A stretch of 61,374 nt of DNA, taken from positions 1 to 61,374 of the forward strand of contig CANQGG010000008.1 in the NCBI GenBank assembly GCA_947601655.1, in the 5' to 3' direction. This DNA comes from an uncultured Akkermansia sp. (GTDB lineage: Bacteria; Verrucomicrobiota; Verrucomicrobiia; Verrucomicrobiales; Akkermansiaceae). The position numbers and the translations under genes were made by a program. The first letter of the stretch is position 1. Each line of letters begins with the position of its first letter. The notes under the pieces were generated by a model. That model searched no databases. It saw nothing but the letters and a program-made list of their open reading frames with translations, and had not been told where the DNA came from. Below are positions 1-61,374 of this stretch, one piece after another.

Positions 1-147
1 GAAGGGGGAACTGAACTGGGACAAACGCCTGCTGGAGGCGGTAGTCGTCTCATTGCAGAGCGTTGTCTGCAAAGGTTTGGAAACCGTCGTATGCCATAAA
101 AGGCACGCACGGTGGTGTGAGAGGGGGCGAAAGCCCCCTACTCGATC
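1..147 (+). mobile_element. 3' end of a group II intron (domains V and VI), truncated by the window edge
   Basis: Bases 82-114 can fold as a domain V-like hairpin (ACCGT pairing with ACGGT, then TGCC with GGCA). Domain VI follows at about 112-147: GGTGTGAGAG, a perfect GGGGGC/GCCCCC stem closed by a GAAA tetraloop at 123-138, and a CCTACTCGAT tail that would carry the bulged branch-point A. This order, an ACGGTGGTGTGAGAGG-like joint and a CTACTCGAT end, is the usual 3' end of bacterial group II introns. The domain V loop (ATAAAA) is not a tetraloop, so this copy may be degenerate. The intron-encoded reverse transcriptase would lie to the left, outside the window; bases 1-80 show no conserved protein motif. 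Confidence 0.6.
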
Positions 148-524
148 ATGCCCGATGGCTCTGCGTACTTATGCGGAAGTCCCGTGAGAATCGTTATGAT
201 GAGAATCATGGTACCTGAAAAAGGGACACAGAAGATAGCTAACCGAAGGAAAAGGATGGTGCCGGATGTCATAAGGAGACTCCAATAGTGTGGAAGGGAA
301 GGCGATAGCGTCCCCATACTTCGGTTTTACTGTTCTGTGCCTTGAGCGAATTGATGGAATATCTTTGCGGAATTATTCTTCAAAAATATGTGCGGGACGC
401 ATGTTTGTGGGTAGATGGTAAACGGTGATTTTTCAATATGAAACCGTTACGTTTGCAAAAAATGTTTTTCACCTTTTCGTTTCATGTTGACTTCCATTCG
501 GAAAGGGTATAAAAAGGGTACACT
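148..524. other. Intergenic stretch between intron tail and rhs
   Basis: I see no credible gene in these 377 bases. The part at 190-300 (AAGGGACACAGAAGATAGC and similar) faintly resembles group II domain I sequence, but I cannot support a second intron. A 6-bp inverted repeat AACGGT/ACCGTT with a 16-nt loop lies near 420-450. The rhs promoter is at the right end. Confidence 0.4.
487..515 (+). promoter_or_regulatory. Putative sigma-70-type promoter of rhs
   Basis: TTGACT at 487-492 and TAAAAA at 510-515 are 17 nt apart; TATAAA at 508-513 is the alternative at 15 nt. Transcription would begin at about 522-525, on or next to the GTG start codon, giving a leaderless message. Confidence 0.5.
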
Positions 525-3500
525 GTGAGGAAGATGTACACGCTGGAAAATAGTTGTCCCTCCAAGCAGTCACCGCAGTTCAAGGTGAGGGAAAAGGGAC
601 AGGGTGATGAGGAATTAAAGGTTTCATACCTGCACGGCTACCCTGCGTATCCGACGGATGTGTTAAGCGACCGGCAGAGGCAGGTAGTGGTACGCGGAGA
701 TGGGGGCACTGGGTTGGCAAAAGTGCGAGTGAAGGGAACCGTGCGAGATTCCGGTCAGATCATATTGGGTGGTCAGGTATTAAAGTCTATAGCAGTGATG
801 CGGGATGGGGAAGGAGGGGAAAAGTTTGACGGGGAATTTTATGTACCTCCAGGACTTTATGGGTTGGCATTGCAGCAGTATCTAAGAGATTGCGTTGAAG
901 GTCAGGCCGGCTCGCAATTTGATACCTCTCTATCCGGGGTTGGGGAGGCGGAGACTGAACCGGAAGATAATGAGGAAGAGGAAGAAGAGGAGGAGACATG
1001 TGATGAATGTGACGAGGGGTGCGAATCCAGTGATGGTGGCGACCCGTCGCAAGCCAGATCAAGTATTGGACGTGTGATGCTGCGTGCCGACGGAAGGGGA
1101 GAGAGTACATCGGGAGGAAGCTCAGCAGTGCGGTATTCATCGGCGAAGCGGATGAAATGGTCGGTTCAGTTTGGTGTGTTTCGCGGATTGTCGGGTGTGC
1201 CGGCGGGGAGGTTGCAGATAGCAAAACAACGGGAATACGAGGCGAAACTCGGTCGGGTGGATGGGTTGGCCTATGCTCATCCTCTGGCGGCAACTCTTGA
1301 GGTGCCGGAAGGGGGAGTGAAGAACGGTGAAATGGTAGCTCTTTGTCGAGGGAGCGGACGCCTCAACTACATGCTGGACGCATCGGGAGTTGCCTTTTTC
1401 CCGGTGGGTGCTTCCCAGCAAACAAAGACTGTCCTGGCGCCGGTGAAGAAGATGAGCCGTGCGGCGGAAGACGCATGCGCGTTGGATGAGGCGAACTACA
1501 TTCGCGCTTCCTACACGGACGGATCAGCAGCCTTCTTTGACTTGAAGAAAGGGCAGAGCCTGGGATTCATTAGTTCCGAAGGCAAGGAACTGAACAGCGA
1601 GCAGGCGCTGCAATATCTCAACATCATGCGCGATGAAGAAGGAACAATTCGGCAAATTTGGAATGCATGGGATGGATTGGCGGACATTGTGGAAGTTGAT
1701 GAGAATGACCCGTCAGCGGGGTACAGCATCCGAATTTATCCGCCGGCGCAGGTGGAGGAACCCTCGGGAGAAGGGGAACTTTTCACCGCAACCGGGGAGC
1801 CGGTGCGCGTTTTCACGGTGCGAGGAAATGATGAGGAATACTCTCTGCGCATCGCCGAGAGAGATATGACCCTCCCGGAGAGTATGGGGGAGTACGTCAC
1901 CACGTGGAAATGGGCGCACGAGGCGTGGAGTCAGACGACAGGGGAAGGAGCGGAAGCGGTGGAGAGACATCGCGAGGCGACGCAGCTGGATGAGACGCAT
2001 TACAGCGTTGTGGAAAGCCTGCGCAAGAATGACGTCGAAGCTCTCCGCACCTATGAGGAATACGAGAAGGGAATCACGGGCAACCTGCTCAGGAAGCGCA
2101 TCGTGGGATACGAGCATGCGGGGGCACGCACCACGACCTATGAGTACAACGATATGGGGCAGCTCATTAAAACGGTGGACCCCGGAGGCGGCGTTTCTGA
2201 AAATGTCTATGATCAGCATGGACGCCCCACGGTGCAAAGTTCACCATGGCGGGAGACCGACGTGCAGAATTACCACACGGAGTATCGCGGCGACAAGGAC
2301 GTTTACAGCACGGAGCCGATCAGGACGGAGCACACGTACGATAAACCCGGAGAGGTGGGCATTGCGCTGACGGAGGAATACACCTATACGGAGCAGAATC
2401 ACGTCAAACGCGTTGAGAAGCGTACGCGGTGCGAAGCTAACACTCTGCTCTCCGTGGAAGAAACGTGGCTGGCCGATGCACCGGGGGAATTTGCCGCCGG
2501 AAGGATCAAGATGGAGCAGGCGGCTGACGGCACGCAGACTCATTACAGCTACGCTGCAGCGGCAGGAAAGTACAACGCCCTCTACAGCGTTACGGCTGAG
2601 ATGCGGGATGAAGAAGGCAAACTCGTTGTCGGGCAGAGCACGCGGCGCGTGAGCTACGTCACGGAGGAGGGCAACACCGTACGCGAGGAAAGCTATGTGC
2701 TGGCAGCGGAAGATCATTGGCAGCTCACCAATGGCGCCACCATGGAGTACGATGTGCTCAATCGCCGCATAGCCACGCGCTGGGACAATGGGAGGAGTGA
2801 GTCCCAGGTGCTTACCTGCCAGGGTGAGCCGCTTCGTCGGGTGGATGCCGATGGCGTGGTGACCACCTACGCGTATGACAGTGCGAGGCAGCTTATTGAA
2901 ACCACGCGCAGCGCCGTGTACGATGGCGATATTTGCATCACCCCGGAAACCATCACTGAGTACGAGCGGGACGCCGCCGGTCATGCGCTGAAAACGACGG
3001 AGCACATCGGGGCTCTCACACGCAGTACAAGTATGCGCTACGACCTGCAGGGGCGTGTTATTGAGCAGACCGACGCCTTGGGGCGCATCACTTCCTTCGC
3101 ATACAGTGAAGATGGCCTCACCACCACGGTCACCACCCCGGGCGGGGCGGAACAGATTACGCGGCACAACCCCGATGGGACCATTGCCGAGGAAAGCGGC
3201 AGCGGGCAACGTCATTTGCTCTATGCGTATGACTACGCCTGGGGCATTCGACGCACCACGTTCCTGCCGGATGGGGTGACCAAAGTTCAGGTGCGCACGA
3301 TCAACGCGCTCAACCAGCGCGTGCTGCTGCGCGAGGCCACTTCGCTGGGGAACGCCACGATGCTCGACACGCGCCGCACCTACAATGCCAAGGGGCAACT
3401 GGTGCGCGAAAAAGTGGGCCCGCTCGCTCCCACGACCTTTGCCTACGACGGCATGGGGACCCTCAGTTGCCGCACCACGCTTCTCGCGGAGAGTGAAGCA

Positions 3501-6287
3501 GATGATCCCACAAAGAACCGCATCAGCAAGTTCCAATATTCTTTCGAAGTTGGAGATGATGGCTCAGTGTACCGTGTGACTACGATGGAGCGCAGCAACG
3601 TGGCAGGAGAATGGCTTACGAGTGTGCAGCGCGAGCTTATTTCCCAACTCTCTCCTGCGATGGAGAGCAAAACCGCTGTCACAGATGAGTATGGTAAGAC
3701 GACCACGACGTGGACAGATTACGGCAGCGGCTCGCAGCGCATTGAGCATCGACAAATTCCAACGAGCAGCATCATCGCTGAGGCGATCATTTGGGATGGC
3801 TTTGTCACTTCCGACAGGGACAACGTTGGCATCGAAAACCGTTTCACGCGTCATTATGGGGATAGAGGCGTTACTTTCACCGCAACGGATGGGCGCGGCA
3901 ACACGACCACCACAACGACGGATATCATTGAGAGAACGATCAAGACGGAGAACGCTGCCGGCGATACGACGACCACCGAATACTGCCCGTGGAACAACGA
4001 GCCTGCTGTCATCACGGACGCACTGGGCTTTACCGCCTGCGCAGAATACGATTCCCGCAATCGCAAAGTGGCGGAGTTTGGTACGGGTGTGCAACCGGTC
4101 GTGTACGAGTATGATGATGCAAACCGTCTGGTAGCCATGACCACGTGGCGGGATGCCCAGCAGGTGATTGCCACCGACCCCCGCGGCATGGAGGGCGGCG
4201 ACATCACGCGGTGGGAGTACGATGACGCTTCCGGACTCGAGCTGAAAAAGATTTATGCGGATGGCCAGGGGAATACAATGACTTACAATAACGCAAACCG
4301 CCCTGCCACTCTTCTCAACGCACGAGGCGTGCTTACCACGTACGCATACAACAGTTCTCTGGGCGTGGTGAACAAAATCACTTACTCGGACGCTCCGGAC
4401 GCCACGCTGACCGTCCGCTACAACATAGCGGGCAAACCCTTGCAGATCAAGGATGCGGCAGGCACTCACACATTCACATACAATCGTTATGACCTCCAGG
4501 AGACAGAATCCCGGGCGGTAGATGGCGCCAAGTTCACCCTGCAAGAGGCTTACGATGAATACGGTCGCAGCGTCGGCTTCTCCCTGCTGAAAGGGGGCAG
4601 TGCGGTACACACTGTTAGCACCGGCTATGCACAAGATGGGCGCATCGCCACAGCAGGTTTTCGCCATGCCAATTCGGATCGCACGTGCCACTTTGCTTAT
4701 CTGGCGGGCAGCAACCTTCTCGCTCAGCTCACCCTTTCCAACGGCATGACGCTCTCTCAAACCTGGGAGGAAAAGCGGGATCTGCTCACGGAGATGAACT
4801 ACATGCGCGGCGGCACGCTCGTTACCTCCCGTAGCTACGAATACGACCCCCTCGCTCGTCCCACTTCGCGCAGCACCTATTACCCCGGCAAACAGCATCT
4901 GAAACTCATCGCCAGCTTCGGCTATAACGATCGCTCAGAACTCACCGCCGCCAAGCTCGATGCCTCCCCCTACGCCTACGCCTACGACAACATCGGCAAC
5001 CGCATCACGGCGCAGGAGGATGCTGAGAGTGTCACTTACGAAACCAATGAGCTGAATCAATACACGCTTATCAAGACGAATGGCGCCGATTTTACCCCTG
5101 ACTTCGACGCGGATGGCAATCAGACCCTCATCCAAACTTCCACCGGTATCTGGCGCGTCACTTACAACGCTCAAAACCGCGCCACTCGCTATGAAAGCGC
5201 GGATGGCTCCACCATCATCACCTGCGTTTATGACTACATGGGGCGGCGCGTGCGCAAGCAGGTGGTCAAGGATGGCGTCACCATGCTTGACGATCGTTTC
5301 TTTTACCGTGGATACTTGCAGGTGGCTGCCTATGACTGGCTTCCCGTCACGAAGACTTCTCGCTGCTTTCTCGTCTGGGATCCCACTCAATCTGTCGCGA
5401 CGCGTCCGCTGGCCATCCGTACCGGCGGCACTGCCTACACCTATGGTTGGGACTTGACGAAGAACATCTGCGAGCTCTACGGTCCCAACGGTTACATTGT
5501 CAACCGCTACGCCTACACTCCATTCGGCAGCGTTACCCAAACCGAGGGGTCGGTCAATCAACCTTTCACTTGGAGCAGCGAGTATCACGACACCGAGACA
5601 GGCTTGGTTTACTACAACTACCGCTACTACAATCCGCACGATAGCAGATGGACGAGGAGAGATCCGATAGGAGAAAGAGCTTCTTATTCAGCCTATGGAA
5701 ATGCTGCTCCTTTTGTTGTGGATATCTTTGGTTTGTACGCGGTTCTCTGTTTTGCTTACGATGCAGGCAAAATCATTGCAGTTGATAGGGATAATCCAAC
5801 TGATCAGATCGAAGTAGGCGATGTTTTTTCTGGCAATGGCGATGATGCCAATAATCCCAATTCACAACACCTAGAAGATCGTGGCCCCATTCCAGAGGGA
5901 GAATATTGGATCGGCAAACAACGCGTTGTACATGGTCGTGAAAAGTGGAGACCCTTGTACGGTGATGATGGAGGAGGAGGAAAATCATATACCGGTGTCC
6001 AAGTGTATGATCCAAATACGGGACAGAGAATAACCAGAGGAGGTTTTAATTTACATGTGGGTACCCGAAGTAATGGATGTGTAACAGTAACTTCTGAGAT
6101 TCCCGAGGGGAGCTTAGGGTATCCACAGAGTGGAGATTATGACAGACTAAACAATTTTATAGAACAAAAGGGTAAGCGGACACCTTTTCATAATCCACGC
6201 AGAGATAAAGACACGTATCACGGCGTTATGGTGGTTGTCAGGTGCGAGAAACAATGTGAAAAAGCAATAGAAAATCTGATATCATGA
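525..6287 (+). CDS. Rhs/YD-repeat polymorphic toxin with a C-terminal L,D-transpeptidase-like (Tlde1/DUF2778) tip
   Basis: This 1,920-residue protein shows no signal peptide or PAAR domain. Residues 1 to about 530 are of unknown fold and include an acidic run at 147-155. Many YD repeats follow, and the Rhs core ends with RYYNPHDSRW, RRDPIG and DIFGLY (residues 1733-1738). The variable tip, about 1739-1920, has the order FSGNG, GPIPEGEYWI, then FNLHVGTRSNGC. This matches the DUF2778/Tlde1 family, whose catalytic pair would be H1844 and C1852. Such enzymes damage peptidoglycan cross-linking in the periplasm of a rival cell. DNA turns AT-rich from about 5650, as expected for an exchanged toxin tip. 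The GTG start at 525 fits the promoter; ATG 534 is an alternative. Delivery route is unknown. The next gene overlaps the stop codon and is the obvious immunity candidate. Confidence 0.85.
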   Translation: MRKMYTLENSCPSKQSPQFKVREKGQGDEELKVSYLHGYPAYPTDVLSDRQRQVVVRGDGGTGLAKVRVKGTVRDSGQIILGGQVLKSIAVMRDGEGGEKFDGEFYVPPGLYGLALQQYLRDCVEGQAGSQFDTSLSGVGEAETEPEDNEEEEEEEETCDECDEGCESSDGGDPSQARSSIGRVMLRADGRGESTSGGSSAVRYSSAKRMKWSVQFGVFRGLSGVPAGRLQIAKQREYEAKLGRVDGLAYAHPLAATLEVPEGGVKNGEMVALCRGSGRLNYMLDASGVAFFPVGASQQTKTVLAPVKKMSRAAEDACALDEANYIRASYTDGSAAFFDLKKGQSLGFISSEGKELNSEQALQYLNIMRDEEGTIRQIWNAWDGLADIVEVDENDPSAGYSIRIYPPAQVEEPSGEGELFTATGEPVRVFTVRGNDEEYSLRIAERDMTLPESMGEYVTTWKWAHEAWSQTTGEGAEAVERHREATQLDETHYSVVESLRKNDVEALRTYEEYEKGITGNLLRKRIVGYEHAGARTTTYEYNDMGQLIKTVDPGGGVSENVYDQHGRPTVQSSPWRETDVQNYHTEYRGDKDVYSTEPIRTEHTYDKPGEVGIALTEEYTYTEQNHVKRVEKRTRCEANTLLSVEETWLADAPGEFAAGRIKMEQAADGTQTHYSYAAAAGKYNALYSVTAEMRDEEGKLVVGQSTRRVSYVTEEGNTVREESYVLAAEDHWQLTNGATMEYDVLNRRIATRWDNGRSESQVLTCQGEPLRRVDADGVVTTYAYDSARQLIETTRSAVYDGDICITPETITEYERDAAGHALKTTEHIGALTRSTSMRYDLQGRVIEQTDALGRITSFAYSEDGLTTTVTTPGGAEQITRHNPDGTIAEESGSGQRHLLYAYDYAWGIRRTTFLPDGVTKVQVRTINALNQRVLLREATSLGNATMLDTRRTYNAKGQLVREKVGPLAPTTFAYDGMGTLSCRTTLLAESEADDPTKNRISKFQYSFEVGDDGSVYRVTTMERSNVAGEWLTSVQRELISQLSPAMESKTAVTDEYGKTTTTWTDYGSGSQRIEHRQIPTSSIIAEAIIWDGFVTSDRDNVGIENRFTRHYGDRGVTFTATDGRGNTTTTTTDIIERTIKTENAAGDTTTTEYCPWNNEPAVITDALGFTACAEYDSRNRKVAEFGTGVQPVVYEYDDANRLVAMTTWRDAQQVIATDPRGMEGGDITRWEYDDASGLELKKIYADGQGNTMTYNNANRPATLLNARGVLTTYAYNSSLGVVNKITYSDAPDATLTVRYNIAGKPLQIKDAAGTHTFTYNRYDLQETESRAVDGAKFTLQEAYDEYGRSVGFSLLKGGSAVHTVSTGYAQDGRIATAGFRHANSDRTCHFAYLAGSNLLAQLTLSNGMTLSQTWEEKRDLLTEMNYMRGGTLVTSRSYEYDPLARPTSRSTYYPGKQHLKLIASFGYNDRSELTAAKLDASPYAYAYDNIGNRITAQEDAESVTYETNELNQYTLIKTNGADFTPDFDADGNQTLIQTSTGIWRVTYNAQNRATRYESADGSTIITCVYDYMGRRVRKQVVKDGVTMLDDRFFYRGYLQVAAYDWLPVTKTSRCFLVWDPTQSVATRPLAIRTGGTAYTYGWDLTKNICELYGPNGYIVNRYAYTPFGSVTQTEGSVNQPFTWSSEYHDTETGLVYYNYRYYNPHDSRWTRRDPIGERASYSAYGNAAPFVVDIFGLYAVLCFAYDAGKIIAVDRDNPTDQIEVGDVFSGNGDDANNPNSQHLEDRGPIPEGEYWIGKQRVVHGREKWRPLYGDDGGGGKSYTGVQVYDPNTGQRITRGGFNLHVGTRSNGCVTVTSEIPEGSLGYPQSGDYDRLNNFIEQKGKRTPFHNPRRDKDTYHGVMVVVRCEKQCEKAIENLIS

Positions 6288-7138
6288 AAATCATCGTTCA
6301 CCTCGTTACTTTTATCTTATTTGTCGTGGTAATGTTCGATATGGCTAAGGCAACGGAGCAACTCACGCCAAGTGCAGACCTTGTGCAGAGATTGGTACAG
6401 ATAGCGGTCGCCAAGGACGAGGTTGGAGAAGCCGTGAGCAAAGGCAAGGACAACATAGAATTATCAGATATCTGCAGGGGGTTGGAAGAGGAAGGGTATG
6501 CAGAAGTTGAGAAAGTTATTGAAAGAGAGGGCGACGTTCGAACTCTCTATGTGGCCATCGTTTCGTTGTATGAGGAATTTAATCTCATGGAAAACGTACA
6601 CGACCGAATCTTGTTTGAAGCAAGAGAGCTTCTGGAAATACAACTTGCCAAACAAGGAACGGAAGAAGCTTATCGATATTTCATGCGTTTGAAGCCCCAT
6701 TACGGACACGATGGCGCCGGATCGACTCATTACGGACTCATGGAGTTGCGATACCTGAAGAAATACTCTCAAATTCCAAAAGTTCTGCTGGAATTGAGTG
6801 ATGAAAAAGCGAGCATCGGAGAGCTTGAGGCACTGCTTGCTTTGACGCGTATGTACGCGGATGGACAGACCCAAAACGCCAGATATAAGCATCTTTATAC
6901 GGCAGTTGTCGTGGCCGCACTTAAAAGGGGGAATGCGTGTGCAAAACGAATAGTGGCAGAATGGCACATGAAAGCAGCCGAGCAAAATGATGTGGAGGCG
7001 ATGATGCTTTTGGCTGATATGTATTTGAATGATGAATTCCGGTTTCAAGATCTTGAGAAGGGAGTGTATTGGTTGAAGAAAGCGGCAACAGCTGGTGACC
7101 AAGAAGCGAAAGAGAAGCTGATGCGCTTCGAAAAATGA
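6284..7138 (+). CDS. Secreted Sel1-type protein, candidate immunity protein for the Rhs toxin
   Basis: The ATG overlaps the rhs stop codon (ATGA, 4 nt), so the two genes are translationally coupled. The 284-residue product opens with a signal peptide (K2, hydrophobic to about residue 18, then AKA before TEQL), which places it in the periplasm, where an L,D-transpeptidase-like toxin would act. Clear Sel1 repeats are visible only in the last 80 residues (KAAEQNDVEAMMLLADMYLN, then EKGVYWLKKAATAGDQEA); the middle is more divergent alpha-helical sequence. It differs from the five paralogues that follow in its signal peptide and in lacking their shared N-terminal block, which fits a dedicated partner of this toxin. 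The immunity role is inferred from position, secretion and coupling only. Confidence 0.75.
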   Translation: MKIIVHLVTFILFVVVMFDMAKATEQLTPSADLVQRLVQIAVAKDEVGEAVSKGKDNIELSDICRGLEEEGYAEVEKVIEREGDVRTLYVAIVSLYEEFNLMENVHDRILFEARELLEIQLAKQGTEEAYRYFMRLKPHYGHDGAGSTHYGLMELRYLKKYSQIPKVLLELSDEKASIGELEALLALTRMYADGQTQNARYKHLYTAVVVAALKRGNACAKRIVAEWHMKAAEQNDVEAMMLLADMYLNDEFRFQDLEKGVYWLKKAATAGDQEAKEKLMRFEK

Positions 7139-7168
7139 GCAGAAGAAGAAAGAGTCTTCCGGAAAAAT

Positions 7169-9511
7169 ATGAAGAAGATGGAGAAAAAACTGGCAAGAAG
7201 GTCAAAACTGGGGCAGAGTGACGACGAATCAATGATGTCAGAACGTCCCGGAAGTGTTTTCACCTCCAATCTTACGAGAAATTTTTACCACAAACACCAT
7301 GAAAAAATTCTTATCTCATTTCTCTTCTTCTCCCTTGTGATGTTGGCAGTAGGGGAGAATTTGCAGAAATTGCCGCTGCCTGAGCTGGAACAGCAGGTGG
7401 AAACAGGGAATGCGGAGGCGCAGGCCGAGTTGGCGCACAGGTATGCGTACGGGGAAGGAGTACCGCAGGACTATGAGAAGTGCTATAAGTTGGCTGTTCA
7501 GGCGGCTGAGAAGGGAAATGCGTTGGCGATGCGGATGATTTCCGCTTGTTATGCGCGTGGCGTTGGTGGAGTGGAAAGAGATAGGCAAAAAGCAATGGAA
7601 TGGGCCGAGCGTGCTGCTGAGGCGGGAGATATTGCTTCCCTGGGCAATGTTGGAATGATGTATTATTGGGGTGTTGGGGTAGAACGAGATGAGCAAAAGG
7701 GTCTCCAAATGCTTGAGCAAGCGGCAGAGGCAGGAGATGTGACGGCGAAGTGTAATTTGGGTGTTATATACATCCAAGGGGAGGGTGTAGCAAAGGATGA
7801 GGAAAAAGGGATGTCTCTTCTACAGGAGGCGGTGGACAGAGGGGATCCGAAAGCACAAGGGGTCATGGGCACGCTGTACGTAAGCGGGGGCATAGGTGAG
7901 GGGGATATCGAAAAAGGAATATCTTTGCTAAGAAAATCGGCGGAGGCAGGGGACGCCCATGCACAAGTTAATCTTGGATATGCGTACGAGCACGGAATTG
8001 GGGTAGAACGCGATCTAAGCAAGGCGATCGCGTGGTGGACTAAGGCGGCTGAGCAAGGAGATGCAGACGCTTGCGCCAATCTTGGCGTGATGTACTATGA
8101 TGGGAAAGGAGTAAAGAAGGATTTCCAAAAAGCAAGGTCATGGCATGAGAAGGGGGTGGCAGCCGGGGGGTTACGATCATTGGGAGGACTAGGATTCATG
8201 TACATGCAGGGAGAGGGAGGGGAGAAGGATATAGAGAAGGGCAGCAAGATGCTCCTTGAGGCAGCGGAAGCTGGAGACGCGCAGGCGCAGTACAGCTTGG
8301 GGCAGATGTACGCCAATGGCGCCATAGGCGGGGAAAAAGATATGGAAAAAGCGAGGTTGTGGTGGGAAAAATCTGCGGAGCGAGGTGAGGCAATGGCTCA
8401 GCACAACTTGGGTTCCATGTATTACGAGGGGATTGGGGGACGAAAGGATATCAAGAAAGCGTTTGAATGGTGGGAAGAGGCAGCCAAACGTGGAAATGTT
8501 GAGGCGCAGATCAACTTGGCCAAAATGTACGTGATGGGAACCGATATTCCTCAAGACGGGGAGAGAGCAAAATACTGGTTCACGAAAGCGGCCGAACAAG
8601 AGAATGCTGAGGCAATGCGACTATTGGCAGGCATGTATTTAGACCATAAATACGGGATGCGGAATACGGAGAAGGGAATGTATTGGTTGAGGAAAGCAGC
8701 GGAAGCCGGAGATGCACAGGCTCAAAAACATCTCGCTCTTGTGTATGGGAAGGGGGAAGTCGAGGGAAAGGATATCAAAGAAGCAGCCGAATGGTTCGCG
8801 AAAGCAGCGGAAGCCGGAGACGCGGAATCGGAGGGGGCCCTTGGTGCCATGTATCTTACAGGGAAAGGTGTGGCGAAGGATGAGGAGAAGGGATTATCAC
8901 TTACGCGAGAGGCAGCGGAAGTCGGAGACGCACAGGCTCAGAGAAATCTCGCCATCATGTACATGAATGGGGAAGTTGTGGAAAAGGATGCAAAGAAGGC
9001 AGTCGAGTGGTTTACGAAAGCAGCAGAGCAAGGAGACGCGGAAGCGAAGAGGCTCCTCGGTTTCATGTACCTCGCAGGGAAAGACGTAGAGAAGGATGAG
9101 GAGAAGGGATTATCTCTTACGCGCGAAGCAGCGGCAGTGGGGGATGCTAGTGCAAAGGGAGCTCTAGGCGTCATGTACCTCAAAGGGGAAGGCGTGGCGA
9201 AGGATGGGGAGAAGGGATTATCTCTTACGCGAGAGGCAGCGGAAGCCGGAGACGCGCAATCACAGAGGAATCTTGCTATTATGTACAGGGACGGAGAATT
9301 TGTAGAAAAGGATGCAAAGAAGGCAGTCGAGTGGTTGACAAAAGCAGCAGAGCAGGGAGATGCAAAGGCTCAGTTCTACTTGGGATTTCTTTACATGAAG
9401 GGGATTGGAGTGCCGAAGAATGAGCTTGAGGCATTGCGGTGGTTTGAAAAAGCGGCGGCGGCCGGATATCAGGAAGCGAAAGAAGCATTAAAAATCATCG
9501 ATGGGCAATAA
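7169..9511 (+). CDS. Sel1-repeat protein 2 of the array; usual start codon is out of frame
   Basis: About twenty 36-residue Sel1 repeats (the AAEAGDA.AQ.NLG.MY..G.GV.KD pattern), a helical scaffold for protein binding. Paralogues start MKKILISF at an ATG followed by seven A. Here the equivalent ATG (7299) is followed by six A (7302-7307), so it reads into a stop after 13 codons. The open frame instead runs in from ATG 7169 and places 44 extra residues ahead of the signal-peptide core (HEKILISFLFFSLVML). Either the gene is off or poorly secreted, or slippage restores the frame. The mature start (ENLQKLPLPELEQQ) is nearly identical to the paralogues. It lies 30 nt after the candidate immunity gene, probably in the same transcript. 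Confidence 0.75.
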   Translation: MKKMEKKLARRSKLGQSDDESMMSERPGSVFTSNLTRNFYHKHHEKILISFLFFSLVMLAVGENLQKLPLPELEQQVETGNAEAQAELAHRYAYGEGVPQDYEKCYKLAVQAAEKGNALAMRMISACYARGVGGVERDRQKAMEWAERAAEAGDIASLGNVGMMYYWGVGVERDEQKGLQMLEQAAEAGDVTAKCNLGVIYIQGEGVAKDEEKGMSLLQEAVDRGDPKAQGVMGTLYVSGGIGEGDIEKGISLLRKSAEAGDAHAQVNLGYAYEHGIGVERDLSKAIAWWTKAAEQGDADACANLGVMYYDGKGVKKDFQKARSWHEKGVAAGGLRSLGGLGFMYMQGEGGEKDIEKGSKMLLEAAEAGDAQAQYSLGQMYANGAIGGEKDMEKARLWWEKSAERGEAMAQHNLGSMYYEGIGGRKDIKKAFEWWEEAAKRGNVEAQINLAKMYVMGTDIPQDGERAKYWFTKAAEQENAEAMRLLAGMYLDHKYGMRNTEKGMYWLRKAAEAGDAQAQKHLALVYGKGEVEGKDIKEAAEWFAKAAEAGDAESEGALGAMYLTGKGVAKDEEKGLSLTREAAEVGDAQAQRNLAIMYMNGEVVEKDAKKAVEWFTKAAEQGDAEAKRLLGFMYLAGKDVEKDEEKGLSLTREAAAVGDASAKGALGVMYLKGEGVAKDGEKGLSLTREAAEAGDAQSQRNLAIMYRDGEFVEKDAKKAVEWLTKAAEQGDAKAQFYLGFLYMKGIGVPKNELEALRWFEKAAAAGYQEAKEALKIIDGQ
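7302..7307 (+). repeat. A6 homopolymer at the shifted start of Sel1 gene 2
   Basis: Four intact paralogues have A7 at this place (after the ATGs at 9544, 10946, 14173 and 15035). Six A here removes the start from frame. The relict copy at 20398 also has six. Confidence 0.7.
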
Positions 9512-9543
9512 GTAACTCCACAAAAATGGAAAAGACACAGACC

Positions 9544-10896
9544 ATGAAAAAAATTCTTATCTCATTTCTTTTCTTCTCCTTCATAGGCTTGACGGCAGGG
9601 GAGGATTTGCAGAAATTGCCGCTGCCTGAGCTGGAACAGCAGGCGGAAACAGGGAATGTGGAGGCGCAGGCCGAGTTGGCGCACAGGTATGCGTACGGGG
9701 AAGGAGTGCCGCAGGACTATGAGAAGTGCTATAAGCTGGCTGTTCAGGCGGCTGAGAAGGGAAATGCGCGGGCGATGCGGATGATTTCTGCTTGTTATGG
9801 GCTCGGAGTTGGTGGGGTGGAAAGGGATATGCAAAAAGCATTGGAATGGATCAAGCGTGCTGCTGAGGCGGGAGATATTTTTTCCATAGGCAATGTTGGG
9901 GTGAGGTATTATCAGGGCATGGGGGTAGAGCGGGACGAGAAGAAGGGTCTCCAAATGCTTGAACAAGCGGCAGAGGCAGGAGATGTGGACGCGAAGAAAA
10001 ACCTGGCTGCTATATACCTCCAAGGGACGGGCGAGACGAAAAATCAGAAGAAAGGGGGAGCACTTTTGCGGGAGGCAGCGGAAGCGGGGGATGCAGAAGC
10101 GCAGAGAAATCTCGCCATCGCATACAAGAATGGCCTCATTGTAGAAAAGGATGCCGGGAAGGCAGTCGAATGGTTTACGAGAGCAGCTGAGCAGGGAGAC
10201 GCGAAATCAAGGGGGGAGCTCGGTCTCATGTACCTCGCAGGGGAAGGCGTCGAAAAGGATGAGGAGAAGGGATTGTCACTCTTGCGAGGGGCAGCGGAAG
10301 CGGGGGATGCGTTTGCTCAGAGAAATCTCGCCATCGCGTACGAGAAAGGAGAATATGTAGAAAAGGACGCAAGGAAAGCGGTCGAGTGGTATACGAAAGC
10401 GGCTGAACAAGGGGAAGCGGAAGCAATGGGTCTTCTGGCAGACATCTACTTGAACGGTGAGCGCGCGGTGCGGGACTCTGAGAAAGGAAAGCTTTGGCTA
10501 AAGAGAGCGATGGAAACGGGGAACGTCGCAACAAAGAGTCTCATTGGTTTCATGTATCTCACAGGGAAAGGCGTAGAGAAGGATGAGAAAAAGGGGATGG
10601 CGCTTGTGCGCGAAGCGGCGGAGGCGGGAGACGCAAAAGCGCAGAGGAATCTCGTCATCGCGTACATGAAGGGGGGAATTGCAGAAAAGGATGCCAGGAA
10701 GGCAGTCGAATGGCTCACAAAAGCAGCCGAGGAAGGGAACGTTAAGGCTCAGTTCTATTTGGGATTATTTTACCTGAAGGGGGTTGGAGTACCGAAGAAC
10801 GAGCTTGAGGCATTGCAGTGGTTTGAAAAAGCGGCGGCAGCCGGAGACCAAGAAGCGAAAGAAATACTGAAGGCTTTCGATGAAAAGATGCGGTGA
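9544..10896 (+). CDS. Sel1-repeat protein 3 of the array, secreted
   Basis: I chose ATG 9544 over ATG 9526 because it begins the signal peptide shared by the array (MKKILISF, hydrophobic to about residue 16, then TAGE). The 450-residue product carries about 11 Sel1 repeats. Its first 120 mature residues are almost the same as in the neighbours (LQKLPLPELEQQAETG, then YAYGEGVPQDYEKCYKLA); differences collect in the middle and in the spacing of repeats. The last repeat has the family ending GVPKNELEALQWFEKAAAAG. It lies 32 nt after the previous gene. Sel1 proteins are scaffolds, and no catalytic motif is visible. A role as periplasmic immunity or adaptor protein is inferred from its place in the toxin cluster. 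Confidence 0.85.
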   Translation: MKKILISFLFFSFIGLTAGEDLQKLPLPELEQQAETGNVEAQAELAHRYAYGEGVPQDYEKCYKLAVQAAEKGNARAMRMISACYGLGVGGVERDMQKALEWIKRAAEAGDIFSIGNVGVRYYQGMGVERDEKKGLQMLEQAAEAGDVDAKKNLAAIYLQGTGETKNQKKGGALLREAAEAGDAEAQRNLAIAYKNGLIVEKDAGKAVEWFTRAAEQGDAKSRGELGLMYLAGEGVEKDEEKGLSLLRGAAEAGDAFAQRNLAIAYEKGEYVEKDARKAVEWYTKAAEQGEAEAMGLLADIYLNGERAVRDSEKGKLWLKRAMETGNVATKSLIGFMYLTGKGVEKDEKKGMALVREAAEAGDAKAQRNLVIAYMKGGIAEKDARKAVEWLTKAAEEGNVKAQFYLGLFYLKGVGVPKNELEALQWFEKAAAAGDQEAKEILKAFDEKMR

Positions 10897-10965
10897 AAAA
10901 ACGCCGGGAAGGACAACCCAACGAGGAGTTTTTACCACAAACACCATGAAAAAAATTCTTATCTC
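10831..10965 (+). repeat. 135-bp block repeated without mismatch at 14920-15054
   Basis: The block spans the 3' end of Sel1 gene 3, the intergenic spacer, and the start of gene 4; its copy spans the same junction of genes 5 and 6. Similarity continues beyond with a few mismatches. It is a substrate for recombination that would delete or add whole genes. Confidence 0.9.
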
Positions 10966-13900
10966 TTTTCTCTTCTTCTCCCTCATAGGTCTGACAGCAG
11001 GGGAGGATTTGCAGAAATTGCCGCTGCCTGAGCTGGAACGGCAGGCGGAGGCAGGAGGAGCGGAGGCACAGACCGAGTTGGCGCGCAGGTATGCGTACGG
11101 GGAAGGAGTGCCGCAGGACTATGAGAAGTGTTATAGGTTGGCTGTTCAGGCGGCTGAAAAGGGAAATGCGCGGGCGATGCGGATGATTTCCGTGTGTTAC
11201 GCGCGTGGCGTTGGTGGAGTGGAAAGGGATATGCAAAAAGCATTGGAATGGGTCGAGCGTGCCGCTGAGGCGGGAGATATTGCTTCCATAGGCAATATGG
11301 GGGTGATGTATTATTATGGCAAGGGGGTGGCGCGAGATGCGCGAAAGGGGCTCCAAATGCTTGAGCAGGCAGCAGAGGCAGGAGATGCAGGCGCAAAGAA
11401 TAACTTGGCTGTTATATACCTCCAGGGGCTCGGCGTAATGAAAGATGAGGAGAAGGGATTATTGCTTTTGCGAGAGGCGGCAGATTCCGGAGACGCAGGA
11501 GCGCAGAGAAATCTCGCCATCATGTACATGAATGGGGAAGTTGTGGAAAAGGACGCAAGGAAGGCAGTCGAGTGGTTTACGAAAGCCGCGGAAGCAGGAG
11601 ACGCGGAAGCAGGGAGGCAGCTCGGTTTCATGTACCTCCAAGGGGATCGCGTGGAGAAGGATGAGCAAAAAGGATTGTCACTCTTGCGAGAGGCAGTGGA
11701 GGGAGGGGACGCCAAGGCAAAGGGCGTGCTCGGAATATTCTACGTTATCGGACGAATTGTTGAAAAAGACGAAGAGAAGGGGATGGCACTTGTGCGGGAA
11801 GCAGCGGAGGAAGGGGACGCAGGAGCTCAGAAAAATCTCGCTATTGCGCACAGGGACGGAAAATTTGTGGAAAAAGATGCAAGGAGAGCAGTTGAATGGT
11901 TTACGAAAGCAGCTGAGCAGGGCGACGTGGAGGCAATGGGAATTTTGGCAGGCATGCATTTAGACATGCGGGAGCACGAGAAGGGAATGTATTGGCTGAG
12001 GAAAGCAGCAGAAGCGGGAAACGCGGAATCAAAGAGCCTCCTTGGTGCCATGTACCTCATGGGGAAGGGCGTAGAGAAGGATGAGGAGAAGGGCTTGTCA
12101 CTTTTGCGAGAGGCAGCGGAAGCCGGAGACGCAGAAGCGCAGAAAAATCTCGCCGTTGCGTACTTGAATGGGGTCATTGTGGAAAAGGATGCAGAAAAGG
12201 TAGTTGAATGGCTTACAAAAACAGCTGAGCAAGGAGATGCAAGAGCTCAGAAAATTCTTGCTGCTCTGTATGTGAATGGAAAAATTGACGAAAAGGACGC
12301 AAGGAAGGCAGTCGAATGGCTCACGAAGGCTACCGAGGTCGGGGACTCTGAGGCAAAGGGTGTGTTAGCTCTTATGTACATCAACGGGAAAGGCGTTGTG
12401 AAGGATGGGAAGAAAGGTCTCTCGCTATTACGGGAGGCAGCGGAAGCAGGAGACGTGCATGCACAAAAAAATCTCGCCATTATGTATGAGAAGGGGGACG
12501 TCGTGGGAAAAGATGTAAAAGAGGCAGTCGAATGGCTTACAAAAGCAGCCGAGCAGGATAATGTGGAGGCGATGGGACGCCTCGGTCTTATGTACCTCAA
12601 AGGGGAAGACGTAGCGAAAGATGAGAAGAAGGGGATGGCGCTTGTGCGAAAGGCGGCGGAGGCGGGAAACGCTGAGGCGAAGGGGATTTTAGGCTATATG
12701 TACATCAAGGGTGAAGGTGTTGAGAAAGATCAGGAGAAGGGATTATCACTGGTGCGGGAGGCGGCAGAGGCAGGAAATGCACAAGCGCAGAGAAATCTCG
12801 CCATCCTGTACGTGAAGGGAGGAGTTGTGGAAAAAGATGCAAACAGAGCAGTAGAATGGTGTGCAAAAGCAGCTGAGCAAGGAGACATGGAAGCCAAAAG
12901 CCTCCTTGGTGCCATGTACCTCAACGGAGAGAGAGTTGAGAAAGATGGGGAGAAAGGTTTGTCGCTGGTGAGGGAGGCGGCAGAGGCCGGGATCGCGCAG
13001 GCTCAGAGTAATCTCGCTATGACGTACATGAAGGGAGACGTCGTGGAAAAGGACGTAGGAAAAGCAGTCGAGTGGTTGACGAAAGCAGCCGAGCAGGATT
13101 ATGCAGAAGCAATGAGCCTTTTGACGGACATGTATATGAACGATAAATACGGGATTCAGGATCCCGAGAAGGGTATCTATTGGCTGAGGAAAGCGGCAGA
13201 GGCAGGAGACGAAGCAGCAAGGGGTAGCCTTGGTGCTATGTATATTAACGGAGAAGGTGTTGAGAAAGATCGGGAGAAGGGCTTGGCGCTGGTGCGAGAG
13301 GCGGCGGAGGCAGGCAATGCGATGGCGCAGAGAAATCTCGCCATCGCGTACATGAAGGGGGAAATTGTAGAAAAGGATGTGAAAAAGGCAGCCGAATGGT
13401 TTACAAAAGCAGCCGAGCAGGGAGACCCAGAAGCGCAGGTCTGTTTAGGACTATTTTATAGGAAAGGGATAGGGGTGCCGCAGGATGATGAGAAGTGTTA
13501 TAAGTTGGCTGTTCAGGCGGCTGAGAAGGGAAATGCGCAGGCGATGCGGATGGTGGCGGCGTGTTATTTGTACGGAACGGGGGTGGGAAGAGATCGGCAA
13601 AAAGCATTGGAATGGACCAAACGTGCTGCTGAGGCGGGAGATATTGCTTCCCTGGGCAATGTCGGGCTGATGTATTATCAGGGCATGGGGGTAGAGCGGG
13701 ACGAGAAAAAGGGGCTCCAAATGCTTGAGCAAGCGGCAGAGTCGGGAGACGTGGGTGCAAGGGGATATCTTGGCGCCATGTATATCAATGGAAAAGGCGA
13801 GGCGGCGGATGAGGAGAAAGGCTTGGCGCTGGTGCGAGAGGCGGCAGAGGCCGGAGACACGCAATCACAGAGGAATCTCGCCCTCCTGCACATGAGAGGA

Positions 13901-14176
13901 GAAATTGTGGAAAAGGATGTAAAAAAGGCAGCCGAATGGTTTACAAAAGCAGCGGAAGCAGGAGACGCGGAGGCGCAGTTCTATTTGGGTCTATTATATG
14001 CGAAGGGGATAGGAGTGCCGAAGAACGAGCTTGAGTCTTTTCAGTGGGTAAAAAAAGCGGCGGGGGCAGGGAATCAAAAAGCGAAAGAGTTATTAAAATT
14101 ATACGATGAAAAAATTCAGCAAAAAATCCGGCAGGAAAGAGAACCTGACGAGAAGTTTTTACCACAAACACCATGA
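10946..14176 (+). CDS. Sel1-repeat protein 4 of the array, secreted, probably a fusion of two paralogues
   Basis: The start is ATG 10946, which gives the shared signal peptide (MKKILISF to TAGED); an upstream ATG at 10880 lies inside the preceding gene. At about 1,076 residues it is the longest of the array, with close to 28 Sel1 repeats. The stretch encoded at about 13470-13740 again contains the signature of the array's N-terminal block (GVPQDDEKCYKLAVQAAEKG, then RMVAACY, GRDRQKALEW and AAEAGDIASLGNVG). A second paralogue lacking its signal peptide therefore seems to have been joined in frame. The last codons overlap the next ATG (ATGA). A conserved GAGGAG stretch about 20 nt before the ATG is the only purine-rich site and is too distant to be an ordinary ribosome binding site. 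No catalytic motif is seen. Confidence 0.85.
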   Translation: MKKILISFLFFSLIGLTAGEDLQKLPLPELERQAEAGGAEAQTELARRYAYGEGVPQDYEKCYRLAVQAAEKGNARAMRMISVCYARGVGGVERDMQKALEWVERAAEAGDIASIGNMGVMYYYGKGVARDARKGLQMLEQAAEAGDAGAKNNLAVIYLQGLGVMKDEEKGLLLLREAADSGDAGAQRNLAIMYMNGEVVEKDARKAVEWFTKAAEAGDAEAGRQLGFMYLQGDRVEKDEQKGLSLLREAVEGGDAKAKGVLGIFYVIGRIVEKDEEKGMALVREAAEEGDAGAQKNLAIAHRDGKFVEKDARRAVEWFTKAAEQGDVEAMGILAGMHLDMREHEKGMYWLRKAAEAGNAESKSLLGAMYLMGKGVEKDEEKGLSLLREAAEAGDAEAQKNLAVAYLNGVIVEKDAEKVVEWLTKTAEQGDARAQKILAALYVNGKIDEKDARKAVEWLTKATEVGDSEAKGVLALMYINGKGVVKDGKKGLSLLREAAEAGDVHAQKNLAIMYEKGDVVGKDVKEAVEWLTKAAEQDNVEAMGRLGLMYLKGEDVAKDEKKGMALVRKAAEAGNAEAKGILGYMYIKGEGVEKDQEKGLSLVREAAEAGNAQAQRNLAILYVKGGVVEKDANRAVEWCAKAAEQGDMEAKSLLGAMYLNGERVEKDGEKGLSLVREAAEAGIAQAQSNLAMTYMKGDVVEKDVGKAVEWLTKAAEQDYAEAMSLLTDMYMNDKYGIQDPEKGIYWLRKAAEAGDEAARGSLGAMYINGEGVEKDREKGLALVREAAEAGNAMAQRNLAIAYMKGEIVEKDVKKAAEWFTKAAEQGDPEAQVCLGLFYRKGIGVPQDDEKCYKLAVQAAEKGNAQAMRMVAACYLYGTGVGRDRQKALEWTKRAAEAGDIASLGNVGLMYYQGMGVERDEKKGLQMLEQAAESGDVGARGYLGAMYINGKGEAADEEKGLALVREAAEAGDTQSQRNLALLHMRGEIVEKDVKKAAEWFTKAAEAGDAEAQFYLGLLYAKGIGVPKNELESFQWVKKAAGAGNQKAKELLKLYDEKIQQKIRQEREPDEKFLPQTP

Positions 14177-14985
14177 AAAAAATTCTTATCTCATTTCTCT
14201 TCTGCTCCCTCATAGGTCTGGTTACAGGGGAGGATTTGCAGAAATTGCCGCTGCCTGAGCTGGAACAGCAGGCGGAAACAGGGAATGTGGAGGCGCAGGC
14301 CGAGTTGGCGCACAGGTATGCGTACGGGGAAGGAGTGCCGCAGGACTATGAGAAGTGCTATAAGCTGGCTGTTCAGGCGGCTGAGAAGGGAAATGCGCGG
14401 GCAATGCGGACGGTAGCGGCATGTTACATGCGTGGCGTTGGTGGAGTGGAAAGGGATATGCAAAAAGCATTGGAATGGACCGAGCGTGCTGCTGAGGCGG
14501 GAGATATTGCTTCCCTGGGCAATGTCGGAATGATGTATTATTTGGGAGAGGGAGTAGAACGTGATGTACAGAAGGGAGTCCAAATGCTTGAGCAAGCGGC
14601 AAAAGGCGGAGACACGAATGCGCAGTATAAACTAGGCATTGCATACATTAAAGGGGAAGGTGTAGCGAAGGATGAGGAAAAAGGATTGTCACATGTGCGA
14701 GAGGCGGCAGAGGCAGGAGACGAGCGGTCACAGAGAATTCTTGCTTTTTCGTACATGGAGGGAGATGCTGTGGAAAAGGATGTAAGGAAAGCAGTCGAAT
14801 GGTTTACGAAGGCAGCCGAGCAGGGTGTCATAGAAGCGATGAAGGAGTTGGCTTACATATATACAAGTGATCAATACGAGATTCAAGATTCCGAGAAGGG
14901 AGTGTACTGGTTGAAGAGAGCGGCGGCAGCCGGAGACCAAGAAGCGAAAGAAATACTGAAGGCTTTCGATGAAAAGATGCGGTGA
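14173..14985 (+). CDS. Sel1-repeat protein 5 of the array, secreted, shortest copy
   Basis: The 270-residue product has the same signal peptide (MKKILISF, then VTGED) and the same N-terminal block as genes 2-4, followed by only about six Sel1 repeats. Its ending (EKGVYWLKRAAAAGDQEAKE) resembles the end of the candidate immunity protein at 6284-7138 more than the GVPKNELEA endings of genes 2-4. This hints that its 3' part derives from an immunity-type gene. It starts inside the stop codon of gene 4. Function beyond a scaffold in the periplasm is not visible. Confidence 0.85.
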   Translation: MKKILISFLFCSLIGLVTGEDLQKLPLPELEQQAETGNVEAQAELAHRYAYGEGVPQDYEKCYKLAVQAAEKGNARAMRTVAACYMRGVGGVERDMQKALEWTERAAEAGDIASLGNVGMMYYLGEGVERDVQKGVQMLEQAAKGGDTNAQYKLGIAYIKGEGVAKDEEKGLSHVREAAEAGDERSQRILAFSYMEGDAVEKDVRKAVEWFTKAAEQGVIEAMKELAYIYTSDQYEIQDSEKGVYWLKRAAAAGDQEAKEILKAFDEKMR

Positions 14986-15034
14986 AAAAACGCCGGGAAG
15001 GACAACCCAACGAGGAGTTTTTACCACAAACACC

Positions 15035-17461
15035 ATGAAAAAAATTCTTATCTCATTTCTCTTCTTCTCCCTCATAGGTCTGACAGCAGGGGAGGATTTA
15101 CAGAAATTGCCGCTGCCTGAGCTGGAACAGCAGGCGCAGGCAGGAGGAGCGGAGGCGCAGGCCGAGTTGGCGTACAGGTATGCGAACGGGGAAGGAGCAG
15201 AAAAAAATTATGAAAAGGCGTTCGATTTAGCTAAGAAAGCGGCAGAGAAAGGGAATATAAAAGGTATGAGGGTGCTGGGCGGTCTTTATTTGGTAGGAGT
15301 GGGAGGGGCAGAAAAAGATGAACAGAAAGGAGCAAAACTGATAAAACAGGCGGCAGAAGCAGGTGATGAAATGGCGCAAATGAAATTAGGAGCGATGTTT
15401 TACGTAGGAATGGGAATCCAAGTCGATAAAAAAGAAGCCGCATATTGGCTCCAGAAAGCGGCCAATCAAGGGAATGTCGAGAGCAAGACGAAGCTAGGCA
15501 TCATGTACCTCAAAGGGGAAGGCGTGACGAAAGATCAGACGAAGGGGGTGTCACTTATACGGGAGGCAGAGGAGGCCGGGAGCGGAGAAGCAAGGGGAGT
15601 TATAGGCGTCATGTACCTCAAAGGGGAAGGCGTAGAGAAGGATGAGCAGAAAGGCTTGTCGCTGATACGAGAAGCGGCAGAAGCCGGGGACGCACAAGCG
15701 CAGAGAAATCTCGCTATCGAGTACATGAATGGGGAAGTTGTGAGAAAGGATGCAGAAAAGGCAGTTGAATGGTTGACGAAAGCGGCAGAACAAGATTACA
15801 CAGAAGCGATGAGGCTTTTGGCGAGAATGTATATGGGTGATGAATATGGGATTCAGGATTCTGAGAAGGGTATCTATTGGCTGAAGAGAGCGGCAGAGGC
15901 GGGGAACGCTGAGGCAAAGGGAGTTCTAGGCGTCATGTACCTCAAAGGGGAAGGAGTAGAGAAGGATGAGCAGAAAGGCTTGGCGCTGGTGCGAGAGGCA
16001 GCGGAAGCCGGGGACGCGGAGGCGCAGAGAAATCTCGCCGTTGTGTACTTGAATGGGGTCATTGTGGAAAAGGATGCAAAGAAGGCAATCGAATGGTTTA
16101 CGAAAGCGACCGAACAAGGAGATGCAGCGGCGAGGGGGAGCCTCGGAGTCATGTACCTCAAAGGGGAGGGCGTGGCGAAGGATGAGGAGAAAGGCTTGTC
16201 GCTGGTGCGGGAGGCGGCAAAGGCCGGAGACGCGCAATCACAGAGGAATCTCGCTATTGCGTACAGAGACGGAGACCTTGTGGAAAAGGATGCAAAGAAG
16301 GCAGTCGAATGGTTTACAAAAGCGGCCGAGCAGGATCACGTAGGAGCTATGATGCTTTTGGCGAGAATGTATATGGGTGATGAATATGGGATTCAGGATT
16401 CTGAGAAGGGTATCTATTGGCTGAAGAGAGCGGCAGAGGCGGGGAACGCTGAGGCAAAGGGAGTTCTAGGCGTCATGTACCTCAAAGGGGAAGGAGTAGA
16501 GAAGGATGAGCAGAAAGGCTTGGCGCTGGTGCGAGAGGCAGCGGAAGCCGGGGACGCGGAGGCGCAGAGAAATCTCGCCGTTGTGTACTTGAATGGGGTC
16601 ATTGTGGAAAAGGATGCAAAGAAGGCAATCGAATGGTTTACGAAAGCGACCGAACAAGGAGATGCAGCGGCGAGGGGGAGCCTCGGAGTCATGTACCTCA
16701 AAGGGGAGGGCGTGGCGAAGGATGAGGAGAAAGGCTTGTCGCTGGTGCGGGAGGCGGCGGAGACCGGAGACGCGCAATCACAGAGGAACCTTGCTATTAT
16801 GTACAGGGACGGAGAATATGTGGAAAAAGATGCCAAGAAGGCAGTCGAATGGTTTACAAAGGCAGCTGAGCGGGATCATGTAGAAGCGATGATGCTTTTG
16901 GCTGACATGTGTATGAGTGATGAATATGGGCTTCAGGATCCTGAGAAGGGTATCTATTGGCTGAAGCGAGCGGCGGAAGCAGGAGACGCGGAAGCAAGGG
17001 GAAATCTTGGCGCCATGTATATCAATGGAGAAGGCGTAGAGAAGGATGAGGAGAAAGGCTTGTCGCTTGTTCGGGAGGCGGCGGAAGCAGGAGACGTGCA
17101 ATCACAGAGGAATCTTGCTGTTATGTACAGGGACGGAGACCTTGTGGAAAAGGATGCCAGGAAGGCAGTTGAATGGTTTACGAAAGCAGCCGAGCAGGAT
17201 CACGTAGAAGCGATGATGCTTTTGGCGAGCATGTATTTAGACGATGAATACGGAATGAGGAAGCCTGAGAAGGCAGTGTATTGGTTGAGGAAAGCCGCTG
17301 AGCAGGGAGATGCAGGAGCTCAATACTGTTTAGGGTTACTTTACCTGAAGGGGATAGGAGTGTCGAAGGACAAGTTTGAGGCTTCTCGGTGGTTTGAAAA
17401 AGCGGCGGCAGCCGGAGACCAGGATGCGAAAGAGATATTAAAAGCTTTCGATGGGAATTGA
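15035..17461 (+). CDS. Sel1-repeat protein 6 of the array, secreted, with a recent internal duplication
   Basis: I chose ATG 15035, which begins the shared signal peptide, over an upstream ATG at 14969 inside gene 5. The product has 808 residues and about 21 Sel1 repeats. After residue 50 the N-terminal block departs from the other paralogues (NYEKAFDLAKKAAEKGN, then YLVGVGGAEKDEQKGA), so this copy is the most divergent at its front. A 540-bp unit (five repeats of 36 residues) is tandemly duplicated inside the gene. Several repeats of the form AEQDHVEAMMLLA.MYMGDEYG are shared with the candidate immunity protein (AEQNDVEAMMLLADMYLNDE), which links it to that gene. No enzymatic residues are seen. 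Confidence 0.85.
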   Translation: MKKILISFLFFSLIGLTAGEDLQKLPLPELEQQAQAGGAEAQAELAYRYANGEGAEKNYEKAFDLAKKAAEKGNIKGMRVLGGLYLVGVGGAEKDEQKGAKLIKQAAEAGDEMAQMKLGAMFYVGMGIQVDKKEAAYWLQKAANQGNVESKTKLGIMYLKGEGVTKDQTKGVSLIREAEEAGSGEARGVIGVMYLKGEGVEKDEQKGLSLIREAAEAGDAQAQRNLAIEYMNGEVVRKDAEKAVEWLTKAAEQDYTEAMRLLARMYMGDEYGIQDSEKGIYWLKRAAEAGNAEAKGVLGVMYLKGEGVEKDEQKGLALVREAAEAGDAEAQRNLAVVYLNGVIVEKDAKKAIEWFTKATEQGDAAARGSLGVMYLKGEGVAKDEEKGLSLVREAAKAGDAQSQRNLAIAYRDGDLVEKDAKKAVEWFTKAAEQDHVGAMMLLARMYMGDEYGIQDSEKGIYWLKRAAEAGNAEAKGVLGVMYLKGEGVEKDEQKGLALVREAAEAGDAEAQRNLAVVYLNGVIVEKDAKKAIEWFTKATEQGDAAARGSLGVMYLKGEGVAKDEEKGLSLVREAAETGDAQSQRNLAIMYRDGEYVEKDAKKAVEWFTKAAERDHVEAMMLLADMCMSDEYGLQDPEKGIYWLKRAAEAGDAEARGNLGAMYINGEGVEKDEEKGLSLVREAAEAGDVQSQRNLAVMYRDGDLVEKDARKAVEWFTKAAEQDHVEAMMLLASMYLDDEYGMRKPEKAVYWLRKAAEQGDAGAQYCLGLLYLKGIGVSKDKFEASRWFEKAAAAGDQDAKEILKAFDGN
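15814..16218 (+). repeat. 405-bp stretch identical to 16354-16758 (540-bp tandem period)
   Basis: Lines 540 bp apart match base for base from 15814 to 16218; the first mismatch after it is at 16219 versus 16759. The period equals five Sel1 repeats, so the reading frame is kept. Identity at silent sites shows the event is recent. Confidence 0.95.
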
Positions 17462-17559
17462 GCGGTTAGGGGAAAGAGAAGACGGCAAGGATTATTGGGA
17501 TGAAGGAAAATGATAAGACGTTATTCGCGTATATGAGAAAGAAACAAAAGGAGATAGAA

Positions 17560-18655
17560 ATGAAGCCCGCACTTATAAAAACGCTGAGGAGTTGGTGGCG
17601 CGCACAGAAATTTCACCGAATGAAATGGGGGCTGAAAAGACAGTTACGCATCATGCTTGCAGCAATTTCTGTGGTGGTATGCGCGAGTCAGGCAACGGGA
17701 GAAGAATGGAGGTACGAGTTCGTATTCGAAGATGGGGATTCTCAGTACTGGTACGGGCATTATCTTCGTGCCTACAAAGGGGAAAATAGGCGAATCATCC
17801 ACACTTCACTGAAACCAATCGAACGCTTAAATGTGGAGGCAAAAGGGTGGAGGTTTTATGAGGATCACATGATAGCACATATGGGAGGAGATAAAGTCGT
17901 CGTTGTACGTGAACCGGAGGATGGTTCTCTTCCGCATGAGATGATGGTAACACGTGATGGTAATGATATAACGGTGAGATATAGATATGACAAGATAGAG
18001 AAGATCACCTCAGAGGAGGGAGCTCTTGATTTCACGCTCGAGATGACGCAAAGGGGCGATTTAAGTCCGTGTATTAAAGGAGAGCAAAAATGGAAAGTCC
18101 ATTATCACTTGAGCGAGGTGCAACAAACTCAAGGCGAGCAGCCATGCCCGGCGAAAGCGAGTCAAGAGGAGGAAATGGTGTTGGACGAGTGGAAGTTACA
18201 TATCGAGAAGGATGAGGGTAGGTATGGTCTCTTAGCAGAAAAAGACGGGCAAATTATTGAACGCTTGCTTGTATCGGATACACCCATAGAACACATTGCA
18301 ACGTGCGGTTCTTATTGGATAGGACGAATCGGCAATTGGGGGGGAACCGGGGAAACGAATTGTGGTGCTCGCCTCTATCCCCAACGCTGTTTATCCGCAG
18401 GTGATTTTTGTTTCCTGTGATCCATGGCGTGATCCTGAGTCCACGAGGGATGATACCGTAGAACGTGTAAGTTATGATAAGGGGGAGTTGTCCATACAGT
18501 TTCGTGTTTCCATTCAAGAGAAAGAAACTCTTCTGACGAAAAGATATCTTTGCAAAATCCGTGTCAATTCAGGACCTCTAGGAGAGGGAAGTTTTCCTAA
18601 TAGCTCTTCGGGCACCTTATCTAAGGCTGTGAATCTCGTAAAAAAATGGTTCTGA
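17560..18655 (+). pseudogene. Unknown secreted protein interrupted by a frameshift in a G tract
   Basis: I do not recognise the family. The first frame (to 18420) begins best at ATG 17560, preceded by AAAGGAG (17547-17553); ATG 17500 and ATG 17620 are alternatives. It has a signal-peptide-like stretch (LKRQLRIMLAAISVVVCASQ), then beta-rich soluble sequence. At G7 (18338-18344) the natural continuation moves to the next frame: with six G it would read NWGEPGKRIVVLASIPNAVY and run on to the stop at 18655, giving about 364 residues. The first frame instead ends 25 codons later with low-quality sequence. Either the gene is broken, the tract is slippable, or the assembly is wrong by one G. It lies 98 nt after the Sel1 array. 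Confidence 0.6.
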
Positions 18656-18668
18656 TGAAAAAGAGGTG

Positions 18669-20288
18669 ATGGAGAAGGGTGTTAGGTGGCTGTACGCCTC
18701 GCGTGCCGTTATGGGAATTTTGGGGAGCGTGTTGGTTCTGGAGCTTCTTTCTGGTTTAGGGGTTACCGGAGTGTGTGTCATGATCGGGGAAAAAGCGGAG
18801 GAGGCCTTGCCTTATGGGTATTTGATTGTGTATGTTTTTTGGATGCTCTATTTTACGCTGGTATCCTACGTGCTCCAGGAAAAAAGAAGCGATTTAATCA
18901 AGAAGGACTTGGTTGAGGTCGTATCAGGATTGTGCGTGGCGGGAGGCTTGTTCTTTGTCGGGGAAAGCTATGGGAGGGAATGGATGAGAGAAACTTTTGA
19001 GTTGCGGTGGAGCACGTTGACCTGCTTGATGTTACTCCTTTATTTTGCTCTTGCAACCGCACTCAATGCATGGGCGTTCTACAGGTGCAAGAGTCGAACT
19101 ATAAAAAGCGAGGGAAGAAAGGGTGAAAAGATGCTACACGCAGCGGCGTTTGTGTCGATGGCTTTGTTTGCTCCCTTTATGGTCGTAACAGGGTGGTTCA
19201 TAACTCAGCTTGTCCCCTTCCTTGGAGGGAGTGTTCAGGAATGGGAGAGGGCTACCCCAGAAGATCAGTTACTCCTCTGGGTGTGGGAGCATGTTTTCGA
19301 GATAGTCGGCGCAGGACTACTAATTTTATGCGCTGTGTGGCATACAAAGATGCAGAGACGCGTGATGGCATTCATATCCGTGGCGCTGCCCCTCATTTAC
19401 ATGGGGCTGCTCGGGTGGATCTCATGTCATCTTGTCTCCTTCGGAGGGAATACTCAGGAATGGAGTGGAGAAGCCCTCATTGATCATGTGCTCTTCTATG
19501 TGTGGAACCAGGTTTTCATGATAACCGGTGCAGGTTTGCTGATTCTATGTGCCGCATGGCGAGCGTGTGAAGTAGCCTTTACAGGAACGTATCGTCAAAT
19601 GCCGGCGACGTGGAGAGAAGCGTGGAGGAGTTGGGTGAAATTCACAAGTTGTCTCTTGCTGCTCATGGCGTTTACTGTCAGCATCAATTGGGCGCAAATC
19701 CTGAATTATTTCAACGGACTCGGCTTGTATCTCGCCTCAGTGGGCTGGGCTCTGGCGTTCATCGTCATCGTCGGCACTGTCATAGCTGTGTGCAGTTGGG
19801 TGTCCCATCTCCGGTTACAGGCTCAAGATACCACCCGGGGGCAAAAAGACGTCATGCAAACAGGGAAACGAGACTTGTTCTTGACCACTATCATCCTCGT
19901 TGTGGAAACTGCTTTTGTCGTCTGCTGTGCGCTCAATCGTGACACGAACGACCCGTTCATGAGTGACCTATTTCTCAGGTCAACCTATCATAAGTATTTG
20001 CTTGCTCTTGCAAGCATGATCGCATGGGTCTGGACAATTCCCGGCGCGACGTGTTGGGACGATGATGGCAGCCAAGAGCTCGGATTCTTCAAAAAACTGT
20101 GTGGTTCGAGATGCTTCTGGCTTGCCATCCAAACGGTGACGCTCTGTGGTCTTATGTGTGTGATCAATCCTCCGGGAAGACCAACGGAATTTATGGCTCT
20201 GCTCATCATCATCATGACGCTGTTGGCAGGGCACACTCTTTTGTATGTCGTTCTCGGGCATTTCAAGTTTTTTTGTTGGAAAAGCTGA
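18669..20288 (+). CDS. Polytopic inner-membrane protein of unknown function with an internal duplication
   Basis: About 539 residues with roughly 11-13 hydrophobic segments and no enzyme motif I recognise. Two successive units of about 75 residues resemble each other. The first contains GWFITQLVPFLGGSVQEWE and ends IVGAGLLILCAVWH. The second contains GWISCHLVSFGGNTQEW and ends ITGAGLLILCAAWR. Such a repeat suggests tandem duplication of a pair of transmembrane helices. I took ATG 18669, with AAGAGG just ahead; GTG 18666 is equivalent. It lies 13 nt after the frameshifted secreted gene, so the two may be co-transcribed. A link with the toxin cluster is only positional. Confidence 0.65.
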   Translation: MEKGVRWLYASRAVMGILGSVLVLELLSGLGVTGVCVMIGEKAEEALPYGYLIVYVFWMLYFTLVSYVLQEKRSDLIKKDLVEVVSGLCVAGGLFFVGESYGREWMRETFELRWSTLTCLMLLLYFALATALNAWAFYRCKSRTIKSEGRKGEKMLHAAAFVSMALFAPFMVVTGWFITQLVPFLGGSVQEWERATPEDQLLLWVWEHVFEIVGAGLLILCAVWHTKMQRRVMAFISVALPLIYMGLLGWISCHLVSFGGNTQEWSGEALIDHVLFYVWNQVFMITGAGLLILCAAWRACEVAFTGTYRQMPATWREAWRSWVKFTSCLLLLMAFTVSINWAQILNYFNGLGLYLASVGWALAFIVIVGTVIAVCSWVSHLRLQAQDTTRGQKDVMQTGKRDLFLTTIILVVETAFVVCCALNRDTNDPFMSDLFLRSTYHKYLLALASMIAWVWTIPGATCWDDDGSQELGFFKKLCGSRCFWLAIQTVTLCGLMCVINPPGRPTEFMALLIIIMTLLAGHTLLYVVLGHFKFFCWKS

Positions 20289-20370
20289 TTTTCAGAATAA
20301 AAGGATAAAATCAAGAATCCGTCGAGAAATGAGTACATCCCGGAAAAAAGAAAAGATACGGTGAAAAAGC

Positions 20371-20595
20371 CAACGAGAAGTTTTTACCACAAACACCATG
20401 AAAAAATTCTTATCTCATTCTCTTCTTCTCCCTTGTGATGTTGGCAGTAGGGGAGAATTTGCAAGGATTGCCGCCCCTCTGCCAAGAAGAAATGCTCTGA
20501 CCTCTATGATGCTTGCATACTTGGATGTAGAGGAGGCAAATGGCCCACGGAAACTCCAGGCGTTAGATTTTATTGAGAGTTTGATTGTATGTTAG
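20371..20595 (+). pseudogene. Relict 5' end of a Sel1 array gene
   Basis: The leader (CAACGAGAAGTTTTTACCAC) and start region copy those of the Sel1 paralogues, and the signal-peptide part (GTGATGTTGGCAGTAGGGGA) is closest to Sel1 gene 2. Two single-base losses (A6 instead of A7 after ATG 20398, and one T lost further on) shift the frame. Homology stops after about 80 bases; the rest is unrelated. The open frame 20398-20595 is therefore probably not a functional protein. Confidence 0.65.
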
Positions 20596-21452
20596 ATTAC
20601 ATATTTGATACGAATCTGTATTACTATGCGGAAGGAACAGGCGAGCTGTGTACCACGAGAATTGCATTGACCTATCCGTGGAAAAGTCCTCATACTCGTG
20701 ATGTCTTACGATGGATATGCTTTGACCATACGTGCTCTCCTCCATTCTTTGGGAAACATCCCCTAACCCTTTTAAGAGAGGCGTGTACCATATTAAGCAT
20801 GGAACTCAGCGAAAGAGCATACTTTTTTAAATATGAGGATGCTGTCTCTCGTGATATGAACAAATCTTTTCACAGTGAAAGATACATTTCCGTATACAAG
20901 CAAATAATGAGCGCAGTAAGAGAACGAATCAGGAGCTTGGAAAAGAAGCAAAAACAGATGGGAACTGATCCGGCTGTTCACAAAACAGAAGAAAAATGTG
21001 AAAAACTATTAAAACGAGAGGAATACCAAAATCATTTACAGAAGCATCCGAATGCACAGAGCAGAGAGATGGAGTTTTATTACTATACGCCCAAAAAGGG
21101 AATATGTACGTTGAGCGCACGCGAATGGGCTCCTGTAGAACTTAAAGCAGGACTTTGGGCATACAAGCCTTGTGTCATAGAGGGAAGTTCCTCCTCCCAT
21201 TTAGAAGGAGGAGAGACGACAGATCCGCTTCACGCATTGATCAATTCTTTGCAAAGCATTACTCAATATTTAGTGACCTATGCAGAGGAACACGGTATTC
21301 GCCGGTATTTTGTTGTGAAGGAACGGGACGTAAAAAATGCAACTGCAGGGAATTCTTTAGATGTATCCTTCCTCAAATTTACATTGAAAGCTCCCGTATT
21401 ATGGGGATTAGCGCTTAGGATGGAACCTTCAGGTGATCTCATTATGGATTGA
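20589..21452 (+). CDS. Protein of unknown function, possibly cytoplasmic
   Basis: 287 residues, not recognised. No signal peptide or transmembrane segment is evident. Visible parts are an N-terminal segment with several cysteines, a charged helical stretch at about 95-160 likely to be a coiled coil (AVRERIRSLEKKQKQMG, then EEKCEKLLKREEYQNHLQ), and a more hydrophobic C-terminal part. Its start overlaps the end of the relict Sel1 frame, so the true N-terminus may be missing. The DNA is AT-rich compared with the ATP synthase genes beyond it, like the rest of this cluster. Confidence 0.5.
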   Translation: MLDYIFDTNLYYYAEGTGELCTTRIALTYPWKSPHTRDVLRWICFDHTCSPPFFGKHPLTLLREACTILSMELSERAYFFKYEDAVSRDMNKSFHSERYISVYKQIMSAVRERIRSLEKKQKQMGTDPAVHKTEEKCEKLLKREEYQNHLQKHPNAQSREMEFYYYTPKKGICTLSAREWAPVELKAGLWAYKPCVIEGSSSSHLEGGETTDPLHALINSLQSITQYLVTYAEEHGIRRYFVVKERDVKNATAGNSLDVSFLKFTLKAPVLWGLALRMEPSGDLIMD

Positions 21453-21542
21453 TTTGGGATATGAACAGGTTATTATTGGGAGAGTACTGGCATGTGAATT
21501 GCGAGAACAGGTGCAACAGAAGACAGAAGTACATAGTAATTA

Positions 21543-22532
21543 ATGAATATACAACGCGCAAATACATGCACAATCGTCGGAATTCTGCTTTACACGCTTG
21601 TCTTGTTTCCGGGTGTATGGGGAATGATGTTTTTCGCCTGTAATTACATGAGATCTGGGGAAAGTGCTATTTTACAAATAGTTAGTTTTCTCCTAGTGAT
21701 CATGGGAAGTTTCTTTTGTTTAGGACTTAGTACCGTGGTGCCAATAGCTCTGCTCGCTTACTGGCTTGTGGGTAGGAAAATGGGTGAACATAAAGCTTTC
21801 GCGGTATGCATATCGGCAGCCGTCCTGGGGTCGCTTCTCCTGCTTCCTCTTGCTCTTGATAAAGGATATGTAGTAGGAGACCGTTGGGGATACTCGACTT
21901 TCTTGGTGTATCTGCTGACTCAGCACGTGCTTTGCTGTGGCTTAAGCTGGTTCCTGTATAAAGTGGTGTATTCCTGGCAGAGCTTCCGTGAATTGCTCAT
22001 AAGGACGGAAGATATGATGATTGGATTTATGACAGGACGTGGTCAATCTGACAGAGCATTCATGGATAGATTGTATCACGTTTTTTTCTTTCCGGGGATA
22101 TTAGCCGTTTCTTACATGATATGCCAATGGTGGGGAGGATTCAGAGAGAGCCCAAAGTTCTTTTTCATGTGGGGATCCCTTGCTCTTCCCTACTATCTGT
22201 TGATTTTACCCAAATGTTGTCTTTGTAAATTGATAGTAAAATATTTATGCCGATTAACAAATATCCATTCCAAGGGCACCGGGGCTGTTTCCCTCTTCTG
22301 GTTCTTTTTTGCGGAGGTCATCGTAAATTACACTTTGATTAACCTCTTCCCAAGTGTTTTTTTATTGGAACAATCTCTTAACGCTGCCGCAATTTATGGA
22401 CCTCGACATTCCTATGAATTGTTACCACCCTTGGAATCCGCTGAGCTTTGCTTGCCTCTGTCATTAATTCTTGCGTCGGGGATATCTGCCATGATGGCGA
22501 AAGCGAGGATTAATGTGAATTGCGAGAGATAA
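21543..22532 (+). CDS. Polytopic membrane protein of unknown function
   Basis: 329 residues with about eight hydrophobic segments and a charged loop near residues 150-180 (RTEDMMIGFMTGRGQSDRAF). It begins MNIQRANTCTIVGILLYTLV, so the first helix is near the N-terminus. No transporter or enzyme signature is evident, and it is not AtpI despite lying upstream of atpB. Its base composition is that of the accessory region. It is the last gene before the ATP synthase operon. Confidence 0.6.
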   Translation: MNIQRANTCTIVGILLYTLVLFPGVWGMMFFACNYMRSGESAILQIVSFLLVIMGSFFCLGLSTVVPIALLAYWLVGRKMGEHKAFAVCISAAVLGSLLLLPLALDKGYVVGDRWGYSTFLVYLLTQHVLCCGLSWFLYKVVYSWQSFRELLIRTEDMMIGFMTGRGQSDRAFMDRLYHVFFFPGILAVSYMICQWWGGFRESPKFFFMWGSLALPYYLLILPKCCLCKLIVKYLCRLTNIHSKGTGAVSLFWFFFAEVIVNYTLINLFPSVFLLEQSLNAAAIYGPRHSYELLPPLESAELCLPLSLILASGISAMMAKARINVNCER

Positions 22533-22570
22533 ATGCGACAAGGGACAAAAAATCGCGAAGCCTTGTAAAA

Positions 22571-22610
22571 GCCCACTAGAAAGCCAGGCTGTTGGGTGGC
22601 TGCTTTTTTT
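22571..22610 (+). terminator. Possible terminator at the end of the accessory region
   Basis: GCCA and TGGC (22583-22600) can pair with a 10-nt loop, with further imperfect pairing outside, followed by seven T at 22604-22610. The stem is short, so this is tentative. Confidence 0.4.
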
Positions 22611-22636
22611 GAGGCGTTGCGGCATCAGCCTTCGCG

Positions 22637-22656
22637 ACGTGACAAAGCTGTCACGT
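22637..22656 (+). promoter_or_regulatory. Perfect palindrome upstream of the atp promoter
   Basis: ACGTGACA-AAGC-TGTCACGT forms an 8-bp perfect inverted repeat, 14 nt before the -35 box of atpB. It could be an operator or a hairpin. The factor is unknown. Confidence 0.5.
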
Positions 22657-22670
22657 GGAGAATTTCTCAC

Positions 22671-22699
22671 TTGACAGCAAGCGGGTAGAGTGCTAGAGT
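22671..22699 (+). promoter_or_regulatory. Promoter of the ATP synthase operon
   Basis: TTGACA at 22671-22676 and TAGAGT at 22694-22699 with a 17-nt spacer. Transcription would start about 22706, only a few nucleotides ahead of the atpB ATG. Confidence 0.65.
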
Positions 22700-22712
22700 G
22701 CGGGATTGAACG

Positions 22713-23579
22713 ATGCGGCAGTTTATCACAAAGGTATGTCCGGCAATGCTGAGCTTGTGCTCAGTGGCGAGCGGTGCAGAGGCGGGGCATGAGGGGTTGA
22801 GCGCCGAGGCGCCTGTGCTCTGGGAGATACCGATTCCCTTTTGGGAGGGGCACAGTTTGCCCATCAGCAATTCGCTGGTCATGCTGGCGGCGGCGGTGTT
22901 GGTTATAACCCTTATTTTGCGGCTTGCGACGCGGAAGATGGAGCGCATTCCGCATGGTCTGCAGAATGCGGTGGAGTGGGTATTTGAGCTGTTGTACAAT
23001 TTTGTGGAGAGTCTGGCAGGGCCAAAGCTGACGCGGAAGTACTTCTGGTATTTTGCCACCGTGTTTCTGCTCATTCTGGTGAGCAATTACATGGGATTGC
23101 TGCCGGGAGTGGGGGAGATTACCTACGGTGGGCAACCATTGCTGCGCGGGGCAAATGCGGACCTGAACGTCACCATATTTCTTGGCTTCTTCTACGCCAT
23201 CCTGTGGTTCATCTGGGTGATGCGCGAGCAGGGACTCACTCATTTCATTTCGCATACTTTCGGTCCGAAGGGGGGATTGACGGGGTTTCTGAAATACGCG
23301 CTATTGCCGATTTTCTTCTTTGTGGGGCTCATAGAGATTCTCTCCATTTGCATCCGTCCTGTGGCGCTGGCTGCGCGACTTTTCGGCAACATCTTTGCCG
23401 GCGAGGCCATTTTGGAGCAGATGGGGGGCATTAGCTTTGCGGCCATGCTGCCGTTTATGGCGCTTGAGCTCATCGTAGGTTTTGTGCAGGCGTTGGTGTT
23501 TTTGATGCTCACGGTGATCTTCCTCAAAACCCAGGTGGGCGATGATGAAGAGGAGGCAGCAGAACACAGCGGCGCATAG
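22713..23579 (+). CDS. atpB: F1Fo ATP synthase subunit a
   Basis: Subunit a forms the proton half-channels next to the c-ring in the inner membrane. The essential arginine lies in the hallmark ALAARLFGN (R222), followed by IFAGEAIL; six hydrophobic segments fit the family. At 288 residues it is longer than usual at the front, where residues 1-40 look like a cleavable or extra hydrophobic N-terminus (MLSLCSVASGAEA). It is the first gene of the operon, with no atpI before it. ATG 22713 fits the promoter; ATG 22749 is possible. Confidence 0.95.
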   Translation: MRQFITKVCPAMLSLCSVASGAEAGHEGLSAEAPVLWEIPIPFWEGHSLPISNSLVMLAAAVLVITLILRLATRKMERIPHGLQNAVEWVFELLYNFVESLAGPKLTRKYFWYFATVFLLILVSNYMGLLPGVGEITYGGQPLLRGANADLNVTIFLGFFYAILWFIWVMREQGLTHFISHTFGPKGGLTGFLKYALLPIFFFVGLIEILSICIRPVALAARLFGNIFAGEAILEQMGGISFAAMLPFMALELIVGFVQALVFLMLTVIFLKTQVGDDEEEAAEHSGA

Positions 23580-23660
23580 ATCCCCTTTTCCCGGGCGGAC
23601 CATGGAGCAATGCGTGGAGTCCGGGGAAGAATAACAACAAACCCAATATATCGAAAAAAT

Positions 23661-23864
23661 ATGTTACCAGTTATTGCAGAAGCAGCCGTCGCGAAGGCGG
23701 GGCTCGTGGTGCTTGGCGCCGGCCTCGGCATCGGGCTTATCGGCATGAAAGCCGCGGAGTCCACGGGGCGCAACCCCGCTTCCTTCGGTAAGGTGCTCGT
23801 GATTTCCATCCTTCTTTCCGCTCTGGTGGAAGGTGTGGCTTTCGTGGCCATCTTTATGGGCTGA
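23661..23864 (+). CDS. atpE: F1Fo ATP synthase subunit c
   Basis: This 67-residue hairpin protein builds the rotor ring. The first helix has the glycine pattern GAGLGIGLIG, the loop is GRNPAS, and the second helix carries the ion-binding glutamate in LLSALVEGVAF. There is no glutamine in the first helix and no serine after the glutamate, so it lacks the Na+ signature of Ilyobacter-type rings and is probably proton-specific (inference). I used ATG 23661 because the frame extended to 23610 adds 17 non-homologous residues. A strong hairpin follows the stop codon. Confidence 0.95.
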   Translation: MLPVIAEAAVAKAGLVVLGAGLGIGLIGMKAAESTGRNPASFGKVLVISILLSALVEGVAFVAIFMG

Positions 23865-23876
23865 CGTCTTTCCCTG

Positions 23877-23937
23877 TTCCCCGCCGGAGGCAGGTCCTTC
23901 GGACTCGACCCCGGCGGGGAAGGGCGCTTCTTTTTTC
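23877..23937 (+). terminator. Strong intercistronic hairpin between atpE and atpF
   Basis: TTCCCCGCCGG (23877-23887) pairs perfectly with CCGGCGGGGAA (23911-23921), and an inner stem GTCC/GGAC closes the loop. A T-rich run (TTCTTTTTT) follows at 23928-23936. It may act as a partial terminator or as a block to 3' decay that protects the atpE message, helping supply the many copies of subunit c. Confidence 0.7.
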
Positions 23938-23963
23938 GGTATTTTTCTCTTCCTTTTTTCGCC

Positions 23964-24482
23964 ATGTACATACTCGCCGCAAGTCTTTCTGAGATGGTGG
24001 ACCAGTTCGGTCTGCACACTGAGGCTTTCATCGCTCACTTCATCGCTTTTGCCATCCTTGTGGCGGTGGTGGTCTTCTTTGGCATCAAACCCGTGATGAG
24101 GCAGTTGGAGGAACGCCGCAAGCGCATTGAGGAGGGAGAAGCCATGCACGCCCGCAGTGAAAAAGAACTCTCCGAAGTCAAACAAAAGGGAGACTCGATC
24201 ATCGGCGAGGCGCGGGATCAGGCCAGGGCGGAGTTAGAACACGCTCGTCAGGTGGCATCCGGTCTTCGCGATGACCTCACCGCGAAAGCTCAGGCAGAGG
24301 CTGATAGCATCCGCTCCCAGGCTAAGGCTCAGACTGAAACGGATGCGCGCCTGCAGAGAGAAGCCCTGCGCGCGGAATTCTCCCGTCTTGTCGCTCTGGC
24401 TACGGAGCAAGTCACCGGCAAGGTGCTTTCCGAGGCAGATCACCGCGCCATCAACGCCGAGGCTATTCGTCATCTTTCCTGA
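23964..24482 (+). CDS. atpF: F1Fo ATP synthase subunit b
   Basis: 172 residues: one N-terminal transmembrane helix (about 22-42, IAHFIAFAILVAVVVFFGI), then a long charged coiled coil (QLEERRKRIEEGE onward) that forms the peripheral stalk and contacts subunit delta and F1. Length and layout are normal. It follows the atpE hairpin by about 27 nt and precedes atpH by 21 nt. Confidence 0.92.
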   Translation: MYILAASLSEMVDQFGLHTEAFIAHFIAFAILVAVVVFFGIKPVMRQLEERRKRIEEGEAMHARSEKELSEVKQKGDSIIGEARDQARAELEHARQVASGLRDDLTAKAQAEADSIRSQAKAQTETDARLQREALRAEFSRLVALATEQVTGKVLSEADHRAINAEAIRHLS

Positions 24483-24503
24483 TTTCCTCTTTTCCCCTGT
24501 GTC

Positions 24504-24899
24504 ATGAAGATCAGCAAGGACATCCAAGCTCAAGCGCGCCGCCTGTTGCGACTCTGCATGGGAGAGGACGACCGGCTTCAGGAGGACGCCGTGCGTCGCG
24601 TGGCAGCGGCTCTGTCCCAAAAGCGTCCGCGCCATTATCTCGAGCTGCTCACTGCTTTCACACAGCTCGTGCGAATGGCGGAGAGTAAGCGGCAGGCGAT
24701 CATTGCCAGCGCTGTGCTGCTCACGGAAGAGGAACAGGCACAGATCCGCAGCAAACTTGAGGCGCGTAAACCCGGATTGCGTTACGACTGGCAAGTGCAG
24801 CCGGAACTCATTGCCGGTATCCGCGTTTGCATCGGTGATGAAGTGACCGATGCCAGCGTCCGTGCGCGTATTCAGCGTCTTTCCTCCCTTCAGCCATAA
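24504..24899 (+). CDS. atpH: F1Fo ATP synthase subunit delta (short form)
   Basis: Position between atpF and atpA identifies it. At 131 residues it is shorter than the usual 175-180 and is weakly conserved. The C-terminal part ([25 protein letters not shown]) matches the GGL/GI.V.IGD..ID.S...RL ending of the delta family. Delta joins the peripheral stalk to the top of the alpha-beta hexamer. Confidence 0.85.
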
Positions 24900-24934
24900 C
24901 TCACTATCAAGAAACTTTTCCCCTACACACGTCT

Positions 24935-26470
24935 ATGAGCAATATCGTTCAAGAACTCGAAGAGCAGATTCGCGGTATCAGCACGGCAGCCGTGAGTGAA
25001 AATGTGGGCACGATCAAATCCATCGGAGATGGTGTGGCGCACATTGAAGGTCTCAGCGGCGCCATGCTCAATGAAATGATCGAATTCCCGGAGGGTACGA
25101 TGGGCCTCGCCATGAATTTGGAAGAGAATGAGGTGGGTGTCGTGCTGCTCGGCAAGGGATCTGCCCTCAAGGAGGGGGATTCCTGCAAGACCACGGGGCG
25201 CCTGCTGAGCGTGCCGGTGGGACCGGGTCTGCTGGGGCGCGTGGTGGACACGCTGGGCAATCCGCTGGATGGCAAGGGGCCCATTGAGCCGACCACGTTT
25301 TACCCGGTGGAGAAGATTGCTTCCGGCATCATTTCCCGCCAGGGGGTGAATCAGCCGGTACAGACGGGGCTGCTTCCTATTGACGCCATGATTCCCATCG
25401 GGCGTGGCCAGCGCGAACTTATTATCGGCGATCGCTCCACCGGCAAGACTGCCATTGCGACCGACACCATTATTTCCCAGGCCCGCCAGAACAAGCTCGC
25501 AGAAGAGGGCAAGCTGCCGGGGCACAGGCCCTTGCTGAGTATCTATGTGGCCGTGGGGCAGAAGCGCGCCAATGTTTCACGCCTCGTGGCAAAACTTGAG
25601 GAGAGCGGTGCGTTGCCATACTGCATCATCGTGGTTGCTTCATCCAGCGATAGCGCTGCCATGCAGTATCTCGCGCCCTATTCCGGCTGCGCCATGGGTG
25701 AGTATTTCATGGATCAGGGACAAGATGCCCTTATCGTGTACGACGACCTCTCCAAGCACGCTGTGGCGTACCGCCAGGTGTCGCTTATCCTGCGGCGCCC
25801 CTCCGGGCGCGAGGCCTACCCGGGTGACGTGTTCTACCTGCACAGCCGTCTGCTGGAACGCGCAGCTCGCATCAACACTCAGGGGGGGCGCAAGGGCGGA
25901 TCACTCACCGCGTTGCCCATCATTGAGACACAGGCAGGCGACGTGTCGGCCTACATCCCGACCAATGTGATTTCCATTACCGATGGGCAGATCTTCCTGG
26001 ACACGGATCTCTTTTACCAAGGTGTGCGCCCGGCCATCAACGTGGGTATCTCTGTGAGTCGTGTGGGTTCCAGCGCGCAGACAAAGATTATCAAGAAGCT
26101 GGCCGGATCCGTGAAGTTGGATCTTGCGCAGTTTGAGGAGCTGCAGGCGTTCGCTCAGTTCGGCTCTGACCTTGATGCGGCTACCAAGGCCAAACTTGAG
26201 AGAGGGCGGCGCATCGTGGAGCTTTTCAAACAGGGGCAATATGAGCCGAAATCCCTCGGGATTGAGGTGATCAATCTCTACGCCATCCAGAAAGGTTTTC
26301 TTGATGGGGTGGCTGTGGAGGAGATTCGCCGCGTGCGCGCGCAGATGGAGGAGGAAGCCCAGAGCAGCGCACCGGATTTGCTGGAAGAGATCGAGCGCGT
26401 GCGCGAACTTACTCCGGAGCTGGACGCTCGGCTCAAGTCGTTCATGGAGTCTTTCATTTCCCGTCTCTGA
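24935..26470 (+). CDS. atpA: F1Fo ATP synthase subunit alpha
   Basis: 511 residues, full length. The nucleotide-binding P-loop is GDRSTGKT (165-172), and the family sequence [20 protein letters not shown] precedes it; [10 protein letters not shown] is present in the C-terminal half. Alpha carries the non-catalytic nucleotide sites and alternates with beta in F1. The glutamine of GDRQTGKT is replaced by serine, a minor variant. Confidence 0.97.
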
Positions 26471-26505
26471 TTTTCAACGTGGTAACCGCCTGCAAGCTGT
26501 AAATT

Positions 26506-28819
<2,314 letters not shown>

Positions 28820-28825
28820 TGAGCC

Positions 28826-29245
28826 ATGCCCCTGCATTTCAAAATCATTACCCCGCTGCGCACAGTGTTGGAAACTGAGGCGCACAGCATTCTGTTGCCT
28901 GCCGCAGAGGGGCAGTTGGAGATCCTTCCCGGGCATACAGCGCTGATTACCTCTGTGCAGAATGGAGAGCTTTCCTGTGCTTCTGTCGACCGAGGGAGTG
29001 TGAATCTCTTCATCGGCGGTGGTTTCCTTCAGGTGGAGGATGATACAGCTCTCCTCGTTACCGATACAGCGTTGGATGCGGACGAAATGGATCCCGGATC
29101 CATCAACGCCGCCATTGAGCAGGCTCGTTCGCGCCTGCGTAATGAGAGTTCTGTGCTGTCCCGCGAAGAGCAGACGCGCCTGGAGGCATCCATTGCGAAG
29201 CAACTTGCCATGCTGGAGTATAAAACTCGCCGCCAGAAGAGGTGA
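28826..29245 (+). CDS. atpC: F1Fo ATP synthase subunit epsilon
   Basis: 139 residues: N-terminal beta-sandwich (LHFKIITPLRTVLETEAHSI, then PAAEGQLEILPGHTALI) and a C-terminal two-helix domain (about 88-139). It sits on the shaft next to the c-ring and can inhibit ATP hydrolysis. It is the last gene of the operon, 6 nt after atpD, and converges with the prenyltransferase gene. Confidence 0.94.
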   Translation: MPLHFKIITPLRTVLETEAHSILLPAAEGQLEILPGHTALITSVQNGELSCASVDRGSVNLFIGGGFLQVEDDTALLVTDTALDADEMDPGSINAAIEQARSRLRNESSVLSREEQTRLEASIAKQLAMLEYKTRRQKR

Positions 29246-29269
29246 CTCGGAGCGAGCGAGGGTGGGGGT

Positions 29270-29286
29270 TGCTGCGGGGTGCAGCA
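29270..29286. terminator. Small hairpin between convergent atpC and the prenyltransferase gene
   Basis: TGCTGC and GCAGCA pair around a 5-nt loop. There is no T tract on either side, so termination here is only possible. Confidence 0.3.
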
Positions 29287-29297
29287 TTGAGCGTTTC

Positions 29298-30275
29298 TCA
29301 GATGCCGCAAGCCAGCGCCGTGAGGGCGACGTAGAACGTGGCGATGTTGCGCACGTAGTAGATGCGGAAGAAGAAGGGGGCATCGGGTGTGCGGCTCATC
29401 TCGTCCCAGTTGTCGAGCGGGTGATGCCAGAGACGAATGATCGGAAGGTGGAGTTTATCCGCAATGTAGCGGCGCAGAGAAAGATAGAAATCTATCACCA
29501 GAGGCAGAGTGAGCAGAGGAAGCAGGTAGACTAACTTGCCCGTTTGCAACGCCATGACGATTGTAGCGCTGTAGCCGAGTGTGTAGAAGAGGAGAAGCCC
29601 GACAAGGGCGCCGGATTTAGAGCCTACTACGAGAGGAAGAGTGAGTTTTCCGTGACTTTGGTCGCCCTCAAAATCCATAATCATGTGAGCATAGAGCACG
29701 GACGCGACAAAGGACGCACAACTTACGGCCAGCAGAAGCACCTCTGCCGAGAAGCCACTTGTCATCACATAGTAAACACCGCAAAAAAAGAGGGGACCAT
29801 AGGCGGTGAATACGGATGCTTCTCCCAAACCATGCAGCGAGCACCACTGGTAACTCAGGGCGATGACGAGTCCTCCCAGCATGAACGCAAAGACCCAGGG
29901 GCCGGAGTACCATGCCAGGAAGAGGCCGATAGCTCCTGCCATACTGATGAACAGGGCGATGCACAGGCACATCTTCCGCAGGTTTGTGCTGCCGCTGGTA
30001 AGGTAATCGCACTTCGTTTCCGGGGCATGCCGGCGGAATTCCTCATTCTGCATCAACAGAGGATAGTCGAGCAGGTCGTCGATCAGGTTGGTCGCAAGGT
30101 GCATGAGAGCAATGCCCGGCAGGACCAGAATGCCTGACAGAATATCTCCTCCGTGTTGCAGAGAATAGATGAAAGCCACGGACCAGCTCAGGAGGGTCAT
30201 TGGCAAAGCGTAAACACGCGAGCAGCGGAGCCAGAAAACAATATTGGCGCCGGTTTTCTTCAGGATGAAAGGCAT
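29298..30275 (-). CDS. UbiA-family prenyltransferase, MenA-like
   Basis: This polytopic membrane enzyme (325 residues, about eight or nine helices) has both Asp-rich motifs of the UbiA family: NLIDDLLDY (N63, D66, D67, D70) and DFEGDQSHGKLTLP (D201, D205, K210). The motifs bind the prenyl diphosphate through Mg2+. The GKLTLP/VG pattern is typical of 1,4-dihydroxy-2-naphthoate prenyltransferase (menaquinone synthesis), but other UbiA members cannot be excluded. The last 60 residues (LWHHPLDNWDEMSRTPDAPF) extend beyond the usual end with another hydrophobic segment. It lies 33 nt after the MFS-acyltransferase gene on the same strand. Confidence 0.8.
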   Translation of the reverse strand: MPFILKKTGANIVFWLRCSRVYALPMTLLSWSVAFIYSLQHGGDILSGILVLPGIALMHLATNLIDDLLDYPLLMQNEEFRRHAPETKCDYLTSGSTNLRKMCLCIALFISMAGAIGLFLAWYSGPWVFAFMLGGLVIALSYQWCSLHGLGEASVFTAYGPLFFCGVYYVMTSGFSAEVLLLAVSCASFVASVLYAHMIMDFEGDQSHGKLTLPLVVGSKSGALVGLLLFYTLGYSATIVMALQTGKLVYLLPLLTLPLVIDFYLSLRRYIADKLHLPIIRLWHHPLDNWDEMSRTPDAPFFFRIYYVRNIATFYVALTALACGI

Positions 30276-30308
30276 TTCAGTAATTTGTCAGGGGACGAGG
30301 GAGAGGAG

Positions 30309-32963
30309 TTAAGCAAGTCGTGCGAGGAACGACCCTTCATCGATGTAAAGTTTCTTGGGTAGGGAGAAGGGGGAGCTGAGAGCGGGACCGGCAATGCGTG
30401 GCGCAACAGAGCCTTCTTGCGCCGCCACTGTGAAGCCCGGGAGGAGAAGACCAAGCGTTCGGGGGCGGGCGCCGAGCTGGATGGTGCCATCACTCATACG
30501 CACCACACTGCGGCGCATGCTCATGGAGATCACAATACCGTCAGGCGTAGCCAGGCAGGGACACCAGCGTGTGTTAGGAGTGGAGATATCAGACCCTTGT
30601 GAGAAATCAAAGAAGGGTATCTGGCGCGGAGGAACAGCTTTCATGAGGATGCTCCGCATAAACGAACTCCCTACGATCTGGGAGATGCAGAGGTCAATCG
30701 GTTCTCGTTCATCTCTGATGAGATGTACCGGGGTATGCGTGATGATAGGCCAAAGGACGGCGAGAACGGGTTCGTGCGGTTCGCCGTGTCCTACAGTTGT
30801 GAGGAGTGCGTGGCGTCCCTCCTTCAAGGCGTTTACACGGTGCACCTGCCCGGCGTTTAACCACGCACGGTGGAAGTTTTGCACATCCGCCGCCAGCTCA
30901 ATGAGGATATTCAACCATAAGGCAGCGATATCCGGGCAGTTTTCCGGAGCCTGACGCGCGATGACAGCTGCTGCCACCTGGATACCGGTAAGAGAGGAGC
31001 CGGCACAGTGTACGAGCGGCTTGTTTCCGATGAGTTCGAGGGAGTGAATGAGCCATTCGCGGTTACCGGTATCACCGCTTTCCAAACACTGCACACAGAG
31101 TTCACGCATGGAGCGCTGTACGTCTTCGGTAGTGACTTGCTGGGGATCCATGGGTTCACCGATTGCCACAGTGAATGAGTAGGGGATTTGTCGTGGTAGT
31201 TTGGTGAAAAAGCGACTACGATAGAAGGAGAAGATGCTGCCCCAGAGACCGTCCATGTAAATGGGAATTACGGGGGCTTTAGTGCGGCGGGCGATGGTCT
31301 CCAGTCCGCGACGGATGGGAGTCAGACAGCCCGTACGTGTGAGCTGCCCTTCCGGGAAAATGCAGATGAGATCCCCCTGTTCAAGACCCTGCGCCGCACT
31401 ACGAATAGCCTCTCTTGGGTTTTTGCTTGAGATGGGCAACGAGTTGAAGATTTCCAGTATCCACCCCAGCATCCGAGTCACCATAAACTCCTCTGCCACA
31501 ATGAAACGCACCGGACGCGGGCAAGCCATCATCAGGAACAGAGCATCCGCATAGGTAACGTGGTTGCATACAAGAAGAGCTCCTCCCTGCTCCGGAATCC
31601 GTTCCGAATGAATGACACGCAGGCGGTAGAAAAGGCGCATGCACCAGATGCCGACCATTCGGATGAATTCTTGAGGGATGAGTCGCAGCGATGTCACCAT
31701 GATGAATGCGCTCATGAGGAAGAGCACAAAGTACTGTCCCTGAGGTCTGGCTCCATACGCGTGCATCACCCACATGAGACCTACTGCGCCGAGCCCCATG
31801 AGGTTGTCGAAGAGATTGCCTGCCGCAATGATGTTGCCTCGGTTGGCAGGATCACAGTTATCCTGTAAAAACGCATTGAGCGGCACCAGGTACGCTGCAC
31901 CGAAAGCGCCCGTGAGGGTGAGGAAAACGTGGCTCGTCGTGCTTTCCACATCCAACAAGGTGAGCATGAGGGTGCAGATTGTCACTCCGATGGCGCCAAA
32001 GGGGATGAGACCCAACTCATTTTTCCCCTTACAGAGGTGCGAGGCAACGCCGCCACCGATGACAACCCCCCCTCCCAGCCACGCCATAAGAATGCCGCAC
32101 TGCAGGCTGAAATCCACCTCCGGATGGCTGATTTGCATATCCTTTGCAATCTGGATAAGAATGAGGAAAAGGCTGCCCGCCAGACACCAGAAGTAACTAA
32201 TGCCGATTTCGCTAAGTCGCAGCTGGCGATCCCGCCACAGGTATTTCATTTGTACGAAATGCTCGTAGAAAAGCGACCAGCTAAAAGGACGCGTTTGCTT
32301 TGCCGGGTAGCAAGGCAGCACAAAGGAGGCAAGCGCCACCACACCGGCCAGCGAGATAAAGATCCAAGTGGGGAACTTGACGGCGCTCCAGCCAGCTTCC
32401 TGTTCTGCCATCCCCCCTTGCAGCGTTGTGTAGTAATCCAGCAGGTAACTGAAGAGAAAGAACACACCGATTTGTGCCAGCAACAAAACGAAAACCATGC
32501 TGATCTCAATGATGCCCGACCCATAGCTCAGATAACGTGAACCGAGGAGATCCTTCACGATCCCTTTTTTTGCCGGACTCAGGATCGTAGCCTGTATCGC
32601 AAAGATGGAGAACCAGACGATGGCGGCATACATGTCGTGCTGGTAAAAACAGAAGAGCATACAGCTCATTACAAAGAGCTGCACAAAACTCATCACTTGG
32701 ATAATCCTCGTCTTGCAAAAGCAATCCGCCAGCCACCCCACCAGCGGAGAAAAAAGGATGTAAGGCAGTACATAGATGGCTCCAAGTCCGTATTCCAGCA
32801 TGCTCCCGCTTGCACCCCACAGCCACACCCCGAGCGGTATCAGCAAGAACTGCACCGCCTTCTCATTGAAAGCGTTCTGAGCTTGCACCGCAACGAGTGT
32901 CCAGAAGCTCGACCACTCTTTGGCGGTAGGCTCTTTGTAATATGCCGCCGTTTCGTTCTGCAT
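30309..32963 (-). CDS. LplT-like MFS transporter fused to a PlsC-type acyltransferase, with an unknown C-terminal domain
   Basis: 884 residues from ATG 32963, chosen over TTG 33011 because a promoter lies just ahead. Residues about 15-410 are a 12-helix MFS transporter, opening with QNAFNEKAVQFLLIPL as in LplT lysophospholipid flippases. Residues about 420-650 are a 1-acylglycerol-phosphate acyltransferase domain with the catalytic HVTYAD (H468, D473) and FPEGQLTRTG near 536. About 210 more residues match no domain I know. The likely role is to flip lysophospholipid inward and re-acylate it. The next gene upstream on this strand encodes the AMP-ligase that would supply acyl groups. Confidence 0.82.
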   Translation of the reverse strand: MQNETAAYYKEPTAKEWSSFWTLVAVQAQNAFNEKAVQFLLIPLGVWLWGASGSMLEYGLGAIYVLPYILFSPLVGWLADCFCKTRIIQVMSFVQLFVMSCMLFCFYQHDMYAAIVWFSIFAIQATILSPAKKGIVKDLLGSRYLSYGSGIIEISMVFVLLLAQIGVFFLFSYLLDYYTTLQGGMAEQEAGWSAVKFPTWIFISLAGVVALASFVLPCYPAKQTRPFSWSLFYEHFVQMKYLWRDRQLRLSEIGISYFWCLAGSLFLILIQIAKDMQISHPEVDFSLQCGILMAWLGGGVVIGGGVASHLCKGKNELGLIPFGAIGVTICTLMLTLLDVESTTSHVFLTLTGAFGAAYLVPLNAFLQDNCDPANRGNIIAAGNLFDNLMGLGAVGLMWVMHAYGARPQGQYFVLFLMSAFIMVTSLRLIPQEFIRMVGIWCMRLFYRLRVIHSERIPEQGGALLVCNHVTYADALFLMMACPRPVRFIVAEEFMVTRMLGWILEIFNSLPISSKNPREAIRSAAQGLEQGDLICIFPEGQLTRTGCLTPIRRGLETIARRTKAPVIPIYMDGLWGSIFSFYRSRFFTKLPRQIPYSFTVAIGEPMDPQQVTTEDVQRSMRELCVQCLESGDTGNREWLIHSLELIGNKPLVHCAGSSLTGIQVAAAVIARQAPENCPDIAALWLNILIELAADVQNFHRAWLNAGQVHRVNALKEGRHALLTTVGHGEPHEPVLAVLWPIITHTPVHLIRDEREPIDLCISQIVGSSFMRSILMKAVPPRQIPFFDFSQGSDISTPNTRWCPCLATPDGIVISMSMRRSVVRMSDGTIQLGARPRTLGLLLPGFTVAAQEGSVAPRIAGPALSSPFSLPKKLYIDEGSFLARLA

Positions 32964-32978
32964 GGCTGAACTCTGGTC

Positions 32979-33006
32979 ATTATCGCATATACCTTTCCTT
33001 TGGCAA
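32979..33006 (-). promoter_or_regulatory. Promoter of the MFS-acyltransferase gene
   Basis: On the minus strand, TTGCCA (33006-33001) and GATAAT (32984-32979) are 16 nt apart. The -10 box ends 15 nt before the ATG at 32963. Confidence 0.5.
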
Positions 33007-33086
33007 GCCAAAAGGATTGAACGGAATACGGATTACCTCCCGTTTTTCCGCCTGAATCTTGCTCTGTCACATGACGTAGAGCAGAA

Positions 33087-35360
33087 CTAAGGCTTGATTT
33101 CCAGAGCTTCGTAGGCAAGCATCTGGCAGCCGCGCAAATCCAACTTACCCGTCGGAAGCGTGGGGATTATTTCTACGGGGATGATTTCGCGCGGGCTCCA
33201 CAGGCGAGGCAACCCTTGCGCCGCGAGATGGGCTCGTATCGCGTCCAGAGCATGAGGAAGGTTGCCATGGTGCACCGCGGAAAGTAAAACAAGAGCTTCC
33301 CCCTTCTGGGAGTCCGGCACGCCGACGATTGCGACGCTGCGCTGTCCCTCCTGCTCAGGAGAGCGGAGATCTTGGACGAAGGCTTCAATGGCTAATTCTA
33401 CAACTTCGTGAGGAACCATTTCACCGGCAATCTTGGAGAAGCGGGAGCGACGCCCCGCAAGGGTAAGGAAGGTGTTGAGATCCACAGAACCGAGGTCGCC
33501 CGTTTTGAACCAGCCGTCGCGGAAGAGTCCTTCATTCAGAGCAGGGTTGCCGGTATAACCGTGGAATACCTGGGGACCTTTCATCCAAATCATGCCGCGC
33601 TCAGATATGGGCAGAATACGCTTGTCGTCATCCGGATCCGTTATGCGGATAGCCAGCCCGGGCAGAACGTGCCCCACGCTTCCTGCGCAGATGGCAGGCA
33701 CGTAGTAGGGCGTGGTGGGCAGCAATTCGGCGTTCGGTAGATTGACGCCGCAGACGGGAGCCGTTTCCGTGAGTCCATATCCTTCCAGCAGGTTTACGCC
33801 GCAACGCGTACGGAATTCATCGGCCAGATCCGGTTGGAGTTTCTCTGCACCCACGATAAAGTATTTGACGCTGCGATAGGTGTCTGCGCCTGCGCGGCGA
33901 AGCATGGCACGGGCAAAGGTGGGAGTGGTGAGCACCAGGGTGCATTGGTGGCGCTCAATGAGATCGTTAAGCGTTTTCGTTTCCAGAGGCGAGGGGTAGG
34001 TCACCATGCTGAACCCATAGAAAACCGGCAGAAGAGTGCAGACAGTAAGACCAAAGCTATGGAAGAGGGGAAGACTACACAGGAAGCGACTGCCTGGGGG
34101 AAGATATACCTTGCTGAGCAGTTGCAGGATGTTTGCAACAACCATGCGGTGCGTGAATGCTACACCCTTTGGCTCACCGGAGGAGCCGGAAGTGAAGAGC
34201 AAAGCTGCTTCATCATCTCCGCTCCGCTCATCCATCCCAAAAGTGCGAGCGATGACCGGAACAGGCGCCACCTTGGCGAAGGCAACCCACCCCGCGATGC
34301 GGGCGGCGCCAATTTCACGGAGCAAGGCATCCAAATGTAATATCTTTTCTTCCTCCGGCCACGGGAACTGCGGCAGCTTACTCATGAACGCCCGCGCAGT
34401 GATAAAGTGGCGAATGCCGCTCTGGTTTACGATGCTGTGAAAAGCAGTTTCCGAAGAAGTGTAGTTAATATTGACCGGAACGATGCCGGCGAAAAAGCAG
34501 GCGTAGTTGGCGATCATGCCGCCCTTACCCGGGGGCAGGATGATTCCAAGACGCGGCTCCTGCACGGTGCGCCTGAGTTCTCTCGCCAGCGCCAGGGATG
34601 CACCCAGCAGTTTGGTGAAGTTTAGACGCGAGGCGTCCATGCCATCAATGAGTTCTGAGCCAGAGTTGTGCTTCATTCCCTCCAGCAGAAGGCGCGGCAG
34701 GGATTTCTCCAGCAATGGGTGCTCCGCATAATGCTCGGCTGAGGCATTCAACCACACTTCCAACATGCGTTCGCCGCACTGAGGTCCGGGGGCGAGTTTC
34801 GGGAAAATATGCAGCACGGACCAGTCACTGTCCTGCGGATCACCTGTACATGCTCTCCAGATGCTTTTGCGGTAGAATCCGGCGTACACCGGGACCGGCG
34901 AAATGTGCAAGGAGCTGAGCTGCATGAGAAACGGCTTGGGGACATCCGTCAGGCAGCCTGAAATTTGAGCGGGACGCCCTGGCAGGAAGACGAAGTGCAG
35001 ACCACTCTGCAGATGCATCATAAGTTTTTCTCGCAGCTCGAGGCTCTTGCTGGTGCGAAAATTGAAAGTGATGAGACGATCAGCGGGGATACCGCTCAAG
35101 GTTGCATTCGTCGGACGAAGATCTTCCTCTACAAGGTAAACGACTTTCTGGACGCCGCCGAGCGCGTGCTCCAGCGCCACGCGCGTGGAGAAGTCTAACC
35201 TATTCGGGAGGAAAAGTGAGGGTTGAGTGGGTAGATTTTCCTGTCCGCAAACACGTACGTTTCCCATGCTTCTAACGTAACACAAACTCTCAAACGATGC
35301 AAGGGAATTTAGCTTTTGTTCAAATAGTCGCAAAAGGGGAGAGGACGAAGAAGAAATCAA
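33087..35360 (-). CDS. Aas-like acyl-ACP/acyl-CoA synthetase with a degenerate N-terminal acyltransferase domain
   Basis: 757 residues from a TTG start at 35360; ATG 35270 (MGNVRVCGQENLP) is a good alternative. Residues about 30-235 align in layout with PlsC of Aas but lack its catalytic residues: the NHxSxLD motif reads PNRLDF and the FPEG motif reads FLPGRP. The rest is an AMP-forming ligase with LLFTSGSSGEPKG, a YGLTETAP loop, GWFKTGDLG and a C-terminal PTGKLDLR lysine. It would activate fatty acids for transfer by the neighbouring fused acyltransferase. Both genes run in the same direction, 123 nt apart. The gene is divergent from asd. Confidence 0.82.
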   Translation of the reverse strand: MISSSSSPLLRLFEQKLNSLASFESLCYVRSMGNVRVCGQENLPTQPSLFLPNRLDFSTRVALEHALGGVQKVVYLVEEDLRPTNATLSGIPADRLITFNFRTSKSLELREKLMMHLQSGLHFVFLPGRPAQISGCLTDVPKPFLMQLSSLHISPVPVYAGFYRKSIWRACTGDPQDSDWSVLHIFPKLAPGPQCGERMLEVWLNASAEHYAEHPLLEKSLPRLLLEGMKHNSGSELIDGMDASRLNFTKLLGASLALARELRRTVQEPRLGIILPPGKGGMIANYACFFAGIVPVNINYTSSETAFHSIVNQSGIRHFITARAFMSKLPQFPWPEEEKILHLDALLREIGAARIAGWVAFAKVAPVPVIARTFGMDERSGDDEAALLFTSGSSGEPKGVAFTHRMVVANILQLLSKVYLPPGSRFLCSLPLFHSFGLTVCTLLPVFYGFSMVTYPSPLETKTLNDLIERHQCTLVLTTPTFARAMLRRAGADTYRSVKYFIVGAEKLQPDLADEFRTRCGVNLLEGYGLTETAPVCGVNLPNAELLPTTPYYVPAICAGSVGHVLPGLAIRITDPDDDKRILPISERGMIWMKGPQVFHGYTGNPALNEGLFRDGWFKTGDLGSVDLNTFLTLAGRRSRFSKIAGEMVPHEVVELAIEAFVQDLRSPEQEGQRSVAIVGVPDSQKGEALVLLSAVHHGNLPHALDAIRAHLAAQGLPRLWSPREIIPVEIIPTLPTGKLDLRGCQMLAYEALEIKP

Positions 35361-35369
35361 TGATAAAAC

Positions 35370-35397
35370 TTGCTATTTGTGACGGTTGAGTTATACT
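35370..35397 (+). promoter_or_regulatory. Promoter of asd
   Basis: TTGCTA at 35370-35375 and TATACT at 35392-35397 are 16 nt apart. The region is only 55 nt long between divergent genes, so this promoter overlaps the leader of the ligase gene. Confidence 0.55.
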
Positions 35398-35415
35398 CGC
35401 CCGCGCACGTTTCCT

Positions 35416-36426
35416 ATGAAAGCGAATCCCAGAGTAGCAATTGCGGGCGCCACCGGTGCGGTGGGCGTGGAAATCCTCAAATGCCTGGAGCAGAGGAACT
35501 TTCCTCTCTCTGAGCTGAAATTGCTTGCCTCGCATCGTTCCGTAGGGAAAAAAATGATCTTCCGGGGACAGGAAATTGCCGTAGAGGAGCTTACGGCGGA
35601 TTCTTTTGCCGGGGTAGACGTGGCTCTTTTTTCCGCCGGAGGTGATGTATCGCGTCGGTTTGCACTTATTGCTGCCGCGGCGGGGTGCGTGGTAGTGGAT
35701 AATTCTTCCGCTTTCCGACAGGAGGACGATGTGCCGCTCGTGGTACCGGAAATCAATGGGGCGGCTGCACTCCACCACCCGCGCAACATCATCGCCAACC
35801 CAAACTGCACGACCATCATCACCCTCATGGCGCTTTATCCATTGCATTTGCACTTCGGTCTGCGGATGATTATCGCATCAAGCTACCAGGCTGTTTCAGG
35901 CAGTGGGCAGCATGGTATTTCAGAGCTGCAGCAGCAGGTGAAAGCCATTGTGGAGGGTAGGGAACCTGTTTGCTCCACTTATCCACGACAGATTGCGTTC
36001 AACGTGCTGCCGCAGATCGACAAATTTACCGATACAGGGTACACTAAGGAGGAACTCAAGATGCTCAATGAGGGACGCAAGATTATGGGTTTGCCGGATC
36101 TTGCAGTCTCCTGCACCTGCGTGCGCGTCCCGGTGTATCGTAGCCATTCGATATCCTGCGTAGCCCAATTTGAGAAACCGGTGGATGTTGAATCCGCTCG
36201 CGGTTGTTTCGCCGGGATGCCGGGTGTAGCGCTTATGGATGATCCGGAGAAGGGTATTTGGCCCACGCCGCTTGATTCCACCGATGGTGATACCTGCTAC
36301 GTCGGACGTATTCGCAAGGATATTGCTATCTCGAATGCTCTGGGCTTATGGGTCGTAGGTGACCAGGTGCGCAAGGGCGCTGCGTTGAATGCTGTGCAGA
36401 TTGCTGAACTGCTTGTCCAAGGTTGA
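35416..36426 (+). CDS. asd: Aspartate-semialdehyde dehydrogenase
   Basis: It reduces aspartyl phosphate to aspartate semialdehyde with NADPH, the branch point to lysine/diaminopimelate, threonine and methionine. 336 residues from ATG 35416; an earlier in-frame ATG at 35386 lies upstream of the -10 box. Visible are the NADP loop GATGAVG (11-17), the catalytic cysteine in NPNCTT (C131), QAVSGSGQ, and RVPVYRSHS with the active-site histidine. Length is normal. ispA follows after 27 nt, probably in one transcript. Confidence 0.95.
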   Translation: MKANPRVAIAGATGAVGVEILKCLEQRNFPLSELKLLASHRSVGKKMIFRGQEIAVEELTADSFAGVDVALFSAGGDVSRRFALIAAAAGCVVVDNSSAFRQEDDVPLVVPEINGAAALHHPRNIIANPNCTTIITLMALYPLHLHFGLRMIIASSYQAVSGSGQHGISELQQQVKAIVEGREPVCSTYPRQIAFNVLPQIDKFTDTGYTKEELKMLNEGRKIMGLPDLAVSCTCVRVPVYRSHSISCVAQFEKPVDVESARGCFAGMPGVALMDDPEKGIWPTPLDSTDGDTCYVGRIRKDIAISNALGLWVVGDQVRKGAALNAVQIAELLVQG

Positions 36427-36453
36427 TTTGTCATCTTCTAACCATATTGCGCC

Positions 36454-37341
36454 ATGGATATTGCAGCTAAACTCCGCGAGACTGCAGAACGAACGGAGAG
36501 ACGCCTGGCTGAATTGCTTCCCGCCGAGGACGCCGCACCTTGCTCCGCCCTCCACAGTGCTATGCGCTATAGCATTTTTGCCGGCGGCAAGCGCATTCGC
36601 CCATTCCTCTGCGTGGAGGCTGCCAAAGCTTGCGGAGGGCCTGAAACGGTGGCTCTTGATGCCGCTTGTGCGCTGGAGACCCTGCACACTTACACGCTCA
36701 TCCACGATGATCTGCCGTGTATGGATGACGATGATCTACGCCGCGGCCGTCCCACCTGCCACAAAGTATATGGCGAAGGTATGGCCGTTTTGGCGGGAGA
36801 TGCGTTGCTTACGGAGGCGTTTGGAATGCTTGCTCGTGTGCCCGAAAATGCACTTTACGGCGTGAGAAACTATGTCGCAGAGTTGGCTCGGCTCACCGGC
36901 AGTCTGCACCTCGTTGGCGGTCAGGCGTTGGATCTCGAAGGAGAAGGACGGACTCTCACACCGGAGGAAATACGTGCCATTTATCTCGGCAAAACTGCTG
37001 CACTCATCATGGCGGCGGTACGATTAGGCGCCATGTCAGCGGCGGCTCCTGCCGAGGAACTTGAAGCCCTCACCACGTATGCTCGAGATCTCGGTCTCGC
37101 TTTTCAACTCATCGATGATGTGCTGGATGTGACCTCATCACCGGAAGTGCTTGGCAAAAGCATTGGTAAGGACGCTCGTGATCAGAAAGCCACGTACTGC
37201 TCCCTCGTTGGACTAGACGCTGCCCGGGCCGAAGCTCGCTCCCTTACTGCTTCCGCTTTTGACTCCCTCAGCGTGCTTCCGGCAGAGCGTACTGCCACCC
37301 TCCGCGCGCTGAGTTCTTACCTCCTCGAGAGAGAGTACTAA
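36454..37341 (+). CDS. ispA: Short-chain polyprenyl (farnesyl/geranylgeranyl) diphosphate synthase
   Basis: 295 residues. First Asp-rich motif DDLPCMD (85-91) in the typical TLIHDDLPCMDDDDLRRG, GGKRIRP (44-50) for diphosphate binding, and second Asp-rich motif DDVLD (221-225). It condenses isopentenyl diphosphate with allylic diphosphates in the cytoplasm, feeding quinone side chains and carriers such as undecaprenol. Two residues between the first aspartates, rather than four, fit the bacterial FPP synthase type. Chain length cannot be told from motifs alone. Confidence 0.92.
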   Translation: MDIAAKLRETAERTERRLAELLPAEDAAPCSALHSAMRYSIFAGGKRIRPFLCVEAAKACGGPETVALDAACALETLHTYTLIHDDLPCMDDDDLRRGRPTCHKVYGEGMAVLAGDALLTEAFGMLARVPENALYGVRNYVAELARLTGSLHLVGGQALDLEGEGRTLTPEEIRAIYLGKTAALIMAAVRLGAMSAAAPAEELEALTTYARDLGLAFQLIDDVLDVTSSPEVLGKSIGKDARDQKATYCSLVGLDAARAEARSLTASAFDSLSVLPAERTATLRALSSYLLEREY

Positions 37342-37354
37342 AGGGGGCAGGAAG

Positions 37355-37383
37355 AGCGAGTGGTTTTGTGGTCACCACTCGCT
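37355..37383. terminator. Hairpin between convergent ispA and the TM2 gene
   Basis: AGCGAGTGGT (37355-37364) pairs perfectly with ACCACTCGCT (37374-37383) around a 9-nt loop. The right arm includes the TM2 gene stop codon. No long T tract, so it is a possible two-way terminator. Confidence 0.45.
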
Positions 37384-37602
37384 GATCTCGCGTCCTTGTG
37401 CGTCATCGTAAGAACCGATGATGATGCGCACGATGTCGATGATTTGCCAGATGAGGAAACCTCCGGCAGTGATGAGCTGTATGATGCCGGAAATGATCTT
37501 GCCGGTGTAGAAGCGGTGCAATCCGCCCAGCCCGATTACAAAGATGAGGCAGGCGAGGATGAGCGTTATTGTTCGGGATCGAGGAGAAGTGAATGCAGAC
37601 AT
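37372..37602 (-). CDS. TM2-domain membrane protein
   Basis: 76 residues with the TM2 pattern: a first helix, then GGLHRFYTGKIISGIIQL and a second helix with GGFLIWQIIDIVRI. TM2 proteins are small two-helix inner-membrane proteins; a general function is not established. The RHS-facing end converges with ispA. Confidence 0.85.
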   Translation of the reverse strand: MSAFTSPRSRTITLILACLIFVIGLGGLHRFYTGKIISGIIQLITAGGFLIWQIIDIVRIIIGSYDDAQGREISEW

Positions 37603-37679
37603 AACCGCATCTTAGCACCTCCCCGCACCGGGCGCGAGAAGATAGAAATAATAGCTAGGCGCACGCGAAGAGGGCGGGG

Positions 37680-40600
37680 GTGGACAGGATTTCAGCGTAC
37701 GTGTACGACGAGAGCAATGTGTACAACGAGGCGTGGGCGCGGAGGCTGGATATTGAGCTGAACATACGCGACAACCAGGCGACGGCGTTGGAGGTGGCGA
37801 TGTATGTGCGCGGTGAGTTTGCGGAGGATAAGCAGCAGCTGACGGATGCGCAGGTGACGGCGGCGGGGATTGCGCGCGAGGGGAAGATTGGCAGCATTGG
37901 GTACCGGATTGGGCGGCACGCGTGCGAGAGCGTGATGGACGCGCTGCGCAACAAAGTGATTGAGGATACGGACGCGCTGGCGATTGCGGATTTTTGCCCG
38001 GGGAATGAGAGCGTGCAGGGGAAGGGGCTGAAGGTGATTCTGGATGGCGGGAGCAAGACGGAGGCGCGGGCGAGGATGGAGGCGGAGCTGGCGAAGCAGA
38101 AGATGGCGAGGGAGGTGGGTGTGGAAGGGGGGACGGATTTGTTCGGCAATGCGCTGGAGGATGAGGCTTTCTGGGATTTTGTGGCGAAGTATGTGGTGGG
38201 GCGTCGCAATGAGCTGGCGAAGGATGCGCTTTTCTTGCGGACGAATGTGGGGAAGCGCAATAGCTCGGCGATGACGAAGAAGTACGGGGTGGATTTGAAG
38301 GACCCGGAGTCGCTCAAAAAGGCGTTGAAGGAGATTGATATGCTGCGCGAGAGGTGGAAGAATCCGTATGGCGAGGCGGATTTGATGGAGGAGATTAAGC
38401 AGGCGTGGCAGGAGAGGCAGGAGGGCGAGGGGAAGCCGGCGGCGCAGGTGTTCGAGCGGTATGCGCAGAGGCTGCGGGAGAGGGAGAGCGGGGTGACGGA
38501 TTATAGCGCGAGGGAGGAGGAGAAGAGGTACCGGGTGGAGAATGATACGACGGGGCTTGCAAAGTACCTGAATGACCGGGTGAAGCCGATTGAGATTAAC
38601 TTTACGCCGAAGAATGCGCCGGATAGTGGGAAGTCGTGGCTAGATGATTTCAAGGAGTTTTATTCGAAAGCTCTTGCCGGGAAGGAGTTGGTGATTAGGA
38701 GGACGGGGAATAAGCTGTATTTCCATAATTCACGTGATGCGGTAAATGTGGCGTCGAAAGGGGCGAGGTCTCAGAAGAGAAATGAGACAGGCAAGAAGAT
38801 GGAGGAGGTTGTTGTGGAGGCTTACCATTTATACCATGGCACGCCTGAGCATAGGGAGAATGAGGGGAACCATCGTAAAAAGATGGTGAATGCTAGTGAT
38901 GAGTTTCATGTGTTCGGGCACCCGGCCACGGTGAACGGGGAGAAGATGATGGTGTGTTTTACCGCGATTCACCGCAAGGATGAGACGGACCCGAAGAGGT
39001 TGCGTTTTTATGAGTTCGGGACTCCGAAAATTATGCAAAAGAAAGACGGGGAGCCGAACGTTAAGGACAGGTTATCCTATCATCCAGCTACCCCGTCTGA
39101 GGATACGTTAGCAGATTATCTCAAGAACGTCAATAGTGATTTTGAGGGGAAGCCGAAGATTGTGGAGGAGGCCGCGGGTACTGGGGACAGGCTGACGGTT
39201 GCGCAGGCGCAGGAGAGGGGGATGTTTAAGGATGGGGTGATGGAGGTGAGCAATGGGGTGATTGTGGCGCCGGATACGGATTATAGCGTGGATTTTTCGC
39301 ATGCTAGCTATGCGCTTTTCCGCAAGCCGGATAAGAAGCATGTTGGAAAGGGTGAGGGTGTGCAGGTGTTTGGCTGGGCGTGTATTTATGGGGCGGAGAG
39401 TTGGGATACGAATAAGTTTTATCATGGGCAGTTTACCCAAAAGGTAAGAGGAGGTTTTTCATTGAACGGAAAGGTTGTATCGGAGCGCGCTGTTTTGAAG
39501 CAGTTAAATAAGGAGACAGGGAAGGAGTATCTGCTTAAGTTTTTGAACGGGGCTTTCCGAAGCAATGCGGATGAGTACCGGCAGCTCATAGAAGAAAATA
39601 GAGGGTGGATTGAGGAGGATAAGGAAAGGCTTGCTGAAGCCGAAAGAGGGTATATTGATGGGAAGAAGCGGAGTGAGGCGGAAATCAAAGAAGAAAAGGC
39701 TCATTTGGAGAATGCTATCAAGAATAGAACTAGTAAGCTAGAGGCGTATGAGTGGCTGGCGAAGAATGAGGTGCACAAGGTGGAGGATAGTGTGAGGTAT
39801 CCGGTGAATTATCTGATGCGGGCGGATGTGGATGATAGCAATTTGCTGCATTGGGATGTGCCGGAGTTTGTCGGGAGAGAGTTAGACAGTCCTGATATTG
39901 GCGGGGCTTATTATGGGCGGGAGATGGTGGAGAAGATTCTGGAGCTGGATATGAAGGAGCCGACAGAGGATTTGGTGCGCGCGCTGTGGAATATGATGCA
40001 GAAGCCGGAGGTGCCGGAGGAGGGATATGTGGCGTTCAAGGAAAGCGTGAACATTGAGCCGATAGAATATGAGTTTTCATCGAAAGAGTTTGATGCGGCG
40101 GATTATGATATGGAGACGTTGCTGTATTGGGGGGAGTATATAGCGAATGTCTGCATGACAGGAAAGGAGGTTTATAACGCGCTTGCTCATTCTTTGGGGA
40201 GTCCGCGGGCGGCGAGTGAGTGGCTGGATGAGCATGGGGTGAGAGGTGTGAAGTATTATGACGGGAATACGCGGCATAAGGAGGGGGAGAAGGTGCATAA
40301 TTACGCGATTTTTAATCCGGATTATATTGAGGTGATTGCTATCAATAATCGTCACCCGTGGAGTGAGTATAGCGAGGATAATCCGGATTGGCAGAGGCCG
40401 GAGGAGGTTTTTGGCGGAAGTCCTGTGACGGATTATAGTGTGGCTGGGATGAGGGCGAGGACGGCGGGGGCGAATATGGACAGGGTGTACCGGGACCCGG
40501 CGGATGGGAAGGAGAAGTTTGTGATTCCGACGGCGAATGCGCGGTTGAGTACGGGGTTTACGCTGGGGCAGCTTAAGGCGCCTGTGGGCGGGCATAAGGA

Positions 40601-43600
40601 TGTGACGCTGGGGGCGGTGCTGGAGTATCCGGAGCTTTACGAGGCGTACCCGGAGTTGAAGGGGATGCGGGTGCGGCTGTATAATCCGAGGTTGCAGGAG
40701 GGGGTTGGCGGTTTTTTTGCGAGGCCGAGGGGGGAGAAGGCGGGATACCTTGCGCTGAATACGGGTGTGGAGGTGACGCCGGAGAGGGTGATGGAGACGC
40801 TGCTGCACGAGAGTCAGCATGCGATTCAGGCGATTGAGGGGCACGCGATGGGGGCGGGGAGTATGAATGCGGAGGAGGCTTTGGAGTATTTGGACCGCGC
40901 GATTGCGGCGCGTAAGGGGATTATGAAGGCAGCGGGGGATGATGCCTGGAGCCGGGAGAATTTGGCGTATTTGGAGGCGATGAGGGGGATGGTGCAGGGG
41001 AAGGAGGGGAGGAAGATGCAGGAGATGGCGATTTCGCAGGTGTATTGGTATTCGCACGGGGAGCAAGAGGCGAGGTTTACGGGGGCTGGGAAGGACGGGG
41101 ACCCGATGGCGGAGGGGAGCGGGCTGACGGAGAATAGCCCGACGACGTACACGATTGCGGTGCCGGGGGAGGCGACGGAGCTGGGCGGGGTGACGTTCGG
41201 CGGGATGGGGCGTTTTTCGTACCTGCTGGAGAGTAGGCTGGGGACGGCGGGGGAGTTTAATTATGACCGGGCTGTGTACCAGATGAAGGAGGCGGTGGTG
41301 CGGCGGATGAAGGAGCTGCGGATGCTGGGGGATAGCAAGGATGAGCGGGCGCGGGGTGTGCAGCTTGCGGCGGAGGCGTTGGCGACGATGGAGAGTTTGG
41401 AGAGTTTGCTGCCGGCGACGTATCGGTTCGGGCTGGAGGCGTACAAGGTGTATTTTTCGAGCTATGCGAAGCTGGCGGGGAGCGGGAGCGCGGCGGCGGC
41501 AGGGAGGATGGTGCCGATGGCGGGGTGGGGCGAGAGGATGAGGGGGGCTTATGAGAAGATGGCGTGGATGGCGGTGGAGGGGCATTTTTACAAGGGGGAT
41601 ATGGAGTTCTGGGGGGAGCATTGGAAGAAGGTGGAGAAGATACTGCCGCCGCTGCAGGAGAAGTGGGAGGAGCTGCAAAAGATGTATGTGGGCGGGCTGC
41701 TGAGAGGGAAAGCGCGCCAGGATGCTATCAATGCGGCGTGGCGGGAGCTGAGGCACGAGCTGCCGGAGGAGATGCGGACGCTGATGCAGGCGGTGGGGGA
41801 GGTGCGGGCGGATAAGTTGATGGCGAAGTTTATGGAGCGGGTGGCGCTGCAGCTGGATGCGTTCCGGAAGGATAAGACGCTGGGGAGGATTCGCCGCGTG
41901 GTGGGGGCGCTGAAGCCGGGTGCGAAGGAGAATGGGAAGCCTGTGAAGGGACGGATGGATGCGGAGAGGTACAGGAAGGTGGTGGATATGGTGCGGCTGA
42001 TGGAGCTGACGCGCGGGGAGAAGGAGCTTTTTGAGCGGGAGAGGTACACGGGGGAGGGGACGGAGAAGGCGTGGGCTGACTTGGAGCCGAATGATACGGT
42101 GACGGTGAGGACGTATGACGGGGAGGGGAAGGAGGTTGAGATAGCATGCAGCAAGGAGGAGTTTGAGACGTATGCGTGTTTCGAAACAATGACGGCTTCG
42201 CAGGCGGAGGCGGCGAGCCGGGCGTTGGGCGAGTATATTTCGACGGGGCGGCAGGCATGGGACAATGCGCAGGAGGCGGCGAGGAAGCGGATTGAGGCGT
42301 TGTGCGCTCCGGCGTTGGAGAAGTACGGCGAGACGGAGAACGAGCTGAAGGCGAGGAGGGAGAGGCAGCAGAGGAAGGCGATGCCGCTGGTGAACAAGAC
42401 GCTGAACTTCCTGGGCTTTGGGCTGAATGATGCGCAGTTTTTCGATGTTTGCTCCAAGGTGCCGGAGATTGAGAAGTGGACGAAGGATGCGGTGTATCGC
42501 ATTGCGAGCGCGCATACGTATATCGAAGCGAAGGAGAGGGACAGGCAGGAGTTTATGACGCAGGCGGCGCGGGAGGCGAGCGGGGAGAAGGACGATAAGA
42601 AGGTGCGCGAGTGGCTGGATGATACACGGAGGAACAGGGACACGGGGATTAAGCTGGCGCCGCAGGAGCCGGATTTCGACGCGCAGGAGACGGAGACGGT
42701 GCGGAGGCAGTTCATGGGGCTGCTGAGAAGGAAAACGCACAAGAAGAATTTTAATCCGAACACGTTTGCGGAGGCGTTGCGCTACCTGACGGAGGAGGAT
42801 GGGTTGATGCCGGAGGCGGTGGCGCGGGAGGCGTTGGACAAGTACGGGACGCTGGGCGACGCGAAGGCAAGCAGGCTGCACGGCAAGGAGGCGTTGATGG
42901 TGTTGCTGACGGATAACGAGTACGCGCGGTTCAGCGACCTGACGATGACGGCGAAGAAGAGGGCAGAGGCGGCGAGGGAGAAGTGGCAAAAGGAGAGGGA
43001 GGAAGAGGAGACAAAGAGGAAGGAGGAGGGGAAGCCGAAGGAGAAGGAGAATGGGACGCTGGTGCTATCCCCGGCGCAGGCGGCGTACCGGGTGTTGCTC
43101 TGGGAGCAGGCGGATTATACGGATAACCTGATTATGCAGGGGTACACGCCGGAGGTGGTGCAGAGGCTGAGGGAGTTTGCCGGGGAGAAGGTTATGCGGA
43201 TGGCGTACGCGCTGAGGGAGAAGATGGGCGAGAGGACGGAGGAGATACGAGATATGTATGAGCGGGTGTACGGGATGCCTTTCCCGGAGGTGGAAAATTA
43301 CTTCCGCGCGTTTTTCGATGTGGCGTATGAGACGCGACAGGAGGGTATCATGAGCGGCGAAGGAGCCGGGTATGCGGCAGGTGCGGGGACGATGAAGATA
43401 CTCTACCACCGCAATCACCGCAACGCGAGGATTGACCCGACGATGACGATGTATGAGGCGTTCAACGCGGGAATGAAGGAGCAGGATTTGCTGCTGGGCT
43501 ACGGGGAATTGCCGAGCGAGTTGCTGCGGATTTTGAATTATAAGGAGGGACACCAGACGATGAGCGACGCGCTGGAGAAGTGCCTGGGGTCGGGTGCGCT

Positions 43601-44798
43601 GAGCGAGATGCGGCAGCATGTGGAGAATATGTCGCGGTTGGTGCCGGAGGTGGAGAGGTATGCGCGTGCGGCGACGCGCCTAATTAGTGAGTGGTCGTCT
43701 GCGGGCGCGCAGATGATACTGAGCTGGCGTCAGGGGTCGCTCGTTAAGCAGTTGACGGCGTTTTTTAACGGCGTTGCGGGGTCGGAGTATGTTGGCGTGC
43801 TGGATTATTTTACGTCGCTCGGCAAGGTGATGCTGGGGCTGGGGCGGATCAGGCTGAAGGACTTGGCTGAGCGTCCGGAGCTGAAAGGGCGGTTCAAGGG
43901 CTGGGAGAATGCGGAGAATATGAAGGCTATGATGAGCCCGGCGGATGTGCGCACGGCAATGCCGGGAGCGGCTGTGTTCGCCGGGAAAGGTATGGCGGCA
44001 ATGGAGTGGCTGGACGTATGGGCGAACGTGCGGCAGGCGGCGGCGGTTTATGATGCGGCGTATCGGAAGTTGCGGTTGAAGGTGCCGGACGCGACGCCGG
44101 AGGAGCTGGATGGACTGGCAATGCGAGAGGTGCAGCACGCGCTCGCGCTCAAGAGTCAGCCGCTGGACTGGCGGCAGAGGTCGCTGGGGAGTCTTAAGAA
44201 GAGCCCGTTCACGATTGGGAGCTTCTTCCTGGGCGGTGAGTCGGTGAATACGTTTGCGAACTTCGCGCGCTTGCTGGCGAAGCATGAGTACCTGGACGCG
44301 GCGGCGGTCTGGCTCTCCCACGGGTTCGGTTTGCAGGCGCTCACGGCGTTGTACAACTTTATCACCGACGATAAGGAGCAGTGGGAGAAGAGGTCGCTCG
44401 GCGGGTATTTCCGCAACGCGTTGCTGGGGCCGCTTGGCGGGATTCCGTTGCTTTCGACAGCGTACAACGAATGGGTATGGGAGCCTTTTCACCGTAAAGC
44501 AAAATGGCTGCCGTACGTGCAGACAACCGACCTGATACCGGCGGCGGATCTTGAGAGGCTTTATCGTGAGTGGCGCAAGGCTAATAAGAGCGGGGAATGG
44601 GAGGCGTACACGCTGGCGTGCGACGATACGTTGCGCGTGGTAGCGACAGGGGCTTTGCTTGCCTCGCGGAACTCTACCGGAAAAGCAGGTTTGTGGGCAA
44701 AAGCAGGCGCGGTTATCGTGGGCGGCGTTGGCAATCTCGTGGACTTCTTTGTGAGGGTTGAGCGCGCAGCAAAGGAAAGGTGGGAGTTATGGGACTAG
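37680..44798 (+). CDS. Giant phage-type polyvalent protein, probably lacking its original N-terminus
   Basis: 2,372 residues, built of modules. Residues 1-150 resemble the end of the DdrB-like ParB domain of such proteins (GKIGSIGYRIGR, FCPGNESVQGKG). Segments joined by a DYS seam follow (274, 534, 918). About 290-480 is BECR-nuclease-like (HLYHGTP at 383-389, DEFHVFG). About 534-900 resembles the ART-like module (GEGVQVFGW at 558-566, SPRAASEWL). About 935-1190 has AYPEL (989-993) and the zinc-peptidase motif HESQHAIQ (1043). Long helical regions follow, with hydrophobic stretches near the end. Such proteins travel inside virions. A stop lies 24 nt upstream and a GTG is used, suggesting a truncated 5' end. 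The coding strand is unusually G-rich, unlike its neighbours. No head or tail genes are near. Confidence 0.7.
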   Translation: MDRISAYVYDESNVYNEAWARRLDIELNIRDNQATALEVAMYVRGEFAEDKQQLTDAQVTAAGIAREGKIGSIGYRIGRHACESVMDALRNKVIEDTDALAIADFCPGNESVQGKGLKVILDGGSKTEARARMEAELAKQKMAREVGVEGGTDLFGNALEDEAFWDFVAKYVVGRRNELAKDALFLRTNVGKRNSSAMTKKYGVDLKDPESLKKALKEIDMLRERWKNPYGEADLMEEIKQAWQERQEGEGKPAAQVFERYAQRLRERESGVTDYSAREEEKRYRVENDTTGLAKYLNDRVKPIEINFTPKNAPDSGKSWLDDFKEFYSKALAGKELVIRRTGNKLYFHNSRDAVNVASKGARSQKRNETGKKMEEVVVEAYHLYHGTPEHRENEGNHRKKMVNASDEFHVFGHPATVNGEKMMVCFTAIHRKDETDPKRLRFYEFGTPKIMQKKDGEPNVKDRLSYHPATPSEDTLADYLKNVNSDFEGKPKIVEEAAGTGDRLTVAQAQERGMFKDGVMEVSNGVIVAPDTDYSVDFSHASYALFRKPDKKHVGKGEGVQVFGWACIYGAESWDTNKFYHGQFTQKVRGGFSLNGKVVSERAVLKQLNKETGKEYLLKFLNGAFRSNADEYRQLIEENRGWIEEDKERLAEAERGYIDGKKRSEAEIKEEKAHLENAIKNRTSKLEAYEWLAKNEVHKVEDSVRYPVNYLMRADVDDSNLLHWDVPEFVGRELDSPDIGGAYYGREMVEKILELDMKEPTEDLVRALWNMMQKPEVPEEGYVAFKESVNIEPIEYEFSSKEFDAADYDMETLLYWGEYIANVCMTGKEVYNALAHSLGSPRAASEWLDEHGVRGVKYYDGNTRHKEGEKVHNYAIFNPDYIEVIAINNRHPWSEYSEDNPDWQRPEEVFGGSPVTDYSVAGMRARTAGANMDRVYRDPADGKEKFVIPTANARLSTGFTLGQLKAPVGGHKDVTLGAVLEYPELYEAYPELKGMRVRLYNPRLQEGVGGFFARPRGEKAGYLALNTGVEVTPERVMETLLHESQHAIQAIEGHAMGAGSMNAEEALEYLDRAIAARKGIMKAAGDDAWSRENLAYLEAMRGMVQGKEGRKMQEMAISQVYWYSHGEQEARFTGAGKDGDPMAEGSGLTENSPTTYTIAVPGEATELGGVTFGGMGRFSYLLESRLGTAGEFNYDRAVYQMKEAVVRRMKELRMLGDSKDERARGVQLAAEALATMESLESLLPATYRFGLEAYKVYFSSYAKLAGSGSAAAAGRMVPMAGWGERMRGAYEKMAWMAVEGHFYKGDMEFWGEHWKKVEKILPPLQEKWEELQKMYVGGLLRGKARQDAINAAWRELRHELPEEMRTLMQAVGEVRADKLMAKFMERVALQLDAFRKDKTLGRIRRVVGALKPGAKENGKPVKGRMDAERYRKVVDMVRLMELTRGEKELFERERYTGEGTEKAWADLEPNDTVTVRTYDGEGKEVEIACSKEEFETYACFETMTASQAEAASRALGEYISTGRQAWDNAQEAARKRIEALCAPALEKYGETENELKARRERQQRKAMPLVNKTLNFLGFGLNDAQFFDVCSKVPEIEKWTKDAVYRIASAHTYIEAKERDRQEFMTQAAREASGEKDDKKVREWLDDTRRNRDTGIKLAPQEPDFDAQETETVRRQFMGLLRRKTHKKNFNPNTFAEALRYLTEEDGLMPEAVAREALDKYGTLGDAKASRLHGKEALMVLLTDNEYARFSDLTMTAKKRAEAAREKWQKEREEEETKRKEEGKPKEKENGTLVLSPAQAAYRVLLWEQADYTDNLIMQGYTPEVVQRLREFAGEKVMRMAYALREKMGERTEEIRDMYERVYGMPFPEVENYFRAFFDVAYETRQEGIMSGEGAGYAAGAGTMKILYHRNHRNARIDPTMTMYEAFNAGMKEQDLLLGYGELPSELLRILNYKEGHQTMSDALEKCLGSGALSEMRQHVENMSRLVPEVERYARAATRLISEWSSAGAQMILSWRQGSLVKQLTAFFNGVAGSEYVGVLDYFTSLGKVMLGLGRIRLKDLAERPELKGRFKGWENAENMKAMMSPADVRTAMPGAAVFAGKGMAAMEWLDVWANVRQAAAVYDAAYRKLRLKVPDATPEELDGLAMREVQHALALKSQPLDWRQRSLGSLKKSPFTIGSFFLGGESVNTFANFARLLAKHEYLDAAAVWLSHGFGLQALTALYNFITDDKEQWEKRSLGGYFRNALLGPLGGIPLLSTAYNEWVWEPFHRKAKWLPYVQTTDLIPAADLERLYREWRKANKSGEWEAYTLACDDTLRVVATGALLASRNSTGKAGLWAKAGAVIVGGVGNLVDFFVRVERAAKERWELWD

Positions 44799-44965
44799 TA
44801 TGACACAATAAATTTCTAACACGAGAACAGCACGACGCGAAAGTAGTGTTTTAAGGGTTAGTTATTTGTTTCCCCCAGCCGGTATTGAGGTGGGGATGTT
44901 TAGGAAGGGTAATTAGTTCTTTTTTGTTGAGTTGGGGGTGGGGAGGGATGTTTAATAAGCGTGTT

Positions 44966-45381
44966 ATGAAGCACGAAATTAGCACGAGTGGTAGCACGAG
45001 TAGTTTAGTAAGCAATGTTATTGTTTGCAAGGATGGGAAGAGTCCGTTTTGGGTGGGGCAGTGGCGGGATGGGAGGGGGAGGAGTGGGTGCACCCGCGGC
45101 TGAGGTATCACAGCAATCCGAGCTACGAGTTTACACAGTTGGTGCGGCTGCATGGGATTGGGCTGGTGGGGGAGAAAGCAGGTGGACGGCGGCGGGTGTG
45201 GCATAGTAAGACGTTTCACAGCTTGCGCGCGACAGTGGCGACGATGTTGCAGGCGAGTGGGGTGTCGCAGGGCATGGCGATGGAGCTGGTGGGGCATGAG
45301 AGCGCGGCGGTGCATGCGGCGTATATCAGACCGACGGGGGAGCAGTTGCGGGAGGCGGCGGGGAGGCTGCCGGAGTTTTGA
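44966..45381 (+). pseudogene. Tyrosine recombinase (integrase) remnant with an internal deletion
   Basis: From ATG 44966 one frame gives an integrase-like N-terminus (VIVCKDGKSPFWVGQWRDGRGR). Near 45080 the sequence passes, with a frame change, straight to the catalytic C-terminus in another frame (RVWHSKTFHSLRATVATMLQ, then ELVGHESAAVHAAYIRP). The H-x-x-R, GH and tyrosine residues of the family are there, but about 200 middle residues with the first catalytic arginine and lysine are absent. It cannot be active. It probably belonged to the element that brought the polyvalent protein, which ends 170 nt upstream. Confidence 0.75.
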
Positions 45382-45384
45382 GGC

Positions 45385-45415
45385 AAAAAAAGACGCGGGG
45401 AGTTTCGTCCCCGCG
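45385..45415 (-). terminator. Rho-independent terminator of the RHH-like gene
   Basis: On the minus strand, CGCGGGGA pairs perfectly with TCCCCGCG around a 6-nt loop and is followed by TCTTTTTTT. It lies 28 nt after the stop codon of the gene at 45443-45994. Confidence 0.85.
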
Positions 45416-45442
45416 CCCCATGCTAATCACACAATCGGGAGG

Positions 45443-45994
45443 TTACATAGCTTCGACGAGCTGGCGGATTTTTTCAGCGCGCGAGATGCCGAGTTTTTTG
45501 CATTCGGCGTCCAGTTTTTCCACGTGTTCCTTTTTGAGGTAGGCCTGGATTTTGATGGTTACCGGAGCGGGCTTTTCTTTTGTGGTGTAGTCGTTGTGCA
45601 AGGAGATATAGTAGCCCGTTGCGGAGAGGAGCAGAGCGAGGGCGAGGTATTTTTCGCCGTTTTGGCGGTACTTCTCTGCGTCGATGGGCATACCGGGGCG
45701 CATGCCGGTTTCGTCTTCTTTGCCGTAGGGCGTTTCTCCCGCGTCGGCATGGTCTACGCTTGCGTAGTACAGGCCGTCTTTTTCTACGAGGAGAAAGAAA
45801 TTCAGGTCCTTCTCATTCATGCCAATGGAGAATATGCGCGCCATGAGTGGGCAACCTTTGTCGTGGTGGTCCATCCACATGTCCACGTCTTCCAGCATGT
45901 TTCTTGCTTTTTGCTCATACCACTCCATGCTAATGGGGGCGGTAGGGGAGCCTTTGAGGAGTCTTTCAGGAGTTTTCATTGTCTTTGGAGTCAT
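45443..45994 (-). CDS. Protein with a C-terminal ribbon-helix-helix-like segment, possibly autoregulatory
   Basis: 183 residues; the first 135 match no family I know and include a hydrophobic segment at about 117-135 (EKYLALALLLSATGYYISLH). The last 40 (VTIKIQAYLKKEHVEKLDAECKK, then GISRAEKIRQLVEAM) have the strand-helix-helix layout and the SRAE.IRQLV helix of MetJ/Arc-type DNA-binding proteins. A perfect inverted repeat lies 5 nt upstream of its ATG, and a good terminator lies downstream, so it is a single-gene unit. ATG 45979 is an alternative start. It borders the mobile remnant. Confidence 0.65.
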   Translation of the reverse strand: MTPKTMKTPERLLKGSPTAPISMEWYEQKARNMLEDVDMWMDHHDKGCPLMARIFSIGMNEKDLNFFLLVEKDGLYYASVDHADAGETPYGKEDETGMRPGMPIDAEKYRQNGEKYLALALLLSATGYYISLHNDYTTKEKPAPVTIKIQAYLKKEHVEKLDAECKKLGISRAEKIRQLVEAM

Positions 45995-46025
45995 GTTTGA
46001 CTCCGTCAGTTTAACACGGAGTCAA
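45987..46025 (-). promoter_or_regulatory. Palindromic operator candidate of the RHH-like gene
   Basis: GACTCCGT (45999-46006) and ACGGAGTC (46016-46023) form a perfect 8-bp inverted repeat with a 9-nt loop. A third half-site GGAGTC is at 45987-45992. On the minus strand a TTGACT at 46025-46020 overlaps the repeat and could be the -35 box. Confidence 0.55.
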
Positions 46026-46279
46026 GCACATTTGTTCCAAGAAAAAGCAATCCAATAGGTAGTTAACGGCGTGTCATGAAACATAAACCGTTTGTTATTT
46101 GCGGTTTAAGAATTACGAATTACGGATTGCAAATAATGCGCAGCGGAGCTGAGGGAACGGCAAAGCAAATGCGGCCGGGATGTGATGAAGCCGTGATCGG
46201 ATGTCGTTACAAAGCAGCGGAGGCTCCTATGTACGACGGATGATGAGGGAATTTCGCGCGTTGCGTACGGGGGAAGAGG
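46026..46279. other. Intergenic stretch without a recognised gene
   Basis: It holds an AAACCG/CGGTTT inverted repeat around an 11-nt loop near 46085-46107 and short AATTACGAATTAC-type repeats, one of which recurs at about 46791. Nothing else is recognised. Confidence 0.4.
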
Positions 46280-46384
46280 TTAAGGGAGAGAGATGGTGAA
46301 GGCTATGAAGAAGGCGATGAGGATGCCTATCCAAAGCACGAGGAATTCTATGGCTTCCACGAGTCTTTTGAAGAGTTCCAGCAT
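46280..46384 (-). CDS. Possible 34-residue single-helix membrane peptide
   Basis: An ATG at 46384 opens a short frame: a charged amphipathic start (MLELFKRLVEAIEF) followed by a hydrophobic helix (LVLWIGILIAFFIAF) and the stop at 46280. Layout resembles small membrane peptides. No ribosome binding site is clear. It is on the same strand as, and 27 nt after, the membrane protein gene. Confidence 0.3.
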   Translation of the reverse strand: MLELFKRLVEAIEFLVLWIGILIAFFIAFTISLP

Positions 46385-46410
46385 TTTATTGCTATTGTCT
46401 CGGGTGAAGG

Positions 46411-46791
46411 TTATTGAGCCGTCATGCAGAGGATGGCGAGGAGGCAGGGGACAAGGATTGCGAGGTAGTTTATAAGGCCGCAGACGATGCCTTGCGAAAA
46501 GCCGATGTAGCAGGCGGCGCGGAAGGGATGGAGGGTGAGGAGTTTTTTGCGCAGGCTGGTGGGAAGTTTACAGAGACGCCCTATCCAGATGCCGAAAGAA
46601 GCAAGGCCGAGAAAAAACATCAGCATCTGAAATGCTGAGTGAACTTCCATGAAGTTGACAAAGCGGAGGAGGAAGGAGCGAGGGAGGCAAGCGTAGAAGG
46701 CTTTGTCCAACAGGGCAGGAGTGACTGCGGAGAAGCAGAGGAAGATGAGGAAGGTGAGGAGCCAGAGGAAGAAGAAGGGGAGTTTTTTCAT
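46411..46791 (-). CDS. Small hydrophobic membrane protein of unknown function
   Basis: 126 residues with three or four hydrophobic segments: an N-terminal helix (FFFLWLLTFLIFLCF), a second at about 52-72, and a C-terminal one (LINYLAILVPCLLAILC). No family is recognised. The ATG is preceded by A-rich sequence with no clear ribosome binding site. The hydrophobic pattern and charged loops look like a real protein. Confidence 0.5.
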   Translation of the reverse strand: MKKLPFFFLWLLTFLIFLCFSAVTPALLDKAFYACLPRSFLLRFVNFMEVHSAFQMLMFFLGLASFGIWIGRLCKLPTSLRKKLLTLHPFRAACYIGFSQGIVCGLINYLAILVPCLLAILCMTAQ

Positions 46792-46899
46792 TACGAATTA
46801 TGAGTTTCGAGTTAGAAGAGAGAGAGAGATAGACCAGGCGATGAAAAAGGTGCCAAGGATTGCACGGAGGATTTTTTTCGATTATGTTGTATATTAATC

Positions 46900-48111
46900 T
46901 CATTTTTTGTTCTTTTTGTGTTCTTTCCTTATGATGCCAAAAGTGATTGCGTCCAGCCCTTCGCATTGCAGTTTTTTATCGCGAGTGCTTTTCATGTTTA
47001 TCGCATCCTGTGTACTGATGTAAATGTAACCATCGTCCTGGTCTGTCGTATCGACCACAGGTATTTGCCACGTCTTACTTCCTCTCGTAATTTTTAACAC
47101 AATCTCATCACCTTTCTGCCAGCGTAACTCTTTTTCAATTTTCTCCGCTAATTTTGAGTTAATGACGGCCCCTTCTTTATACACGTCAACAACGTGATGT
47201 TGCATCCATTTTCTCATCTGCATTCGCGCCGTTGGCATATCATTCATTCCTGGTTCCGCAAAACCACTCCAGTTCTGGATCATTCCCTCGTCCATTGCTA
47301 TTTTCACAGCTTTCCATTCGATTGAATCTATGATGTTGTCTTGCCGGGCCGATAGGTTGTGTACTTGCTTAACGGGGACGGCGAGGTAGAATGTGGATAT
47401 TGAGTCCACGATGCCCGCTACGTTCACCCCTATCACTTCTCCTGTGTGTGTATTCACAAGCGGGCCACCGCTGTTTCCTTTTGATATCTTCGCATCGTGA
47501 GTTATTCTTTGGTCGGTTACCTTCGTCACGGCTCCTTTTGTGATGTTAGGGACCAAATTCTCCAACACGTCGGCGGAGTTAGTGTATCCGCCCACGATTT
47601 TTGAGGAATCGGAAATGGCTACGTCTAACGATCCGGGAAAACCGATGGCTACCACGTCATCCAGCACTTGAGTCGTCCCTTGCGAGAGCGGAAGTGAGGG
47701 CGGCAGGTCATCTCCGTCTACTCGTACGAGGAATAGATCATTTTCTACATCCATCCTCACCGGGTGAGCCTTATGCAGCTTCGCAGATTTACCATCCGGC
47801 GAGGTCACGAAAACCGCGACATCATTAGCGCCCGCCACCACGTGAGCGTTGGTGACAAGTTCTCCGTGATTTCCGACGAAGAAACCGGTTCCTGTCTTGA
47901 CGCCTTCACCGGTGGCAGCTAGCACTCGCACGACGGAGCGGATCATAGAACGCACTCTCTGCGTCTCATCTGCCGTGATATTTCCTTGGTTGGATTCGGT
48001 GTTTTGAGGAGATTCAGCACCGCCATTTTCCTGAGCCGGAGAGCTTCCTGATAGACAGTATGCTGCTATGAGGAGGCAAGAACATACATTTTTAATACTA
48101 CGCATCGTCAT
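46900..48111 (-). CDS. Secreted trypsin-like serine protease (S1C/DegP-like catalytic domain)
   Basis: 403 residues from ATG 48111; an open frame upstream to 48300 adds unrelated sequence ahead of the signal peptide (IKNVCSCLLIAAYCLSGSSPAQ). The catalytic triad is complete: H90 in TNAHVV, D125 in ENDLFLV and S214 in KGNSGGPLV. The strand after the serine (GEVIGVNVAG) also fits the S1C family. There is no PDZ domain; the last 150 residues are unassigned. Expected place is the periplasm or outer surface, degrading misfolded or specific substrates. It has its own promoter. Confidence 0.85.
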   Translation of the reverse strand: MTMRSIKNVCSCLLIAAYCLSGSSPAQENGGAESPQNTESNQGNITADETQRVRSMIRSVVRVLAATGEGVKTGTGFFVGNHGELVTNAHVVAGANDVAVFVTSPDGKSAKLHKAHPVRMDVENDLFLVRVDGDDLPPSLPLSQGTTQVLDDVVAIGFPGSLDVAISDSSKIVGGYTNSADVLENLVPNITKGAVTKVTDQRITHDAKISKGNSGGPLVNTHTGEVIGVNVAGIVDSISTFYLAVPVKQVHNLSARQDNIIDSIEWKAVKIAMDEGMIQNWSGFAEPGMNDMPTARMQMRKWMQHHVVDVYKEGAVINSKLAEKIEKELRWQKGDEIVLKITRGSKTWQIPVVDTTDQDDGYIYISTQDAINMKSTRDKKLQCEGLDAITFGIIRKEHKKNKK

Positions 48112-48125
48112 GACTGAATGCAACC

Positions 48126-48153
48126 AATCTAACAGTCTGAACCCGCATGTCAA
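48126..48153 (-). promoter_or_regulatory. Promoter of the S1C protease gene
   Basis: On the minus strand, TTGACA (48153-48148) and TAGATT (48131-48126) are 16 nt apart; the -10 box ends 14 nt before the ATG. Confidence 0.65.
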
Positions 48154-48300
48154 GTTCCTTCTGAGTTGAGACCTCCACCGGCTGAAGAGAAGCACAGAAT
48201 GCCACCTGCCAGTGAGAAGAATCACCGGCCGGGGAGTTTTTTGATGGAGGAGAAGGGAGTGGAGGAGGAGAATGGACAGGTGAAGCCGTTGCGAAGGCAC

Positions 48301-49077
48301 TCAGGGTCTACGCGCAGCTCCCGGGGAATAGGGCGGGAATTGAATGTTGGCTGCGGCGTAGATATCACGTAGTTGCTGCAAGGGCTTTTCTGGCCAGCAT
48401 TTGTTGGAGAGAGGGCTGGCTGGGCTTGGATGCAGGATAGCGCCCAGAGTGTAGGATTCGTCCGGGGTAGCATTGGTAGCTTTGCGGAGTTGCTCCATGG
48501 CATAGGCTCCCACACCGATGAGGCAGACGGGACGAAGAGCACGGATGAGACGTACAAGATGACGCTGACATGCAAAATCAATCTGTTCCGCCTGAGCGCG
48601 GGGGAGCTGGGTGGGAGGGATGTTTGCTCCGCTCTCGCTCATCCATATTAACGGGCAGTAGTTTGCCACATAGGCCTGCGAAAAGAAGTTTTCTGCTGTG
48701 CCGTAGAGCTCCGCAAAAAGCGACCAGAGTCGACGTCCGCTGACTTCCGATCTCGGGCAGGAAAAGCCCTGCACGGGGCGTTTGGGATGCATGGCGGGAG
48801 GCTGCCCGATGGGGGCAGTGATGCCCATCCAGAGAGTGACAGCGGGAATTTCACCGAAAGGAACGCCGGTTTGCGCCATGCCAAAGGGGCCGGGATTCAT
48901 GCCGAGGAAGAGCACCTTTTTGGTGGTGGCGGCGAATCGGCGGATATAGGCTTCGTGGCCTGCACGAGCGTAGACAAGTGGATTGTAGGTGAAAGCCACT
49001 GGAGGAGCAAAAGAGAGCTGCTCCATGGCATCAGATAACTCTTCGGCGGCTGCCAGTACCTCATCTGCGGGATTCAT
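48301..49077 (-). CDS. SMUG1-type uracil-DNA glycosylase
   Basis: 258 residues. The SMUG1 signature GMNPGPFGMAQTGVPFGE starts at residue 59 and carries the catalytic-site N61; the DNA-intercalating HPSPASP loop starts at H216. It removes uracil and some oxidised pyrimidines from DNA to begin base-excision repair. SMUG1 is rarer in bacteria than UDG family 1, and no other glycosylase is near. A TTGCTT-16-TATGTT promoter-like pair lies upstream, divergent from parA. Confidence 0.85.
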   Translation of the reverse strand: MNPADEVLAAAEELSDAMEQLSFAPPVAFTYNPLVYARAGHEAYIRRFAATTKKVLFLGMNPGPFGMAQTGVPFGEIPAVTLWMGITAPIGQPPAMHPKRPVQGFSCPRSEVSGRRLWSLFAELYGTAENFFSQAYVANYCPLIWMSESGANIPPTQLPRAQAEQIDFACQRHLVRLIRALRPVCLIGVGAYAMEQLRKATNATPDESYTLGAILHPSPASPLSNKCWPEKPLQQLRDIYAAANIQFPPYSPGAARRP

Positions 49078-49124
49078 GTGACTACTCTAACATACTCCGG
49101 CAGGGTCTCCAAGCAAATATCCGC

Positions 49125-49153
49125 TTGCAACGGTCTGTTCGGTTGTGTAAAAT
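49125..49153 (+). promoter_or_regulatory. Promoter of parA
   Basis: TTGCAA at 49125-49130 and TAAAAT at 49148-49153 are 17 nt apart. The -10 box ends 7 nt before the GTG start codon, so the message would be leaderless. Confidence 0.6.
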
Positions 49154-49160
49154 ATCGATC

Positions 49161-49925
49161 GTGAAGGTTATAGCGATTGCGAATCAAAAAGGGGGAGTGG
49201 GTAAAACCTCCACCGCGGTAAATTTGGCAGCGGCTCTTGCTGCTCGCGGCAAGGAGATTCTGCTTATCGATGTCGATTCCCAGGCTAATGCCAGCTCGGC
49301 GCTGGGTATTTTTGTCAACGGTGATCAGAGCCTTTACAGCGCATTGCTTGGGCAGCAGAGAGCCGAGGAACTCATTCTCCCGACGGGAAGACGCCACCTT
49401 TCCATCCTACCGGCGCATATGGATATGTCCGGCGTTGAGGTGGAACTCACGCAAGACGGAACACACACGCAATGCATGCAGGCAGCGCTTGCCGGACTAC
49501 GGGAGAGCGCAGCCTTTGACTATGTGTTTTTGGATACGCCGCCTTCGCTGGGGGTGTTGATGACTGCGTCGCTTTGTGCGGCAGACGAAGTGCTCACACC
49601 GATGCAGTGCGAGTACCTGAGTATGGAGGGGCTTTCGAAGATTCTCTTCGTTATGGATCAGATTCGCGCGAACGGGGTGAATCCGGATCTGAAACACGAA
49701 GGTATCATCATGACCATGTACAATAACACAAACCTGGCTAATCAGGTGATTGACCAAGTAGAGGAGAATCTGCCTGAGCAACTCTATGAGACAATCATCC
49801 CGCGCTCGGTGCGCGTCGCGGAAGCCCCGAGTTTTGGCAAGACTGTGTTGGAGCATGATCCGGATGGTGCGGCGGCTTGTGCTTACAAAAATGCCGCGAA
49901 GGAATTTTTGAGGCGTCATCGCTAA
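49161..49925 (+). CDS. parA: ParA/Soj-family chromosome partitioning ATPase
   Basis: 254 residues from GTG 49161 (VKVIAIANQKGG), which matches the family start; an upstream frame to 49125 would include the promoter. It has the deviant Walker A KGGVGKTST (10-18), the DVDSQANAS motif and the LDTPPSLG Walker B. ParA uses ATP to position chromosomal ParB-parS complexes on the nucleoid. No parB is next to it. comF starts 3 nt after the stop. Confidence 0.9.
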   Translation: MKVIAIANQKGGVGKTSTAVNLAAALAARGKEILLIDVDSQANASSALGIFVNGDQSLYSALLGQQRAEELILPTGRRHLSILPAHMDMSGVEVELTQDGTHTQCMQAALAGLRESAAFDYVFLDTPPSLGVLMTASLCAADEVLTPMQCEYLSMEGLSKILFVMDQIRANGVNPDLKHEGIIMTMYNNTNLANQVIDQVEENLPEQLYETIIPRSVRVAEAPSFGKTVLEHDPDGAAACAYKNAAKEFLRRHR

Positions 49926-49928
49926 AAG

Positions 49929-50660
49929 ATGTTCCTCAGCTGGCTCTATCCCAGGTATTGTGAGCTTTGCCACCGTCCGGGTTCGTCGGATTTGTGCCCG
50001 GAGTGTGCAAGGAACTTGGAGCGTGTTTCTCTGCCTGTGTGTCTGCATTGTGGGAGCCCTGTGACAAGAGGAGAACAGGATGCATACTCGTGCCCACAGT
50101 GTCGAGGTCGGAACCTAGCTTTCGATTTTGCGCGTTCCTATTGCGCACGCACGGAGCAAAGTCTGCACCTTATTTACGGTTTGAAGTACCACCGGGGTAA
50201 CTATCTGGCTCATCCTCTGGCTAAACTCCTTGCGCTTCTCTGGGATGAAACGCCGGAGCTTAGCAATCCAAAAAATTGGTGCCTTGTTCCTGTCCCCTCT
50301 GAGCGCAAACATTTACAGGCTCGTGGCTACAACCAGGCGGAGGAATTAGCTCTCATGCTCAGCAAGCTGCGCGGGTTGCCCGTATGCTATCCATTGAAGC
50401 GATTGAAAACCGATGTTGAAAGTCAGACATACCTCTCAGCAGTGGAACGCAAACATAATGCTCTGGAAGCGTATGTTTTACGACACTCGTTCGCTGCGGG
50501 AAAAGAAAAGCTCCCCGTGTCGGGCGCTGTGGTTGTAGACGACGTGTATACTACTGGCGCTACAGCGCATGCCTGTGCTCGCTTACTCAAAGGGCTTCCC
50601 GAGGTGCGACAAGTAGGCGTGCTCACCGTGATGCGGGCAGGACGTCGTGAGTTTGTTTGA
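49929..50660 (+). CDS. comF: ComF-family phosphoribosyltransferase-like protein
   Basis: 243 residues. Zinc-binding CxxC pairs at C11/C14, C23/C26, C38/C41 and C55/C58, then a type I phosphoribosyltransferase fold ending in the PRPP loop VVVDDVYTTGAT (about 205-216). ComF proteins take part in uptake and handling of transforming DNA. It overlaps no neighbour but follows parA by 3 nt and converges with the recombinase gene 19 nt downstream. Confidence 0.9.
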   Translation: MFLSWLYPRYCELCHRPGSSDLCPECARNLERVSLPVCLHCGSPVTRGEQDAYSCPQCRGRNLAFDFARSYCARTEQSLHLIYGLKYHRGNYLAHPLAKLLALLWDETPELSNPKNWCLVPVPSERKHLQARGYNQAEELALMLSKLRGLPVCYPLKRLKTDVESQTYLSAVERKHNALEAYVLRHSFAAGKEKLPVSGAVVVDDVYTTGATAHACARLLKGLPEVRQVGVLTVMRAGRREFV

Positions 50661-50679
50661 AAGGAATACCAAGACCGAT

Positions 50680-51609
50680 TCAGGCTTCTCCGTGCTTGAA
50701 ACGACCGCGTGGATGGAAGTTGTGGTGAATTTGCACGAGCCTTTTCTGCTCCACATGGGTGTAGATTTGCGTGGTGGAAAGATCTGAGTGACCGAGCATA
50801 TCCTGGATGACGCGCAGATCCGCTCCGTTTTCCAGCAAATGTGTTGCGAAGGAATGGCGCAAAATGTGGGGGAAGACGTTCTCGTTGATACCTGCAGCTT
50901 TTGCCCGCTGTTTGATAATCTGCCGAATTCTCTCGCGGGTAAGTTTCCCTCCGAGGCGCGAGAGAAACAGCACACGAGGGTCGCGTACACCCTCCCTCAG
51001 CAACATTCCTCGTGCTCGCTCGCGGTACGTTTTCAGCGCAAGTGCAGCTTCTCCCCCAAGTGGCACATAGCGTGTTTTGTCACCCTTGCCGGTAATGCGT
51101 AAGAAACCGTCTTCCCAATCGATTTGCTCCGAACGCAGTGAGGTAAGTTCGCTTACTCGCAGTCCGCTTCCGTAGAGCATCTCCAGCATAGCGCGGTCGC
51201 GAGCACCGTACGGCAAGTCGTTCAGGTCGATGCTTTCCAGAAGCTGCTGTACGGACGCAGAAGGTAAAGTCAAGGGAAGAGCCATGCCAACTCTGCCCGT
51301 TGACACCAGGGAGGCGGGGTCATTGTTCAAGAGTCCGGCACTTGTGAGGTAGCGCAGGAAAATACGCAGATGGACCATCATCACGCGGCAGCTGGAGGCT
51401 GCGAGTCGCTCGGCAAGCAAATCATGGTGGTAGTCTACGAGATCAGAAGGTTGAAGCTCCTCAAGGCGTCGCCGGTTTTGATTCAACCAGCAAAAAAAAT
51501 GAGTAAGGCTTTGGCGTACAGAGAGACGGTAATTCGTGCTCAACCCGCGCTCTGCCGCCAAATAGAGCAGGAAACGCTCAATCACGCCGTTTTGTTCGCA
51601 GGAATTCAT
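50680..51609 (-). CDS. xerD: Site-specific tyrosine recombinase XerC/XerD
   Basis: 309 residues from ATG 51609; the longer frame to 51723 runs into the next gene. All catalytic residues are present: R151 in GSGLRVSEL, the beta-strand lysine in GKGDKTRYVP, H248 and R251 in HILRHSFATHLL, H274 in LGHSDLS and Y283. The length and the LRHSFATHLL box are those of the housekeeping Xer recombinases that resolve chromosome dimers, not of phage integrases. D rather than C is my best guess. Confidence 0.88.
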   Translation of the reverse strand: MNSCEQNGVIERFLLYLAAERGLSTNYRLSVRQSLTHFFCWLNQNRRRLEELQPSDLVDYHHDLLAERLAASSCRVMMVHLRIFLRYLTSAGLLNNDPASLVSTGRVGMALPLTLPSASVQQLLESIDLNDLPYGARDRAMLEMLYGSGLRVSELTSLRSEQIDWEDGFLRITGKGDKTRYVPLGGEAALALKTYRERARGMLLREGVRDPRVLFLSRLGGKLTRERIRQIIKQRAKAAGINENVFPHILRHSFATHLLENGADLRVIQDMLGHSDLSTTQIYTHVEQKRLVQIHHNFHPRGRFKHGEA

Positions 51610-51644
51610 GGTGAGCAGCGGGGAGGAAGCTATGTGCGGAGTGT

Positions 51645-52013
51645 TCAAGTCAGCGCGAGCGCTTCCCGATTCACAAAATAAACAGCGCCAAGGATACAGA
51701 GGAAGGCCCAGAGATAATCCCATTTCCAGTGTTCGCCCATGTAAAAGATCATGAAGGGTACGAACACACTCAGAGTGATCACCTCCTGCATGATTTTGAG
51801 TTGAGCCAGAGACAGGCCGGCGGATCGACCAATATGGTTGGCCGGTATCATGAGACAGTATTCAAAGAAAGCAAGTCCCCAGCTTATTAGCACGAGCTTC
51901 CACATGCTTTTGTCGATAGCCTCGCCCGGTTTGCGTAAGAAGCCATACCATGCGAAGGTCATGACAGTGTTGCTCATGATGAGCAGAATAGCAGTGAGGA
52001 GTAGCCGAACCAT
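51645..52013 (-). CDS. DUF486 small multidrug-like (DMT) membrane protein
   Basis: 122 residues, four helices. Start ATG 52013 (MVRLLLTAILLIMSNTVMTF) is the family-like start; the open frame to 52154 crosses the promoter. AWYGFL, then FEYCLMIPANHIG and QLKIMQEVITL, are typical DUF486 sequences. Substrate is unknown. Confidence 0.85.
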   Translation of the reverse strand: MVRLLLTAILLIMSNTVMTFAWYGFLRKPGEAIDKSMWKLVLISWGLAFFEYCLMIPANHIGRSAGLSLAQLKIMQEVITLSVFVPFMIFYMGEHWKWDYLWAFLCILGAVYFVNREALALT

Positions 52014-52040
52014 GGGAGAGTCAGGGAAAGAAGCGACCCC

Positions 52041-52069
52041 ATGGTATCTGATACATTGCGTCCTGTCAA
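52041..52069 (-). promoter_or_regulatory. Promoter of the DUF486 gene
   Basis: On the minus strand, TTGACA (52069-52064) and TACCAT (52046-52041) are 17 nt apart, 27 nt before the ATG. Confidence 0.7.
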
Positions 52070-52244
52070 TACCACGCCGGTCTTCTCTGTGGGGGTAACC
52101 GACTAAAGTCGGGAACGATATTACCGGAGGCGGCGTCCTCCCGAGAAACCACAATTTGTCGGATTAGGCTCGTGCCGTGAGCCTTGTTCATTTATCAGAG
52201 GTGGAACTTTCTGCTAAAAAAATGAAAAAAATGTCTTGAAGACC

Positions 52245-52273
52245 TTGAAAAGTATGCAGAAACGTGTTATAGT
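52245..52273 (+). promoter_or_regulatory. Promoter of the SNF2 helicase gene
   Basis: TTGAAA at 52245-52250 and TATAGT at 52268-52273 are 17 nt apart. The leader of about 45 nt contains a 5-bp hairpin TGCGG/CCGCA and ends with AGGTAG before the ATG at 52327. The whole gap 52014-52326 holds only this and the DUF486 promoter. Confidence 0.65.
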
Positions 52274-52326
52274 AGAAAGACGATGGGATGCGGCAGACCG
52301 CACTTCCAGTATAGAAAGCAGGTAGA

Positions 52327-55300
52327 ATGCTTAGTTCATCTCTTAATCCGGATCGAGCCACACTCAATTTTTTGAACGCATATCCAGAGGACGTGCGGGA
52401 GGAGGGTGAGCGCTTGCAAAAGGATGGCGCTGTGACTCAGATTTTCGGGAATCATCTTTTCATCCAGGGAAGGGTTGAAACAAAGAAGGGTAATTTTCGC
52501 ACCAGCTTGCGTTTGCAAGGTAATCGCTGGTATGGGTCATGCAGCTGTGAGGAAGAGCATCTCTCCGGCGTGTGTCTCATCGCCACCATGGTGGAGCGCA
52601 TGTATCGCGGGACCAGCATGCCTGAGAGCCCGAATGAGCTCAATGAGGTCCCGCTGGTGGATATTCTGGAGGAAAAACTTGGACGCGACTTAGATGCGCC
52701 GGAGGAGGATTACGTTGCCCGTCTGGAGAAGCGCTACCGTCGTTTCTCCATTGAGCAGGAAATTCATGATCACGACCTTGTGCGCCTTAATCCTCGCTGG
52801 GAAATTTCCGGTTACGACGCGCTGGAACTCTGGCCAAGCCCGCCGCACAATATCCTTGAATTCTGGAACTACATTGCCTATGCCTTCGCCAAGAAGCGCA
52901 TCAGTTTCCCCAGTTTCATGGGTGTGGTAACGGATCTCGGCAAAGTGCAGGCGAAGATGAGGGAGTGGGAGCACGAAAAAGAGATAGGCAAATGGTACGA
53001 TCGTATCCGCAGCATCAATGAACGTCCGCCTCAGCCTCCTCGTCTTCCTCTCCACTTGCGGCTCATTTCTACTATCAACGAGGCTCATTTTGAGTACCGC
53101 CATGCCGAGCATGACGAGTGGATATCCATTCGCGACAAAGCGGTGCTTGAGGAGCTGGCCGGCCAGTTTAAGCGCGGAATTTACAAGATGGATCCGCAGT
53201 CGGACATTCTACTTAACGTGCTGATCGATTATTGCGACCGCGAAGGTAGTGCAGTGCTGGATCTTGATAAAGAAGAGGCGTGTTGCACGATGAACCGCCT
53301 GTTCCACCAACCGGCTCTCAAGGGGTATCTGCTGAACCTAGATGATTGCTATTTCAAGGTAGTGCGTGAGCCGTTGAAGTGGATATGCATCGATGATCCT
53401 ATCGTACCGGATTGCTACGGGTTGCAACTTGTGACAGCTGCCGGTGTGCATGTAACTCACTCGGTGCGCCAACTACCCGGATTGGAAGAGCTTTACCAGT
53501 CTGATGAAACTGTTTTTCCCGGTCCACCTCGCTGGCTGGAGGGCACCGAGGTGGAGCCACGCTATTCCATCCCGAAATCCGTCATCGATAGTTTGGACGG
53601 CGTTGAATTTCTGCGCAAGATAGGTGCAACCTTGCCGCCCAGCATGGAGGAGCGTGTGGTGGATATCGAGATGCTGCCCACCTTCCACATGAAGATAGCC
53701 GGTGGTTTGACGAGTGCTGATACAGAGCATGTGCTGCTTGAAGTCACAGCGCAGGATAAGCCGGGACGCCGTAAGGAACGCCTGGGCAAGGATGATTGGG
53801 AGGTTGTGGAGCAGGTGCGTGTCAAGGACGGCATTTTGCTGCGTTTCATCCGCGACTATCTTTATCCCATTCCCTCGATTCTCGAGGAGATGTCGTTTAC
53901 TTACGGTCTTTCTCGGCGCAGGGAGGACAGTCCTGAAGAAGCGGGTTCCACAAATAAACGCGATCCGGAATTCAAGAGTATCTATGAGGATATTGACCGC
54001 TGGCTGCGCGACGAGGTGTATTGTTCCGGGGAGAATCTGCCGGTCAATGTTTTCAAGACCCGCATTACGAAGCAATTTCCGGAGAAATTTGCCGAATGGG
54101 TGAAGAGCATTCCAGAAACAGTGCAGGTGAAGCTGGATGACAGCTTGCAATCCCTGTTAGCGGATCCCATTGCTGCATCTATTCGCTTCGAGGTGGTGAA
54201 GCAGGAAATTGATTGGTTTGACCTTCGTGTTGTCTTTGATGTGGAGGGTCTTTCTCTTTCCAAAGAGCAAATACGTGCTCTTGTCGCTGCTCGCGGGGGA
54301 TACGTGCGTATGGATGACGGACGCTGGATGCGTCTTGAAATAAAGTTGAATGAGGATGAGCGCGATGCTGTGACCAAGCTGGGGCTGGATCCGTATGATC
54401 TTTCTGGTGAGACGCATCGCATGCATGCGCTGCAACTTGCCGATCCCCGTGCAGCGGAAGTATTTGATCCTCAAGCCTGGGCAAAAATCAAGGAGCGCAC
54501 GGCAGATATTCAGATTGATGTACGCCCGGATGTGCCGAGCACTTTGCAGGCAACGCTGCGTCCCTATCAGATTGAGGGCTTCCATTTCCTGGCCTATCTT
54601 GCGGTTAACGGCTTCGGTGGAATTTTGGCCGACGACATGGGCCTGGGTAAAACGATTCAGTCCATTACCTACATCCTGTGGCTGCGCGAAGATTTTGCCC
54701 GTAAGCACGCCCGCGGCAAAAAAAAGGCAGATATTCCGCCGGTGCTCATTGTGTGTCCTAAATCGGTACTTGATGTATGGGCAGGGGAGACGGAGAAGTT
54801 TGCGCCCGGCGTGCGCGTGATGGTGATTCGCAACAAGGAGCAGGCGAATGTGAAGCACATTCTTAAGGAGGTGGATATGGTCGTGATTAACTACGCCCAG
54901 CTGCGTGTCTGCGGCGACCAGATCAATTCCATCAAATGGTTAACGGTCATCCTCGATGAAGGACAGCAAATCAAGAACCCTGATTCCAAGGCTGCCAAAG
55001 CGGCGCGGGAGATCATGGCGTACAACCGTCTCGTGCTGTCCGGCACTCCCATTGAGAACCGACTGTTGGATATGTGGTCGCTTATGGCGTTCGCCATGCC
55101 GGGAGTATTGGGAAGTCGTGCCTATTTCAAGAAGCGTTTTGACAAGCGCAAGGATGCTCAGAGTCAGAGTCGCCTTGCGGCTCGCCTCAAACCTTTCCTG
55201 TTGCGTCGCACCAAGCAGCAGGTAGCCAAGGATTTGCCGCCTCGCACTGAGGAAGAGGTTTACGCAAAGATGGAGGGCATTCAGCTTCAACTATACCGGC

Positions 55301-56025
55301 ATGAGCTGCGCCGCATTCAAAAAGCCTTGTTGAAGGTGGATTCGGATGAGGAGGTGAAGCCCAATTCGTTTGCCATCTTGCAGGGGCTTATGAAATTGCG
55401 CCAGATTTGCTGCCATCCTGGTCTCATTAAGGACAAGAATGGGGAGGCAAAGTACAGGAAGGCGGAGAGCGCCAAACTCAATTCGCTTTTCTACCTGCTT
55501 AACCAGCTGCGTGATGAAGGGCACAAGGTGCTTGTTTTCTCTCAGTTTGTGCAGATGCTGGACATCATTCGTGACCGTCTCGTGGAGGAGAATTCGCCCT
55601 TCCACTACCTCACGGGGCAAATCAGCGACCGCAAGGGGGTGATTGAGAGTTTCCAGACGACGAAAGAGCCAAGCGTATTCCTCCTTTCTCTGAAGGCTGG
55701 TGGCGCGGGTCTGAACTTAACATCGGCTTCTTATGTGGTGCTTTATGATCCGTGGTGGAATCCGGCAGTGGAGAATCAGGCTATCGACCGCACCCATCGC
55801 ATTGGTCAGAAGAATAAGGTGATTGCTTATCGCTTGCTGACGCGCGACTCAGTAGAGGAGAAGATTCGCGTGCTTCAACACCAGAAAAATATGCTGGTCA
55901 CCAATGTGCTTGGCGATGAGGGATTCGCTTCCAGCCTTGATTTGAAAGATCTGCAATTCATCTTGGCTCACGGTGGGGAGGACGACGGTGATGAGGAGGA
56001 ACCGATAGAGGATGGCGATGAATAG
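52327..56025 (+). CDS. SNF2-family helicase-like ATPase
   Basis: 1,232 residues. The C-terminal 500 hold the motor: motif I ADDMGLGKTIQ (K774), motif II DEGQ (877-880), LVLSGTPIENR, RQICCHPGL, VFSQFVQML and motif VI NQAIDRTHRIGQ. The first 100 residues have a SWIM-like zinc segment (SCSCEEEHLSGVC), but the last C-x-H pair reads C-L-I, so it is degenerate. The middle 600 residues are unassigned. Bacterial members remodel protein-nucleic acid complexes, often near RNA polymerase; the exact target is unknown. The C-terminus is acidic. oppA starts 14 nt before its stop. Confidence 0.9.
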   Translation: MLSSSLNPDRATLNFLNAYPEDVREEGERLQKDGAVTQIFGNHLFIQGRVETKKGNFRTSLRLQGNRWYGSCSCEEEHLSGVCLIATMVERMYRGTSMPESPNELNEVPLVDILEEKLGRDLDAPEEDYVARLEKRYRRFSIEQEIHDHDLVRLNPRWEISGYDALELWPSPPHNILEFWNYIAYAFAKKRISFPSFMGVVTDLGKVQAKMREWEHEKEIGKWYDRIRSINERPPQPPRLPLHLRLISTINEAHFEYRHAEHDEWISIRDKAVLEELAGQFKRGIYKMDPQSDILLNVLIDYCDREGSAVLDLDKEEACCTMNRLFHQPALKGYLLNLDDCYFKVVREPLKWICIDDPIVPDCYGLQLVTAAGVHVTHSVRQLPGLEELYQSDETVFPGPPRWLEGTEVEPRYSIPKSVIDSLDGVEFLRKIGATLPPSMEERVVDIEMLPTFHMKIAGGLTSADTEHVLLEVTAQDKPGRRKERLGKDDWEVVEQVRVKDGILLRFIRDYLYPIPSILEEMSFTYGLSRRREDSPEEAGSTNKRDPEFKSIYEDIDRWLRDEVYCSGENLPVNVFKTRITKQFPEKFAEWVKSIPETVQVKLDDSLQSLLADPIAASIRFEVVKQEIDWFDLRVVFDVEGLSLSKEQIRALVAARGGYVRMDDGRWMRLEIKLNEDERDAVTKLGLDPYDLSGETHRMHALQLADPRAAEVFDPQAWAKIKERTADIQIDVRPDVPSTLQATLRPYQIEGFHFLAYLAVNGFGGILADDMGLGKTIQSITYILWLREDFARKHARGKKKADIPPVLIVCPKSVLDVWAGETEKFAPGVRVMVIRNKEQANVKHILKEVDMVVINYAQLRVCGDQINSIKWLTVILDEGQQIKNPDSKAAKAAREIMAYNRLVLSGTPIENRLLDMWSLMAFAMPGVLGSRAYFKKRFDKRKDAQSQSRLAARLKPFLLRRTKQQVAKDLPPRTEEEVYAKMEGIQLQLYRHELRRIQKALLKVDSDEEVKPNSFAILQGLMKLRQICCHPGLIKDKNGEAKYRKAESAKLNSLFYLLNQLRDEGHKVLVFSQFVQMLDIIRDRLVEENSPFHYLTGQISDRKGVIESFQTTKEPSVFLLSLKAGGAGLNLTSASYVVLYDPWWNPAVENQAIDRTHRIGQKNKVIAYRLLTRDSVEEKIRVLQHQKNMLVTNVLGDEGFASSLDLKDLQFILAHGGEDDGDEEEPIEDGDE

Positions 56026-57676
56026 GCTGAGCATTTGCTGCCTGTATGCGCTTCTTTCAGTCCTGCTCGGGGGAGGCTGTGGGGAAGGGGATCGCCGGAG
56101 TTCCGCTGCTAAAGCTGCACGAGAAGGAATCCTGTTGCTTGGCAATAATGCGGAGCCACAGAGCCTTGATCCGCACAAATCAACGGCTGTAGCAGATGGT
56201 AAGATCATCTCCTCATTGCTGGAAGGGCTCGTGCGTCCGGATGCTCGTGAATCCGGTTTGGTGCACCCGGGCATGGCTGAAAGTTGGGAGAAGAACGCTG
56301 ATGCGACGGAGTGGCGCTTCCATCTGCGTGAAGCATTCTGGAGCGATGGTCAGCCAGTGACTTCACGTGATTTTGCGTACGCCTATCAACGTTTGTTGCA
56401 TCCAGCTTTCGGTGGACGATATGTCGAAATGCTCTACCCGCTTCGCGGCGCGCGTGCATACAATCATGGAGAGATTCAGTGGGAAGAAGTGCAAGGCGTG
56501 AGTACTCCGGATGAGCATACCCTGCTGCTGCGCTTTGAAAATCCCACGCCGCACCTGCTCCAGATGCTGCTGCATTACACGTGGTTTCCCCTGCCTGCAC
56601 ACCATGTAGAGGCCCTGGGCGGCATGCTGGATCGTCGCAGCCTGTGGACTTCTCCCGAGAACTGGGTGGGCAACGGCGCTTATTTGCTGCAGGAACGCCG
56701 CATGAACGATTATATTTCCGTTGTCCCTAATCCGCATTACTGGCGTGCGAGCGAGGTGCGCAACCGGGGCATCCGTTTCCTTCCCATCGTGAATGGATAT
56801 ACGGAGACACGGATGTTTTTCGGGGGAAAACTGCATATTACTAACAATGTACCCCCGGAGATGCTGGAGATGGCCCTCTCGCGTTCTCTTCGCGAGTTCT
56901 GCCGTGATCCTTACTATTGCACTATTTTCTACCGTCTGAACACCACCCGCAAGCCATTGAATGATGTGAGGGTTCGGCGTGCTCTTTCTTTGGCAATTGA
57001 TCGCGAGGCCCTCGTGGCACGCGTGGTGCATGGCGCGGGCATGACCGCATACGGCTTCACGCCGCCCACCAGGGAATACGATGCATACGATCACTCCGTC
57101 GCGGAGATGACACAGTCTGAGAGGGAAAGCGAAGCCAGACGACTGCTGGCGAATGCCGGATTCCCGGGGGGCAATGGGTTTCCGACTCTGGAACTCATGA
57201 CGACTTCGCGCGATGTGCAGCGTGTAACGGCCGAGTGCATCCAATCCATGTGGAGTCGTGTACTCGGGGTACAGGTGGAAATCCGCGCTTGTGAGTGGAC
57301 AGCCTACAAAGCAGCGCAGCAGAACGGCGAGTACGATATTTCCTCTTCCTCGTGGAGCGGGGACTACGCTGATCCTGCCACTTTTGTCGGTCTTTGGCGC
57401 ACCGGGGCAGGGAATAACTGCACGGGCTGGGGAAGCGCCGTCTGCGACGCAGCGCTGGATGCCGCCGATGCTTCTCCCACCACAGCCGGGCGCATGTTGA
57501 AGCTCGCCGAAGCGGAACGGGAAATGCTAGAGGCTTGCCCGATTATTCCTCTTTACTGGAGCGAGAGAACTTATATGAAAAGTTCGTTGGTGGTAGAGGG
57601 CTGGTATCCTCTGCTGTTGGATCAACACCCGCTGGATGCCGTGGAACTCCGGCAAAATCTCCCTGCCGAACCATGA
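56012..57676 (+). CDS. oppA: Peptide ABC transporter substrate-binding lipoprotein (OppA-like)
   Basis: 554 residues with a lipobox LLGGGC (lipidated C23) after a short signal peptide. The mature protein has the family pattern NAEPQSLDPHKST at the start, then DGKIISSLLEGLVR, WRFHLREAFWSDGQPVTSRDFAYAYQRL and VRRALSLAIDREAL. It binds oligopeptides outside the inner membrane and hands them to the permeases. The murein-peptide form MppA is possible. It overlaps the helicase gene by 14 nt, and its stop overlaps the oppB start (ATGA). Confidence 0.92.
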   Translation: MAMNRLSICCLYALLSVLLGGGCGEGDRRSSAAKAAREGILLLGNNAEPQSLDPHKSTAVADGKIISSLLEGLVRPDARESGLVHPGMAESWEKNADATEWRFHLREAFWSDGQPVTSRDFAYAYQRLLHPAFGGRYVEMLYPLRGARAYNHGEIQWEEVQGVSTPDEHTLLLRFENPTPHLLQMLLHYTWFPLPAHHVEALGGMLDRRSLWTSPENWVGNGAYLLQERRMNDYISVVPNPHYWRASEVRNRGIRFLPIVNGYTETRMFFGGKLHITNNVPPEMLEMALSRSLREFCRDPYYCTIFYRLNTTRKPLNDVRVRRALSLAIDREALVARVVHGAGMTAYGFTPPTREYDAYDHSVAEMTQSERESEARRLLANAGFPGGNGFPTLELMTTSRDVQRVTAECIQSMWSRVLGVQVEIRACEWTAYKAAQQNGEYDISSSSWSGDYADPATFVGLWRTGAGNNCTGWGSAVCDAALDAADASPTTAGRMLKLAEAEREMLEACPIIPLYWSERTYMKSSLVVEGWYPLLLDQHPLDAVELRQNLPAEP

Positions 57677-58596
57677 TGCGATTTCTTATTAAGCGCGTGT
57701 TGCAGGGAGTCTTCGTGATTTTCGTATTGGAGACTCTGACTTTCTTCCTTGTGCGGGCGCTACCCGGCAATCCCTTCCTGGGTGAGCGTAAGTTACCGGA
57801 CCATGTGCTGGAGCAGCTCAACAGTCTGTATGGGCTGGATGCCGCGGCATGGGAGCAGTACGTTCGCTATTGGAAAGCGATTTTGCTACATGGAGATTTT
57901 GGTCCTTCGCTGGTGCGCGAAGGCGTACAGGTGTCAGAAATAATAGCCCAGGCCTTTCCCGTTTCTCTTCTTCTCGGCAGCGTTGCCATGCTCCTGGCCG
58001 TTGTGGTGGGTATTCCTGTCGGCATGTTTGCAGCCTACCATCGCAATCGCCTGCCGGATACCTTACTTATGCTGGGGGCTGTGGCGGGGATTTGCATTCC
58101 CTCATTTGTGCTTGCTCCGTTGTTGGGAATATCGCTGGGTATGCATGTCCCCGGGTTGAGTGTGGCGGGATGGGATAATCCGCTCTGCATTGTGTTGCCT
58201 TCTATTGCGCTGGGAGCGGTGAATGCGGCTTATGTGGCACGCCTCACTCGGAGTGGAATGCTCGAAACGCTCTCATCCGATTTTGTGCGTACGGCGCGAG
58301 CGAAGGGTGCGAGTCCGTCTCGCATCCTTTGGCATCATGCCTTGCGGAGCGGTCTTCTGCCTGCAGTGGCGTACCTTGGTCCTGCCTTTGCAGCGCTCAT
58401 CACCGGTTCATTCGTGGTAGAAACCTGCTTTCAGGTGCCGGGAATGGGACTGCATTTTGTGAATGCCACCACGGATCGCGACTATTTTCTCATCCAGGGG
58501 CTGGTGCTCTGCTACGGCGTGCTCATTGTACTGGCCAATTTGTCCGTGGATATCCTTCTTGCCTGGCTTAATCCTCGCATACGATCTGCTGAATGA
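57673..58596 (+). CDS. oppB: Peptide ABC transporter permease (OppB/DppB-like)
   Basis: 307 residues from ATG 57673, which sits in the oppA stop; an earlier start at 57535 would lie inside oppA. N-terminal MMRFLIKRVLQGVFVIFVL is the usual first helix, and the cytoplasmic EAA loop is SDFVRTARAKGASPSRILWH. Six helices in all. Confidence 0.93.
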   Translation: MMRFLIKRVLQGVFVIFVLETLTFFLVRALPGNPFLGERKLPDHVLEQLNSLYGLDAAAWEQYVRYWKAILLHGDFGPSLVREGVQVSEIIAQAFPVSLLLGSVAMLLAVVVGIPVGMFAAYHRNRLPDTLLMLGAVAGICIPSFVLAPLLGISLGMHVPGLSVAGWDNPLCIVLPSIALGAVNAAYVARLTRSGMLETLSSDFVRTARAKGASPSRILWHHALRSGLLPAVAYLGPAFAALITGSFVVETCFQVPGMGLHFVNATTDRDYFLIQGLVLCYGVLIVLANLSVDILLAWLNPRIRSAE

Positions 58597-59537
58597 GGAC
58601 CTCGAATACTAATCATGGATGCTCCTTGTGGCAGGATGCTCTTCAGAGGCTCCTGCGCAATCGCGCCTCGGTTCTTTCAGGTATCTTCCTGATTTTGATG
58701 GTGCTTTCGTGTTTCATCCTTCCGCTTCTTCCCTGTATTCCGAATCCCAACGCGACCAATCTTGAAGCCATTGCCCAGGGCAGCAGCTGGCAGCACTGGC
58801 TCGGTACAGATCACCTCGGTCGCGATATGCTGGCCCGTGTGCTCTATGGCGGTCGCATTTCTCTGCTGGTAGGGTTCGCGGCCACGGCTGTTTCCTTCAT
58901 CCTCGGACTCTTTTATGGCATGGTGTCAGGGTACGTGGGCGGCCGCATGGATGCGTGGATGATGCGTGCGGTTGACGTGCTCTTTGCTCTGCCGTTCATC
59001 GTGGTGGTGATCGTGTTTTCATTGAGTATTGAGGAGCCGTGCCGCGAGTTTACGTCATGGGTGGTGCGTTACACCGGGTGGAGCAGGGATTCCGTGGCGC
59101 CGTTGTTGGGGCTTGTACCTCTCTTTCTCGCCATTGGAGCCCTCGGCTGGCTTACCCTCGCGCGCATTGTGCGTACGCAAACGCTTGTACTGCGCGAGCA
59201 GGAATATGTGCTTGCCGCTCGTTCTCTCGGGCTAGGACACGGCTCCATACTTCTGCGCTATATTGCCCCGAACCTCCTCAGCCCCGTGATTGTTTACACG
59301 ACTCTTGCTGTGCCGGGCATCATGCTGACGGAGTCCACACTTTCCTTTATCGGTCTGGGAGTGAAGGCGCCCAATTCCTCGTGGGGAACACTCATCAAGG
59401 AGGGAGCGGATCGCATGGAGGTGGCGCCCCAATTACTGCTCTACCCGGCTCTCTTCTTTTGTTTGACGCTGCTCGCTCTTAATTTTTTCGGGGACGGCTT
59501 GCGCGATGCGTTGGATCCGAGGAGCGCAAAAGATTGA
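58593..59537 (+). CDS. oppC: Peptide ABC transporter permease (OppC/DppC-like)
   Basis: 314 residues, overlapping oppB by 4 nt (ATGA). Typical sequences are GTDHLGRDMLARVLYGGRIS, the EAA loop EYVLAARSLGLGHGSILLRYI, and GLGVKAPNSSWGTL. The ATPases (oppD/oppF) that drive this transporter are not in the window; the next gene is on the other strand. Confidence 0.94.
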   Translation: MRTSNTNHGCSLWQDALQRLLRNRASVLSGIFLILMVLSCFILPLLPCIPNPNATNLEAIAQGSSWQHWLGTDHLGRDMLARVLYGGRISLLVGFAATAVSFILGLFYGMVSGYVGGRMDAWMMRAVDVLFALPFIVVVIVFSLSIEEPCREFTSWVVRYTGWSRDSVAPLLGLVPLFLAIGALGWLTLARIVRTQTLVLREQEYVLAARSLGLGHGSILLRYIAPNLLSPVIVYTTLAVPGIMLTESTLSFIGLGVKAPNSSWGTLIKEGADRMEVAPQLLLYPALFFCLTLLALNFFGDGLRDALDPRSAKD

Positions 59538-59556
59538 ACACCACTATGTTTTGTTG

Positions 59557-60753
59557 TTAGAGCGCATCGCCCCATTGTGGCATTGGCTGGGGGGCGGAGA
59601 TGGAGCAAATGTTGCGAATAAGTCGCATCCATTCTTCTTCTCCCTGGGTGATTTGAATGCTGATACGCAGGAAATATATCGGCACATCCATTTCGTCCGG
59701 TTTCAGAAAACGAACGGCATCCTTCTCCGTCGTGACGATGAGGTCAATAGCGCGATCTGCGCAACGTTGCACAAAAGAGTCCATTTCCGCCTGGTCGAAC
59801 CAGTGGTGGTCCGGGTATCGACGTCGAATCTCAATTTTAGCTGCCTGTTGTTCGACGAGTTTTTCAAAACTCTCCGGGCGTGCGATGCCGCTCAGACACG
59901 CCACGTATTTGTTACGTAAAAACTCAAGGGGTTTGCGTTCTCCGGTGAACACATTTTCCAGATAATCCGGCGCGTGATTGGTCACAATGATATCTGCAAG
60001 CTTGTTGTACCGGCGGATGGTGGCAATGAGCTCATCCTGAGGTTTTCCATCGCTCTTTGTGAGGATGATGTAACCGGCTCTCGCCAGACTCGATCGCGGC
60101 TCTCGCATGGTTCCGCGCGGTAGAAGAGCTCCCGTGCCAAACGGAGAGCCGCAGTCCACCAGCACGATGTCGATCTCGTGCTTGAGCTTGAGGTACTGCA
60201 TGCCGTCATCCAAAATCAGGGTGTTGCTTCCCAACTGCTCGATGGCAAAGATTCCGGATTTGACGCGATCCTTGTCCACCAGAACCGCCACTCCATCCAA
60301 ATTCCGGGCCAGCATGAAGGGTTCATCTCCGGCGTAAATCGGTGAAAGGTAACGTGTCTTCCCATCGCTGGCAATTTTAGGCAGATTGCGCACCTGCCTC
60401 CCTTCCGCAGTTTTCCATTCCTGCGGCATGGGCAGATCTGCGCTTTTGTATCCCCGGGTGAGAATGGCGCATTTCCTTCCGCGTGCGGAGAGCGTGCGCG
60501 CCAGCAATTCCACTACCGGCGTCTTTCCAGTGCCCCCCGCTGTGATATTCCCGACGCTTATCACGAAAGTACCCAGGTAGTGCACTGTGCGGATTCTCCG
60601 ACGGAACAAAAACAGACGTATCCTGACCAGGATGTAGAACAGCCACGATGCCACGCGCAGAATGCAGCGCATGATCCACGCCCTGAAGCCATGCGCTCGA
60701 CCGAAAATGATATCCGTCCCCCATTCCTCCAGCTCTTCCATGCGAGACTTCAT
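59557..60753 (-). CDS. lpxK: Tetraacyldisaccharide 4'-kinase
   Basis: 398 residues. The P-loop GNITAGGTGKTP (68-79) follows a single N-terminal membrane helix, and DDGMQYLKL is the hallmark of LpxK. It phosphorylates the 4' position of the lipid A precursor at the inner membrane, showing that this organism makes lipid A. A C-terminal extension of about 40 residues is atypical. It converges with oppC. Confidence 0.94.
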   Translation of the reverse strand: MKSRMEELEEWGTDIIFGRAHGFRAWIMRCILRVASWLFYILVRIRLFLFRRRIRTVHYLGTFVISVGNITAGGTGKTPVVELLARTLSARGRKCAILTRGYKSADLPMPQEWKTAEGRQVRNLPKIASDGKTRYLSPIYAGDEPFMLARNLDGVAVLVDKDRVKSGIFAIEQLGSNTLILDDGMQYLKLKHEIDIVLVDCGSPFGTGALLPRGTMREPRSSLARAGYIILTKSDGKPQDELIATIRRYNKLADIIVTNHAPDYLENVFTGERKPLEFLRNKYVACLSGIARPESFEKLVEQQAAKIEIRRRYPDHHWFDQAEMDSFVQRCADRAIDLIVTTEKDAVRFLKPDEMDVPIYFLRISIQITQGEEEWMRLIRNICSISAPQPMPQWGDAL

Positions 60754-60761
60754 GCTGCCCC

Positions 60762-60790
60762 ATGGTAACGCAAAATATGGCAGCTGTCAA
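60762..60790 (-). promoter_or_regulatory. Promoter of lpxK
   Basis: On the minus strand, TTGACA (60790-60785) and TACCAT (60767-60762) are 17 nt apart. The -10 box ends 8 nt before the ATG, so the message would be leaderless. Confidence 0.65.
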
Positions 60791-60831
60791 GGTTCACTCT
60801 GATGGAACTACAACTTGCAAATTTCTGCTTA

Positions 60832-60860
60832 TTGACTTTATGTGTGTTACTTAGTATTTT
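60832..60860 (+). promoter_or_regulatory. Possible upstream promoter of the Y-family polymerase
   Basis: TTGACT at 60832-60837 and TATTTT at 60855-60860 are 17 nt apart, about 115 nt before the gene. Confidence 0.45.
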
Positions 60861-60904
60861 GCTTCGGGACGCATTATTTGTTACATGTTCTTCTGAATAG
60901 CAGT

Positions 60905-60920
60905 CGTATTTCGTCATACG
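60905..60920 (+). promoter_or_regulatory. Inverted repeat, possible SOS-type operator
   Basis: CGTAT-TTCGTC-ATACG is a perfect 5-bp inverted repeat between two promoter candidates of a polymerase gene of a kind often induced by DNA damage. Confidence 0.3.
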
Positions 60921-60948
60921 GTCGTTCCTATCTCACATGGGGAATCCC

Positions 60949-60977
60949 TTGACGAAAGCGTGAGGTTAGGCTAGCAT
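60949..60977 (+). promoter_or_regulatory. Proximal promoter of the Y-family polymerase
   Basis: TTGACG at 60949-60954 and TAGCAT at 60972-60977 are 17 nt apart. The -10 box overlaps ATG 60976 and ends 7 nt before an in-frame GTG at 60985. Confidence 0.45.
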
Positions 60978-61374
60978 GAGCGATGTGAGAGAGCCCTTGC
61001 AAAATCCACAGCAGCACCTTTATGCTGCCATCGACTTGAAGTCTTTTTATGCTTCGGTGGAGTGTGTAGAGCGTGGGCTTGATGCGCTGACGACACACCT
61101 TGTGGTTGCAGATTTATCACGTACGGAAAAAACAATTTGCCTGGCGGTCTCGCCGGCTTTGAAGCACTATGGCATTCCCGGGAGGGCGCGGCTTTTTGAG
61201 GTCGTACAGAGTGTGGAGGAGGTGAATCGCAAGAGGAGAGCGGGCATTCGCGGATCTTTCAGAGGTAAGAGCACGGACGCCGTCGAGTTGAGACGACATC
61301 CGGATTATGCGCTCGACTACATTGTGGCTCCGCCGCGGATGCGCCTCTACATCGACTACAGCGCGCGGGTGCAG
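60976..61374 (+). CDS. Y-family DNA polymerase (UmuC/DinB superfamily), cut by the window edge
   Basis: 133 codons are visible and the frame is still open at the end. The start of the palm domain is clear: YAAIDLKSFYASVECVERG, with the catalytic aspartate and the FYASVE box of translesion polymerases. It is followed by VSPALKHYGIPGRARLFEV, as in UmuC-like proteins of the YqjW/UvrX type rather than DinB, which reads DMDAFFASVE. The initiator may be ATG 60976 or, if the proximal promoter is used, GTG 60985. Confidence 0.85.
   Translation, partial: MSDVREPLQNPQQHLYAAIDLKSFYASVECVERGLDALTTHLVVADLSRTEKTICLAVSPALKHYGIPGRARLFEVVQSVEEVNRKRRAGIRGSFRGKSTDAVELRRHPDYALDYIVAPPRMRLYIDYSARVQ

Follow-up and report, generated by a model that had tools for sequence, protein, structure and literature searches.

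We find that an Rhs gene of an uncultured Akkermansia sp. ends in a Tlde1-domain tip and is overlapped by a gene for an apparently exported protein, in the following called the partner. We consider it likely that the locus encodes a polymorphic Rhs toxin with a peptidoglycan-attacking tip of the Tlde1 family and that the overlapping gene provides the immunity, probably via its N-terminal helical domain. The whole stretch of DNA analysed (61,374 nucleotides) is referred to as the window.

Rhs gene and Tlde1-domain tip

The Rhs ORF (525-6287, + strand) encodes 1920 aa from a GTG start, which is uncertain since the database copy P0003 starts at a Met three residues downstream. It shows the architecture of a polymorphic toxin, i.e., RHS/YD repeats and a core followed by a variable tip. 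The respective features are:

525..5729, + strand: Rhs N-terminal region, RHS/YD repeats and Rhs-associated core (Pfam RHS_repeat, E 5.3e-22; NCBIfam YD repeats and Rhs_assc_core)
5730..6287, + strand: Rhs tip with Tlde1 domain, L,D-transpeptidase-like (predicted toxin), stop codon included
6036..6038, + strand: codon of Arg1838, positioned like R115 of Tlde1a, six residues ahead of the His; invariant in 11/11 aligned tips
6054..6056, + strand: codon of His1844 (predicted catalytic from sequence); invariant in 11/11 aligned tips
6078..6080, + strand: codon of Cys1852 (predicted nucleophile from sequence); invariant in 11/11 aligned tips

The original prediction placed the end of the core at DIFGLY. 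This is confirmed, since the C-terminal end of the core reads VVDIFGLY and Rhs_assc_core (NCBIfam) covers Rhs residues 1664-1725 with 52.8 bits (cut-off 32.5). Within one genome, related Rhs cores bear differing tips. The tip itself counts 185 residues (coding 5730-6284) and contains, as predicted and now checked on the DNA, GPIPEGEYW, H1844 and S1849-N-G-C1852.

With regard to its family, the tip matches PF10908 (Tlde1_dom) with an E-value of 3.2e-13 and 50.6 bits, i.e., above the curated cut-off of 30.1; an HMM comparison with this family had been proposed along with the original prediction. The predicted structure of the tip is an L,D-transpeptidase fold. Domain match and modelled fold together bear out the view of an L,D-transpeptidase-like Rhs tip. 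For Tlde1a, a role of the Arg at R115 is described in passages of PMC9638812. Across the 11 aligned tips, R, H, G and C are invariant while the second His of the motif is found in none (0/11). Where the Tlde1 effectors in the strict, Salmonella-type sense show the (S/T)HGC motif, the window tip reads S-N-G-C. Since the second His is absent, we file the tip under the Pfam PF10908 domain family and not under the strict Salmonella-type Tlde1 effectors.

Relatives of the tip were found at 12 places in 10/386 genomes of the order. Tlde1_dom is matched in 11/260 genomes of the family (12 places), 8 of them above the cut-off; the weaker places include G129, G365 and G255 (L090). A tip from the database tip search (P0004) is 56% identical to that of the window.

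The overlapping partner gene

The partner ORF (6284-7138, + strand) encodes 284 aa. Its ATG at 6284 overlaps the TGA of the Rhs gene (6285-6287) within the sequence ATGA, which verifies the predicted 4-nt overlap. The features of the partner and of the genes behind it are:

6284..6352, + strand: apparent signal peptide, residues 1-23, overlapping the Rhs stop (sequence, by eye)
6368..6793, + strand: helical domain, residues 29-170, likely the immunity part (Sel1-less homologue in genome G070; 11 copies; tail-only copies; all-helical model)
6794..7138, + strand: C-terminal tail with one Sel1 match at residues 238-272 (Pfam Sel1; likeness to neighbouring Sel1 genes)
7169..17461, + strand: five Sel1-repeat genes behind the partner (780, 456, 1098, 270 and 830 aa; ORFs, Sel1 match, similarity)

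At the N-terminus, a hydrophobic stretch and an A-K-A site at residues 21-23 are visible by eye, in agreement with the signal-peptide protein that had been predicted. The predicted ending in Sel1 repeats holds for the location, since a Sel1 match is found at the end, but not for the number: it is a single repeat, the 29.7 bits of which are just below the Pfam cut-off of 30.7. Over the helical domain of about 142 residues, the Pfam search gave no family above cut-off. The model of the partner is all-helical and of middling quality (pLDDT 71.4, pTM 0.49), i.e., its fold is only roughly known.

Next, we compared tip-partner pairs among relatives. In G111, which belongs to another species, tip and partner are 92% and 96% identical to those of the window, the overlap is kept and a Sel1 gene follows. 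The recurrence of tip, overlap and partner in another species argues against a chance arrangement. The G070 tip is about 50% identical. The gene 76 bp behind it encodes a protein of 170 residues that carries an apparent signal peptide but no Sel1 and is homologous to the helical domain of the partner (E 1e-15). In G050, only the last 59 tip residues are kept, behind another cassette, and the partner is whole. A second tip remnant in G070 (45 residues) has no helical-domain gene behind it.

The reverse situation, i.e., a tail without helical domain, is observed when comparing the window with the loci fetched for a second copy in G111 (L118) and for G271 (L116). In both, the match to window positions 6330-6366 joins directly to the match from 6793 onward. 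The segment missing from both copies (6367-6792) comprises 426 bp or 142 codons and encodes the helical domain. The 162-residue database protein P0002 has the same tail-only form. Neither copy is adjoined by a Tlde1 tip: the G111 tip is located about 13 kb off on the contig, and the Tlde1_dom search of the family gave no match in G271. The tail-only copies could reflect a loss of the domain or, equally, the original state of the gene before the domain was acquired by insertion.

Among the best matches listed from the own genome, those of the Sel1 tail are the adjoining Sel1 genes (58-62% identical), such that the tail looks from its sequence like a part of this array that became joined to the helical domain. 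The first gene of the adjoining array matches Sel1 with E 2.3e-154, and the other four were assigned by their similarity to it. Domain and tail also differ in their substitutions. Between window and G111, we count 2 nonsynonymous and 4 synonymous changes in the helical domain vs. 9 and 1 in the tail (Fisher P 0.036); the respective values for G050 are 2/2 and 7/1 (P 0.24). This contrast points weakly to the same separability of domain and tail.

Taken together, the Sel1-less homologue in G070, the whole partner in G050 and the exact 426-bp absence in the tail-only copies identify the helical domain as the likely immunity part. The downstream protein had been put forward as the immunity factor of the tip. 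It stands as the best candidate, since the linkage is conserved and the partner is kept where the tip is broken, but the protection would probably not act via Sel1. The notion of a 'Sel1-type' immunity protein is not supported, given a homologue without Sel1 in G070 and a Sel1 tail that exists without the helical domain. The Sel1 label is thus probably misplaced for the partner, and an immunity family should not take its name from an attached repeat.

These observations also bear on the alternative that the Sel1 tail binds and blocks the tip, like Klebsiella Sel1E acts on VgrG4, with the helical domain merely as spacer or carrier. According to passages of PMC7108748 (2020), five sel1-repeat proteins are encoded beside vgrG4. 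With one of them, Sel1E, the killing of E. coli by VgrG4 was abolished, but its neighbour Sel1D gave no protection. The run of Sel1 genes follows the toxin in the window as well, and an arms race could cause the fast change of the tail seen relative to G111. Nevertheless, we regard this alternative as unlikely, because the homologue behind the related G070 tip lacks Sel1 and the tail is found away from Tlde1 tips in G271 and in the second copy of G111.

Further downstream (window 17500-22532), we observe a run of genes that in relatives (L035, L116, L118) likewise follows Sel1 genes or fragments of Rhs and resembles a reservoir of former immunity or tip cassettes. Its gene at 17500-18655 is split across two frames in the window and forms a single 418-residue frame in L118. 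The window also holds a 2372-residue ORF (37680-44798) for which Pfam gives nothing up to E 1, and behind it one of 282 residues (45152-46000) that likewise lacks a match.

Distribution of the helical domain and partners of other tips

We then studied where else the helical domain is found. Its profile gives 12 matches, i.e., 11 copies of which one is broken in two, in 9/260 genomes, all from the genus; the most distant copies (G073, G295) are less certain (E 4e-4 and 0.002). Four of the 11 copies are located behind a Tlde1 tip or its remnant, and a Sel1 tail is attached in 3. The other seven copies are found away from Tlde1 tips (G070:C4, G070:C37, G067, G308, G030, G073, G295); that on G070:C4 lies about 1 kb from the contig end and that on G070:C37 is the broken one. 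Phylum-wide, 11/387 genomes show matches, of which 4 are outside the genus with E 0.001-0.009. The search of genome contigs yields 5 loci, the domain was not matched in the plasmids searched, and none of 45 pattern-matching stretches from viral contigs encodes a tip relative. The database search provides at least 18 clusters, where the window's own partner is not among the matches listed; within the latter, no helical-domain cluster carries a precomputed Pfam domain.

Near the G030 copy, there is a gene that by eye looks similar to the one following the Rhs of G057, as would be expected in an orphan immunity cluster. The G308 copy (L084 8176-10939) is free of Rhs and is followed by a 640-residue exported-looking protein with a near-identical signal peptide region.

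This distribution is an argument for a second alternative, namely that the partner is no immunity protein but an ordinary small exported family of the genus, or a toxin-export helper, that shares the transcript by chance. Beside the seven copies away from Tlde1 tips, by which the family may have other roles, the distant members look by eye like lipoproteins or exported proteins of small size, and the genes around them are ordinary. On the other hand, close members directly follow related tips in three species and a remnant in a fourth, and the apparent signal peptide speaks against a cytoplasmic chaperone. Orphan immunity genes are furthermore known for such toxins. We therefore give this explanation little probability.

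Its standing is further reduced by other Tlde1 tips, which likewise have a small exported or membrane partner in the same position. The own genome encodes a second Rhs with a Tlde1 tip on contig C57 (L003 3147-8894). A gene whose 110-residue product shows a hydrophobic stretch overlaps this Rhs gene (the pair spans L003 3147-9171). The C57 tip forms a second group with those of G080, G294 and G057, and each of the four is followed by a 108-112-residue protein. The tips of G343, G019 and G160 have small proteins behind them with an apparent signal peptide or lipoprotein signal (by eye), and the G353 tip is followed by a 169-residue ORF. That differing Tlde1 tips come with differing exported or membrane partners matches what is expected for immunity genes. 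When compared with the partners of G343, G019 and G160 or with that of the own second Rhs, no relatedness of the helical domain was detected. As a side observation, an in-frame TAG is present in the second-group Rhs tip of G057 (L040), and the gene that follows has an open frame.

Mode of action, delivery and comparison with known systems

Within the preferred reading of a wall-attacking tip and a helical immunity partner, the tip would be released from the Rhs shell, and C1852 would trim or cross-link stem peptides in the periplasm of a rival, as in Tlde1a. The partner would be exported, and its helical domain may bind the tip in the periplasm and thereby block it. The Sel1 tail, presumably fused from the adjoining array, would be dispensable for immunity or play a supporting role. 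More tentatively, with chances that we judge somewhat short of even, the helical domain founds a new periplasmic immunity family against L,D-transpeptidase toxins, which is both toxin-linked and orphan in Akkermansia. Here, it would be grafted on a Sel1 array on which cassettes of Rhs tip and immunity gene can land, making the partner a chimaera with its Sel1 half taken from the neighbours.

With regard to delivery, contig C9 of the own genome (L044) carries a T6SS gene cluster with VipA, VipB, TssF, TssG, a gp25-like protein, ImpE, a ClpV-like AAA protein and, at the contig end, a VgrG-like fragment; the ClpV-like and VgrG-like labels are our interpretation of AAA and Phage_GPD matches. VipB, i.e., the T6SS sheath, is patchy in the genus (13/76 genomes). 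No VipB match was found in the tip-bearing G111, G070, G080 and G057, where the latter two are single-contig genomes, and the phage-type sheath PF04984 is present in 0/8 genomes. Overall, no clear link is observed within the genus: 3/7 genomes with a Tlde1 tip or remnant have VipB vs. 10/69 otherwise (P 0.09). According to passages of a 2026 paper (PMC12994826), the effectors joined to Rhs repeats mostly act in the cytoplasm, such that a wall-acting tip is of the less common kind.

The VipB absences count against our main reading, as do the seven copies of the helical domain away from Tlde1 tips, the weak substitution contrast (P 0.24 with G050), the middling model of the partner, the equally possible older origin of the tail-only form, the 45-residue G070 remnant without helical-domain gene and the Asn at the second His of the motif. 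The latter is also the basis of a last alternative, i.e., a tip that is inactive as wall enzyme or has another substrate (a relic or differently aimed toxin), for which one can cite the S-H-G-C of Tlde1a with H129 lining the catalytic pocket (passages of PMC9638812), but which appears highly improbable since the lack of this His in all 11 tips next to invariant R, H, G and C suggests a group trait rather than decay, and the tip frame is open in both window and G111 with a tip dN/dS of 0.7.

Judging from the open-licence literature, where Tldi1 is named in 5 papers, the immunity proteins known against L,D-transpeptidase toxins seem to be few. A second, different family would help to show which part of the tip must be blocked. 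The locus also suggests a route by which Rhs loci of a common gut genus assemble chimaeric immunity genes. The tip-partner pairing had been thought to be perhaps undescribed. Its novelty is smaller than that, since a 2012 paper already presents Rhs toxins that combine L,D-peptidase domains with linked immunity genes (passages of PMC3482391) and a Sel1 immunity protein is published as well (passages of PMC7108748). The helical family and the way it is fused to Sel1 may be new, which would be a modest novelty; a published account of the family was not found in the open-licence literature, where an unnamed family is not searchable by name.

Compared with the toxins from passages of PMC3482391, the locus shares RHS repeats, a C-terminal L,D-peptidase domain, a linked immunity gene and the predicted cell-wall attack. 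It differs in its partner, as those passages name no helical or Sel1 immunity partner, a comparison made by description. With Klebsiella VgrG4/Sel1E, it has in common a toxin gene beside several consecutive Sel1 genes; in Klebsiella, immunity comes from one of these (passages of PMC7108748). The toxin domain is another one, and the Sel1 part of the window partner is just a short tail, which is attached to an unrelated helical domain and is missing in the G070 homologue. A further correspondence is to Salmonella Tlde1a/Tldi1a, as far as passages of PMC9638812 describe them: both have the Tlde1 domain, the order of Arg, His, Ser and Cys and an equal Arg-His spacing, and the window partner is apparently exported like Tldi1a, for which a Sec signal is mentioned. 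In contrast, Tlde1a is a stand-alone effector while the window domain is an Rhs tip, the second His of Tlde1a is replaced by Asn, and the His-Cys spacing is 8 instead of 10. Finally, Tldi1 is located upstream of its effector (passages of PMC10434147), whereas the window partner is encoded downstream of the tip.
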